A stretch of 46,606 nt of DNA from positions 1 through 46,606 of the forward strand of contig NZ_BMXG01000008.1 in the NCBI RefSeq assembly GCF_014651635.1, in the 5' to 3' direction. Within the stretch, counting starts at the first letter, position 1; every line of letters starts with the position of its first letter. This document shows positions 1 to 46,606 of this stretch, piece after piece. The notes beneath the pieces are model-generated. The model did not search any database. It saw only the letters and a list, made by a program, of their open reading frames with translations, and was not told where the DNA came from. The DNA comes from Cerasicoccus arenae. Its GTDB lineage: Bacteria > Verrucomicrobiota > Verrucomicrobiia > Opitutales > Cerasicoccaceae. A program made the translations under genes and the position numbers.

Positions 1-157
1 ACGTAGACGTTGGGCTTCCTTCACGCTCATACCGCCAAACTGCTTCTTGTAGCGACTAAATGTTGCTTGGCTAATGCCGTCTTCATCAACGCTCAAGCCT
101 TCGCTGTCGCGTAAAATACGCGATAATGTCTTCTGTCTTTCGGCGTCCTCGTTTCAT
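1..157 (-). pseudogene. IS3-family transposase OrfA remnant, frameshifted, cut by window edge
   Basis: On the minus strand an ATG at 157 opens with residues MKRGRRKTEDII, like the N-terminus of IS3-type OrfA helix-turn-helix proteins. The frame then needs a one-base shift near 'ATTATCG' to continue as ILRDSEGLSVDEDGISQATF and then SRYKKQFGGMSVKEAQRLR. The last part matches the conserved OrfA pattern (HGIS-ATFY-W--KYGGM-V-EAKRL). A few residues expected between GLSV and the HGIS-like motif also seem to be missing. The shift and the small deletion make this a decayed copy rather than a working transposase. The rest of the element, including OrfB, would lie left of the window. No terminal inverted repeat could be identified on the right side. 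Confidence 0.7.
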
Positions 158-577
158 GATATCGGTCCTTTCATAAAGGCCAAATACAGTCAGTTCAAGT
201 GGTCGCGCTCAAAGGGACCCAACCAAAACCACACAACTCGATCTTACGATCAATAAGAAGGGAACAAGTGGACTGATCAGGACGCCAGTGTCTGAGATTT
301 AACAGTGAGGAACGAACGATGGAAACCGAATTAATGCCTACTCAGGGCGAAAGTCATTCGATCAGACGCCAACTGCATTGAGGTTTGGTTAAGAATCTAA
401 ATCAATCTTTGAACATCAAGTTACCGCTCGAAACAGATACTAAAGCGTTTTAGATGAATTGGGCTCATATTATAGCATTGCCTGATTCCTGTCCAGTTTC
501 CGTGCAACACATCGTACAATAGATCAGGCTAAACCCGCATTTTCGTGCATCAGGCTGCATTGACGCCAGTTCTGCCT
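158..577. other. Intergenic stretch with no recognisable gene
   Basis: About 420 bases lie between the transposase remnant and the tRNA terminator. Only very short open frames occur, for example a 20-codon one from the ATG at 319, and none has support. The part next to 157 may be the former end of the insertion element, but I could not identify its boundary. Confidence 0.5.
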
Positions 578-619
578 AAAAACAACAAAGCCCGCTAAGT
601 CATTGACCTAACGGGCTTT
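578..619 (-). terminator. Rho-independent terminator of the tRNA-fMet gene
   Basis: Read on the minus strand, the arms AAAGCCCGTTAG and CTTAGCGGGCTTT form a stem with one G-U type mismatch. The stem is followed by a T-rich tail (GTTGTTTTTA). It lies five bases beyond the encoded CCA end of the tRNA at 624. Confidence 0.8.
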
Positions 620-623
620 AAAT

Positions 624-700
<77 letters not shown>

Positions 701-1012
701 TCGTGGAAAAGCCGAGAAACAAACAAGGTTGCCCCCACCCCTGCAAGAGAAATATTTATTTTTTTTCATTTTTCTTAAAACAGCGCGATTTTGCGATGTG
801 CGGAGAGGTAATAAAAATACGATTTTCCGGCTTGCCAGCAGGTTTGCAGCGCCTAGTCTTCCGCCCTTCATCTGATCAAGCGGCTTCCCGGACCGATTTG
901 ATTTTAAAAACTGAATAAATCCCAAAAAGCGACTCCTGAACAAGGAGAAGCCTCTGAAGATCCAAGGTTCGCCCACTGCCGGAATGGTGCGAATACGGAG
1001 CCCACATACAAT
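701..1012. other. Divergent upstream region between tRNA-fMet and rpsB
   Basis: This 312-base stretch must carry the promoters for the minus-strand tRNA and the plus-strand rpsB operon, but I could not assign -35/-10 boxes with confidence. The rpsB leader has a small hairpin (CTCCT at 933-937 with AGGAG at 943-947). A GGAG at 997-1000, 12 bases before the rpsB ATG, may serve as ribosome binding site. Open frames here on either strand look spurious; one crosses the tRNA. Confidence 0.5.
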
Positions 1013-1858
1013 ATGAATATCACTGTAAAAGACCTGTTGGACGCCGGTGTGCATTTTGGCCACCAGACCCGCCGTTGGAATCCGAAGTCGAAGCCATACG
1101 TCTTCGATCACCGCCACGGTATTTCCATTATCGATCTGGAAAAAACCTACGCACTACTCGAGAAGTCCTACGCGTTCGTTGAAGAACTTGTTGCTAGCGG
1201 CAAAGACATCATGTTCGTCGGCACCAAGCGCCAAGCTCAGGAAATCCTGCGTGAAGCTGCAACGACCTGCAATATGCCTTTCGCGGTGAACCGCTGGATG
1301 GGCGGTGCGCTGACCAACTGGACCACTTCCAAAGCCAGCCTCGAAAAATACAAGCGTTACCTGCGCATGGAAGCTGATGGCGAACTGCAGAAGCTACCTG
1401 GTAAAGAAGGTGCCGCGATCCGTCGCGAGATGGCCCGTATGCACCGCAATTTTGAAGGCATGCTTGAGATCAAGGGCATTCCAGCTGCATTGTTCATCAT
1501 CGACGTAAAAAGCGAATTGATCGCTGTCGCCGAAGCCCGCCGCTTGAAGATCCCGGTTGTTGCCTTGGTCGACACCAATTCCGACCCAACTATCGTCAAC
1601 TACCCGATCCCGGGTAATGACGACGCCGTCAAGTCCATCCGTATGGTCACCGAAGTGATTATGGAAGCCGTTCAAAACGGCCTTGCTCGCCGCAGCGAAG
1701 TGCGCAACGCCCCACAACAGGGCATTACGCCAATCGTCCGTCAGGAATTCGTGGACAACGAACCCGAAGTCACCTTCTCTGACGACATCGTATTGGACGA
1801 ACCGCGCAAGGCTCCAGCTGAAGAAAGTACCGAAGCTCCAGCGGCCGAAAAAGAATAA
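1013..1858 (+). CDS. rpsB: 30S ribosomal protein S2
   Basis: This is ribosomal protein S2, a component of the small subunit needed for mRNA binding and S1 docking. The N-terminus (DLLDAGVHFGHQTRRWNPK) and the internal stretches FVGTKRQAQ, NRWMGGALTNW, IPVVALVDTNSDP and IPGNDDA are S2 signatures. At 281 residues it is about 40 longer than E. coli S2. The extra length is a C-terminal tail from about residue 240 rich in Glu, Asp, Pro and Ala, ending APAAEKE, probably disordered. The GGAG at 997-1000 supports the ATG used. It is followed after 38 bases by tsf, the common bacterial rpsB-tsf operon. Confidence 0.97.
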   Translation: MNITVKDLLDAGVHFGHQTRRWNPKSKPYVFDHRHGISIIDLEKTYALLEKSYAFVEELVASGKDIMFVGTKRQAQEILREAATTCNMPFAVNRWMGGALTNWTTSKASLEKYKRYLRMEADGELQKLPGKEGAAIRREMARMHRNFEGMLEIKGIPAALFIIDVKSELIAVAEARRLKIPVVALVDTNSDPTIVNYPIPGNDDAVKSIRMVTEVIMEAVQNGLARRSEVRNAPQQGITPIVRQEFVDNEPEVTFSDDIVLDEPRKAPAEESTEAPAAEKE

Positions 1859-1896
1859 GTTTTAATCTGCAAGAAAACCCGAACGAAAAAACTACC

Positions 1897-2487
1897 ATGT
1901 CAGCAATCTCCGCAAGTATGGTCAACGAGCTCCGTCAACGCACGGGCCTCGGTTTGATGGACTGCAAAAAAGCACTTGTCGAAGCTAACGGCGACCAAGA
2001 AGCCGCGATCGATTTCCTCAAGAAAAATGGCGCAATCAAGGCCGCTAAAAAAGCCGGTCGTGAAGCCAGTGAAGGCATCATCGAGAGCTACATCCACATG
2101 GGTGGCAAGGTCGGCGTAATGATCGAACTCAACTGCGAATCTGACTTCGTGGCAAAGAACGACGGTTTCAAGGCATTAGCTCGTGACATCGCGATGCACA
2201 TCGCCGCGGCTAGCCCTGTTGCTGTCAGCCGTGAAGACGTCTGCCAGGACATCATCGCTAAGGAGCGTGAAGTCGCCGTCGCTCAAGCCGAAGGCAAGCC
2301 AGCACAAGCCATTGAGAAGATCGTTGAAGGCAAAGTGAACAAGTTCCTGTCCACCGTGGCATTGCTTGAGCAGCCTTACGTCAAGAATACGGACCAGACC
2401 GTACAAGAGCTGTTGACCGAAGCCATTCAGCGCATCGGTGAAAACATCAAGGTTCGCCGTTTTGCCCGCTTCGCCATCGGCGAGTAA
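1897..2487 (+). CDS. tsf: Elongation factor Ts (short form)
   Basis: This is EF-Ts, the guanine nucleotide exchange factor for EF-Tu. The N-terminal UBA-like module carries RQRTGLGLMDCKKAL (about residues 13-27), and the core carries ELNCESDFVAKND (about 76-88); both are diagnostic. At 196 residues it is the short type, like Thermus EF-Ts, and lacks the duplicated core subdomain and coiled coil that make the E. coli protein 283 residues long. It is co-transcribed with rpsB and followed 28 bases later by a strong intrinsic terminator. Confidence 0.97.
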   Translation: MSAISASMVNELRQRTGLGLMDCKKALVEANGDQEAAIDFLKKNGAIKAAKKAGREASEGIIESYIHMGGKVGVMIELNCESDFVAKNDGFKALARDIAMHIAAASPVAVSREDVCQDIIAKEREVAVAQAEGKPAQAIEKIVEGKVNKFLSTVALLEQPYVKNTDQTVQELLTEAIQRIGENIKVRRFARFAIGE

Positions 2488-2515
2488 TCATGCGCGCTTA
2501 AATTGATTAATTTAC

Positions 2516-2551
2516 AAGCCTTCGCTCTTTTTCAGGGGCGAAGGCTTTTTT
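2516..2551 (+). terminator. Rho-independent terminator of the rpsB-tsf operon
   Basis: A perfect 10-base-pair stem, AAGCCTTCGC (2516-2525) with GCGAAGGCTT (2538-2547), has a 12-base loop and ends in six T residues (2546-2551). The right arm also holds GAAGG (2540-2544), the only Shine-Dalgarno-like sequence in front of the next gene. Folding of the terminator would hide it. Confidence 0.9.
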
Positions 2552-2556
2552 ATGCA

Positions 2557-3804
2557 ATGCCCTCCTCCTCCTCCCCCCCCCCTCACATTGTCGTTGTCGG
2601 TGGTGGCCCCGCTGGCGTCTTCGCAGCACTCACGGCAGCAGCTAGCCCAAACGGTAGCACCGTGACTCTGCTTGAAACCGAGCCAATGATCCTGCGCGCT
2701 TGGCGATCTCCTGGTACCCTGCCGGGCGGCCTCACCCGCGAGATATGGGACCCAGCAGAATTTGCCACGTTGCTGGGAGCAGGGAGTAAAGAAATGATTG
2801 GCCCTCTTACTCGCTACGGCCCAGGCGATTTCGAAGCCTGGTTGGAAGAACATGACGCAGATTTACAGGTGGACAAAAATGGCCGTGCCCACATCCGTGG
2901 CACCCTCCCCCTAGATGTGGCGTTATTCTTTGAACGTAAGCTAGCCGAGGCCGATGTGAACGTCAGGACTTCCAGCACGCTTCGCGCAGTAGATATCAAG
3001 TCCACAGGCGGCTTCTGGCTAACCCTTGCAGATGAACGCACCTTGCAGGTCGATCAGCTTATCTTAGCTGCTGGCGGCTTAATCGCAAATCCGACACGAC
3101 GTATCGTTCAGGACCTTGGACACACGATCACGGACTGCTTCCCTGCGCTGACCGGATTCCAATCGACCGACAGCCGACTACGTGGTGTGAGCGGCGCTTT
3201 GGATGGCCAGTATGAGATACGTGTTGGCGACACAGACCACATGGCAACTGGGCGTATCGCAATCGAGGCTTGGGGATTTAGTGGCCCAGCAGTCTGGGAG
3301 CTATCGACTCGCCAAGCCCATTATCTCGACAAGCTACACAATCGTTTTCCTCTACGCATCAGTTGGTTGCCCGGGGGGGCGCGCATGGCGGCGAAACTTA
3401 TTGAGGAACAGCTTAGACGTTTTCCTAGTGGGCGCGTGGGTGCATTTGAGGATTCACGTATTCCGCATCGACTCTGGAAAAACCTGTTAACCTCCGCGAA
3501 GCTAAGCGGAGAGGAAACCTGGGATTCGCTCACTCCTCCTCTGCGCTCCTCACTCGTCCGAGAACTAGCTTCTGGTGAATACGAGATTGTGAAGAAAAAA
3601 AATGTCCGCGGTGTAAGCTCTGTTTTGGGCGGCGTCACCAACGACGAAGTTGATTTCCGCACATTGGCCAGCCGCCGCGTACCTGGATTATATTTCGCAG
3701 GAGACATACTCGACGCCTGCGGCATCGGTCCCGCAGAAAACCTCCAAATAGCATGGACGACGGGCTGGATAGCAGGTAGCCAAGCCACCGACATTGGACA
3801 TTAA
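2557..3804 (+). CDS. HI0933/BaiN-type FAD-dependent flavoprotein
   Basis: A two-dinucleotide-domain flavoprotein of 415 residues, probably a cytoplasmic oxidoreductase; the substrate is unknown. An FAD-binding Rossmann motif (VVVGGGPAG) is at residues 12-20. GGLIANPTRR lies mid-protein and GLYFAGDILDACG near residues 375-388, followed by NLQIAWTTGWIAG, which together define the HI0933-like family. The glycine-rich segment usual after the acidic residue (GGYN-Q) is replaced by GPAENLQ. The open frame extends upstream to a TTG at 2503, but that part is the terminator, so the ATG at 2557 is chosen. The start region is odd: a C10 tract codes for SPPP right after MPSSS, and another ATG at 2552, better spaced from GAAGG, is out of frame. 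Confidence 0.85.
   Translation: MPSSSSPPPHIVVVGGGPAGVFAALTAAASPNGSTVTLLETEPMILRAWRSPGTLPGGLTREIWDPAEFATLLGAGSKEMIGPLTRYGPGDFEAWLEEHDADLQVDKNGRAHIRGTLPLDVALFFERKLAEADVNVRTSSTLRAVDIKSTGGFWLTLADERTLQVDQLILAAGGLIANPTRRIVQDLGHTITDCFPALTGFQSTDSRLRGVSGALDGQYEIRVGDTDHMATGRIAIEAWGFSGPAVWELSTRQAHYLDKLHNRFPLRISWLPGGARMAAKLIEEQLRRFPSGRVGAFEDSRIPHRLWKNLLTSAKLSGEETWDSLTPPLRSSLVRELASGEYEIVKKKNVRGVSSVLGGVTNDEVDFRTLASRRVPGLYFAGDILDACGIGPAENLQIAWTTGWIAGSQATDIGH
2573..2582 (+). repeat. C10 homopolymer tract in the flavoprotein start region
   Basis: Ten consecutive C follow a run of TCC repeats (CCTCCTCCTCCTC), so the whole 2561-2582 stretch is slippage-prone. It lies 16 bases after the ATG at 2557. A one-base gain would put the ATG at 2552 in frame with the protein and take the ATG at 2557 out of frame. 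Confidence 0.9.
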
Positions 3805-3842
3805 ACTCGACGGCTCCTTGGCGAACCGTTGAAAATCTCATT

Positions 3843-4541
3843 ATGAAAAAAATTCGTCTGCTTCTTTTCATTTCCTTATTATTTCCAGCCATTTCATTTG
3901 CCGAGACGAAGAAGGGCGAATTTTGGGAGGTTGGCGATGGCGAAGGCGGCACAATTCTTATTAAGCTTATGCCGGACTGCTTTGCCCGAACCAACTATTC
4001 CAAGGGAGAACACGGCTATTTGGGAGAGATGGGTTACTGGCACCGAGCAGGCAGTGTTACAACCGTGCTCTACGATAGCGGCTGGTCGGATGTCATCCGG
4101 AAGAACGAAGACGGATCGTTCTCAAAGAATGGCTATAGCCCAACGACACCACTTGATGGCAAACCCAGCAACACCTCGCCCGCCAAGCAAGTCAATCAGC
4201 GCCCACTCTTTGAGCCCGTGCCAGTGGAGAAATTCATAGGAGTTTGGAAGCTGATCGATGAGAACGGTGATATGTTCTACCTCGACATCAAAGCCGACCA
4301 TACCGCTCGTAGCAGCTATGCCGGTGGCCCAGAGGGCGTCTTTGGCGAAACGGGAGTCTGGCGCTACGAGGGCAATCGCATAACGATTGTATATAACTCA
4401 GGCTGGGTGAACATCATTGTCTACGGCGATGGGAAATTCATGAAGTATTCTTATGGGCCAGATCAGATTCTCGCGGGCGAATTCAACAATACATCTAGTG
4501 CCGAAAAAGTTGCCCCCAAAGAAGCGGGCGTCACTTACTAA
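3843..4541 (+). CDS. Secreted protein with two tandem copies of a ~90-residue repeat
   Basis: I do not recognise a named family. A clear signal peptide (MKKIRLLLFISLLFPAISFA) suggests export to the periplasm or beyond. The mature 212 residues are two copies of one unit, about residues 25-116 and 132-224. Paired segments are FWEVGDGEGG / VWKLIDENGD, CFARTNYSKGEHGYLGEMGYW / HTARSSYAGGPEGVFGETGVW, VLYDSGW / IVYNSGW, GSFSKNGYSP / GKFMKYSYGP and NTSPAKQV / NTSSAEKV. Each unit is probably a small beta-rich domain. The gene stands alone, 38 bases after the flavoprotein and 404 bases before nifJ. No function can be assigned. Confidence 0.8.
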   Translation: MKKIRLLLFISLLFPAISFAETKKGEFWEVGDGEGGTILIKLMPDCFARTNYSKGEHGYLGEMGYWHRAGSVTTVLYDSGWSDVIRKNEDGSFSKNGYSPTTPLDGKPSNTSPAKQVNQRPLFEPVPVEKFIGVWKLIDENGDMFYLDIKADHTARSSYAGGPEGVFGETGVWRYEGNRITIVYNSGWVNIIVYGDGKFMKYSYGPDQILAGEFNNTSSAEKVAPKEAGVTY

Positions 4542-4945
4542 AAATTTTCTGCGTAAGATATTTGCACTAAATTCTGCCCCGTCAAAACAGAACATCGAAC
4601 TCGCTTTTTATCAACGGTGAGATGAGGAGAGCAACGGGTTTAATCTCATGAGGAATCGGCAGTTCCTAATTCCTTCAACGACTTGTGCCAATATAGACCA
4701 ATGGTCAGCAGTTCTGCTGGCTCGTAAACATTTCAGTTGGCTATTTCATCAAGAAGTATGGAGCTTACTGCGATAGGGAGTGAATATCCGATCGGCACAC
4801 AGAAAACATCAATTGATCCACGGATGTTCAGTCAACAGGAAGACCGCACCCTGTTGATTAGGAATTCTAATTATATGCATATCATTCATTAGATTTTGTT
4901 GCATTAAGCAATCAGGCTTTTAACGTTGCTTATTAGAAAGCAACC
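4542..4945. other. Intergenic region upstream of nifJ
   Basis: This 404-base AT-rich stretch has no convincing gene or terminator. A short perfect inverted repeat (CAGCA-GTTC-TGCTG, 4706-4719) is too small to interpret. The AT-rich part at 4854-4890 (TTGATT then TATGCATATCATTC) is the likeliest place for the nifJ promoter, but spacing does not fit a consensus well enough to call boxes. Confidence 0.45.
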
Positions 4946-7900
4946 ATGAATAAGCCCAGTAACTTTGTCATCACCGACGCCAACGAAGCAGCTGCGTCGG
5001 TAGCCTACCGTCTCAGCGAAAATATCGCGATCTACCCGATCACGCCGTCGACTCCGATGGCGGAGCTCTCCGACGAATGGTCGCAGGCGGGGAAAGAAAA
5101 CCTATGGGGCGATATACCAACAGTTGTTCAGATGCAGAGCGAGGGTGGCGTGGCTGGCGCTCTACACGGAGCATTAACCGCTGGCACACTCGCAACTAGT
5201 TTCACTGCGTCTCAAGGGCTGCTGTTGATGATCCCCAATATGTATAAGATAGCGGGAGAGTTGATCCCTTTTGTGCTGCATGTGACCGCCCGAAGTTTAG
5301 CGACACACGCCCTATCGATCTTTGGAGATCACTCGGATGTCATGGCCTGTCGCCAGACTGGCTTTGCGATGCTGTGCTCAAATAGCGTGCAAGAAGCACA
5401 AGATCTAGCTGCCATAGCACATGCCGCCACGCTGGAGTCCCGGATCCCTTTCCTTCATTTCTTCGACGGCTTTCGCACTTCGCACGAGATCAACACCTAC
5501 GAGCCTATAAGTAATGACATCCTTTCTGAACTGATCGATGAAGACGCTGTCTCCGCTTTCCACCTACACGGGCTGAGTCCTGATTCGCCGGTAATCCGCG
5601 GCACCGCTCAGAATCCAGACGTTTTTTTTCAAGCTCGTGAGGCTGCTAACGACTACTACGACGCCCTACCCAGTATCGTGGAGAATGTGATGACACGCTT
5701 TGCGAAGCTAACTGGCCGGCACTATCAACTTTTTGAATACACTGGCGCGGAAGACGCTACCGATGTCGTTATTGCGATGGGCTCTGGCGTAGAAACATGC
5801 CAACGAGTTGCTAAGGCACTGAACCATGCAGAGGGTAAAACCGGCGTCCTCTCTGTGCGATTATTCCGCCCATGGTCCCTAGAACATTTCATCGAAGCCC
5901 TCCCCCCCACCGTCCAACGCATTTGCGTACTCGACCGCACTAAAGAACCTGGCTCCTTGGGTGAGCCGCTTTATCAGGATGTCGTCACCGCTTTGCGCGA
6001 AGCGCGTGACCTCGGAAAAATTCCAGCTGAGCCAGTTGTATTGGCCGGGCGCTATGGCTTGGGAAGCAAAGAATTCAACCCCTCGATGGCCAAGGCAGTC
6101 TTTGATAATCTAGCAAGCGGCGACCCCATGAACCACTTTTCCGTGGGCATCATAGACGACGTCACGCACCGCTCCCTGTCGGTTGACGAAACTTTCAAAC
6201 TAACAGCCGAAAACATGTTCTCCGCAGTATTTATCGGGCTGGGTAGCGATGGCACTGTCGGCGCAAACAAGAACACGATAAAAATCATCGGCGAAGAAAC
6301 TGATAACTGCGCGCAGGCTTATTTTGTTTACGACAGTAAGAAAAGCGGCGCGATGACAGTGAGTCATCTGCGATTCGGACCTAAGCAAATCAAGGCACCA
6401 TATCTCATACAAAGCGCAAAATTTGTGGGCATCCATCAATGGCAGTTCGTTACGAAATACGATGTGCTCAAATACGCTGCTCAAGGCGGCACTGTCCTGA
6501 TGAATTCACCCTTTCCGCCGGAAAAAGTCTGGGCCAAGCTACCCCTTGAGGTACAGGAAACACTCATTGAGAAGCAACTAGAGCTCTATGTAATCGACGC
6601 CTACGCGGTCGCGCGTAAGGCAGGAATGGGGGGGCGTACAAACACAATCATGCAGACCTGTTTTTTCGCGATATCCGGCATCCTGCCCAAAGATGAAGCC
6701 ATTTCGAAAATCAAATCCGCCATCGAGAAGACCTACACCCGCAAAGGCCCAACGATTGTAGAAAAGAATTTTGCGGCAGTCGATCACGCTCTGGATTCCC
6801 TTTATTTGGTAGACCTCCCCGCCAGTGCCAACTCATCAACTATATTTCCCCCGGTAGTGGCAGTGGAGGCACCAGACTTTGTCCAGCGCGTTACTGGTGT
6901 CATGCTTGCGGGTGACGGCGATCGCCTACCAGTATCTGCTTTCCCGATTGACGGTACATGGCCTTGCGCGACCAGCAAGTGGGAGAAGCGCAATATCGCA
7001 ACAGAGATCCCCGTCTGGGACCCGGATGTCTGTATTCAGTGTGGTAAATGCGCACTCGTCTGCCCACATGCGACCATTCGCTGTAAGCACTATCCCGAAG
7101 GAGCACTTGATGAAGCACCGGAGGATTTTCTTTCCGCCATTTTCAAGGACAGGAAGATTACAGATCACCGTTATACGATCCAAGTGGCACCCGAAGATTG
7201 CACGGGTTGTGGTCTCTGCGTCACCGTCTGCCCAGCAAAAAACAAAGCTAATCCGCGTCGTAAGGCCATCAACATGGAGCCGCATCAGGAAACAGCTGAA
7301 CGCGAACGCATGCGTTGGGACTTTTTTGAAACACTACCACGGCCAGAGCGCACCGAACTGGGACTGACTGTTCGCGATACCCAACTACGTGAGCCGCTCT
7401 TTGAATTTTCCGGTGCCTGCGCGGGTTGTGGAGAAACGCCTTATCTAAAGTTACTCACACAGCTCTTTGGTGATCGCCTGATGATCGCCAACGCAACGGG
7501 CTGCTCTTCCATCTATGGCGGTAATCTCCCCACCACCCCCTATTGCACGGATGAGAATGGCCGCGGGCCCGCTTGGAGTAATTCGCTTTTTGAAGACAAC
7601 GCAGAGTTCGCCATGGGCATGCGGCTCGCTGTCGATAAGAAGACTGAGATTGCACGATCTCTGCTCCAGAAACTGGCACCACAGGTTGGCGACATGCTTG
7701 TTCGTGAGATTATGATGAGTCATCAGAAGGACGAACTCGCTGTCTTTGCTCAACGTGATCGTGTGGCCGAGCTTAAGCGCAAGCTGGGCCAGATTAAAGA
7801 CCCTTCAGCTCGACGCTTAATGGTCTTTGCCGACTTCCTTGTTCGCAAAAGCGTGTGGGGCGTGGGGGGCGATGGCTGGGCCTATGATATCGGCTTTGGT

Positions 7901-8521
7901 GGTCTAGATCACGTTTTGGCCAGCGGGCGTAATGTCAACATTCTCGTCCTTGATACCGAGGTATATTCCAACACCGGTGGCCAAGCCTCGAAGTCCACAC
8001 CAATGGGAGCAGTGGCTAAGTTCGCCGCAGGAGGCAAAATAACGCCAAAGAAAGATCTCGGCCTGATCGCAATGGGCTACCGTAATGTTTATGTGGCCAA
8101 AATTGCGATGGGGGCCAATGATCGCCAAGTCATTGCTGCGTTGGACGAAGCAGAGAGCTACGACGGGCCGTCGCTTGTCATTGCCTATAGTCACTGTATC
8201 GCCCATGGCTACAATTTAAACTTTGGACTGAGTCAGCAGAAACTCGCCGTCGAGAGTGGGCATTGGCCGCTCTACAGACACGACCCACGTCGTTTGGATT
8301 TAGGTGAACCAGCGCTCCAACTCGACAGCCGCGCCGCCAAGAGATCGCTTCACGAATATGTGGACAACGAAGTCCGTTACCGTGCGCTTTCTCAAATAAA
8401 TCCTGAACGCGCCAAAGAACTGATCTCAGCAGCGGAAGCGCATTCCGGCGAAATGCGCCGCCTCTACGAAAACCTCGCCCATGTTAATAAACCCAAGCCT
8501 AATAACGGCACGCCTATTTAA
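4946..8521 (+). CDS. nifJ: Pyruvate:ferredoxin (flavodoxin) oxidoreductase
   Basis: A single-chain PFOR that oxidises pyruvate with CoA to acetyl-CoA and CO2 and passes electrons to ferredoxin or flavodoxin, in the cytoplasm. At 1191 residues it has the usual length of the homodimeric enzyme. Domains run in the expected order: N-terminal pyruvate-binding region (YPITPSTPMAELSDEW, residues ~31-46), gamma domain, then two 4Fe-4S motifs (CIQCGKCALVCP near 695-706 and CTGCGLCVTVCP near 752-763). The CAGCGE segment near 824 supplies cysteines of the proximal cluster. The C-terminal TPP domain has GDGWAYDIGFGG near 975 and EVYSNTGGQASKSTPMG. It implies anaerobic or microaerobic pyruvate metabolism. 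The downstream flavoprotein is 88 bases away on the same strand. Confidence 0.97.
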   Translation: MNKPSNFVITDANEAAASVAYRLSENIAIYPITPSTPMAELSDEWSQAGKENLWGDIPTVVQMQSEGGVAGALHGALTAGTLATSFTASQGLLLMIPNMYKIAGELIPFVLHVTARSLATHALSIFGDHSDVMACRQTGFAMLCSNSVQEAQDLAAIAHAATLESRIPFLHFFDGFRTSHEINTYEPISNDILSELIDEDAVSAFHLHGLSPDSPVIRGTAQNPDVFFQAREAANDYYDALPSIVENVMTRFAKLTGRHYQLFEYTGAEDATDVVIAMGSGVETCQRVAKALNHAEGKTGVLSVRLFRPWSLEHFIEALPPTVQRICVLDRTKEPGSLGEPLYQDVVTALREARDLGKIPAEPVVLAGRYGLGSKEFNPSMAKAVFDNLASGDPMNHFSVGIIDDVTHRSLSVDETFKLTAENMFSAVFIGLGSDGTVGANKNTIKIIGEETDNCAQAYFVYDSKKSGAMTVSHLRFGPKQIKAPYLIQSAKFVGIHQWQFVTKYDVLKYAAQGGTVLMNSPFPPEKVWAKLPLEVQETLIEKQLELYVIDAYAVARKAGMGGRTNTIMQTCFFAISGILPKDEAISKIKSAIEKTYTRKGPTIVEKNFAAVDHALDSLYLVDLPASANSSTIFPPVVAVEAPDFVQRVTGVMLAGDGDRLPVSAFPIDGTWPCATSKWEKRNIATEIPVWDPDVCIQCGKCALVCPHATIRCKHYPEGALDEAPEDFLSAIFKDRKITDHRYTIQVAPEDCTGCGLCVTVCPAKNKANPRRKAINMEPHQETAERERMRWDFFETLPRPERTELGLTVRDTQLREPLFEFSGACAGCGETPYLKLLTQLFGDRLMIANATGCSSIYGGNLPTTPYCTDENGRGPAWSNSLFEDNAEFAMGMRLAVDKKTEIARSLLQKLAPQVGDMLVREIMMSHQKDELAVFAQRDRVAELKRKLGQIKDPSARRLMVFADFLVRKSVWGVGGDGWAYDIGFGGLDHVLASGRNVNILVLDTEVYSNTGGQASKSTPMGAVAKFAAGGKITPKKDLGLIAMGYRNVYVAKIAMGANDRQVIAALDEAESYDGPSLVIAYSHCIAHGYNLNFGLSQQKLAVESGHWPLYRHDPRRLDLGEPALQLDSRAAKRSLHEYVDNEVRYRALSQINPERAKELISAAEAHSGEMRRLYENLAHVNKPKPNNGTPI

Positions 8522-8609
8522 TCCAACTTGAGGCATCATATGAAATGGAGCGGGTTCATTGATAAACAGACGCTTCTTCTCACACTGATGTCTCTGGGAA
8601 TTTGAAGCC

Positions 8610-9626
8610 ATGAAACTCGAAACAAAATATCTGGGCTTAACACTGCCCCATCCATTTATTCTCGGCGCATCTCCACTGGCCTCCAATCTCGATCGCATCC
8701 GGCATGCAGAAGACGCCGGAGTGGCCGCCATTACGCTACACTCCCTTTTCGAAGAGCAAGTATTGCGTTATGAGGCGGGAATGGAGGCACATGTTTATGC
8801 ACACGAAGACAGTTTCTCCGAAGCGGGTAGCTACTTTACTAAAGATGTAGATTACCATTATGGGCCAGAGGAGTATCTTACCCATATCAGCCGAGCCAAG
8901 GAAGCCGTCGACGTACCGATCATTGCTTCTCTCAACGGCACTCATCTTGGCGGCTGGTCTTATTTCGCCAAAGAGATCGCACGCGCAGGAGCGGATGCTC
9001 TGGAACTCAATCTGTATTACCTACCGCGAGTTTCCGATGAGTCGGCGGAAATCGTCGAATCGCGCTTGGAAGAGATCGTCAAATCCGTCTCTGAATCCGT
9101 TGATCTTCCCATTGCAGTGAAGCTGTCTCCCTTCTTCACTTCACTAGCGCACGTTGCCCGACGTCTGGAGAACGCTGGTGCCAAAGCACTGGTGCTTTTC
9201 AATCGATTTTACCAGCCTGATATCAATATTGAAGAATTAGAGCCAACTCCCACATTAAAGCTATCAGACTCCAGTGAGTTGCTTCTGCGTTTACGTTGGC
9301 TGGCGGTGTTGTTTGGTCGCTACCAAATGGATCTCGCCTGCACAGGCGGTGTTCACAACCGCGACGATGCATTGAAGGCGATCATGTCCGGAGCCGATGT
9401 CCTCCAACTTGTTTCTGAGCTTTTGCTTAATGGCGTAGATCGCATTGGCGTAATTCGTCGCGAGGTCGAAAATTGGATGGAAGAAATGGAATATGAATCT
9501 CTCGCGCAGATGAGGGGTAGCATGAGCTACTGTCGCGCTCCAAATCCGGAAGCAATTGAGCGTGGTAATTACCTACGAATTCTCCAGTCATGGGAGCCAG
9601 GAAACACACTGACAGAAACTCAGTAG
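8610..9626 (+). CDS. Dihydroorotate dehydrogenase-like flavoprotein
   Basis: A 338-residue FMN-binding TIM-barrel protein of the DHOD-like group that often sits next to nifJ in bacteria. MKLETKYLGLTLPHPFILGASPL matches the substrate-domain start of DHOD. Further family segments are VPIIASLNGTHLGGW, ADALELNLYY, IAVKLSPF and LACTGGVHNRDDALKAIMSGAD, the last forming the phosphate-binding end of the barrel. Members of this subgroup are not proven pyrimidine enzymes. The position behind nifJ suggests a role linked to reduced ferredoxin or flavin redox, but this is inference. The gene probably shares a transcript with nifJ. Confidence 0.88.
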   Translation: MKLETKYLGLTLPHPFILGASPLASNLDRIRHAEDAGVAAITLHSLFEEQVLRYEAGMEAHVYAHEDSFSEAGSYFTKDVDYHYGPEEYLTHISRAKEAVDVPIIASLNGTHLGGWSYFAKEIARAGADALELNLYYLPRVSDESAEIVESRLEEIVKSVSESVDLPIAVKLSPFFTSLAHVARRLENAGAKALVLFNRFYQPDINIEELEPTPTLKLSDSSELLLRLRWLAVLFGRYQMDLACTGGVHNRDDALKAIMSGADVLQLVSELLLNGVDRIGVIRREVENWMEEMEYESLAQMRGSMSYCRAPNPEAIERGNYLRILQSWEPGNTLTETQ

Positions 9627-9694
9627 TCTCGTATACGGATCAATATCATTGGAAACACTAACGGCTTAACAAGCCAGCAACCTAATCCACCCAA

Positions 9695-10522
9695 TCAATT
9701 CTCTAATCGAGAAACTTGAAAAGCTCCGAAATAAACGTTGGACGAGCCACCATTAAGATTAAATAGAGCGAAACTCTGGATTTTCTGGCCGCCTTTGTTT
9801 TCGAATGTGCCCTTGGGAGCTTCCCAATTAAAGCTGCGGTCCGGAAAATGGTGAACCACGTTATCGCTCAGGGTGATTATTTGTAAATCGTACCGAAAAT
9901 CGTCGTGGATGGTTATCCCGACATCAACGCCCTCGGGATCAATAAATACACGGGTATTAAAACGCGGATCAGCATCAAGTATTTGGTAAGTGCTGAGCCC
10001 CTTGATCACCGCGAAGACCATTGCTCTTCCCTTGCCTAATTCACTGAGTCCGACCGCGTCAGCCTCGGCCCGCAAAGCAAACCCAACGCTGGAAATCGCC
10101 TCTGAATCACGCTCAAATCGGTTGGTAAAACCATCGAATTCAAATCGCATAGAAAACACATCACCAGATTGCAATGGCCCGTCAAAGGCGCGAAAAGCCG
10201 CCGTCTCTTCAAAACCGGTGCCGTTAGCGAAAATTCCGAGAGCCTTCCCTTCTCGAGCAGATTGCTTAAGGTCGCTATTTGATTCTGTATTGGCTGTGAA
10301 AAATCCGGCGTACTGCTCTTCATCCTCCTTTGTGTATTCCGGCGAAAACAATCGCCAGTCGCCGAAACCACGTCCGCTTTGGTCTCCCGACTGCCAGCCA
10401 TCATTGTACGCGTCATAGTACGCCTCGTCCTCCGCAAAGACGTATGACTGCGCCAGCATCGGCGTTGCGCCGTAAATCAAGCCCAAGAAGACAATTGAAA
10501 ATTGATTGAAATTAATTTTCAT
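9695..10522 (-). CDS. Secreted protein of the GW-GD family, last gene of the ExbB/ExbD operon
   Basis: A 275-residue exported protein if the ATG at 10522 is used (MKINFNQFSIVFLGLIYGATPMLAQ is a signal peptide). An ATG at 10534, six bases after the preceding stop codon, is an alternative that adds MFFS. I know of no named domain. Its opening AYNDGWQSGDQSGRGFGDW, then AGFF, GKALGIFANG, FRAFDGPLQSGDVFSMRFE and the ending ALFNLNGGSSNVYFGAF line up with the PEP-CTERM protein at 27511-28311, so the two are paralogues. This copy has no PEP-CTERM tail. Its place as last gene of the TPR-ExbB-ExbD-ExbD run suggests it works with that system in the periplasm or at the outer membrane. Convergent with the gene ending at 9626. 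Confidence 0.75.
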   Translation of the reverse strand: MKINFNQFSIVFLGLIYGATPMLAQSYVFAEDEAYYDAYNDGWQSGDQSGRGFGDWRLFSPEYTKEDEEQYAGFFTANTESNSDLKQSAREGKALGIFANGTGFEETAAFRAFDGPLQSGDVFSMRFEFDGFTNRFERDSEAISSVGFALRAEADAVGLSELGKGRAMVFAVIKGLSTYQILDADPRFNTRVFIDPEGVDVGITIHDDFRYDLQIITLSDNVVHHFPDRSFNWEAPKGTFENKGGQKIQSFALFNLNGGSSNVYFGAFQVSRLEN

Positions 10523-10540
10523 CGAAAAAAACATAAGGAA

Positions 10541-10972
10541 TCAGCCTTCGCCAAAAGACACTGAGGTTATCCCAACCGCCTTAAGCGCATTGAGCACATT
10601 GACTACGCTTTGCTGGTATGTCTCTGGATCTGGCTGAATAATAACCAACGTTTTTAGGCCTGCCCGATCAGAGGACTCTTTTAGCTGCGATAGCGTGCGT
10701 GTTAAATTGGGCAACGATGTTTGCCCAGGATTATCGGTAGGCATGCCATTCAGTAAGACAGTCCCATCAACCAAGATGTCGATGTAGTGTTGCTCGGGTA
10801 ATGGCGTGTCCGGCGGTGCAGCCATACTAGATGGAAGCTTAACACCGAGGTCCGCCTCCTCCTTCACAATTGTAGTCGTCACCATGAAGAAAATCAGCAA
10901 CAGGAAAACGATGTCGATCATAGGCGTCAGATCGACTTTGTCTTCATGTATCTGTGAATGCCGGGCTTTCAT
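10541..10972 (-). CDS. exbD: ExbD/TolR-type proton-channel subunit (second copy)
   Basis: A 143-residue biopolymer transport protein. After a short cytoplasmic start (MKARHSQIHEDK) comes VDLTPMIDIVFLLLIFFMVTT, the single membrane helix with the conserved Asp of ExbD/TolR. A periplasmic domain follows, with the typical NP-x-TYQ-like segment late in the chain (IIQPDPETYQQSVVNVLNALKAVG). It would form a proton-driven motor with ExbB. It begins six bases after the stop codon of the first ExbD, so the two are co-transcribed. Two different ExbD proteins per ExbB are common in Verrucomicrobiota and related phyla. Confidence 0.93.
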   Translation of the reverse strand: MKARHSQIHEDKVDLTPMIDIVFLLLIFFMVTTTIVKEEADLGVKLPSSMAAPPDTPLPEQHYIDILVDGTVLLNGMPTDNPGQTSLPNLTRTLSQLKESSDRAGLKTLVIIQPDPETYQQSVVNVLNALKAVGITSVSFGEG

Positions 10973-10978
10973 CGGTAA

Positions 10979-11389
10979 TTATTTATCGCTTTGGAAGGTA
11001 GCGAAAACGACGTCCGGCACGCCCCCTTTGGCTGTGGCGGCAAAGACTTCGCGAACATGTTTGAAAGGCACACGTGCATCCGCTCGAACATAGACCTTGA
11101 GACTGGGTACGTCCGATTTGTTTTGCGAAATAATTGCAGGCAAATCGTCGAGCACAACCAGTGTCGGTCCGTAATAAATGGAACCGTCATCTTTCAGCGT
11201 CACCGTAATGCGGTTGGCTCGGTCCTCCGGGATAGTCGAGCTTTCTGCGATGGGCACATCGATCTCCACCTGCTGCATCACCTGCATGTTAGCGACGGTC
11301 ATAAAAAAGACGATGAGCAGGAACACGATGTCGATCATCGGCGTCAGGTCCGGCAAATCAGTCGTCTCATCGATGGGGCGCGGCTTCAT
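10979..11389 (-). CDS. exbD: ExbD/TolR-type proton-channel subunit (first copy)
   Basis: A 136-residue ExbD-family protein with DLPDLTPMIDIVFLLIVFFMT near the N-terminus, the membrane helix with its conserved Asp, and a periplasmic part with IYYGPTLVVLDDLPAII and KVYVRADARVPFKHVREVFAA. The latter matches the ExbD element in which a residue position is fed back as '-DA-VPY--VV---'. It differs strongly from the ExbD that follows it, so the pair is not a recent duplication and may make a mixed dimer. It lies 29 bases after the ExbB gene. Confidence 0.93.
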   Translation of the reverse strand: MKPRPIDETTDLPDLTPMIDIVFLLIVFFMTVANMQVMQQVEIDVPIAESSTIPEDRANRITVTLKDDGSIYYGPTLVVLDDLPAIISQNKSDVPSLKVYVRADARVPFKHVREVFAATAKGGVPDVVFATFQSDK

Positions 11390-11418
11390 AGTGATATACT
11401 GAATCGAAACAACAGGAA

Positions 11419-12198
11419 TTATTCGGCAGAGCTACGGTCCTCGTTCAGCATCCGATGCTTAGTCATCAGGCGCGTAAATTCGCCTAGGCGTTCATAAATC
11501 CCGGAAGAGGCGGCCATATACTTATTCTTAAAATAGAAATAGGCCATCAATGCGGGGATTGCAATTAGCAGGCCGGTGGCTGTCGTAATCAGTGCCTCAG
11601 AAATATTATTGGCTAATAGCTCTGGCTTGCCTAAGCCTTGCGACGCAATGTTGCGGAAGGCCTTAACCATGCCGCTAACGGTACCGAGCAGCCCCATCAT
11701 CGGGGAAACCGAGGCGACAACTTGTAAATACTGGACGAACACCATCGGCCCGGCCAAAACCTTGCCCGCCCGTTCTTCCATGGCTTCGTTCACAGCAGTG
11801 ACAGAATGATGCCCTTCCTGAATGGTTTCAAACGCCACGCTAAGGATTTCCGTCATATAGCCATCGTGGGCCGAACAGGCGCTTAGCCCCGCTTCGACCT
11901 CACCATTCATAATGGCCGTGCGCAGATCCTCACTCGCCTCGGGCTGGATGAAACGTTTTTCCCGAATGAGAAAGCCACAGTAGCCAGCCAAACCTACCGT
12001 TGCAATCGAGAACAAGAGCAGCGGATACATCGCCCATCCTCCTTGGAGAAACATTGTCCACAAAGTAATATTTTCCTCCATCGGCGCAACGAGCGCGGGA
12101 TCTGTTTGAGCACTCACCACATTCGATAGCAAGCAATAGCCAACCATCGAAAGAATCACGAACCGTAGGTTCAACACTAGTTTTTTTGATATGCTCAT
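11419..12198 (-). CDS. exbB: MotA/TolQ/ExbB proton-channel protein
   Basis: A 259-residue ExbB-family inner-membrane protein that pairs with the two ExbD proteins to convert proton-motive force into work at the cell envelope. It has an N-terminal signal-like segment ending NVVSAQ, then a first membrane helix (MYPLLLFSIATVGLAGYCGF). The conserved C-terminal part has VVASVSPMMGLLGTVSGMVKAF, TGLLIAIPALMAYFYF and SEALITTATG. The longest frame starts at a TTG (12228) that overlaps the upstream gene, so the ATG at 12198, ten bases after that gene's stop, is preferred. The extra signal peptide is frequent in ExbB proteins of TonB-type rather than Tol systems. Confidence 0.93.
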   Translation of the reverse strand: MSISKKLVLNLRFVILSMVGYCLLSNVVSAQTDPALVAPMEENITLWTMFLQGGWAMYPLLLFSIATVGLAGYCGFLIREKRFIQPEASEDLRTAIMNGEVEAGLSACSAHDGYMTEILSVAFETIQEGHHSVTAVNEAMEERAGKVLAGPMVFVQYLQVVASVSPMMGLLGTVSGMVKAFRNIASQGLGKPELLANNISEALITTATGLLIAIPALMAYFYFKNKYMAASSGIYERLGEFTRLMTKHRMLNEDRSSAE

Positions 12199-12208
12199 AA
12201 GATGATTT

Positions 12209-13285
12209 TTAGATTTGATTGTTATCAAGAATGCTAAGGCTTTCAGCGGCCCATTTGCTATTAGGAAAGAGCGTGGAAACCTCGCGATGTGCAGACACTG
12301 ACGCCTCGGTCAGGCCCAACTCGCCATAAAGAATGGCAAGGGTGTGCAATAGTTCCGGATACCAGGGATCGGCCGCACTGGAGTACATTTTCCCCTCGGC
12401 CACCATTCGCATAGCGTTAGTGAAGTCTCCGTTTTCAATGCGTATGCGCGCCTGGATTAATTCCCAAAGAGAATAGCCAGGGTCAGACGTTTCCATATCC
12501 GGTAATGTGTCGAGAAACACCCTGGGAACGATTTTATGCCCAAGATAAAAGCTACAATAGGCCACCCATAAACGCGCCTGGATTTGATCTGGCCCTTCAT
12601 TGGATTGGATAATTCGATACAGCTTATAAGCCTTAAGATACTCGCCGGATTCACGCCATTGATCACCCAAATCCATGAGCACTTCCAATTGTTCTCTCGG
12701 CAAGGTCTCATAGCTGGTGATGTAATTCTGTAAACGATCGAGCTCGGCGGCTTCTCCGTTTTCCTGTAATTCGAAGGCCAACTTTCCTATTCGCCTCAAT
12801 GCCTGTGGAGATGAATCCGGAATGGGTATCCGCATAGCAACATCAACCGCGTCTTTCCATTCTCCAGTTGCACTGAGCACATCAATATATGAGATGACTG
12901 CAGGCTGTAAATTACCTGGCAGACTGCTAAGTGCTAAGTAATCCAAAAGAGGCGAAGAATGACGGCGCAAGGCGGGAAGCGCACGCGATGCATTCCTCAG
13001 CTCCATTTGCTCAATGGCATCGTAATATTCCTTGGGAAAGAGAAAATTAAGCACAACACGCGCACGTTTCAAATCTTCCAACTCTAGATAAACACGGCTA
13101 CCAACATCTCTGCCCACTGGACGCAAGACGAGCGAGCCATTTTCGACCTCTGTCAAGATGAAGTCATTGACCTGTGTGGGGTATTGCAGTTGCACCCTAA
13201 GTTCGCTCGTACCCATAGCTTCATTCGACCATAGCGAAAGGCTGGAAAGAAGAGTGAGGAATAATATTCTAAATTTAAAATTCAT
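12209..13285 (-). CDS. Secreted TPR-like protein of the ExbB/ExbD operon
   Basis: A 358-residue protein starting at the ATG at 13285 (MNFKFRILFLTLLSSLSLWSNEAMG, signal peptide). The longer frame starts with TTG inside the preceding gene and is rejected. After about residue 100 it is a string of helical pairs of TPR type, e.g. AGEYLKAYKLYRI-like SGEYLKAYKLYRIIQSNEG and LLHTLAILYGELGLTEASV. The first 100 residues are beta-like (LRVQLQYPTQVNDFILTEVENG). No catalytic motif is seen. It begins four bases after the stop of the large TPR gene and ends ten bases before exbB, so it is firmly within the operon. Likely a periplasmic scaffold; inference only. Confidence 0.75.
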   Translation of the reverse strand: MNFKFRILFLTLLSSLSLWSNEAMGTSELRVQLQYPTQVNDFILTEVENGSLVLRPVGRDVGSRVYLELEDLKRARVVLNFLFPKEYYDAIEQMELRNASRALPALRRHSSPLLDYLALSSLPGNLQPAVISYIDVLSATGEWKDAVDVAMRIPIPDSSPQALRRIGKLAFELQENGEAAELDRLQNYITSYETLPREQLEVLMDLGDQWRESGEYLKAYKLYRIIQSNEGPDQIQARLWVAYCSFYLGHKIVPRVFLDTLPDMETSDPGYSLWELIQARIRIENGDFTNAMRMVAEGKMYSSAADPWYPELLHTLAILYGELGLTEASVSAHREVSTLFPNSKWAAESLSILDNNQI

Positions 13286-13289
13286 GTTA

Positions 13290-16200
13290 CTAAAGTGAGA
13301 GTAATTCCTGTCGAATAGTCTCAACCTTCGATGACTCTGCAGCTTTGGGAGAGCTCAGGAAAAATTCATAGGTGCGTCGAGCAGATTCCGTATCACCCGC
13401 CTCCTGAAGCAGATCAGCGCTAGCCAAGACTGCCTCCCCCGCCCATTCAGGATAACCTGAATAGGCCAAATAAGTGCGTTCAAAAAACCCCTGTGCCTTT
13501 CCGTTCTCATTGAGTTGAATAAAGCATTCGCCGATTTTAAATGTAGCCTCCGCCCAGATTTCACCTCGCCAGGAACGCTGGTTCAAAATGTCAGAATAGG
13601 CTTCGATTGCTTCTTCATAACGCTTACCCAGTCGCAAAGCATCTCCTCTCAGAATTGCAGCTTTCGGTGCCAGCTCATGGTCAAAGTAATTCTCCAAAAC
13701 CAATTCAAAATAGCGCGCAGCCGAGTCATAATATGCGACCAACATATCCAACTCACCGAGTGCGAATAAGGCGTCCGCCACGGCCTGACTATCACCACCG
13801 GCGTGAACAATCTGAAGTAAGATATCTTCGGCCAAAATCGGGTTATCTTCAGCCACGATACTCGCCATCCAAACCTTGGTTCTGGGGCTGGCTGCTTCGA
13901 CGTCTTCCTTAGTAATTTCCCCAGGATTGACAATTAGCCCGATGCGCAGATTAAGCACGCGCAATAGTCGCAGTGAAAGCGTGCGGTCATTGCTTTCTTT
14001 CGTTTCTCCATACATCTGAGTAAAAGTGCTCGTCAGTGATTCTCCGGGAAGTTGCCCTAACCTTGCATCCACTCGCCGTTGTATCACACGCAGCCCTTCA
14101 TGATTCGCTAGATCAGGTAATTCGCCGCTACCTGGATATTCCGTCGCAATTTCAATCAATGTCTCTTGCAAGTCCTGTGGTAGCACTGGGTGCTCATTAA
14201 AGTACTGAATCTGCGCGACCCGGTCATAAAGCATCTGCTTGAGAAACTTCGGGTCGGTTTTTAACCGCAGAATCATTTCTGTCGTTTCCTGATGGGTGGT
14301 CCGAACGGATGCATCAATGTTCCACCACGCATCAATAATTTGGTCGATGCTATCGGAATCCAATAGATTCCCATAGCGCGCGACACCATCCTGATAGCGC
14401 GCAATTACGTTACGGATTCGCCCTTGAGCCTGATCGGCATCTGCCAGACGAAGAACTGCCTCAGCAGCGGCCGGAGAGTCTGGATAGCGCTCGAGATAAC
14501 CTTCCAATAAAACGTAGAGTTCCTTGTAGCGCTGGTTGGCCGACAATAAAGTTGCCGACTCAAAGTAGCCATGGTCAATCAATGCTGGGCTTCCGCCGAG
14601 CGACTCAATCATGCGATAATGAGCCAGAGCTCCCTCCACCTCAGCGTCCATGGCATCAAGGTCACCCAGAAAAGCATGCGCCTCAGGCAGCAGAGGATGG
14701 TCTTGGACACCAGAAATCCACTCAGTAAAGATTGTTCGGGCAGTTTCATAATCACCCATACCAAAGTATGAAACTCCCCGCCGGAAGCGCACTTCATTAA
14801 TATAAATACTACCAGGGCTCGTCTGGATCAACGTATCGAAGCACTTCAGTGCAGCAACGAAGTCACCGACAAATAAATACGCCATACCCGACCAATAGTT
14901 CACACTGTCGATAAATGCTCCGTCGGGAAATTCAGTGGCCCATGATGGAAAAGTCTGCAGAATGCGCTCGGTCTGCTCCTTCGCAAACAATACCTGGCCT
15001 AGCGAATGGGCAACTTGAGCGGAGATGGGGTCATCCGGGAAACGATGTAGAAATTCATCGGCCAATAGGGCCAGTTTTTCAACCTCACCTGCCTGTGCAT
15101 ACAAACGCGCCAGACGGGCAGCGATCGGCTTTTCGTAAAGGATGAAGGCTGGCTCGTTTAAATACGCCTCACCAATTCCCACTGCCTCCTGCCAGTAACC
15201 GCATTCAAGCCCTTGCAGAAAAGCGGCATAACGGAATTGCTCCGTATGCTCATGCTGCGGATAGTCTTCAATTAAGCGGCGGAACCCAAAGTATGCCTCA
15301 TAAATCCGGTTCATCAACCGTAAGACACGCGCTTGGCGCCATCGCAGATTTGCAGTGTATTTAGGTGCGGCGATAAGATCGGCCCTTTGCACTAACAGTG
15401 CTTCCCGCTCTTCGTTGAGAGCGATCTTTTTGGAACCAATGAACTGACCGCGGAAAAGCTGCTCTTCGACGTCAATCAGTCGGTCTTCGACAACCGCGAG
15501 CAATTGCTCCGACGGTAGCACCATCGCAAACAGCATATTAGCATCGAGGTAACGTTCTTCATCTTCAAAACGATCCCCCGCGTTCAAAAGCCGTAAATTG
15601 ATTCCTAAGTCATAGCGAAATTGCGCGTCCTGATTGATTAACACGACCAAGCGAAGCAAGGCATTCAAGTTTCCCAAATCCAATGCTGCATCGAATAAGA
15701 CATTGAGGCAATACAGTCGGACCGAATAATCAAACCCCGGCGCTGTAAACTTCCACAGCACGACTCCGGCTTCACTGAGCCGGTCCGAAGAAGCAGCAGA
15801 TACATTTAAACGCTCGAGTAGTCCAATGAGCTCCTCGCTCTCAACCTGAAGACTGTAGACATCCAAAATGTGCATGTAGGCGTCAAAAGCCTTTTTCCAG
15901 TCTTCAACGCCAAAATAGCTGTCCGCCAGATTGAGCATTGCCAATAGATTACGGTCATCGCTCGCATACGAATTGATGAATTCTGTCCAATAAGGAATGC
16001 CGTCCTTGAGGTGCACGACATCACCACCTTGCTGATACCAACGCATGTGCGCGAGTCCCAGCATGTAGAGATTTTCTCTATAAATTGCGCGATAATCTTC
16101 GCGAGCAGCAATCTTCAAGCGGTGCTTAATTTCCTTCATGTAAGGAATCGCTTCTCCTGGATTCGTTTGAAAGGTAGCCTCAGCCCGAGTGGCTAAAGTT

Positions 16201-16367
16201 TGTAAATCCAGTTCAGGAAAGCTTTCCGCCTGTGCATCAGCCCAAAGAAGATTCAGCGATAGAAGAAAAAAGCCAACGATTAGAATACGCCCATGCCTTG
16301 CTTGAACAGCTAAGCTGCTGCCCCAGCAACGAAAACTGACAGAAAACGGGGTATTTCCGAGCAACAT
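13290..16367 (-). CDS. Large secreted TPR protein, first gene of the ExbB/ExbD operon
   Basis: About 1025 residues from the ATG at 16367. The frame extends to a TTG at 16463 but that portion does not look like a signal peptide. The chosen start gives a long signal region (HGRILIVGFFLLSLNLLWADAQA). The rest is many TPR-type helix pairs, e.g. FDAYMHILDVYSL, GDFVAALKCFDTLIQTSPGS, GDYETARTIFTEWI and KRYEEAIEAYSDILNQRSW, with PDSPAAAEAVLRLADADQAQG resembling YbgF/BamD-type repeats. Proteins like this accompany exbB-exbD in Verrucomicrobiota and Planctomycetes. It probably forms a periplasmic or outer-membrane scaffold that passes ExbB/ExbD energy onward, but no function is proven. Its promoter must lie in the 148 bases before the divergent gene at 16516. 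Confidence 0.8.
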   Translation of the reverse strand: MLLGNTPFSVSFRCWGSSLAVQARHGRILIVGFFLLSLNLLWADAQAESFPELDLQTLATRAEATFQTNPGEAIPYMKEIKHRLKIAAREDYRAIYRENLYMLGLAHMRWYQQGGDVVHLKDGIPYWTEFINSYASDDRNLLAMLNLADSYFGVEDWKKAFDAYMHILDVYSLQVESEELIGLLERLNVSAASSDRLSEAGVVLWKFTAPGFDYSVRLYCLNVLFDAALDLGNLNALLRLVVLINQDAQFRYDLGINLRLLNAGDRFEDEERYLDANMLFAMVLPSEQLLAVVEDRLIDVEEQLFRGQFIGSKKIALNEEREALLVQRADLIAAPKYTANLRWRQARVLRLMNRIYEAYFGFRRLIEDYPQHEHTEQFRYAAFLQGLECGYWQEAVGIGEAYLNEPAFILYEKPIAARLARLYAQAGEVEKLALLADEFLHRFPDDPISAQVAHSLGQVLFAKEQTERILQTFPSWATEFPDGAFIDSVNYWSGMAYLFVGDFVAALKCFDTLIQTSPGSIYINEVRFRRGVSYFGMGDYETARTIFTEWISGVQDHPLLPEAHAFLGDLDAMDAEVEGALAHYRMIESLGGSPALIDHGYFESATLLSANQRYKELYVLLEGYLERYPDSPAAAEAVLRLADADQAQGRIRNVIARYQDGVARYGNLLDSDSIDQIIDAWWNIDASVRTTHQETTEMILRLKTDPKFLKQMLYDRVAQIQYFNEHPVLPQDLQETLIEIATEYPGSGELPDLANHEGLRVIQRRVDARLGQLPGESLTSTFTQMYGETKESNDRTLSLRLLRVLNLRIGLIVNPGEITKEDVEAASPRTKVWMASIVAEDNPILAEDILLQIVHAGGDSQAVADALFALGELDMLVAYYDSAARYFELVLENYFDHELAPKAAILRGDALRLGKRYEEAIEAYSDILNQRSWRGEIWAEATFKIGECFIQLNENGKAQGFFERTYLAYSGYPEWAGEAVLASADLLQEAGDTESARRTYEFFLSSPKAAESSKVETIRQELLSL

Positions 16368-16515
16368 TTTAAAGAATAATATACGACTGAATGTAATCTG
16401 CCAAACACAATGAACGTCATTTTTTTGAAAGGCTAGACCCTGCCCTGCTACACAGTTAAACAAATATGAGTTTTACCGCTCTGTGGCAAGGTGGTAACTT
16501 GTCGCTTTCAACCCG

Positions 16516-17661
16516 ATGACTACCCCAGAAGCCAAGCCCCCACTTTTCCAACGATTGCTCAAGCGCCCTCTGCTACTCATCTTGGTGGGGAGTCTCGCCC
16601 TACACCTGCTAGGCGGGCTTATCTTTGGAAGCTGGAAGATTTTTACAATCCTCACTGCAGACGAAGCTGAAATCGAAGTTGTCCCCCCCCCCCCTGAGGC
16701 AATCCAGCCCCAAGAACGCGAATACAAGATGAAAACCATGCGCAACCAGCGGTCAACGGCGATCGCCACCCAAGTGCCAATCGCCGTGGATCAACCTTCG
16801 GACCTCAATCTCCCGAACATTGATATCCCCTCGCCACAAAAAAACAATACAGCGATCAAAGCACGGGGAGAAGTTGGAAAAATCGGTGGTGGTAGTGGGC
16901 TGGGTGGAGGCGACGGCAGAAGCGGTTTTTCCACCCTTTTTGGCAACACTTCGCCCTTGGCTGGCGCATTAGAGGGAACCTTTATCGACTTCAAACAGGA
17001 CCGCAATCGTGAAGCCGCTCCAGACAATGGATGGATGGAGGCCGGAAAAGATTTCATGCGAAACTACAATCTTCGAGAATTTCGAAAATATTTTAATGCA
17101 CCACAAAAGCTCTACGCCACCCATTTCTACATTCCACTAATGGGGGCCGACAGAGCACCCCAAGCTTACGGAGTCGAGCAGTTAGTGCAACCGAGTAACT
17201 GGGTCGCCGTCTACCAAGGGAAATTTCGCTCCATGACAGGCGGCACATTCCGCTTTGTCGGAACCGCGGATGACCTATTGATTGTCGGTGTTGACGGCCG
17301 CACTGCGCTCTATGCCGGATTTACTGAATCCAATCCAAGTAAATGGAAGCCAGACGATGATCCGCGGTACAGCCCCCCCCCCGTCTCGCCTTACATACCC
17401 AAATTGACCGAAGGTGATTGGTTCAAGCTCTCACCCGGCGAAGCGAAGGATCTCAGCGTAGTTATCGGAGAAATTCCCGGCGGTGAATTTGCATGCTACT
17501 TGTTCATCGAGCAGAAAGGTGTGAATTACGAAAAAGCGCCCGATGGTCGACCAATCCTACCCATTTTTAAGCTCAAAGAGCTTTCCCAGTCCGACCGAAA
17601 TACGATTCTCTCCGACGGTTACCCCAAACGATTGGATGGTGAATCCTTTGGCTTTTTCTAA
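16516..17661 (+). CDS. TonB-like membrane-anchored protein, possibly with a PA14-like region
   Basis: A 381-residue protein with one N-terminal membrane helix (LLLILVGSLALHLLGGLIFGSW, ~18-39) and no cleavable signal. A proline-rich acidic segment (VVPPPPEAIQPQ) follows, as in TonB, then a glycine-rich linker (GGGSGLGGGDGRSG). The C-terminal half has NGWMEAGKDFMRNYN, NWVAVYQGKF, GGTFRFVGTADDLLIVGVDGR and EGDWFKLSPGEAKDLSVVIGE, reminiscent of a PA14-type beta domain ('-FR-ADDGL-V-VDG-'). A classical TonB C-terminal domain is not visible. It is transcribed divergently from the TPR-ExbB-ExbD operon, so it may be the operon's TonB substitute (inference). Two poly-C tracts lie inside it, at VPPPPE and SPPPV; a slip in either would truncate the protein. 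Confidence 0.7.
   Translation: MTTPEAKPPLFQRLLKRPLLLILVGSLALHLLGGLIFGSWKIFTILTADEAEIEVVPPPPEAIQPQEREYKMKTMRNQRSTAIATQVPIAVDQPSDLNLPNIDIPSPQKNNTAIKARGEVGKIGGGSGLGGGDGRSGFSTLFGNTSPLAGALEGTFIDFKQDRNREAAPDNGWMEAGKDFMRNYNLREFRKYFNAPQKLYATHFYIPLMGADRAPQAYGVEQLVQPSNWVAVYQGKFRSMTGGTFRFVGTADDLLIVGVDGRTALYAGFTESNPSKWKPDDDPRYSPPPVSPYIPKLTEGDWFKLSPGEAKDLSVVIGEIPGGEFACYLFIEQKGVNYEKAPDGRPILPIFKLKELSQSDRNTILSDGYPKRLDGESFGFF
16683..16694 (+). repeat. C12 tract inside the TonB-like gene
   Basis: Twelve consecutive C, coding within VVPPPPE at about residues 56-60, just outside the membrane helix. Gain or loss of one base would frameshift the rest of the protein, leaving only the anchor. Confidence 0.9.
17373..17382 (+). 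repeat. C10 tract inside the TonB-like gene
   Basis: Ten consecutive C coding for PPP in YSPPPVSP near residue 287, inside the C-terminal domain. It is the second slippage-prone tract in the same gene. Confidence 0.9.
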
Positions 17662-17785
17662 CCCCGCATTTCTCCGAATCTACGGCCATTGAAATACATT
17701 ACACTAGGAGCAAATCAAAAATCCGGTTAGTTCCCACTGTTGGCAAAAGTTATCTACGTAGCTCTCAGTTGAGATAAACCGACAA

Positions 17786-18496
17786 CTAATTTGAATCCTT
17801 GAAATACTCAGGAATTGCCTTTGTCGTTAGACTTCCTACAGTATATGGGGAATCGATTACAAAGATCAAGTAACGCTCCATGCTTCGATGCGGCCAACGC
17901 GAATTTAATACATCACGATATTTATCATTCCGATTTGCATACACACCAAGCTGGATAATCGCCTCGTCGTTTTCCAATTTAATGATAGTATCTTCGTGTT
18001 TCTCTAGAACGGCACGGTGATCATTAAGCGCCACTCCTACTTTCTCATTCGTTAGGTTGAAGAAACGATAACTTCTCTTGGGAAAGTTTTCAAGACGGTC
18101 GTCCATCGCCAAAATCCTATGCTCATATGGGGAACCCGCATCAGCCGGAATGAAGAGAAGTAATTGTCTGGAAATCGCCGGGTTAAGCGTCACGGTGGCC
18201 AACGTTACTCGAATTCCCACTCCATCCGCACCTAATTCTTCACGATAAAATACCAGTGGATTGCTACCCATATAGTGCATGTCCTTTGAGCGGTATTGCA
18301 ACGGCAGCTTAAAACTCGTAGCTACACCATTACTCTCAAATGTATACTCGGTATCAGAGCTTTGCCAAGCCAGCACAGTAAACTCAATGTCGATTTCAGG
18401 CTCTTCGTTGGAATTAACGGAAGTCGTTTGAGCATTCAGCCAACAACCTGCTAAGTAGCAGCAAAACAAAACGAAAGTGCGGACGATTTTACTCAT
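17786..18496 (-). CDS. Small secreted protein coupled to Verru_Chthon protein A
   Basis: A 236-residue exported protein; MSKIVRTFVLFCCYLAGCWLNAQ is a signal peptide, and the internal Cys in LAGC could be a lipobox alternative. The mature part is probably beta-rich (EIDIEFTVLAWQSSDTEYTFE, VGIRVTLATVTL, DTIIKLENDEAIIQLGVYA) with no catalytic motif seen. Its ATG overlaps the stop codon of the upstream gene by one base (TAATG), which implies translational coupling. A partner role for the Verru_Chthon A protein is likely. I do not recognise it as a named Verru_Chthon cassette protein (B, C or D). The segment LFNLTNEKVGVALND suggests a periplasmic or surface adaptor, but this is a guess. Confidence 0.7.
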   Translation of the reverse strand: MSKIVRTFVLFCCYLAGCWLNAQTTSVNSNEEPEIDIEFTVLAWQSSDTEYTFESNGVATSFKLPLQYRSKDMHYMGSNPLVFYREELGADGVGIRVTLATVTLNPAISRQLLLFIPADAGSPYEHRILAMDDRLENFPKRSYRFFNLTNEKVGVALNDHRAVLEKHEDTIIKLENDEAIIQLGVYANRNDKYRDVLNSRWPHRSMERYLIFVIDSPYTVGSLTTKAIPEYFKDSN

Positions 18497-21400
18497 TATA
18501 TCTCGGACTTATTAAGCCAGCGGAAGTGGACAATCTTAAAACGGCGGCCAAAAGCATCGGCGAGGTCTGGCTCGTAATAATCCGCCATAGTGGCGTCATT
18601 TGCTGCGCGAACCACTGGCTCGGGTGAACGTTGAACAATTGCTTCCAAATAAGCCTCGCTTACTATTCCACCAGTAAGCGAATTATCTACCCTACCATAG
18701 GTGCGGATCCGAAACGTGTCCGAGCGCACACTGATGACTGGCCCCAACCCAGCCAATAAGTCCGACTGCAATAGTATACCAGGAGCACCGTTAAACGTAT
18801 TTCCTTCCGCTGCATCTTGATTTTGGAAGTAATCTGTCGATGACTCGCGTTCCGAGTTCTCATTGATTTCCGAGGCGTCAATTGCAGTTTGCAAAGCGCC
18901 CGATAAACTAAGTGGGTCGTCAGCCGGAAGGGTATTACCTGTCTTACTTTTCACTTGCCGGTTAACGAAATCAGAAAGGGACATGAACGGCCCGCGGGCG
19001 CGCACTTGGTTGACAATCTCCATCGCCAATGCTTCGAGTTCCACATCGCTTAACCGCACAAATCCTCTCCATAGAGCATGACTATCTCCACTCGGTAAGC
19101 TGGAACGGCTAAATACACTGCCTTGCTCGCTATCTAGCTGTCGATTTCCCGTTTGTGCATCCAAGTAGCTGACTGCCTCATCGCGTAGGGCAGCCAGTAG
19201 TGCCTTCCAGGCATTGGGCGATGTGGAATTCACGTTAAAGGCTCCACTTAACAGGAGGTGACCAGCGGAAAACCCTGGTGACTCTAAGACGATGTCATCG
19301 ACGGTATTACCGCCATTGAGAACTGCTTCAGAGAGGGTTAGAGAACCATTAGACACTTCAACAAAACGCTCATTGGCTAGAAATCCTTTTCCATCTTCAA
19401 AGTCGCTCAGCACCTCGCCTAAATTCTGTTTATCGTCGAATGCGTCAGTAGTTTTCGGGGAAATGGTCGAGAAAAAATAACCATCCCAAAGTGCCTGATT
19501 CATCAGATAGGACTGGTCCCAGTAATAAATATCGGTGTCGTTCCGGTCGTTCTCAAATGTCTGATACAGGGCGGCGTTACTCGCGAGAAATGGCGGGGCA
19601 AAGGAATCACCCATCGCGTAGAGCGGATAGTGTCCGCGAATCGAGGCGTTCACATGCATCATCGAGCCGATCGAAGTCATCGGTACGGTGGGTGTTTCAT
19701 AGAGCACGACATGGGTGTCGCCACCTTCCATCGAGCTCCCCCAGAAACCGTGGTTTTGCGCATCTATGAAAACGCCCAGTTGAGCCTCCCGGTGATCCCA
19801 TATCCAAAGAGGATCCACAGACTCGTAGTCTTGGTTAGGCAGACGAGCGTTCGTGCGTGCACGGGGGTTGTTATACTGCGCAAGGGCGACAGGGCGGCGA
19901 ATTTCATTCGCTGGTTTCATGTAGTAATTCATATTGCCGACCTGCACTTTATCGCTGTTCCAAATTGGCGAATCGAACGGCAGAACATCCGTAAAATTGT
20001 CCGGATAGTCGACCCACTCTTCCTTCCACTGGTCCACTCCACTCAGCTCGAACATCTGCAGTTGATTCGGATCCTCGTCCGGGCTGAGCTTAGCCGCAGC
20101 GGCGCTATTATAGTCATCGAACAAATAGCCTTGTAAGTAATATTCCATGCCGGGCTGCTCCCAACGGGACCTCACTCGAAACTGCACTGACTGGACTTCA
20201 GCAATGGTGTTATCAAGTTCGTCTTTCAGTGGTTCAACGCGCCCTGTGACTGGAGAGAAAACATAAAATCCACTGCGATCCTCCCAGCCTTCCTTGGCGG
20301 TAAAGAAAACTGCATTAGGATTATCGCCCGAAATCTCTAGATAGTCGTAGAGGCTAACTGCGGAATTCTCGACGATAGAATAAACCTTCAACTCGCCGGG
20401 CTCTAGAGTAATCGTCTGATTCGGCTGTCCAATCACAACAGAAAGACCGTTTTCGACAAAACCGTTGTTGCTCTTGTCGCGTCCTCCAATCATGTCACCG
20501 AATTTTATGTCATAATTGCCATTGCCCAGATACCAATTCTCCGGATCGTAAATTCGCCAGTCATTACGTACTTCAGGACGTATTCCAACGTCGTAAGGCC
20601 GCAGCGGGCGGGCTTCACCGATACGAAACTCAAACGTAGTCGGTATTTCGCGAGTGCGCAGTTTGTAGCCAGTAAAGGTCAACATAACGTTGTAGGGATT
20701 CCAAAGCGTAATCACTGGGTCCCAGATCAATTCCACATAATGCGTGTCAAATTCGCTAGGTGTACCCTGCTTGTTGATATCCAAGCCAAAAAGCTGCGCC
20801 ATCTTGAATCGGTAATCCGTAGTGATCGGCCGAAGCCGAGCGCTGTATTGATAGCGTATGCTGGCGACCAGGGGATGTATGGCCTCACTTGTGGGACGGA
20901 TGACCAGATTACCCGAGCTAATTGCGTAGTCGCGAACGGATGGATCATCCGGCTCAATGTTGTACTGCATGTTCCACTGATGCGGTATATTGTGCTCATA
21001 GGAATGGCTAGCCGCCGGCTGCCGTGGCCCTTCAATACGCGAAGCCAACTGATAGCCATCTCCAACCTTCTCGACCTCCTTGTAAAGGCGGTAATGATTA
21101 CGCAGCAAGTCCCAGGTCGGCCCGCGGATACCGTAATTCGCCCCACGGCCAACATCTTCGAGAAAGACGTAATTCACTCGGTGATTCACATAGGGAGCGG
21201 GGTACTTGCCAGTGAAATCCGCGTTACTCTGGAATTTGGCATCCGTCATTTCAAAGGCCAGAGAAAGGTCCTTCTTCAAACCGCCATCGCGTGTATTCGA
21301 CTGCACACCGGCCGAATGAAAAGTAATATCGTGGAAGGCTTTCCCTGCTTGCTCACGAAAGGCACCGTCCTGATAAAGTGAGAAGTCAGACAAGTCCCTT

Positions 21401-22134
21401 AAACGCGCATCATCAGACACAAAGCCCTCGAAGCCTGTAATAACGCTAGCATCGACGCCACGTGGTGCATTCAGGGAATATTGGTAGCGTGGGTCCGCAT
21501 TACTGGTGATTTCCTCATCAACGCCCGAAGGCAGATTCACGCGGACTTTCAGGTTTTCATCGCCCACCCAGTAACCAAAGGAGCCAATGCCCTCAACATC
21601 CATTAGTCCCACACTCACATAGTCGTCTTGATAATTGGCGGCCTCGCCGTCTTCAACACTCAGAGTATTCGGCCCAACCAGAACCACCTGTGCATCCGGA
21701 TCGACCGCCGAACCGTCTGTGGAGATGTTCGGCGTAAAGCTAACCAATCGCTGAGCGGCTGGGGTACCGCCCTCTTCTACCGTCAGACCGGATGCCAGAT
21801 AGGTTAACAGCTCCCCTGTCGTAGAATCATAAACACCAGTGTAGAAGCGCTTGTTTCGTGGCAGTTCGGAATCTGTAATGTCAGCATTCGCAGTAACTCT
21901 CTGATCCGGTCCAAGGTAACGTTGAAGTTCGCCTAGGCTCACTTGCAGCGCCAGTAACGCCATCTGCCGTGCCTGCTGATCCTGCGTCGAATGCGTCGCG
22001 CTCTGCAGTTCTACCCGCACCAAAGTGGATAGACTGAGGATCAGCAAGATGATGAAGCCCATCATCGACAAAGCCACTACCAAGGCAAACCCTGGCTGTG
22101 GTTTCGAGAAACGACTATGATTTATACGGGGCAT
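18496..22134 (-). CDS. Verru_Chthon cassette protein A-like (pseudopilin-like)
   Basis: About 1212 residues from the ATG at 22134; the frame reaches a TTG at 22170 but only through a C13 tract. The N-terminus has a type IV prepilin/GspK-like leader: MPRINHSRFSKPQPG then FALVVALSMMGFIILLILSL, with a positively charged start and cleavage expected after Gly15. ARQMALLALQVSLGELQRYLGPDQRVTA follows, a typical signature of Verru_Chthon A proteins. The body is a long soluble region, and the C-terminal part (FRIRTYGRVDNS, AYLEAIVQRSPEP) also fits this family. These cassettes occur in Verrucomicrobiota and their function is poorly known; a surface appendage or secretion role is inferred from the leader. 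No other cassette genes lie in the window apart from the coupled small gene. Confidence 0.82.
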   Translation of the reverse strand: MPRINHSRFSKPQPGFALVVALSMMGFIILLILSLSTLVRVELQSATHSTQDQQARQMALLALQVSLGELQRYLGPDQRVTANADITDSELPRNKRFYTGVYDSTTGELLTYLASGLTVEEGGTPAAQRLVSFTPNISTDGSAVDPDAQVVLVGPNTLSVEDGEAANYQDDYVSVGLMDVEGIGSFGYWVGDENLKVRVNLPSGVDEEITSNADPRYQYSLNAPRGVDASVITGFEGFVSDDARLRDLSDFSLYQDGAFREQAGKAFHDITFHSAGVQSNTRDGGLKKDLSLAFEMTDAKFQSNADFTGKYPAPYVNHRVNYVFLEDVGRGANYGIRGPTWDLLRNHYRLYKEVEKVGDGYQLASRIEGPRQPAASHSYEHNIPHQWNMQYNIEPDDPSVRDYAISSGNLVIRPTSEAIHPLVASIRYQYSARLRPITTDYRFKMAQLFGLDINKQGTPSEFDTHYVELIWDPVITLWNPYNVMLTFTGYKLRTREIPTTFEFRIGEARPLRPYDVGIRPEVRNDWRIYDPENWYLGNGNYDIKFGDMIGGRDKSNNGFVENGLSVVIGQPNQTITLEPGELKVYSIVENSAVSLYDYLEISGDNPNAVFFTAKEGWEDRSGFYVFSPVTGRVEPLKDELDNTIAEVQSVQFRVRSRWEQPGMEYYLQGYLFDDYNSAAAAKLSPDEDPNQLQMFELSGVDQWKEEWVDYPDNFTDVLPFDSPIWNSDKVQVGNMNYYMKPANEIRRPVALAQYNNPRARTNARLPNQDYESVDPLWIWDHREAQLGVFIDAQNHGFWGSSMEGGDTHVVLYETPTVPMTSIGSMMHVNASIRGHYPLYAMGDSFAPPFLASNAALYQTFENDRNDTDIYYWDQSYLMNQALWDGYFFSTISPKTTDAFDDKQNLGEVLSDFEDGKGFLANERFVEVSNGSLTLSEAVLNGGNTVDDIVLESPGFSAGHLLLSGAFNVNSTSPNAWKALLAALRDEAVSYLDAQTGNRQLDSEQGSVFSRSSLPSGDSHALWRGFVRLSDVELEALAMEIVNQVRARGPFMSLSDFVNRQVKSKTGNTLPADDPLSLSGALQTAIDASEINENSERESSTDYFQNQDAAEGNTFNGAPGILLQSDLLAGLGPVISVRSDTFRIRTYGRVDNSLTGGIVSEAYLEAIVQRSPEPVVRAANDATMADYYEPDLADAFGRRFKIVHFRWLNKSEI

Positions 22135-22147
22135 GGGGGGGGGGGGG
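22135..22147 (-). repeat. C13 tract directly upstream of the Verru_Chthon A start codon
   Basis: Thirteen G on the plus strand, hence thirteen C immediately before the ATG at 22134 on the coding strand. It fills the place of a ribosome binding site. No Shine-Dalgarno sequence is visible, so tract length could alter translation or, if translation starts upstream at TTG 22170, the frame. Confidence 0.9.
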
Positions 22148-22625
22148 AGGATCTTAATTGATGATCTCAATTAATGAAGTAGAAGACAATGCTATAGTTG
22201 GCTACACCATTGATTGTATCAAGTAAAACGGGGTCTTTGTACACAGTTAACTAAGAACTAAGAACAATACCCTGTGAGGGCATTAAATGGGGGGGCGAAC
22301 TGGCTGAGGGGGGGGGGGAACAGGAGTCAAGAACTGGCAAATAGCATAAACACGCACGCCTGTTAGGAAGTAACGGCAAATTGACGTGATTCGCGCCGTA
22401 TTTCACTGACCTCCATGCGTTCCAACCCAGTATTAAGTAGGGGAATTCTTTAAGCATGGATTTTAGGGATTAAGGGTAAGCAATCATTATGGCTGAAAGT
22501 GCGATCACCGTAATATAAAAGTGCTCATTTTTACATCATTAATTTTTAATCTAAAACACGCAATCACGACAATGTCGCCCATATCTCGATTGATTAATGA
22601 GCCGCGCGTGCATCGTGTTCAGATC
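22148..22625. other. Intergenic region with two poly-G runs, upstream of Verru_Chthon A
   Basis: This gap of about 480 bases lies between two minus-strand genes and must contain the Verru_Chthon A promoter. It has a G7 run (22289-22295), a G11 run (22308-22318) and the palindrome AGTTAACT near 22242 followed by the short tandem ACTAAGA ACTAAGA. I see no gene and no clear terminator for the glycosidase gene ending at 22626. Confidence 0.5.
22308..22318. repeat. G11 tract upstream of Verru_Chthon A
   Basis: Eleven consecutive G, 13 bases after a G7 run. It lies about 175 bases upstream of the Verru_Chthon A start codon, where a promoter could sit, so tract length might change promoter spacing. 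Confidence 0.85.
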
Positions 22626-25166
22626 TTACTCTATGGGCTTGTTGTAGAACACCTGCGCCGAGGCTATGTTTACGTAATTATACGGATCTCTACCACCGCC
22701 ATTGCTCGCGGTATAACGTTCATTGCTTTGGAGATAGCTCATATTGCGCGAATACTCGTCTTCGCTCAGATGGATCTGATAATCCTCGCCCGACTGCAAC
22801 TCGACTTCAATCGCGTTGGATAAATCCCAGCGCAACCAGCTTCCAGACTGTGGCATCACCACGTAGCCGGCCCCAACGATGGGTCCAGACGATTGGCGGA
22901 CTTCAAGCCTTTTTACTGCACATGTGATGCCAGTATTGATTGGGCCTGAGCCGTTGGAAAACTCCATGCGAACATGGTAGACCCCTGCTCGATCAACCTG
23001 AAAACTGTTAGTCGTCAGTTCGTGATTGGGACGGCCCCAATTTTCAAAATGATGCTGATCAGACAGGTTGCCTCCTCTATTTTTCATCTCATTGGAAGGG
23101 AGAATGATACGCTGATTTTCGGTACGATAAGCACGGCTCTGCGTGGGATGCGATACGTTTCCACTCTCAGGATAAACCGCCTCCACCACATACGCATAAA
23201 TGGTATCCGCATAGTTGCCCGAATCAAGATCCACCCACTCAGTCACTCGGAGGTTTTCTGCACAGCGTTTACCATTCCGATAGATGTTAAATACGACCTC
23301 GCCCACCTCATCATGTCGGAAGCTCAAACGCAATTTCCCGTCGACAACCATGACCGCACCGCGCGCATCATCCCACTCTGGTTGAAGTGGCCCAAAAATC
23401 TTTTTTTCCTTGGTTACGTCCACCACACGAATCGACGCCAGCTTACTCCCCTGCCCCACTGGTGCCTCCAAAAATATTTCCCATTGGTTATGGCTAAGTA
23501 AGGCGTCTGCCTCGACGAAGCCCGTGGGAACTTGCACACCATTAACCATCACCCGGGCAACCGTGCAAACGCCCTCCTGAAATGAACCCACCGCTGGCAA
23601 ATGAACGCGGACATCGTTCCACTTATCTTTATATGCGAGGTGATTCAACTCAATGATGTTCGTATCAGCGAAAAGCTCGTTGCGCAGACCCGCGGTGATG
23701 TAAGGCTGAAACTGAATGCCACGCAGGCTCGTCTCCATTCCAAAAACAACATCTTGCACCATCGATAAATAGCCCGCGACGGACCACAATTGACGGCGAG
23801 AATTGATCACGGGCCCATGACGCGGACCAGTACGGACGTCTGCCTTTCCAGATATGTAATCGTAATTTTCCATATTAGATAAATTCTCCATCGCTAGGGT
23901 CATCAGTGAATCGATGCCAGCGTCCACCGCTGCCGGATTATTGGCCTGCCGCGCCGCCTTGGTCCAGTAAGCCGTAACGAATGGCCATATTCCTTGATTA
24001 TGGTAAATGGGGACATTTTTGACTTCCGGCCAGATAACCGGAGGTCCGAACGGACCTGTCGGGTAGCTCGCAATGACACGTTGAACCTGACGCTCATCCG
24101 CCACATCAAGCAGGATGGCCAATGATTGCCCGAGCAAATCATAACGCTTCAGCGGCAGGTAATACACACCATCTTCCGACAACAGATACGTCCGGTAAAG
24201 GCCGGCCTCTTCATCATAGAAATGTTGATTTATCGCCGCCTTCAGTTCATCCGCCCACAGTTGATAGCGTATTCGATTTTCTCCATCGCCCAGCGCACCA
24301 GCGTACTCCGCCGCGGTCTTGAGCAGGAAGTAATTTGCCGCATTGACTGAGACCGCCTTGGAATTCCCGATGACACCAACGTTGTCTGCCGACCATTGCG
24401 GGTAGCTTTGCTCGCGCCAATCGAGGAAGGAATGTTCACCGCGATAGAGGCCATCCCGTGGATCAAAAACCAAGCAACGATCTTGCTCAATTGTGTTGCA
24501 CAATATCGGATAGACCTCACTCAGGAAGTCCCGCCGCCCTGAGCCGGATAAATATTTCATCGTCTCATGTGCGCCAATCGCCCATACGACGCGGTCGGAC
24601 GAGATCGGATAACTGCCGCCCGATCCGGTGTCCTGAACCATTTGTTCTGCGTAACCACCGCGCACGGATGGCTTAAGTGCTGAGGCCTTAAACATCAACG
24701 ATGCTGCCGCACGCTCTGGATTAAAAGCCGCCAACGATAGGTGCAGGGAATATGCCAGGTCGCGCGTCCAGACATAGGACCACTTTTCACCTGTTTGAAA
24801 CGCCTGAACATTGACCGACTCACCATTCGCGTAAGCATAGTCACTGATCTGATTGACCGAATTTTCGCGCGCTTCTCTAATAGCCAGAGCGTAGAGTCCA
24901 TCGAAGGCTACATTGCCGGTCCGTGTTCGTGCGTAATCCGCATCTTCTTCAATGGTAATACGCTTGCCCTCCGGTCGATTATCGCGCAATTCCGCACGCG
25001 TCGTTAATTCATATCCCTGCACATCGCCTTTCTTGACGAGTGTTATCGACGCCTGTGATTCCGGGCGCGAGCCACCATCATCCGCATAGCCCAAACATGT
25101 AGCCATCATGAACATAATACTCCGAGATGCGATCCGGCGTTCGATTAAAAGAAGGAGATTGATCAT
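22626..25166 (-). CDS. Secreted six-hairpin (alpha/alpha)6 glycosidase with C-terminal beta domain
   Basis: An 846-residue exported enzyme; the start MINLLLLIERRIASRSIMFM with cleavage near CLGYA looks like a signal peptide. The catalytic part, about residues 120-560, has (alpha/alpha)6-barrel segments: SYVWTRDLAYSLHLSLAAF (~129-147), MVQDTGSGGSYPISSDRVVWA (~180-200), FLDWREQSYPQW, VNAANYFLLKTAAEYAG, RYDLLGQSLAILLDV and NQGIWPFVTAYWTKAA. These resemble GH15/GH63/GH133-type six-hairpin glycosidases. I cannot name the exact GH family or the catalytic acids. A C-terminal carbohydrate-binding-like beta-sandwich (~690-845: HHFENWGRPNHELTTNSFQVD, GSWLRWDLSNAIEVEL) follows. The starch-locus context and divergent orientation to a GH13 amylase suggest an exo-acting or debranching glucosidase. 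Confidence 0.75.
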   Translation of the reverse strand: MINLLLLIERRIASRSIMFMMATCLGYADDGGSRPESQASITLVKKGDVQGYELTTRAELRDNRPEGKRITIEEDADYARTRTGNVAFDGLYALAIREARENSVNQISDYAYANGESVNVQAFQTGEKWSYVWTRDLAYSLHLSLAAFNPERAAASLMFKASALKPSVRGGYAEQMVQDTGSGGSYPISSDRVVWAIGAHETMKYLSGSGRRDFLSEVYPILCNTIEQDRCLVFDPRDGLYRGEHSFLDWREQSYPQWSADNVGVIGNSKAVSVNAANYFLLKTAAEYAGALGDGENRIRYQLWADELKAAINQHFYDEEAGLYRTYLLSEDGVYYLPLKRYDLLGQSLAILLDVADERQVQRVIASYPTGPFGPPVIWPEVKNVPIYHNQGIWPFVTAYWTKAARQANNPAAVDAGIDSLMTLAMENLSNMENYDYISGKADVRTGPRHGPVINSRRQLWSVAGYLSMVQDVVFGMETSLRGIQFQPYITAGLRNELFADTNIIELNHLAYKDKWNDVRVHLPAVGSFQEGVCTVARVMVNGVQVPTGFVEADALLSHNQWEIFLEAPVGQGSKLASIRVVDVTKEKKIFGPLQPEWDDARGAVMVVDGKLRLSFRHDEVGEVVFNIYRNGKRCAENLRVTEWVDLDSGNYADTIYAYVVEAVYPESGNVSHPTQSRAYRTENQRIILPSNEMKNRGGNLSDQHHFENWGRPNHELTTNSFQVDRAGVYHVRMEFSNGSGPINTGITCAVKRLEVRQSSGPIVGAGYVVMPQSGSWLRWDLSNAIEVELQSGEDYQIHLSEDEYSRNMSYLQSNERYTASNGGGRDPYNYVNIASAQVFYNKPIE

Positions 25167-25422
25167 TCGTTAAGAAACAATGCGTGGGTAAAATAAAGAA
25201 TCTGAGTCAATAAACATCAACATCGCTGCCCTGCCACAAAACTCCAATCACTCTACTGCGAAACAGTTTACTAACACAATGCCTTCCGCTAGAAGCAACT
25301 ACCTGCAACGCAATTGACGCCCCAAAGGCCCATCCGACAAAGAAAGGTAAACAGTTGACGGTTATCACTGTGGACGACACATCGCTCAATAGCCAGTATG
25401 CAGGTTAATTAACCTTCGCATA
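25167..25422. promoter_or_regulatory. Divergent promoter region of glycosidase and GH13 amylase
   Basis: A 256-base space between two divergently transcribed starch genes. It contains a perfect 14-base palindrome close to the amylase start (listed separately) and two weaker dyads: ACTG-CGAAA-CAGT at 25255-25267 and ACAGT-N11-ACTGT at 25351-25371. These are candidates for regulator binding. No -35/-10 boxes are called. Confidence 0.5.
25402..25415. promoter_or_regulatory. Perfect 14-base palindrome 7 bases before the GH13 start codon
   Basis: AGGTTAATTAACCT is fully self-complementary and ends seven bases before the ATG at 25423. It may be an operator, or it may form structure around the ribosome binding site. 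A dyad of the same size and same distance from its start codon precedes the lacI-type gene at 35230-35243. Confidence 0.5.
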
Positions 25423-27384
25423 ATGAAACCCGCGCTATTCCTCACTACCATCATTGCCCTAAGCTTCGCCCACGCCGTCGCACAGACTCCAAGCGATCGA
25501 GCCTGGAATGAAGACATCATCTATTTTGTGCTGACCGATCGCTTTCTCGACGGAGATGCGGCGAACAATCAACCGACAGGGAGCGACCCCACCCTTTTCG
25601 ACGCCGCACAAATCGACATCAATCGCTACCATGGCGGAGATTTTCGCGGGCTGGAGCTTGCCTTGCAAGATGGCTATTTTAATGACCTCGGTGTGACTGC
25701 TCTCTGGATTACCCCCCCTGTACGCAATGTCTGGTACTCCGCCTTCGACTCCGACGACGAGCCCAAGACCAGCTATCACGGCTACTGGACCCAGGATTTT
25801 CTAGACATCGACCCGCACCTAACCTCCCCGCAATCGCTAAGCGGCAATGCCTATCCAGATTCACGCGATGGACGTATGCAGCATTACAAGGACTTGGTGT
25901 CGCTCGCACACAGCAAGGGCATTAAAGTTATCCAAGACATCGTGTGCAACCACGCGGGCTCCACCTTCTACTATGACGCCAATGGCAATGAAACCTTCGA
26001 CCGAGCAAAAAAGTCCGAGTGGATCCAACCGTTCAAATCCAACGGCTACCATAGCAATGCCAATTGGGCTGAGACGCCAAAATGGAACCAGCATCGCACC
26101 GAGCCAACGGGCAGCGTGACCATTCTCGGACGCCAAGTGGTGCAACATGGGACTTTAAGCGACCTTTCCAGCTATGGCCGCAAGGGCATGGACCCCAGTA
26201 GCCTCGGCGCGGCCAATGGAGAAGAAGTCGAATGTGACTTCATGGGCTTACGGGATTTCTGGACAAAGCCAGGCAGCGCGCATTTTGATGATTTGGTCGA
26301 TGACTTCGTAGAAATCTACGCTTTTTACATTGAGGAAATCGGCGTCGACGGCTTTCGTATCGACACCGTCAAGCACGTGCACCCGGAGTTCTGGGACGCC
26401 TTTACCCAGCGACTGCGCAAACGGCTCGGACCAAAGCGCGCAAGCCAAGTAATCCTGTTTGGTGAAGTCTATGACGGTAATCCGACTACGCTCGGGCGCT
26501 ACACCTATCGTCAGGATTGGCCGCAGTCTCAGGAGCCTTCACTCGACTCGTTACTTAATTTCCAATACTGCTATGCGATCCGTGATTACCTGCGAACCGG
26601 GAATTCTTCCATCGGCCAGGCTCAGAACATCGAAAATGCCATGCGTGCGCTCGCCCCCACGCCCCCACATGATGCCACTCGTCCCTATTACAACCAGACG
26701 CCTGGCCCTGATGGGCTGAACTCATCGCAAAAGATCGTCAACTTCACGGAGAATCACGACGGCATTAACCGCTTCCGAGTCCAAGGCGTCAGCGAGCGTC
26801 GTAATCTCTTGGCCAATGCTATCACTCTGACCATGCCGGGTATCCCCTCGCTGTATTATGGCACGGAAGTCGCCCTGCCTGACCCCAAGGCAAAAGTAAA
26901 AGATGACGCAGAAACCGGTCGACTCACTTATCTAAGCGCCAACCAAGGAAATCCATTCCTTCACGCCAAACAAAACACGAACTTTGAAGCCATTGCTGAG
27001 CTGGCTGGCTGGCGCCAAAATTTGCCTGCGCTGACATCCACGGAGATACATACACTCTGGGTGGACAACAATGCCTCCAACTCGGATGACGGTATTTTTG
27101 CCTTCGTGCGTGGAGATGCCGCCCCAGTCATCGTAGTAGTGAACGCCAGCTCCCGCCCCTCGACCACCGGTATTCCCGGACACTCAATGTCGCTGATCAA
27201 CTCCACTGGTCAGCCACTATTGAACCGTAACGAAACCCTCGAGCAGATTCCCCTCCACGGACTCGGCGACGCCTCCCCTCAGCCAATCCAGCTAACTTGG
27301 CTTGGTGATATTCCACAAGCGCGGATTAAGGTCGGCCCAGAAACTTTAAACCTCTTCCGAATTATCCCTGATAAACATCCATAA
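25423..27384 (+). CDS. Secreted alpha-amylase, glycoside hydrolase family 13
   Basis: A 653-residue GH13 enzyme exported by a signal peptide (MKPALFLTTIIALSFAHAVAQ). It should cut alpha-1,4 glucans outside the cytoplasm. The barrel carries the four GH13 regions: DIVCNHAG (region I), DGFRIDTVKHV with nucleophile Asp314 (II), LFGEVYDG with acid/base Glu348 (III) and FTENHDGINR with Asp446 (IV). The opening (WNEDIIYFVLTDRFLDGD, HGGDFRGLELAL, LGVTALWITPP) is typical of the alpha-amylase/CGTase-like subgroup. The C-terminal part is a beta-sandwich domain (IFAFVRGDAAPVIVVVNASS). It is transcribed divergently from the six-hairpin glycosidase. A palindrome just before the start suggests repression. 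Confidence 0.95.
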   Translation: MKPALFLTTIIALSFAHAVAQTPSDRAWNEDIIYFVLTDRFLDGDAANNQPTGSDPTLFDAAQIDINRYHGGDFRGLELALQDGYFNDLGVTALWITPPVRNVWYSAFDSDDEPKTSYHGYWTQDFLDIDPHLTSPQSLSGNAYPDSRDGRMQHYKDLVSLAHSKGIKVIQDIVCNHAGSTFYYDANGNETFDRAKKSEWIQPFKSNGYHSNANWAETPKWNQHRTEPTGSVTILGRQVVQHGTLSDLSSYGRKGMDPSSLGAANGEEVECDFMGLRDFWTKPGSAHFDDLVDDFVEIYAFYIEEIGVDGFRIDTVKHVHPEFWDAFTQRLRKRLGPKRASQVILFGEVYDGNPTTLGRYTYRQDWPQSQEPSLDSLLNFQYCYAIRDYLRTGNSSIGQAQNIENAMRALAPTPPHDATRPYYNQTPGPDGLNSSQKIVNFTENHDGINRFRVQGVSERRNLLANAITLTMPGIPSLYYGTEVALPDPKAKVKDDAETGRLTYLSANQGNPFLHAKQNTNFEAIAELAGWRQNLPALTSTEIHTLWVDNNASNSDDGIFAFVRGDAAPVIVVVNASSRPSTTGIPGHSMSLINSTGQPLLNRNETLEQIPLHGLGDASPQPIQLTWLGDIPQARIKVGPETLNLFRIIPDKHP

Positions 27385-27510
27385 AAAACGATACGGCCCT
27401 TAGGAATCCGGCTCATTCAACCGTCAAACAGAAAGCAATTTGTGTCTATCTACGTAAATCTACAAACTCTTTACAAATTTCCAAACCTAACTTCTCAACA
27501 CGTTGCAGCT

Positions 27511-28311
27511 ATGAAGATGTCCCCGCCTCAATTTAAATTTAAAATCATCTCAGTCATTGGCGTTGCCAGTATGACTCTTGCCTCACATGCCGCCACAATC
27601 GGCATCGATAACGCCAGCGCCAGCGCCTATGACAGTGGTTGGGCCGATGGCGACAATGGCGTGATCAGCGGTAACGCTTTTAATGCGTGGTCATTGACTA
27701 CAGAGGGTGATGGTGCCGCCGGATTTTTTATTGGTGATTCCACCAACCTTTCCTCTCCCGGTGCCGACATTAATGTGTCTGGGGAATCATTTGGCATGTA
27801 TGCGCAAGCCGGTTCAGTTTTCACTCAATCTCTGGCTACTCGTTTCTTCAGCAGTGACCTTTCACTCGGGCAAACCTTCTCTGTCGAACTCGCAGTGAAC
27901 TTCCGTAACGGCTCAAAGGGAATTAACCTCCTGACATCCGGCAGTAGTAACATCTTCAACTTTGACATAGGCGGCGACGACTACGTTGTTTCCAATGCGA
28001 CAACTGGCGACGGTAGCATCGCTAACAACGACTACAGCTCCGACACCTCATTTCTCTTAGAGTTTACACAGTTTGATGGCACAGGCGGCACTTGGAGCAT
28101 TACCCGTAGCGGTGGCGTAACTGGTGTTGATACTGGCACCTACTCTGGCGTCGTTGGTGGCTTTTCTCTCTACGTCCAGCAAACAGATGGTGGTTCACCC
28201 AATGATCTATATTCTAACAGCATGATGATTGTGCCAGAGCCCAGCACTTATGCAATGATCGCTGGCTTGGCCATGCTTACTCTAGCACTAATACGCTGCC
28301 GCCAAAAATAA
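27511..28311 (+). CDS. PEP-CTERM exported protein of the GW-GD family
   Basis: A 266-residue protein from the ATG at 27511; the frame extends to a GTG at 27442 but the extension is not signal-like. MKMSPPQFKFKIISVIGVASMTLASHA is a signal peptide. The C-terminus has the PEP-CTERM sorting signal: VPEPSTYAMIAG, a hydrophobic stretch (LAMLTLALI) and basic residues (RCRQK). Such proteins are sorted by exosortase/archaeosortase-type enzymes to the surface or extracellular matrix. The body (AYDSGWADGDNG, AFNAW, AGFF, SGESFGMYAQAGS, LSLGQTFSVEL, FSLYVQQTDGGSPNDLYSNSM) matches the secreted protein at 9695-10522, so they form a paralogous family. It follows the GH13 amylase by 126 bases and is probably co-transcribed. 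A starch-binding or surface-display role is possible but unproven. Confidence 0.82.
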   Translation: MKMSPPQFKFKIISVIGVASMTLASHAATIGIDNASASAYDSGWADGDNGVISGNAFNAWSLTTEGDGAAGFFIGDSTNLSSPGADINVSGESFGMYAQAGSVFTQSLATRFFSSDLSLGQTFSVELAVNFRNGSKGINLLTSGSSNIFNFDIGGDDYVVSNATTGDGSIANNDYSSDTSFLLEFTQFDGTGGTWSITRSGGVTGVDTGTYSGVVGGFSLYVQQTDGGSPNDLYSNSMMIVPEPSTYAMIAGLAMLTLALIRCRQK

Positions 28312-28337
28312 GCCATTTGCACTGTTCTGATTTTGCG

Positions 28338-28367
28338 AAGCCTCTCCGGTCCACGGAGAGGCTTTTT
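28338..28367 (+). terminator. Rho-independent terminator after the PEP-CTERM gene
   Basis: A perfect 11-base-pair stem (AAGCCTCTCCG with CGGAGAGGCTT) has a five-base loop (GTCCA) and runs into TTTTT. It lies 26 bases after the PEP-CTERM stop codon and closes the amylase/PEP-CTERM unit. Confidence 0.9.
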
Positions 28368-28614
28368 GCTGCCTACCAGTGACACCTCTAATCAATTCAA
28401 CATAAATGAGTAAGGAAAATGGAGAGATGAACCAACTGTTACGCTTAGAGTAAAGAAGTCTGATCCAAGTGCACATTTTCTTGCTATATGGACGATGATC
28501 TAAACTTGAGCTAAGCCTTCGATCCACAGCATTCAGCCGAGAGAAACAATCAATGCGATTACTAAGCAGCAACTACTGATCGTCATACATGCTTGGTTCT
28601 ACAACGAGAGCAAT
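28368..28614. other. Intergenic stretch between convergent units
   Basis: About 250 bases separate the terminator from the end of the minus-strand transporter gene. I see no gene here and no clear terminator for the minus-strand operon. Confidence 0.5.
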
Positions 28615-29913
28615 TCACTCTTCGACGTCATCTACAAAGCGGACACAGATCGCGGCAATAAGCATGGAAACACCACCGAGAATGACTGCATTCATGGTGT
28701 TACCGCCCAGCAGCGTGGACATCACTTTGCCTAGGCCTAGCGAAGCCGCGATTTGCGGCAGCACGATGAAGAAGTTGAACACCCCCATATAGAAGCCCAT
28801 CTTTTCAGCTGGGATTACGTTCGCCAACATCGCGTAGGGCATCGAAAGAATGCTCGCCCAAGCCACACCCACGCCCAGCATGGAGAGCAGCAGCATCGAA
28901 GGCGAACCAATCACCATCACCGAGAGCAGCCCCAGCGCACCGATTCCCAGACACACGGTATGAATGCCCTTGGCACTGAATTTTCGAACAAGCAAAAGTA
29001 GGAGAAAGGAAAAGGCAAAGGCCACTCCATTATAAACGGAGAAACACACGCCGCCCCACTCCGCACCAGCCTGATATTCAGGGCTTCCCTGAGCGCCTCC
29101 GAACACATGCGTGGCAATGGCCGGGATGAAATAAATCCACATGCAAAAAAGGCCAAACCAAGTGAAAAATTGCACTACGGCAAGCTGCTTCATTGCTTTA
29201 GGCATGGAGCCAATACCTTGGAAAATTTCCTTGAACGCCGTGCTTACGCCAGCTGATTCTCTCTTCTGCTTCTCAAAAGCCTCGATATCCTCCGGCGGGT
29301 ATTCCTTGGTCGTCAGTATGGTGTAAACCACCGCGCAGAAGAACACCACCGAGCCCACATAAAAAGCAATGTGCACAGCCTGCGGAATCGCATTTCCGGA
29401 CGCTTTCTCCGTCACACCAAACCAGTTGGTCAGCATCCAGGGAAGCGATGAACTCAAGACAGCGCCGAGTCCTATCAGCAAACTTTGCATTGCAAAGCCA
29501 ACCTTTCGCTGATCCTTGTTGAGCATGTCTCCGACAAAAGCGCGGAAGGGCTCCATGCTGATGTTTACCGAGGCGTCCAATATCCAAAGCAGCCCGGCGG
29601 CCATCCATAGCGAACTACTGTTGGGCATCGCAATCAGGGATAAGCTGGCGAGGATCGCCCCTACCAAAAAATATGGGTGTCGGCGGCCAAGTTTCGTCCA
29701 TGTGCGGTCACTGTAGTATCCGACGAGGGGCTGGATCAATAACCCGGTCAGAGGCGCGGCGAGCCAGAGGAAAGCAATCTCGCCTTCCTCGGCACCCAGA
29801 TACTGATAGATCGCGCTCATGTTGGCCATTTGAAGGCCCCAGCCGAACTGGATACCAAAAAAGCCGAAGCTCATATTCCATATTTGCCAGAAGGATAAAC
29901 GAGGTTTCTGCAT
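28615..29913 (-). CDS. MFS sugar transporter, probably for maltose/maltodextrin
   Basis: A 432-residue membrane protein with about twelve hydrophobic helices. The N-terminus (LSFWQIWNMSFGFFGIQFGW) and the loop YYSDRTWTKLGRRHPYFLVG, with its SDR...GRRHP motif, match the MFS group that includes bacterial MalY/MalA-like maltose carriers and SLC45-type symporters. It sits directly after malQ (56 bases) in the same direction, so import of maltose or short maltodextrins is the likely job. In the window it is the only visible importer for the locus: no SusC/SusD pair and no ABC transporter is present. Substrate is inferred from context. Confidence 0.88.
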   Translation of the reverse strand: MQKPRLSFWQIWNMSFGFFGIQFGWGLQMANMSAIYQYLGAEEGEIAFLWLAAPLTGLLIQPLVGYYSDRTWTKLGRRHPYFLVGAILASLSLIAMPNSSSLWMAAGLLWILDASVNISMEPFRAFVGDMLNKDQRKVGFAMQSLLIGLGAVLSSSLPWMLTNWFGVTEKASGNAIPQAVHIAFYVGSVVFFCAVVYTILTTKEYPPEDIEAFEKQKRESAGVSTAFKEIFQGIGSMPKAMKQLAVVQFFTWFGLFCMWIYFIPAIATHVFGGAQGSPEYQAGAEWGGVCFSVYNGVAFAFSFLLLLLVRKFSAKGIHTVCLGIGALGLLSVMVIGSPSMLLLSMLGVGVAWASILSMPYAMLANVIPAEKMGFYMGVFNFFIVLPQIAASLGLGKVMSTLLGGNTMNAVILGGVSMLIAAICVRFVDDVEE

Positions 29914-29969
29914 GGTACTGGGAATTAGGTAAAAGTTACTTTAAGCAGGGAGAGAATAAGCAGTGAAAA

Positions 29970-31553
29970 TCATTTGGTAGTCACACTTTCGTGCAAGCTA
30001 ACATGCAATCCGCGCTTTGTCGATATCGTGAGTTCAGACAATTCAGCCATCGCCGTTCCTAGTGGCTCGATGGAATCTAAGCGCCAACGCCAACTTCCAG
30101 AAGCCTGCCCCGGCGTATTCATTCGCGCTTCCGAGCCAAGCCCTATCAAATCCTGAACGGGCACGATGGCTGCCGCGCAATTCGACTCGTAAAGGCGACG
30201 GATGAAATCTTGATGGATTTTCGATCCGTCAGTGCCGAAATAGTGCATTGCGTTAACTCGCTCTGCCTCGATTTCGTCTGCGCTCCGCGTGCTACCGTTG
30301 CCCGATTGGCTATGGAACCAGCCCGCCACAGTATCGTTGTCATGCGTGCCAGTGTAGGCGACACAATTTTCGTCGTATGCCTCCGGTAAAAAAGTGCTTT
30401 TCATCGGATCAGTGCCAAACGCAAATTGCTCAACACGAATACCGGGCAGGAAAAATCTATCGCGCAGCGCCGTGACCTCCGACGTAATCACGCCTAGGTC
30501 CTCGGCAATAACCGGTAAAGGCAAACCAATGTCGCGCACGAAGGCTTCCAACACCTCTTCGCCGGGGGCCTTGACCCACGCACCATCGATCGCCGTCTTC
30601 GCGCTGCCGGGGATTTCCCAGAAGGCCTCAAAGCCGCGAAAATGATCAATCCGAACGATGTCCACCCAACTGAGTACCTTACTGAATCGCTTACGCCACC
30701 AGGCAAAATCCTCGGCCCGATGCTGATCCCAGTCATAAAGTGGGTTGCCCCAAAGCTGTCCGGTCTTGCAAAAATAGTCAGGCGGCACGCCCGCCATGAC
30801 CGCCGGACTGCCATCACGATTCAATCGGAATAAATTCGGTTGTCTCCACACATCCACACTATCATGCGCAATAAAAATCGGTAGATCGCCAATAATTCGA
30901 ATGCCTCGCTTTTGTGCCGTCTCACGTATGTCTTCCCACTGCCGGTACAGAAGAAATTGCTCCAGCTTGGCACGCTCAATTTCTTTCGCAAGTTCCCGCC
31001 TCGCAGTGCTCAGGGAAAAGGCGTCCCGGTCACGATAAAGCAGCGGCCATTCTGCCCATGCCTTACCGCCAAACCGCGATTTTAACGCGGAGTAAACCGC
31101 GAAGTCTTCCAGCCAATAAGACTCCACGTCGAGAAACGCCTCGTATTGGACTCGTAGCGGATCGCCTGGTTTCAACTTCACAAACGCCAGTGCAGCACAG
31201 ACGCTAAGCTTATGTTTATTCTCATAGACAGCTTGGTATTCGACCGTTCGCCCACAAGGGATACGTAATGAGTCAAGGAAGTCATTATCGATCAGGCCCA
31301 GCTGATGCAGGTATTCCGGACTGAGAAAAATCGGGTTGGCGGCAAAAGCTGACAAGCCCTGATAGGGCGAGTCACCGTAGCCTGCGGGATTGAGTGGCAG
31401 GATTTGCCAGAGGTTCTGCCCATGATCGGCGAGAAAATGAATCCAGTCATGCGCACAAGGGCCGAAATCACCGGCTCCGTAATCATTGGGCAGTGATGTC
31501 GGATGCAGGAGCAACCCGCAATCTCGATGAAATAGCTTAGGAGCCTGCTTCAC
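29970..31553 (-). CDS. malQ: 4-alpha-glucanotransferase (amylomaltase, GH77)
   Basis: A 527-residue cytoplasmic GH77 enzyme that transfers alpha-1,4-glucan segments and releases glucose from maltodextrins. The start LHPTSLPNDYGAGDFG and NLWQILPLNPAGYGDSPYQ are MalQ hallmarks. Catalytic regions are VRIDHFRGF with the nucleophile Asp (~302), VIAEDLG with the acid/base Glu (~351) and YTGTHDNDT (~402). IRIIGDLPIFIAHDSVDVW also matches. The start is GTG at 31553, supported by AGGAGGAAGG just upstream and by full-length alignment with the family. It is in one direction with the secreted GH13 gene upstream and the transporter downstream. Confidence 0.95.
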   Translation of the reverse strand: MKQAPKLFHRDCGLLLHPTSLPNDYGAGDFGPCAHDWIHFLADHGQNLWQILPLNPAGYGDSPYQGLSAFAANPIFLSPEYLHQLGLIDNDFLDSLRIPCGRTVEYQAVYENKHKLSVCAALAFVKLKPGDPLRVQYEAFLDVESYWLEDFAVYSALKSRFGGKAWAEWPLLYRDRDAFSLSTARRELAKEIERAKLEQFLLYRQWEDIRETAQKRGIRIIGDLPIFIAHDSVDVWRQPNLFRLNRDGSPAVMAGVPPDYFCKTGQLWGNPLYDWDQHRAEDFAWWRKRFSKVLSWVDIVRIDHFRGFEAFWEIPGSAKTAIDGAWVKAPGEEVLEAFVRDIGLPLPVIAEDLGVITSEVTALRDRFFLPGIRVEQFAFGTDPMKSTFLPEAYDENCVAYTGTHDNDTVAGWFHSQSGNGSTRSADEIEAERVNAMHYFGTDGSKIHQDFIRRLYESNCAAAIVPVQDLIGLGSEARMNTPGQASGSWRWRLDSIEPLGTAMAELSELTISTKRGLHVSLHESVTTK

Positions 31554-31561
31554 CTATTTCA

Positions 31562-31571
31562 CCTTCCTCCT
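31562..31571 (-). promoter_or_regulatory. Ribosome binding site supporting the malQ GTG start
   Basis: On the minus strand AGGAGGAAGG precedes the GTG at 31553 by eight bases. It is one of the strongest Shine-Dalgarno sequences in the window and decides for the GTG as start codon. Confidence 0.75.
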
Positions 31572-31607
31572 GAGTGTAATTATTCTTTTTGACCATTCCA
31601 ATAGCTT

Positions 31608-34103
31608 TCACTTAGCCCTGTTTCGCGTGGAACTCATTCGTCCCATTGTAGGGGCCATGATTGAATTCCCAGGCTTCTCTCGCTCGATACGAATTTCCCA
31701 GTAATTAACGTCGAGAGAGTTGATTTGCTCGACGTAAATGCCGTGCTCAAGCACGTCACTGACTTTCATCGTATAGAGTTGGTTACTCGTCGACAAACGA
31801 TCCCGAAGCACCAACCAGCTATTGCTAGAACGATTCAGGGCAAGCGCTTCAGCGGCAACTTCTGGCAAATGAATTCGCACTTTGCTCATGCCAGACTGAG
31901 GATTGAAATTTGCTGTGACCAAGTAGTGCGAGCCACTCCCCATATCGCTCCGCAGGTAGGAAAAAATCCAGTGTCCGGAAGCGCTAGTCCGCTCCACACG
32001 ACCATAGGCTGGGTTATCGACATTGGCGTGATTGAGCATGATCGTAGTGCCCTGCGTAAAAGCGGGCTCCACCTGAAGTTTGAGCAATCGAACATACCAC
32101 GCCCGCAGGTCAACTTGCGCTGGGGAGAGGTGCCCACCGTCCGCCGCACCGCCGTTCCACCATTTGTTGAGTTCAGGCAACGACCAATAATCGAAAATCG
32201 TGCTCCGCTGATCGTCACCGCCAAAGCCTTCTCGACCCTCGCCAAGTTCCCCCACTTCCTGTCCATGATAAATCATAACCGGCCCCTGCGATAAACCAAA
32301 GAGTGTACCAGCAACCGGTCGACCGACCTCCATGCCGAGTCCGCCCCAAGAATTCGAGTTCGCTAATCGCACTTCATCGTGGTTCTCCGCATAACGCAGA
32401 GCGCATTCAAAAAAGTAAGGCCCGAACTCGTCCTCAACTGTCTGCAAATCATTGGCCCAAGCCGACCCATGATAAATCTTTTCCAGCGTGTCGTAACCAG
32501 GGTCGTCATAAACCGCCTGAAAACCGGCATCCAATAGCGCCACCATCACATTTGTGTCAGCCTCCAGTGCGGGGTCGTGGCTCGGCACTTTGGCGGGATC
32601 GTCATTATAGGCTTCTGCACAGAAAAACACCTCAGCATCACGCTCCTTGGCACGATGAATAGACCACTTCCAAAATTCGGGTGGGACCATATGCGCCATG
32701 TCCACACGGAATCCATCCACGCCCATCGATTGCCAATACGCGAGGATTGCATCCATCTTCTTCCAAGTGTCCGGCGTCGGCTTGCGCGGGCTCACCGCGG
32801 TGGGATACTCGGGCGGACGATCTCGGTGAATAAAATCAAAGCCGTAGTTCAATTTCACCGTTTCATACCAGTCACCATCAGTCGGACGCCAAGTCGCCTG
32901 ATTGTTGCCCGTCACGCGACCATGCACACGCTCCGGCATAAAATAGCCGTCCGCATGCCCCACTAGCCGCGCGGTTTCATTGAGTATTCTGCCGGTCTTA
33001 TGATCAACTGTTGGCAGGCGCAGTGGGGCATTTCCTTTCGCAACTTTTGACGTTAGATAATAAAAATTGTTATCCGAATCGAAATACACATTTTTGCGGT
33101 CATTAACCCCAAAGTCCAGTTCTGGATGAATGTCGGAGGCATAGCTGCGGGCCACATGGTTCGGGATAAAATCAATGAGCAGCTTCAATCCAGCCGTATG
33201 CATTCGTTCTGCGAGCGCTTTAAATTCGTCTAACCGCTGTGCTGGATTATCGGCGTAATCAGGAGATATATCGAAATAATCCCGCACGGCATAAGGGCTA
33301 CCAGCAATACCCTTGAGCAGGTCAGGATCATCCGGCGCTTGGCCGATTTTGCTGTAATCCGTCGAGGTCGCCTGTTGTAAAACACCGGTCAACCAAATGT
33401 GAGTCAGGCCGTCCGCCTTCAACTGTTGCAACACTGGGAGACTTAGATCGCTGAATTTCCCGACTCCATTTTCCGCAAGGGTGCCGTTAACTTTTCGCGT
33501 TTCATTTTCATTACCAAACAAGCGAGGCAGCATCTGGTAAATACGTGGCCGATTACCCAATGCGCCATAGCGTCCGCACTCGACCCACTGACCATCCGCC
33601 TCCACCGTATAATAACGTGAAAAGTAAACATCCCCATTGTTGCTGCTACGGATTCCACCACGATCCAAAATAATTAGACCATCCTTTTGCTGGCGAAACC
33701 ACTGCACCGCCCGCACACAGTCGAACAATGTAGATGCCCGAAAAGAGACCACAAATTCCGCGTCCCGAGACTCTAGTTTAAAGTCAGCAGCAGAGGTCGG
33801 TTGCCAATGGTAATTGCGATAAATGCGTGCGTCGGTCACCGCCCCACCCTCAACGCGCAACACGCAGTCGGCCTGAAAAGGAAGGTAGACACGTTTGCCC
33901 GAATCCGTCACGACAACCGTAGATCCTGGGCCGTGACCAGCATCCATCGCTATCCAAGAAACATCGCCGCCCTGATTTTCAGAAAAAGGCAACGACAGTT
34001 CGAGCGGACGAGCGCTTAGTGACGTTAGTAACGCGAGAAAAAATATGAAAATGAAGGGCACGTGAAATCGGGTCGGAAAAACTGCTGATCGACGACTCAG
34101 CAA
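31608..34103 (-). CDS. Secreted GH13 alpha-amylase-type enzyme
   Basis: An 831-residue exported GH13 enzyme. The frame starts at TTG 34103 and no ATG is available before the signal sequence; a GTG at 34061 directly before PFIFIFFLALLTSLSA is an alternative. N-terminal ~200 residues are a beta domain (YWHQPTSAADFKLES-like region). The barrel begins about residue 210 with FSDLSLPVLQQLKADGLTHIWLTGV and carries LKLLIDFIPNHVARS (I), DGFRVDMAHMV with nucleophile Asp468 (II), FFCAEAYND with Glu497 (III) and YAENHDEVR with Asp576 (IV). The C-terminus is a beta-sandwich. It heads malQ and the transporter and follows the lacI-type gene, 72 bases apart, probably one operon. Confidence 0.92.
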   Translation of the reverse strand: MLSRRSAVFPTRFHVPFIFIFFLALLTSLSARPLELSLPFSENQGGDVSWIAMDAGHGPGSTVVVTDSGKRVYLPFQADCVLRVEGGAVTDARIYRNYHWQPTSAADFKLESRDAEFVVSFRASTLFDCVRAVQWFRQQKDGLIILDRGGIRSSNNGDVYFSRYYTVEADGQWVECGRYGALGNRPRIYQMLPRLFGNENETRKVNGTLAENGVGKFSDLSLPVLQQLKADGLTHIWLTGVLQQATSTDYSKIGQAPDDPDLLKGIAGSPYAVRDYFDISPDYADNPAQRLDEFKALAERMHTAGLKLLIDFIPNHVARSYASDIHPELDFGVNDRKNVYFDSDNNFYYLTSKVAKGNAPLRLPTVDHKTGRILNETARLVGHADGYFMPERVHGRVTGNNQATWRPTDGDWYETVKLNYGFDFIHRDRPPEYPTAVSPRKPTPDTWKKMDAILAYWQSMGVDGFRVDMAHMVPPEFWKWSIHRAKERDAEVFFCAEAYNDDPAKVPSHDPALEADTNVMVALLDAGFQAVYDDPGYDTLEKIYHGSAWANDLQTVEDEFGPYFFECALRYAENHDEVRLANSNSWGGLGMEVGRPVAGTLFGLSQGPVMIYHGQEVGELGEGREGFGGDDQRSTIFDYWSLPELNKWWNGGAADGGHLSPAQVDLRAWYVRLLKLQVEPAFTQGTTIMLNHANVDNPAYGRVERTSASGHWIFSYLRSDMGSGSHYLVTANFNPQSGMSKVRIHLPEVAAEALALNRSSNSWLVLRDRLSTSNQLYTMKVSDVLEHGIYVEQINSLDVNYWEIRIEREKPGNSIMAPTMGRMSSTRNRAK

Positions 34104-34175
34104 GGGTAGAGCATTATTAGAAACATTCCACCGACTAACCGCTAACTCCCCAATAGTGGACAGTTGAACCGAGCG

Positions 34176-35222
34176 TTAACGAATCTTGCGCACACTTGGC
34201 CCGTGAATCCAGGCACTTTCGATTTGTACCACTTGAGGATACTTCTGCGGGCCAAATTCATTCTTATATAACTGCCCCGCCACAAGGTCCACACCCGCAC
34301 TGCCAACCACTCGATTGTTCTGGCGCATACCGGCGATATGCGGAATGCCGTCATGCCAATCCAAGTGCACTAGGCCCATGTCCGTCGGAAATGAGACACC
34401 CGTATCAAGCATGACATCGTAGAGCTCTGTCTTATTCGTGATGATCACATCAGGCTCATGCTGCTGAATCGCCGCGATAGTTTCCGGGAGATTCTCATCA
34501 CGATAATTCACTGGCATGAGGAAATTCTCCGGCGACAAAAAACGCACCACACTTAGAAAACCGGCGCTGAACTTATCATCGAGTAATTTGTCGTCCTGTG
34601 TCGGCACCACAAGCAAGGGCCGCTTATAACCATATTCCAAAACCATCTGCGTCGCACGACGCGCAGTGAGGTATTGATCATTCGAGGCGCAGTTCAAATT
34701 GTCATTAAAATGCGTGACGCCGATTACCGCACAGGCAAAGTCATTCCAAAAGTCAGAGTAGTCATGTTGATGAATCGTTTTCTGGTCTAGTGAGGCAATG
34801 AGAATCAAGCCATGAATGCCCCGCGCTAGTAGGATCTGCTTTAGCCGTTGCGGACGGAGATCTGGCTGCTGGAGCCAGAATTCCTCAACTCCATAGCCCA
34901 ATTGCTCAGATCGACGAAGGACTCCTTCGCGGAGACGACGGAATGTATGGTTCTTGCAGATGTCCTTTTCGGGCGAACAGTTAACCAGCCCAAGATTGGC
35001 GCGAAAGTTCGGCTGATGCCCAGCGCGCAGCTGAGTCATCAACGAATCAATCACTGGATTTCGGCGGTAGCCTAAGTCCTCGGCAATTTTAGCAATTCTC
35101 TTCCGAGTCACCTCGGGGATACGTGGATCTTTACGTAGGGCAAGCGAGACAGCTGATTTACTAACACCAGCAGCATCGGCGATATGTTGCATGTTGGGGC
35201 GCTTGGGGGGGGGGACGGCCAT
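34176..35222 (-). CDS. LacI-family transcriptional regulator
   Basis: A 348-residue LacI/GalR-type regulator. The helix-turn-helix is at residues ~10-30 (NMQHIADAAGVSKSAVSLAL), followed by the hinge region VTRKRIAKIAEDLGYRRNPV. A periplasmic-binding-like effector domain follows (RGIHGLILIAS, GYKRPLLVVPTQDD, PDVIITNKTELYDV, DMGLVHLDW). It probably senses a maltodextrin-derived ligand and controls the surrounding starch genes, and itself through a dyad near its start. It lies between the GH13-malQ-MFS genes and the divergent giant enzyme. The start MAVPPPKRP contains a C10 tract; a downstream in-frame ATG (residue 11, MQHIADAAG) could restore translation if the tract slips, at the cost of the first ten residues. 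Confidence 0.93.
   Translation of the reverse strand: MAVPPPKRPNMQHIADAAGVSKSAVSLALRKDPRIPEVTRKRIAKIAEDLGYRRNPVIDSLMTQLRAGHQPNFRANLGLVNCSPEKDICKNHTFRRLREGVLRRSEQLGYGVEEFWLQQPDLRPQRLKQILLARGIHGLILIASLDQKTIHQHDYSDFWNDFACAVIGVTHFNDNLNCASNDQYLTARRATQMVLEYGYKRPLLVVPTQDDKLLDDKFSAGFLSVVRFLSPENFLMPVNYRDENLPETIAAIQQHEPDVIITNKTELYDVMLDTGVSFPTDMGLVHLDWHDGIPHIAGMRQNNRVVGSAGVDLVAGQLYKNEFGPQKYPQVVQIESAWIHGPSVRKIR
35205..35214 (-). repeat. C10 tract at the start of the LacI-type gene
   Basis: Ten G on the plus strand code on the minus strand for VPPP, eight bases after the A of the ATG. A one-base change would frameshift translation from that ATG, but an ATG at residue 11 lies beyond the tract. Confidence 0.9.
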
Positions 35223-35229
35223 GTTCTAC

Positions 35230-35243
35230 AGTTGAATACAACT
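35230..35243. promoter_or_regulatory. Inverted repeat 7 bases before the lacI-type start codon
   Basis: AGTTG-AATA-CAACT, with five-base perfect arms, ends seven bases before the ATG at 35222. It fits an autoregulatory operator. It shares size, AG...CT ends, an AAT centre and start-codon distance with the palindrome at 25402-25415. Confidence 0.5.
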
Positions 35244-35297
35244 TATGAAGAATCGCAAGTCTATGATAGAATTGGCGATTCGACTGTTGAATAGTCC

Positions 35298-35311
35298 AAA
35301 TACAGCCCATT
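35298..35311 (+). repeat. 14-base direct repeat, copy 1
   Basis: AAATACAGCCCATT occurs here and again, identical, at 35466-35479, 168 bases apart, both in the control region of the giant amylase gene. Confidence 0.85.
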
Positions 35312-35465
35312 TGTGCGAAAATCAGGAATTCATCGTCCACTTAGACTCTCCTATGAAAAAGCATCTATCCCTATGCAGCTAGTCAACCGTCAAGCAAGGG
35401 GCCGCATTACCTAAGAACCAAATAGCGCTATACTACTTTATTAAAACACGAATCAGGCCTATATT

Positions 35466-35479
35466 AAATACAGCCCATT
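35466..35479 (+). repeat. 14-base direct repeat, copy 2, just before the giant amylase ATG
   Basis: A second identical AAATACAGCCCATT ends six bases before the ATG at 35486, where a ribosome binding site would be expected. Confidence 0.85.
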
Positions 35480-35485
35480 AGCCCC

Positions 35486-38400
35486 ATGCCCCCCCCCCCC
35501 TTCACTATTGTGAATTCAGTTTTCCGCTGCATTCTCGCCTTGTTTTTAGCAGTCATAGCACTCAGCCGCTCAGCCTCGGGCGAAACCATGTTGCAATATT
35601 TCAACACGGACTGGGCCGAGATTACCAACAAAATGCCAGAATTGGCAGAAGCCGGGTATTCCTCTCTGTGGCTCCCCCCCCCAACCAAAGGAAGTGGCGG
35701 CTTGTCGGTTGGCTATGATTTGTGGGATCCCTTTGACTTGGGAGGCATCGATCAGCGCAACACCGTGCGCACCCGTTACGGAACGGAAGCTGAATTACTG
35801 GAGTTGGTCCGCACGGCGCATCGTTTCGGCATCCGCATCTATTTTGACAACATCATGAACCATCGGGCCTTCGATATCCCTGGTTACAACGAAAACACTC
35901 CGATCGACATCTACCCAGGCCTTGTTCCCGAAGACTTTCACCTGCGAACTACTCAGGAAGGATTTTACCGCAAATGGGACAATACCCGCGACTGGAATAG
36001 TGCATGGCAGGTCCAGAACCTCGGACTCGCCGACCTCATTGATATCGCCCAAGAGCCAGGAACGACTAATCAAAACTTCGGTGCCAGCGAGGGCAGCACT
36101 TTTCCAAAAATCAAAATCATCCGTGATCTAGATCGCCCCGAGCATTATGCTTACGACAAAGACGGCAATTACGTGGGCTTTGGCGGATTACTCTCCATAG
36201 CCGAAAGCTTACTCAACGACGAGGGTTCCCCCTCCCCCAGTCAGGAGGAAATCACCGCCCGCGCAAAACAATACCTTCAGGACAACGCGAACGTCTATGA
36301 GGAATACGTGCAGGACTACCTCAACCGTGCCGCACGTTGGCTGATCGACCGTACTAAGAGCGACGGGCTTCGCCTAGATGCCGTTAAGCACGTCCGTGCC
36401 GATTTTTTTGGTGCAACCTACGGAGAGGATAAAGACACCAATGACTACGGTTATTCCGGCCAAGTCCAACGCCAATTCAACCTTACCCGAGGCTTCAGCG
36501 ACCCCAATCACCGCGACACCGTATTTGACACTGAGGCACCGCGTGACGACGCCATGCTCTTTGGCGAGCACCTCGGCGAACCTCCAGGTTACGGCCCGTA
36601 TTTCGACTCAGGCATGCGCTTGGTCGACAACCCGCTCCGCCAACAACTCAACGATAGTCTAGGCAGCCCATGGAACGGCTTAAACGGTCTCGACGCACCG
36701 GGTGCCGGGGGGTTCGCACCGGGCTTAACCGTCATGCACGCGCAAAGTCATGACAATGACTACGCCTCCCGCCGTGAACTCCAACACGCCTTTTATTTCA
36801 CCCGCGCAGGCCTAGGCTTGTTATACACCGACGGTAACTACCAGGCAGAAACCTTGGGTGAATCCGGCGGCGCGTTTCCCCGTCATGCCAATACTGCCTT
36901 CCTCGGCCAGTGGGACGACGCCCGCGTTCCCAACCTACTCCATATTCACGAGCAATTCGCCCGCGGCTACCAGCAGGGAAAATGGTCCGACGGCGACGTC
37001 GTTATCTACGAACGTGTTGATAAACGCGAAAACGGCGGCATGAGCGACGCCGACGGCGTGACGATGCTGTTCATGCTTAATGACGACTACTCCTCCGGCC
37101 ATGGACGTAATTTCGGGACCAGCTTCCCCAGTACTGCGGGTGGCTCAGATGCCTACTTATACAACTACTCCACATACGGTGGTGGGTTCTACCAGTATGC
37201 TTCAAACATCGTCAACGGATCAACTGTCATCCCGGCCGGTGGCTACTTCATCTTTTCCTGGAAGAACCCAGACCCATCTGATCTCTGGTCGTCGTCTGGA
37301 GGACGCCCGATCACCATCTACCAGAACGACGAAGAAGTCAGCACGATCAATGTGCTTCGCCGTGACGGCCCAAATGGTGACGCAGATTTCTTTGGTGACA
37401 CCTTGCCCGCTGAGACACGTCCAATCATTAGTAACGCCAACAACAGCGACTACGCCTACACCGCCACCCTCCCCCGCATCACCAACGGCAATGACTTGAA
37501 ATTTGTCGCGCGTGTCGACGGTTCCGCGGAAAATGTGCTTTTTAAGCTGGACGGTGGCATTGATCTCAATGGCGCACGCCCAACCTCAACCAATGTCGGC
37601 CTACCCAACAACGATCCAGTCAACCGAGACAATCCACCCGCGTTATCTTGGGACATGTTACTTGGCTTTGAACAACCGACGTTCGTAGACCGTATTCACC
37701 CCGAGCTCTTTGCCGCAAAGGTCACGGGTACCCGTGACATCACTGGTTCGACCGGCGCGGAAACCTATTCCAAAGTCATCGGCGATCCCAGCTTTACAAT
37801 CAATGAAGGAAGTGGCGCTCGCTACATCGACAGCAACACTGCCAGTTTCCTTTTCCACGACCCAGAAGTCACAGTAACAGGCGATGCTGCGGTAACGGAA
37901 AACATGTATAACAACGATGGCGGTAGCATCACCCTCTGGGCTAAAACCAACGCAGTCGGCGCTGGCTACCTCATGCATGTTTATTACACGACCGACGGTA
38001 GCCCCCCTGAAGGCGCAGCTGGAGAAGCTCATGGCGCAACGCAGGTCGCCGAGATGAATTACCAACACAACGACGACGGCGATGCAACTAATTGGTGGAT
38101 GTCGGCCAGTATCCCTGCCCCGTCCAATGGCGAAACACTCCGCTATAAAATTTCCATATATAAAAACGGTGCCGCGAGCGTTTTCCCTGATGGCTCGGTG
38201 ACCGTTGCACGCAAAACCAAAATGCTGACCGAATTCGCCATTGATAATTTTGACGCCACCACGGTTGAGTTTTACCCACACTACGACTACGCCACCGATC
38301 CTAGCGGCACGCCATTAATAACCACTGGGCTCGATGAAGGTTTCCACATGCTCCAAGCCCGTGCATTCCTCGACCGCTCTGGTCGCGCCTCGATTTACAA

Positions 38401-41400
38401 CACCTTCAAGCAGACATTTTACTACGACAACGAACGCCCACAGGGCGAAGTCCGCTTCCCTGAAAACAATGGCGACACGGTCGGCGGCTCACGCTATGGA
38501 TTAGTTATCCGCACCGACGCCACCGTCACTGAAGTCTGGTATCGTATCGAAGATTCCGACCCCTCCAACGACGACATTGAAACAGGCGGTAGCAATGGCA
38601 ACGGCATTGGCTTTGAACCGTTTATCGACACCAACCAAAACGGCGTCCGCGACACTGGAGAAGCGTATGAGGATCTCAATAGCAATGACACTTGGGACAG
38701 CAATCTCGTCAATAATTGGGTACGCGCTTCCGAACTGACGCCTAGCTTATCAATTACACCTTCTGACCCAGCGTTCCGTAAGGAATGGCGCTTCGACTAT
38801 GTCAACATTCCCTCAAGTGGTACGGCGGACATAAAAGTCCGGCTGCGAGAAATTTCATCTGCTGGCTATCAAGATTTTGCTCTAAATGACGTGAACGGGC
38901 ACTACACAACTCTTGTGCGTAACGTAAACACTGCTGGCCCAGACGAACGCATGTTCATTGCCTTCCCATCAAGCGATGGTGAAATCGTAAGCGACGACTA
39001 CGTCATGAAGGTCTACTTCTCCAAGTCACTTGCAGATGGACTCACTGAACAGCAACTCATTGACCGTTTCCTCATCAGAATTGGATCGACCGAAGATGGT
39101 GACGCAGGCGAGACTCAGAGCCGCGACAACTACATCATTCAATACAACGTCACAAATAACTACCACGCACTTACCTACGAACTGCCCAATCTTTACAACG
39201 ACATTCCTGACTACGATCACAAGATCTCTGTCACACACGATCGGCCAGTACCCGCGATCGACTTCGAGTCGACCCGTATCGTGCGAGCTCTCCCCGTTAC
39301 TACGCCTCGAGTGCTCATCGTGAATCCACCGGAGTTAGGCTCGGATGGACGGCCCTACGAAATTATTCTGCCGGATGTGCCATCGCCGTCCCCTGACCAG
39401 CGTCAATTCACGATTCAGGTGGCGACCAATGTCAACGCCACGGATGTTAGCTTGAGCTTTGTCAATCTGCGCGGCTCTAGTATCGGCACGCCGACCACCA
39501 GCATCGAGGGCAGTAGCAAACTGTGGAATTTCCTCTGGTCAGACATCGCCAAGGGCAGTTATCGCTTCACCGCAATCGTGAACTCGCCGGGTGGTGAAAA
39601 CACTGCCGATCGCAATGCCACGATCATCTTCCTAGAGCTTGTGAGCGAGGATGAAATCGACAGCGACGACGACGATGATGGCCTTCGCGACAACGATGAG
39701 AACACCGCTCAATATTTGCCTAACCAAAGCCCAGACGGCGGCATCACACCCGCACCAAAGCCGAATCCAGAGCAATGGCTCAATGGCGAAGTCCATGTCT
39801 ATTACGCTTATGGCCGCTCGAATCCGCTGTCACCGGATTCCGATGGCGACGGCTTACCCGACGGGCTCGAAGTTGGCTGGCGTAACGCGAGTAATCCGCC
39901 AACCGATCCGACTGCTGATACCAACGGTGACAGCTTCCCGAACTTCATCAGTGACATCGACCCTCCGTTCTACAACACGCTTGATAACTACGGTAATGTG
40001 CCCAACGTCGATAGCCAGAGCCAAGGCGGCGACCGGGCCAAGCAAGTTGCCGGCACGGTAACCGATCCATCCAATCCGGACTCCGATAGCGACGGTATAC
40101 TTGACGGCGTTGAGGACGCCAACCGCAACGGCTGGGTTGATGGTGACGGCGAAAGCCTCCCCGCAGATTTCGATCCATACTTGGCCCGCGACTGGCCCAA
40201 CGGTGTAATCGATCCAAGCGAAACTTGGCTCGAAACTGACCCAACCAATCAAGACACCGATGGCGATGGTGCCACTGATGGCTACGGCGAGGATAAAAAC
40301 TTTAATGGCGTAATTGACGGCGACACCAACGGTAATCGTATCTATGACGCTGGTGAAATCTGGTTGGAAACAGACCCACTCAACAATGACACCGATGGTG
40401 ACGGCCTGCCCGATGGCTGGGAAATAAACAACGGACTCGATCCACTGGTTAATGACACCGACTCATTGCGCACGGCAGCAATCGATGATGGCGATTCAGA
40501 ACAAGGTGCAACAGGTGATCCTGATAACGACAATTTAACCAACCTACAGGAGTTGGTCAACGGCACACGTCCACTTGAAGATGACAATCTACCTCCGCCA
40601 GCAGCTAACTCGATTGCCATTGGCCCCGGAGATGACGGCAGTATCGGAAACACTAAGAATCTCAATGAGTTTACCGATTGGACGATCGACGATCTGCTTG
40701 TTTTGGATGAATATGATGGCAACGGAGCGAACAATCAGGGAACAGATATTTACAAGGCCTACGACGGCTTCGACAGTTCCCGCGACATTGTTGCGTTCTA
40801 CTTCCGTGATGGTGGAGCGGACGGTAAAATTTATTTCCGCCTCGACCTTCAAGACCTACGGGCGCTAGCCGAAGAAGGTAATCTCGACACCTATATCGTC
40901 ATTGATACTGGCAACACAAGTGTGGGCGAATCCGCCTTGCCGGATGAAATAGACACCCGCACTGAAATGAAATGGGAACTCGTCGTTGCGATTTACCAAA
41001 CCGACAATGGCGCGGTTTACATTGATACCGACGCTGGCAACAACAGCACCGCAATTGGTGAAGACTTAAACGCACGGGGGGTCATCCGTCGCACGCAAAG
41101 CAGCGTAAATGGATTCCTCCGGGCCTACTTCAATGCTGAGCTCGATGCGGTCGAAGCGTCCATCAGCCGGCAAGCTCTCTTGGATGCAGGCTGGAGCGGC
41201 AATGCAGATGCGCTGAACTTCCAAGTCTACACAACACGCGACGGCACGAATAACTCACCGGAACCAGGCGCTGGAGACATCGGTGGCCGGAGCGACATCC
41301 GAGATTCCATTTACGACGACTTCATTGCTTCGTCCTACTTCCGTGACCAGAGCAGTATCGCGGGCTCTAAGAGCGTGCTCTACAGTTGGTTCAGCCGTAG

Positions 41401-43933
41401 CGGCTCCAACGATAGGGGCAAGCGCGCAAAGGTGGCGCTGATCACCCATGGTAATGAGCCCATTCGCTCCGCCAACGAAATCCAGGACCGCATCAACGAC
41501 GATGCTGATGCTGGATATTATCGTTTAATCGACGCCCACGAGGCCTTCGGAGCACCTGTCAATCTGCACATTACGCCGACTCTCGCATCCGCAATCCAAT
41601 GGGCAAAAGTAGATCCTGCACTCGGCAAGCTTTGGCGTGATGGTCCTACGCTGAATGACCGGATTGCCGGCTTATTGAGCGCCGGTGACGCCATGCTCTT
41701 TGGTACCACCTTTGCCGATCAGGTAACGCCTTACGCAACGCAAAACTTCACGGCAGATAGTGTTGAGTTGGCGAAAACGGTTCTCACGGAAATCTATGGT
41801 GCCGCACCTTCGAGCACAGTCTTCTGGCCAGCGGAACGCGTGGTCGACGACGCTGTTCTGAGCACCATCGAGAGCATGGGTTACACCCACACAGTCGTCG
41901 ACCAGATGCGTCATTACTTCAAGTGGTTTGGCCGTACCAATGCGCTTGGCGAGGCAGGTTACCGGATCAATGAGGTCAACAATATCAAGCTAATGCCGAT
42001 CCACGATTTTGCCAGCACCTTCCGCTTCCTCAATGAAGATAACGGCCTTAACATTTCACTACGAGAAGTGCTGAGCCGACGCGCACGTAGCGGCACGCAA
42101 GACCAGGTATTAAGCCTGCTCAGCGACTGGGGCGATTTCCGAAACATCGACAACGCCAACGGCTACGCAGTGAATCTGCGTTGGCTGGCTAACCGCCCAT
42201 GGATTGAGTTGGTCACCCTCGACGGCGTGGCGAACGGCGAAATCGATCTCTCCCAGCCTGCCGACGGCCTCGGCGACAATTGGGGATCGGTCGGCCGTGG
42301 AAGCGGCGTAATCCTCCAGAAAGTCGCCAAGGACTTCATTGATCACGCCACTCAGGAAAACTATGACAACTGGTATTACGGTCAACCTGGCCGAGAAGAA
42401 GGATTGTCTAACAAAGTGTTTGAAATCCGCCCCGGAGTTAATCTGCCGGATACATTCGGCGAAGTAGGCGTCAACGGCCTTGCGGATGATGCTTGGGCCG
42501 GCGTAGATGCAATCTCGAATCCAAACAGTGGGCAAGGACACCTTGGACGCTCCACCGCGCACGCCGCGATGTTCGTCACAGCTTTCCACAATCAATCCAA
42601 CTCAGACCTGAGCAAATTCAGCACGGGGGCATATATTTATCCGGATACGGACAATCAAACTCTCGCCGATTTCTCCAAACTTGCTCAGACTCAGATGCGA
42701 TTTGCCGCGCTGTATAAGCGTGTTGATGATTGGGCGGACAGTCCGCCAGTTGGAGCTGTCGCCAGCGCCGAAGATATTGATCTGGATGGCGAAAACGAAT
42801 ACCTTCTCTATAACGCAACTGGATTCGCCGCCTTTGAAGCAATCGGTGGACGCTGTGTCGCTGCCTTTGTCCGCAATCCACTGACGGGGGCGGTGTACCA
42901 AGTGATTGGCGCACAACCCACTTACGCCGACAGCCAAACCGAAGAGGAAGGTGCTAACAACGTTAGCGGTGATGAAATCGGCGCACGGCGCACCTCCGCA
43001 TTCAAGGATTGGTATGCCAATGGCAGCGGTGGCGGAACTAGCCAATACGTTAACGCGCTTTACAGCGTCTCTCCCAGCGGCGTAGACGGCTGGACCTTCA
43101 CTGCACCCGGCGGACACATTGTAAAGACAGTTTCAATCGACGATTCGCTCGCGGTCATCCAGGCAGACTACAATCTGAGTGGCGACGTCAACAAGCTCTT
43201 CGTCCGCAACGGCCTTTCTCCAAATCTCTGGAACTTGATTAGCCGTGGACAGGATGATCTTGATAGTTTGGTTAATGACGTGGATAAAAGCCAAGCCTAC
43301 CTCATCAATCGTAGCAGCGTTGAGCCTGTCACCGTTGTTCTTGAATACGATGCGGACGCCCAATTCGTCAGCACTGCCGTGGACGATGAACCTGGCGTGT
43401 TGGAATGGGACGCGATCAACCTGCGCAACCAGGCACTCGTCCAACAAACTGAGCTGACTAACCTCGACGGCCAGAGCAATTTCAGCATAAGTCTCAAACT
43501 CGAAACCGCCGCGACCGATTCCGATGGCGACTCCCTGCCCTCCTGGTGGGAACGAGATAATGGGTTGGACCCGGAAAGCGCAGTTGGATCCGATGGCAAA
43601 GATGGCAACCTCGACGGCGACTTGCTAACCAACGACGAGGAATACGTCCTTGGCTATAATCCGAATTTGGCCGATAATCACATGTTACCACAAGGCCAGA
43701 TTGGCCAGACAGAAAGCGGTAATTCCACGATCACCTTCCCCATTCTCGCTGGCCGCACGTATCGCATCTGGTACTCTGACAACCTCGAAAATGGCTCATG
43801 GCAAGATGCAGGTGCCTTCAGCACCACCAGCGATAATCCAGCCCATACATGGATCGATGACGGAACCTTTACCGAGCCAGATCCACAATTGGTTGATCGA
43901 CGTTTTTACCAGATAGAAATTACCCGGCCCTGA
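35486..43933 (+). CDS. Giant secreted GH13 enzyme with a GH57-like second catalytic module
   Basis: A 2815-residue exported starch-active protein. Start MPPPPFTIVNSV leads into a signal sequence (CILALFLAVIALSRSASG). Module 1, ~33-560, is a GH13 barrel: IYFDNIMNHRA, DGLRLDAVKHV with Asp298, LFGEHLG with Glu361, AQSHDND with Asp423. Modules ~560-1420 are beta domains, some probably starch-binding. Residues ~1450-1660 hold four calcium-binding type-3/dockerin-like repeats (DSDGDGLPDG, DSDSDGILDG, DTDGDGATDG, DTDGDGLPDG). Residues ~1700-1950 resemble a DOMON-type domain of GH57 enzymes. Residues ~1985-2400 resemble a GH57 barrel: ITHGNEP, LHITPTLASAI, VFWPAERV (Glu2117 as candidate nucleophile), SDWGDF (~2213-2218). 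A DTDGDSLPSWW repeat and a C-terminal domain ending RRFYQIE follow. GH57 assignment is tentative. Confidence 0.88.
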   Translation: MPPPPFTIVNSVFRCILALFLAVIALSRSASGETMLQYFNTDWAEITNKMPELAEAGYSSLWLPPPTKGSGGLSVGYDLWDPFDLGGIDQRNTVRTRYGTEAELLELVRTAHRFGIRIYFDNIMNHRAFDIPGYNENTPIDIYPGLVPEDFHLRTTQEGFYRKWDNTRDWNSAWQVQNLGLADLIDIAQEPGTTNQNFGASEGSTFPKIKIIRDLDRPEHYAYDKDGNYVGFGGLLSIAESLLNDEGSPSPSQEEITARAKQYLQDNANVYEEYVQDYLNRAARWLIDRTKSDGLRLDAVKHVRADFFGATYGEDKDTNDYGYSGQVQRQFNLTRGFSDPNHRDTVFDTEAPRDDAMLFGEHLGEPPGYGPYFDSGMRLVDNPLRQQLNDSLGSPWNGLNGLDAPGAGGFAPGLTVMHAQSHDNDYASRRELQHAFYFTRAGLGLLYTDGNYQAETLGESGGAFPRHANTAFLGQWDDARVPNLLHIHEQFARGYQQGKWSDGDVVIYERVDKRENGGMSDADGVTMLFMLNDDYSSGHGRNFGTSFPSTAGGSDAYLYNYSTYGGGFYQYASNIVNGSTVIPAGGYFIFSWKNPDPSDLWSSSGGRPITIYQNDEEVSTINVLRRDGPNGDADFFGDTLPAETRPIISNANNSDYAYTATLPRITNGNDLKFVARVDGSAENVLFKLDGGIDLNGARPTSTNVGLPNNDPVNRDNPPALSWDMLLGFEQPTFVDRIHPELFAAKVTGTRDITGSTGAETYSKVIGDPSFTINEGSGARYIDSNTASFLFHDPEVTVTGDAAVTENMYNNDGGSITLWAKTNAVGAGYLMHVYYTTDGSPPEGAAGEAHGATQVAEMNYQHNDDGDATNWWMSASIPAPSNGETLRYKISIYKNGAASVFPDGSVTVARKTKMLTEFAIDNFDATTVEFYPHYDYATDPSGTPLITTGLDEGFHMLQARAFLDRSGRASIYNTFKQTFYYDNERPQGEVRFPENNGDTVGGSRYGLVIRTDATVTEVWYRIEDSDPSNDDIETGGSNGNGIGFEPFIDTNQNGVRDTGEAYEDLNSNDTWDSNLVNNWVRASELTPSLSITPSDPAFRKEWRFDYVNIPSSGTADIKVRLREISSAGYQDFALNDVNGHYTTLVRNVNTAGPDERMFIAFPSSDGEIVSDDYVMKVYFSKSLADGLTEQQLIDRFLIRIGSTEDGDAGETQSRDNYIIQYNVTNNYHALTYELPNLYNDIPDYDHKISVTHDRPVPAIDFESTRIVRALPVTTPRVLIVNPPELGSDGRPYEIILPDVPSPSPDQRQFTIQVATNVNATDVSLSFVNLRGSSIGTPTTSIEGSSKLWNFLWSDIAKGSYRFTAIVNSPGGENTADRNATIIFLELVSEDEIDSDDDDDGLRDNDENTAQYLPNQSPDGGITPAPKPNPEQWLNGEVHVYYAYGRSNPLSPDSDGDGLPDGLEVGWRNASNPPTDPTADTNGDSFPNFISDIDPPFYNTLDNYGNVPNVDSQSQGGDRAKQVAGTVTDPSNPDSDSDGILDGVEDANRNGWVDGDGESLPADFDPYLARDWPNGVIDPSETWLETDPTNQDTDGDGATDGYGEDKNFNGVIDGDTNGNRIYDAGEIWLETDPLNNDTDGDGLPDGWEINNGLDPLVNDTDSLRTAAIDDGDSEQGATGDPDNDNLTNLQELVNGTRPLEDDNLPPPAANSIAIGPGDDGSIGNTKNLNEFTDWTIDDLLVLDEYDGNGANNQGTDIYKAYDGFDSSRDIVAFYFRDGGADGKIYFRLDLQDLRALAEEGNLDTYIVIDTGNTSVGESALPDEIDTRTEMKWELVVAIYQTDNGAVYIDTDAGNNSTAIGEDLNARGVIRRTQSSVNGFLRAYFNAELDAVEASISRQALLDAGWSGNADALNFQVYTTRDGTNNSPEPGAGDIGGRSDIRDSIYDDFIASSYFRDQSSIAGSKSVLYSWFSRSGSNDRGKRAKVALITHGNEPIRSANEIQDRINDDADAGYYRLIDAHEAFGAPVNLHITPTLASAIQWAKVDPALGKLWRDGPTLNDRIAGLLSAGDAMLFGTTFADQVTPYATQNFTADSVELAKTVLTEIYGAAPSSTVFWPAERVVDDAVLSTIESMGYTHTVVDQMRHYFKWFGRTNALGEAGYRINEVNNIKLMPIHDFASTFRFLNEDNGLNISLREVLSRRARSGTQDQVLSLLSDWGDFRNIDNANGYAVNLRWLANRPWIELVTLDGVANGEIDLSQPADGLGDNWGSVGRGSGVILQKVAKDFIDHATQENYDNWYYGQPGREEGLSNKVFEIRPGVNLPDTFGEVGVNGLADDAWAGVDAISNPNSGQGHLGRSTAHAAMFVTAFHNQSNSDLSKFSTGAYIYPDTDNQTLADFSKLAQTQMRFAALYKRVDDWADSPPVGAVASAEDIDLDGENEYLLYNATGFAAFEAIGGRCVAAFVRNPLTGAVYQVIGAQPTYADSQTEEEGANNVSGDEIGARRTSAFKDWYANGSGGGTSQYVNALYSVSPSGVDGWTFTAPGGHIVKTVSIDDSLAVIQADYNLSGDVNKLFVRNGLSPNLWNLISRGQDDLDSLVNDVDKSQAYLINRSSVEPVTVVLEYDADAQFVSTAVDDEPGVLEWDAINLRNQALVQQTELTNLDGQSNFSISLKLETAATDSDGDSLPSWWERDNGLDPESAVGSDGKDGNLDGDLLTNDEEYVLGYNPNLADNHMLPQGQIGQTESGNSTITFPILAGRTYRIWYSDNLENGSWQDAGAFSTTSDNPAHTWIDDGTFTEPDPQLVDRRFYQIEITRP
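35489..35500 (+). repeat. C12 tract immediately after the giant amylase start codon
   Basis: Twelve C form codons 2-5 (PPPP) directly after the ATG at 35486. Loss or gain of one or two bases would abolish the 2815-residue protein. No alternative in-frame ATG precedes the signal peptide. Confidence 0.95.
35674..35682 (+). repeat. C9 tract in the GH13 domain of the giant amylase
   Basis: Nine C code within LWLPPPTKG, a conserved early GH13 motif. A slip would truncate the protein after about 65 residues. Confidence 0.85.
39835..40446 (+). repeat. Array of calcium-binding type-3/dockerin-like repeats in the giant amylase
   Basis: Within the reading frame, four units with D-D-D-G-D/N-G-D patterns recur: DSDGDGLPDGLEVGW, DSDSDGILDGVEDANRNG, DTDGDGATDGYGEDKNFNG and DTDGDGLPDGWEINNGLDP. 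They are separated by segments of differing length, the second and third with extra inserted loops. They likely bind calcium and form a stiff linker between the two catalytic halves. Confidence 0.75.
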
Positions 43934-43935
43934 TC

Positions 43936-46606
43936 ATGAAGCACCTACCCAAAGCAATAATTGCCTTACTCGTATCCGCAACGATCGCACAAGCGGCTGG
44001 CTACCTCGAAGTGCGCGCTCCCGGCTACGACTTTCGCAGTGCCGAATACACAACGACTCATGTCTTTGTCGATGAGGTAGAAGGCGACACCGTTGATATT
44101 GAAATACTTTACACGTTGACTGGATTTTCGAACATCACCGACGTCGAAGTCTTCACCAATGTAAACCGCCGCGACCTTGCCCGAATTGATAAAAACAGCG
44201 ATGGCTATGCAGACGGCATTCAGCTACTCGACGGCAATACAATCACAGATTCGCCAGCAGACACCGACACGGCAACGGGGCACTACTATGCACCGCTCAA
44301 TATGACAGACGCCGATTTCAACGGGATCTGGGAGCTAACCATTCCCGCCGCCAAGACCGGAGCCTATCGCTTGACCGCACGCTTCAAGACTTCTGACTCA
44401 ATTGCCGAAAACAGTTTCAATCCCAATAACTGGATCTGGTATGGCCTGCGCGACCATGCTGTTGTAGTCTCGCCGACAGATGCGCGTGAAATCCGGCTCT
44501 ATGAGATCAATGTCTTTAACATCGAAGCTTCGGGAGACGCTTTCGCTGATCGTTCCACCCTTGAAGATCTGCACAATGCTGCCGGGGCTGCACACAACAG
44601 CAGCAACCGTTGGGATCTCACTTACCTGAAAAACCTTGGAATGAACTGGCTATGGTTTCAGCCAATCCACCCCAATGGTATTGATGGGCGCGAACCCAAC
44701 GACGGCTGGGGCGGAAGCGGCGACCCTTATGACCCCGGTAGTCCCTACGCTGTGAAGAATTTCTTCGAGGTCAACGAGCTGATGAGCATTAACTACAATG
44801 GCAGTAACACGTCCGCGCAAAACCGAGCAGAATCAATGACAGCATTCCAAAACTTCGTGGCCGCTGCCGATACGGAAGAAGTCGGGGTTATGCTCGATGC
44901 CCCGTTTAACCACACAGCCTTTGACGTCGAACTCGCACAGGCAGGCATTGATCTTTTTCAGCCGGATGGACAATCCTGGTCGCCAACCGATGAAATCCGC
45001 AATCGCGACGCTCGTTTTTTCTCACTCGATGGCAATTACGGCAATCGCGCTTCAAGTGCTGCCAATATTGCTCCCGGCCCTGATCGCTTTGATTTCGGCA
45101 AATGGAATGACGTGAAGGATGTTTTCTTTGGCCGCTACGATGCACTGGTGGAATATGATTCCGAGCCCGAGCGCTCCAGCTATACGAGCGAGGGTGATTG
45201 GCTTGATACTAGCGATAGCGACTGGACCAGCAACGACTTTACTCAGAACGGTACATCCTGGAACTTGACGCGACGTGTTTGGGATTACTTCGCCGAGTAT
45301 GCCCTCTTCTGGTTGACCCAAACGGGCTACCCGGAAGGCACGCCTACCAGCGAAGAGACTCGTTTAATCGGCATCGACGGACTACGCTGTGACTTCGGTC
45401 AGGGCCTGCCTCCACGCGCTTGGGAATATATTATCAATGTGGCCCGCTCGCGCAAATGGAACTTCGTCATGATGAGCGAATCACTCGACGGCGGCGCAGT
45501 AACCTATCGCTCAAACCGCCACTTCGACATTCTCAACGAAAACATCACCTTCAGCCTCAATTCGGCGAACGACAAGAGCGCCTTCCGCAGCATCTTTGAC
45601 AATCGCCGGACTGCTTATGGGCAGGGATTAGTCTTACTTAACAACACCTCGCACGACGAAGCCACGCCCAGCGATCCGTGGGAGGCCGTAGTCCGCACTG
45701 CCGCCGTGGGCATGATGGATGGCACAAGCATGATCTTTCCCGGCCAAGAGCTTGGTATTGCTGGAACCTACGGCTACACGCACTACGAACTGAACTTCGG
45801 AAAGTCTATTCCGCATTTCAAACGATGGAACTCCATGATGCCGATTTGGAATGATGGTAATTTCGGAAACGATCAGTTGTATCCCGTTTATTCCGGCATT
45901 CAAACCGCTCGCAAAAACAGCCCAGCACTCACGAGTTCCAACCGATGGTTCCTTGATGGCGACGGCAATAACACCAAAATATTTGCTGCAGCCAAATACG
46001 AAACTACCAATGCCTCTCCTGCCTACAGCGACGTCGTGTTGGGCTTCGTCAATGTGGATCGTAACAACACCCACAGCGACAACTTCAAGGTCCCCACAGC
46101 ATTAGCGGCGCTACTTGGACTCCAGGACGATCGCACCTACAACGTGAAAAACATCGCAGCCTACACTGCGCAACAAGCCGATCGACGCGAGCTTTGGCAG
46201 TGGGGCAGCGGCATTACAGGCGCTGACTTGAAGGCATCCGGCTTCTTCGTCCAGTTAAACAAAGTGCCCACCGATAATCCCACTTGGAGTACCGCGCCTT
46301 ACGAAGCCCAATACCTGAAAGTTTACGACGTCACCCCCCCCCCCGCTCCCACACAACCGGTCGTTTCAACTGGCAAAACTTACGTAATCGGCAACCAAGT
46401 AATCTTTGCTTGGAGCGACTCGCCGACAAACACAGCAGACGACAATGTCACCTCTTATAAGCTCGTTATCAAACGCGTCGGTAGCGACGAAACGGTTTAC
46501 GATCAGAATGTGGGCGATGTCACCGAATATGAATATACCGGCAGCTATGGAGACCAGCTCTACAGCTTTGTCATTCCCATCAGTTCGGCTGGGATCGAAG
46601 GTGCGA
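43936..46606 (+). CDS. Secreted GH13 amylase-type enzyme, cut by window end
   Basis: An open frame of 890 codons continues past the right edge. It starts with ATG at 43936, two bases after the stop of the giant enzyme, so the two are co-translated. MKHLPKAIIALLVSATIAQA is a signal peptide. An N-terminal beta domain (~20-190) precedes the barrel, which begins near LYEINVFNIEAS. Catalytic regions are VMLDAPFNHTA (I), IDGLRCDFGQG with Asp486 (II), MMSESLDG with Glu515 (III) and NNTSHDEAT with Asp574 (IV). After ~790 comes PPPAPTQP and a fibronectin/Ig-like beta domain (YVIGNQVIFAWSDSPTN). More C-terminal modules are probably outside the window. The Cys before the nucleophile (DGLRCDF) is unusual; most GH13 enzymes have V, F, I, L or A there. 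Confidence 0.92.
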   Translation, partial: MKHLPKAIIALLVSATIAQAAGYLEVRAPGYDFRSAEYTTTHVFVDEVEGDTVDIEILYTLTGFSNITDVEVFTNVNRRDLARIDKNSDGYADGIQLLDGNTITDSPADTDTATGHYYAPLNMTDADFNGIWELTIPAAKTGAYRLTARFKTSDSIAENSFNPNNWIWYGLRDHAVVVSPTDAREIRLYEINVFNIEASGDAFADRSTLEDLHNAAGAAHNSSNRWDLTYLKNLGMNWLWFQPIHPNGIDGREPNDGWGGSGDPYDPGSPYAVKNFFEVNELMSINYNGSNTSAQNRAESMTAFQNFVAAADTEEVGVMLDAPFNHTAFDVELAQAGIDLFQPDGQSWSPTDEIRNRDARFFSLDGNYGNRASSAANIAPGPDRFDFGKWNDVKDVFFGRYDALVEYDSEPERSSYTSEGDWLDTSDSDWTSNDFTQNGTSWNLTRRVWDYFAEYALFWLTQTGYPEGTPTSEETRLIGIDGLRCDFGQGLPPRAWEYIINVARSRKWNFVMMSESLDGGAVTYRSNRHFDILNENITFSLNSANDKSAFRSIFDNRRTAYGQGLVLLNNTSHDEATPSDPWEAVVRTAAVGMMDGTSMIFPGQELGIAGTYGYTHYELNFGKSIPHFKRWNSMMPIWNDGNFGNDQLYPVYSGIQTARKNSPALTSSNRWFLDGDGNNTKIFAAAKYETTNASPAYSDVVLGFVNVDRNNTHSDNFKVPTALAALLGLQDDRTYNVKNIAAYTAQQADRRELWQWGSGITGADLKASGFFVQLNKVPTDNPTWSTAPYEAQYLKVYDVTPPPAPTQPVVSTGKTYVIGNQVIFAWSDSPTNTADDNVTSYKLVIKRVGSDETVYDQNVGDVTEYEYTGSYGDQLYSFVIPISSAGIEGA
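46334..46344 (+). repeat. C11 tract in the linker of the last GH13 enzyme
   Basis: Eleven C code within TPPPAP at about residue 800, between the catalytic part and the following beta domain. A slip would keep the catalytic domain but remove the C-terminal modules. Confidence 0.9.

Follow-up and report, generated by a model that had tools for sequence, protein, structure and literature searches.

A single polypeptide of 2815 aa, encoded in the window (the whole 46 606 nt stretch of Cerasicoccus arenae DNA that was analysed) by one uninterrupted ATG-started ORF of 2815 codons (35486..43933, plus strand), bears two evolutionarily unrelated starch-enzyme modules, GH13 and GH57, and this fusion is a conserved design in Verrucomicrobia. 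The nucleophile of the GH57 module is fixed in the family while its proton donor is variable. With belief and doubt about evenly matched, we propose that the protein is a secreted multi-module degrader of alpha-glucans, whose GH13 and GH57 modules would act on the same chains; its gene lies inside an alpha-glucan locus.

Table 1. Features of the fused gene product and of the neighbouring genes in the window
Feature	Residues	Coordinates	Strand	Basis
Signal-peptide-like N-terminus	1-32	35486..35581	+	Hydropathy
GH13 alpha-amylase module	33-640	35582..37405	+	Pfam PF00128, 50.3 bits (part alone)
GH13 nucleophile	D298	36377..36379	+	Stretch 283-308 matched to alpha-amylase 6sau
GH13 acid/base	E361	36566..36568	+	Motif
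GH13 stabiliser	D423	36752..36754	+	Aligned to HD of 1mwo, weak second stretch
Region without secure Pfam match	641-1440	37406..39805	+	Sub-threshold matches, e.g. CHB_HEX_C_1, Fn3_assoc
TSP3 calcium-binding repeats	1440-1700	39803..40585	+	PF18884, DxDxDG motifs
DOMON/CBM9-type beta-sandwich, like glucodextranase domain C and CBM74	1707-1974	40604..41407	+	AlphaFold, VIA
GH57 barrel and helical part	1978-2419	41417..42742	+	Pfam PF03065, model, VIA
GH57 nucleophile position	E2117	41834..41836	+	HHalign, conservation
GH57 proton-donor position	D2214	42125..42127	+	Model strand end, stand-alone relatives
C-terminal beta-rich domain, 4-alpha-glucanotransferase type	2424-2645	42755..43420	+	VIA against 1k1x
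C-terminal tail and stop	2646-2815	43421..43933	+	Sequence; TSP3-like stretch by eye
Divergent LacI-family regulator		34176..35222	-	PF00356, 46.7 bits
Second GH13 protein, 831 aa		31608..34103	-	PF00128, 64.5 bits
GH77 4-alpha-glucanotransferase (MalQ)		29970..31553	-	PF02446, 527.6 bits
MFS sugar transporter		28615..29913	-	PF07690, 94.9 bits
Third GH13 protein, 653 aa		25423..27384	+	PF00128, 103.3 bits
Amylo-alpha-1,6-glucosidase-like protein (GDE_C)		22626..25166	-	PF06202, 27.1 bits, cut-off 21

Architecture of the fused protein

In the Pfam scan of the whole protein both modules were found above their cut-offs, GH13 with 45.2 bits (E-value 1.1e-11, cut-off 22) and GH57 with 26.4 bits (5.4e-6, cut-off 21.2); the GH57 module begins ~1300 residues past the end of the N-terminal GH13 module. 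The presence of the two modules on a single chain had been proposed in an earlier reading made from the sequence only, and the scan bears it out; the motifs quoted in that reading were all found in the translation at the residues given for them.

The N-terminus of the protein resembles a signal peptide, having a hydrophobic core with a best 12-residue mean hydropathy of 3.26; therefore, the protein is probably exported. Among the 64 aligned proteins, all 61 whose N-terminus was of sufficient length, the window protein being one of them, reached a best mean hydropathy of 1.8 or more, in a comparison made by hydropathy with the first start codon in frame taken for the relatives. Calcium-binding repeats between the enzymes, another claim of the sequence-only reading, were upheld in part: TSP3 (PF18884) matched three stretches with 28.2 bits, over the cut-off of 25, when this part was scanned alone, but fell below it (21.2 bits) in the whole-protein scan. 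The C-terminal tail has an NCBIfam MtsD match at residues 2658-2732, of 17.2 bits and far below the cut-off of 800.

The catalytic triad of the GH13 module is intact, as had been read from the sequence. The motifs DGLRLDAVKH (at 293), GEHLGE (at 360) and QSHDND (at 420) hold D298, E361 and D423, respectively; these are conserved in 63, 64 and 64 of the 64 aligned proteins, the one exception being a gap at D298. Residues R296, K301 and H302 are present too, as judged by motif and conservation, and H422 is replaced by Ala in 2/64. The PDB profile match of this module was to alpha-amylase 1mwo (E-value 6.1e-36) and was strong only over the first ~87 barrel positions. Thus, the module has the triad of GH13 alpha-amylases of the 1mwo/1hvx type and is highly similar to them over the first third of the barrel, whereas the remainder of the module matches known amylases weakly by profile and, differently from those enzymes, the module forms part of a 2815-aa chain.

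Fold and family of the GH57 module

The AlphaFold model of residues 1962-2645, made with 62 sequences, had pLDDT of 92.1 and pTM of 0.92. The seven-stranded barrel that the sequence-only reading suggested looking for was present in the model and was of the GH57 type, an incomplete (b/a)7 barrel according to both the model and the fold comparison. The best Foldseek match was 1k1x, the 4-alpha-glucanotransferase of T. litoralis (E-value 6.6e-18), with TM-scores against GH57 entries being modest (0.30-0.50). In the VIA fold comparison rows 1-18 were GH57 enzymes with Z of 21.8-29.9; the top row was 9jlu (Z 29.9, 3.6 Å, 337 residues), while the alignment to 1k1x (Z 27.9, 494 residues, 9.5 Å) covered model residues 17-668, reaching into the C-terminal domain. 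Another GH57-type amylase, 4cmr, had Z of 18.3. Entries 1k1x, 1k1w, 7e1y, 1ufa and 2b5d are ones which we take to be GH57.

The barrel and helical part are therefore the same, by fold, as in the T. litoralis 4-alpha-glucanotransferase (1k1w/1k1x) and in the Aquifex aeolicus GH57 amylopullulanase (9jlu), with 1k1x sharing also a part of the C-terminal domain. These known enzymes are single-enzyme chains with 14-15% identity to the module; in the present family, the donor is not fixed.

Comparisons at the sequence level gave weaker signals. A PDB profile search with the GH57 stretch reached 1k1w at an E-value of 0.2, too weak by itself, and a weak DVDxDGxxE..N stretch of the C-terminal domain (4.9 bits) is common with the known structure. 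Still, all 29 members of alignment A1 matched GH57 in Pfam at E-value up to 1, and no other Pfam family was common to the 29, the rest being single weak matches. When the module was compared by HHalign with three further GH57 protein sets, the nucleophile region was aligned with E-values from 8e-5 to 0.011; in the same three comparisons strand 7 was not aligned, the scores there being weak. Among the five conserved sequence regions of GH57, CSR-3, which carries the nucleophile Glu on strand 4, was located by profile, CSR-4, the region of the donor Asp on strand 7, via stand-alone relatives, and CSR-1, CSR-2 and CSR-5 by eye; by eye, too, the canonical His position of CSR-1 seems to be Asn (N1990) in the window protein.

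Some other seven-stranded barrels score well against the model, GH38 with Z up to 19.6 and polysaccharide deacetylases up to 18.6 in VIA, and one could ask whether the module belongs to one of these families. Because the GH57 rows stand above them, both identities were rejected; given also that the 4-alpha-glucanotransferase alignment enters the C-terminal domain and that GH57 alone is common to the A1 members, we consider such an assignment very improbable. The second region is GH57-like, as first read from the sequence: its Pfam match is over the cut-off and its model matches solved GH57 enzymes ahead of all others.

Conservation of the fusion

Genome contigs were scanned with the GH57 stretch; this gave 159 relatives, of which the best 80 were taken as loci. 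Titles of these 80 records name Verrucomicrobia, Kiritimatiellae/Kiritimatiellaeota, Pontiellaceae or Lentisphaerae, or else no taxon (L089, L094, L119 and L124); Brevifollis gellanilyticus (L068) and Haloferula rosea (L096) are among the records without a metagenome-bin label. Frames longer than 2500 aa were observed in 63/80 loci, eight of the 63 reaching a contig end. Among the other 17 loci, 14 have a frame that is open at the left, in one of them with a masked stretch, and three, L081, L104 and L117, have shorter frames; these three have no contig end on the left and are possibly split or frameshifted copies. In L078 the frame starts within the GH13 module. The full-length alignment was made of the 63 loci and the window protein, the 17/80 whose frame did not exceed 2500 aa or had a masked stretch being left out. 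The GH13 triad and the GH57 nucleophile were found together in 63 of the 64 aligned proteins, L109 having a gap. Pairwise distances for the GH13 and GH57 modules of 62 proteins correlate (Mantel r 0.64, with 0/999 permutations as high), as is expected of a long-standing single chain.

As the window genome is in 63 contigs, one might suspect an assembly or annotation artefact that fused two genes. The long frames in relatives, which come from other records and in some cases from isolates, rule out an artefactual joining, to which we give a negligible probability; the fusion is confirmed.

In whole-genome sampling, a match to the GH57 stretch was seen in 5/54 relatives and in 37/387 genomes of the phylum, the window's own genome being counted in both. 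Open frames around these matches were mostly 2500-3400 aa, some shorter; in one genome (G296) the matches were only distant and stand-alone. The frame of 26 627 aa around the match in G205:C61 (L040) perhaps reflects masked sequence or a contig of an unusual kind. The three remaining genomes of the genus (G001-G003) gave no match to the GH57 stretch; they have no fused gene and yet keep other GH57 genes. No description of a GH13-GH57 fusion was found among the matches listed in a search of titles and abstracts of open-licence papers, nor in the parts of PMC11046441, PMC7205989 and PMC5010890 that were available. Thus, the suggestion that such a fusion is rare is consistent with the literature searched but not with its recurrence in the phylum.

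The nearest sequence relatives outside the family are ten stand-alone verrucomicrobial GH57-related proteins (L127-L136; 1103-1264 aa, 24-27% identity). As the matched region begins in them at residue 249-353, there is no room, by length, for a 600-aa module ahead of it. Nine of the ten belong to genomes in which the module of the fused gene has a close relative as well.

Active site of the GH57 module

Four motifs mark the GH57 module: HGNEP at 1988, LHITPTLASAI at 2027, FWPAERVVDD at 2113 and SDWGDF at 2213, the last one with D2214 and D2217. The counts that follow refer to 88 distinct family members, obtained from 109 GH57 stretches after removal of 11 duplicates and of 10 repeats of the same gene from two collections.

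The assignment of Glu2117 as the GH57 nucleophile, made earlier from the sequence, was borne out by HHalign, which pairs it with Glu of other GH57 proteins from the same and related genomes, and by conservation, with Glu in 87/88 family members and in 10/10 stand-alone relatives. The sole exception is L056, with Asn in place of Glu, though it is located in the donor-keeping clade.

Since HHalign left strand 7 unaligned, the donor was placed via the stand-alone relatives and the secondary structure of the model. D2214, 97 residues past E2117, is the last residue of strand 7, which spans 247-253 in the model; in the alignment with the ten stand-alone relatives it falls on the second D of their FDDWE(A). 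The motif of known GH57 enzymes is DDGExFG, which the FDDWEA of the relatives looks like. The donor Asp is present in 10/10 of these relatives, in a region that reads FDDWEA(F/L/Y), unlike in the fused family, where position 2214 is occupied by D in 38 members, N in 21, H in 7, M in 5, G and S in 4 each, W and A in 3 each, R in 2 and Q in 1; that is, 50/88 have no Asp there. With the 10 repeats left in, as in the tree, D2214 was counted in 38/98, and at 99% identity in 36/86. Of the Asp expected near 2214-2217, the window protein has D2214, which ends strand 7 at the donor position; more than half of its family have another residue at 2214.

On a tree of 98 rows (10 of them repeats) built without the columns in question, position 2214 has undergone at least nine changes. 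All 13 members of the window's clade have D2214, while it is absent from the two first-branching rows and from all 35 rows of the group that follows, several of these forks being open. Because the donor Asp is absent in 50/88 and its position changed so many times, the canonical pair does not seem to be required in the family as a whole.

In the 50 members without D2214 eight residues were unchanged in 50/50: E2117, Q2140, H2143, R2193, W2233, W2239, W2296 and H2368. This indicates that the GH57 site is under strong constraint though its canonical acid is not; judging by the model, these residues may line one shared pocket. Such a fixed nucleophile with a variable donor implies that the module is either an enzyme whose acid is placed loosely or, in many lineages, a pseudo-enzyme that binds glucan.

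The second of these possibilities deserves serious weight, although we hold it to be less probable than the degrader proposed above. It says that GH13 alone is catalytic, that the GH57-derived module is a glucan binder or scaffold and that Asp2214 is a helix N-cap and no acid. The ten residue types at the donor position speak for it, and so does the local structure: as strand 7 stops at 2214 and is followed by a helix from 2215 on, 2214 is the N-cap and 2217, with D/E in 83/88, the N3 position. Acids at the helix N-cap and N3 are the capping-box pattern; since this pattern fits, the acids at 2214 and 2217 are explicable without catalysis. Further, four other residues were lost slightly more often in rows without the donor: H1988, H2028, R2118 and D2139 were kept in 45, 46, 46 and 46 of the 50, as compared with 38, 38, 37 and 38 of the 38 with the donor. 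Simple decay would, however, hardly have spared the eight invariant residues.

A pseudo-enzyme of this sort would be of a known kind, as the available parts of PMC6037648 describe GH57 'like' groups that have lost one or both catalytic residues. Many members of the present family without the donor Asp are alike to these proteins; the family differs from those described there in keeping the nucleophile almost throughout and in the fused GH13 triad, and the window protein differs in having both GH57 residues. One Opitutaceae bacterium GH57 sequence is placed on a branch of its own in the same source, as far as it was available, and may belong to the present family.

Alternatively, the module could be active in the whole family, with the acid/base supplied from 2216 or 2217 where 2214 is not Asp. 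We observed an acid at 2216 in 42/50 members without D2214 versus 12/38 with it, and every one of the 88 rows has an acid in at least one of the positions 2214, 2216 and 2217. Nonetheless, this coupling of 2214 and 2216, strong in raw counts, was unsupported on independent pairs of the tree: in five supported independent pairs 2216 differs in 0.7 on average (sign test p 1), and helix capping accounts for D/E2217. Such relocation appears unlikely. We are just as reserved about the broader picture of phylum-wide secreted GH13-GH57 megaenzymes with a fixed GH57 nucleophile and an acid that repeatedly shifted its place at the strand 7 end (2214, 2216, 2217), so that one catalytic fold would work with acids at different sites.

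Returning to the degrader hypothesis, the window protein has both the GH57 nucleophile and the donor, and activity of its GH57 module is plausible; in over half of the family such activity is doubtful because the donor Asp is absent. The earlier description of a 'dual-action' enzyme is thus supported in part: dual activity is possible in the window protein, with both modules and both GH57 residues in place, and doubtful in the 50 members without the donor. As to the kind of action, we saw nothing in the sequence of the window protein pointing to a pullulanase over an amylase or glucanotransferase.

Beta-sandwich between the enzymes

Residues 1696-1984 were modelled by AlphaFold with pLDDT of 90.0. 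In VIA the model matched glucodextranase 1ug9 (Z 15.2), Sas6 7uwu (15.1) and CBM74 with maltodecaose 7uwv (14.9), the CBM74 likeness extending over 209-212 residues with Z of 14.9-15.1; CBM9 had Z of 8.8 and antibody rows 6.2 and less. The likeness to CBM74 and glucodextranase comes from VIA only: Foldseek with the same residues gave no match at E-value up to 1e-3, with antibodies heading the list, the profile search of PDB sequences with the beta-sandwich family profile gave none at E-value up to 10, and the Pfam scan of this part had no match. Hence, the domain called 'DOMON-like' in the sequence-only reading is such at the level of fold in VIA, but not by Foldseek E-value or by sequence. 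The fold is the same as that of CBM74 of Ruminococcus bromii Sas6 and of domain C of Arthrobacter glucodextranase (Z about 15), with no sequence match to either in these searches. Because of this resemblance, we infer starch binding as a candidate function of the domain.

Genomic neighbourhood

Upstream of the fused gene, genes for LacI, GH13, GH77, MFS and GDE_C proteins lie on the opposite strand and one more GH13 gene lies on the plus strand (Table 1); its location is an alpha-glucan locus. A similar LacI gene was found just upstream and divergent in 14/80 loci, some of them distant (L062, L079, L099 and L100), which suggests a dedicated regulation of the fused gene by a LacI-type regulator; two more LacI matches (L065 and L092) were elsewhere in the flank. 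When nine neighbours from the window were compared with the flanks, a gene similar to at least one of them was observed in 22/80 loci and none in 58/80, the flanks being short. GH13, GH57 or GH77 genes were found near the fused gene in L047, L068, L074, L075, L076, L099, L100, L116 and L123, the neighbour match in L068 being weak (23.6 bits, cut-off 22). Flanks of L055, L086, L089, L096 and L126 had proteins of other kinds or no alpha-glucan match, as seen in the scan of 16 flanking proteins from eight loci.

Two large proteins were noted in passing. A 1169-aa protein with GH57 and Fn3 is encoded in L100 (16234-19740), two genes downstream of the fused gene. Near the window locus, a 1224-aa protein (18496-22170) has by eye a hydrophobic prepilin-like start; it had no Pfam match at E-value up to 0.001.

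Proposed function and significance

In the proposed degrader, starch or glycogen would be held by the beta-sandwich, and alpha-1,4 chains would be cut internally by the GH13 module. The GH57 module, with E2117 and D2214, would be a retaining hydrolase or glucanotransferase working on these chains too. The MFS carrier could then take up the oligosaccharides, for processing by the GH77 and GH13 enzymes encoded nearby.

With two unrelated amylase folds and, between these, a module that has the shape of a starch binder, the chain is a natural design for the attack on starch or glycogen. The family also offers a natural experiment on what GH57 catalysis needs, as the same framework occurs in it with and without the canonical acid. 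If active, its members would be new enzymes from environmental bacteria.
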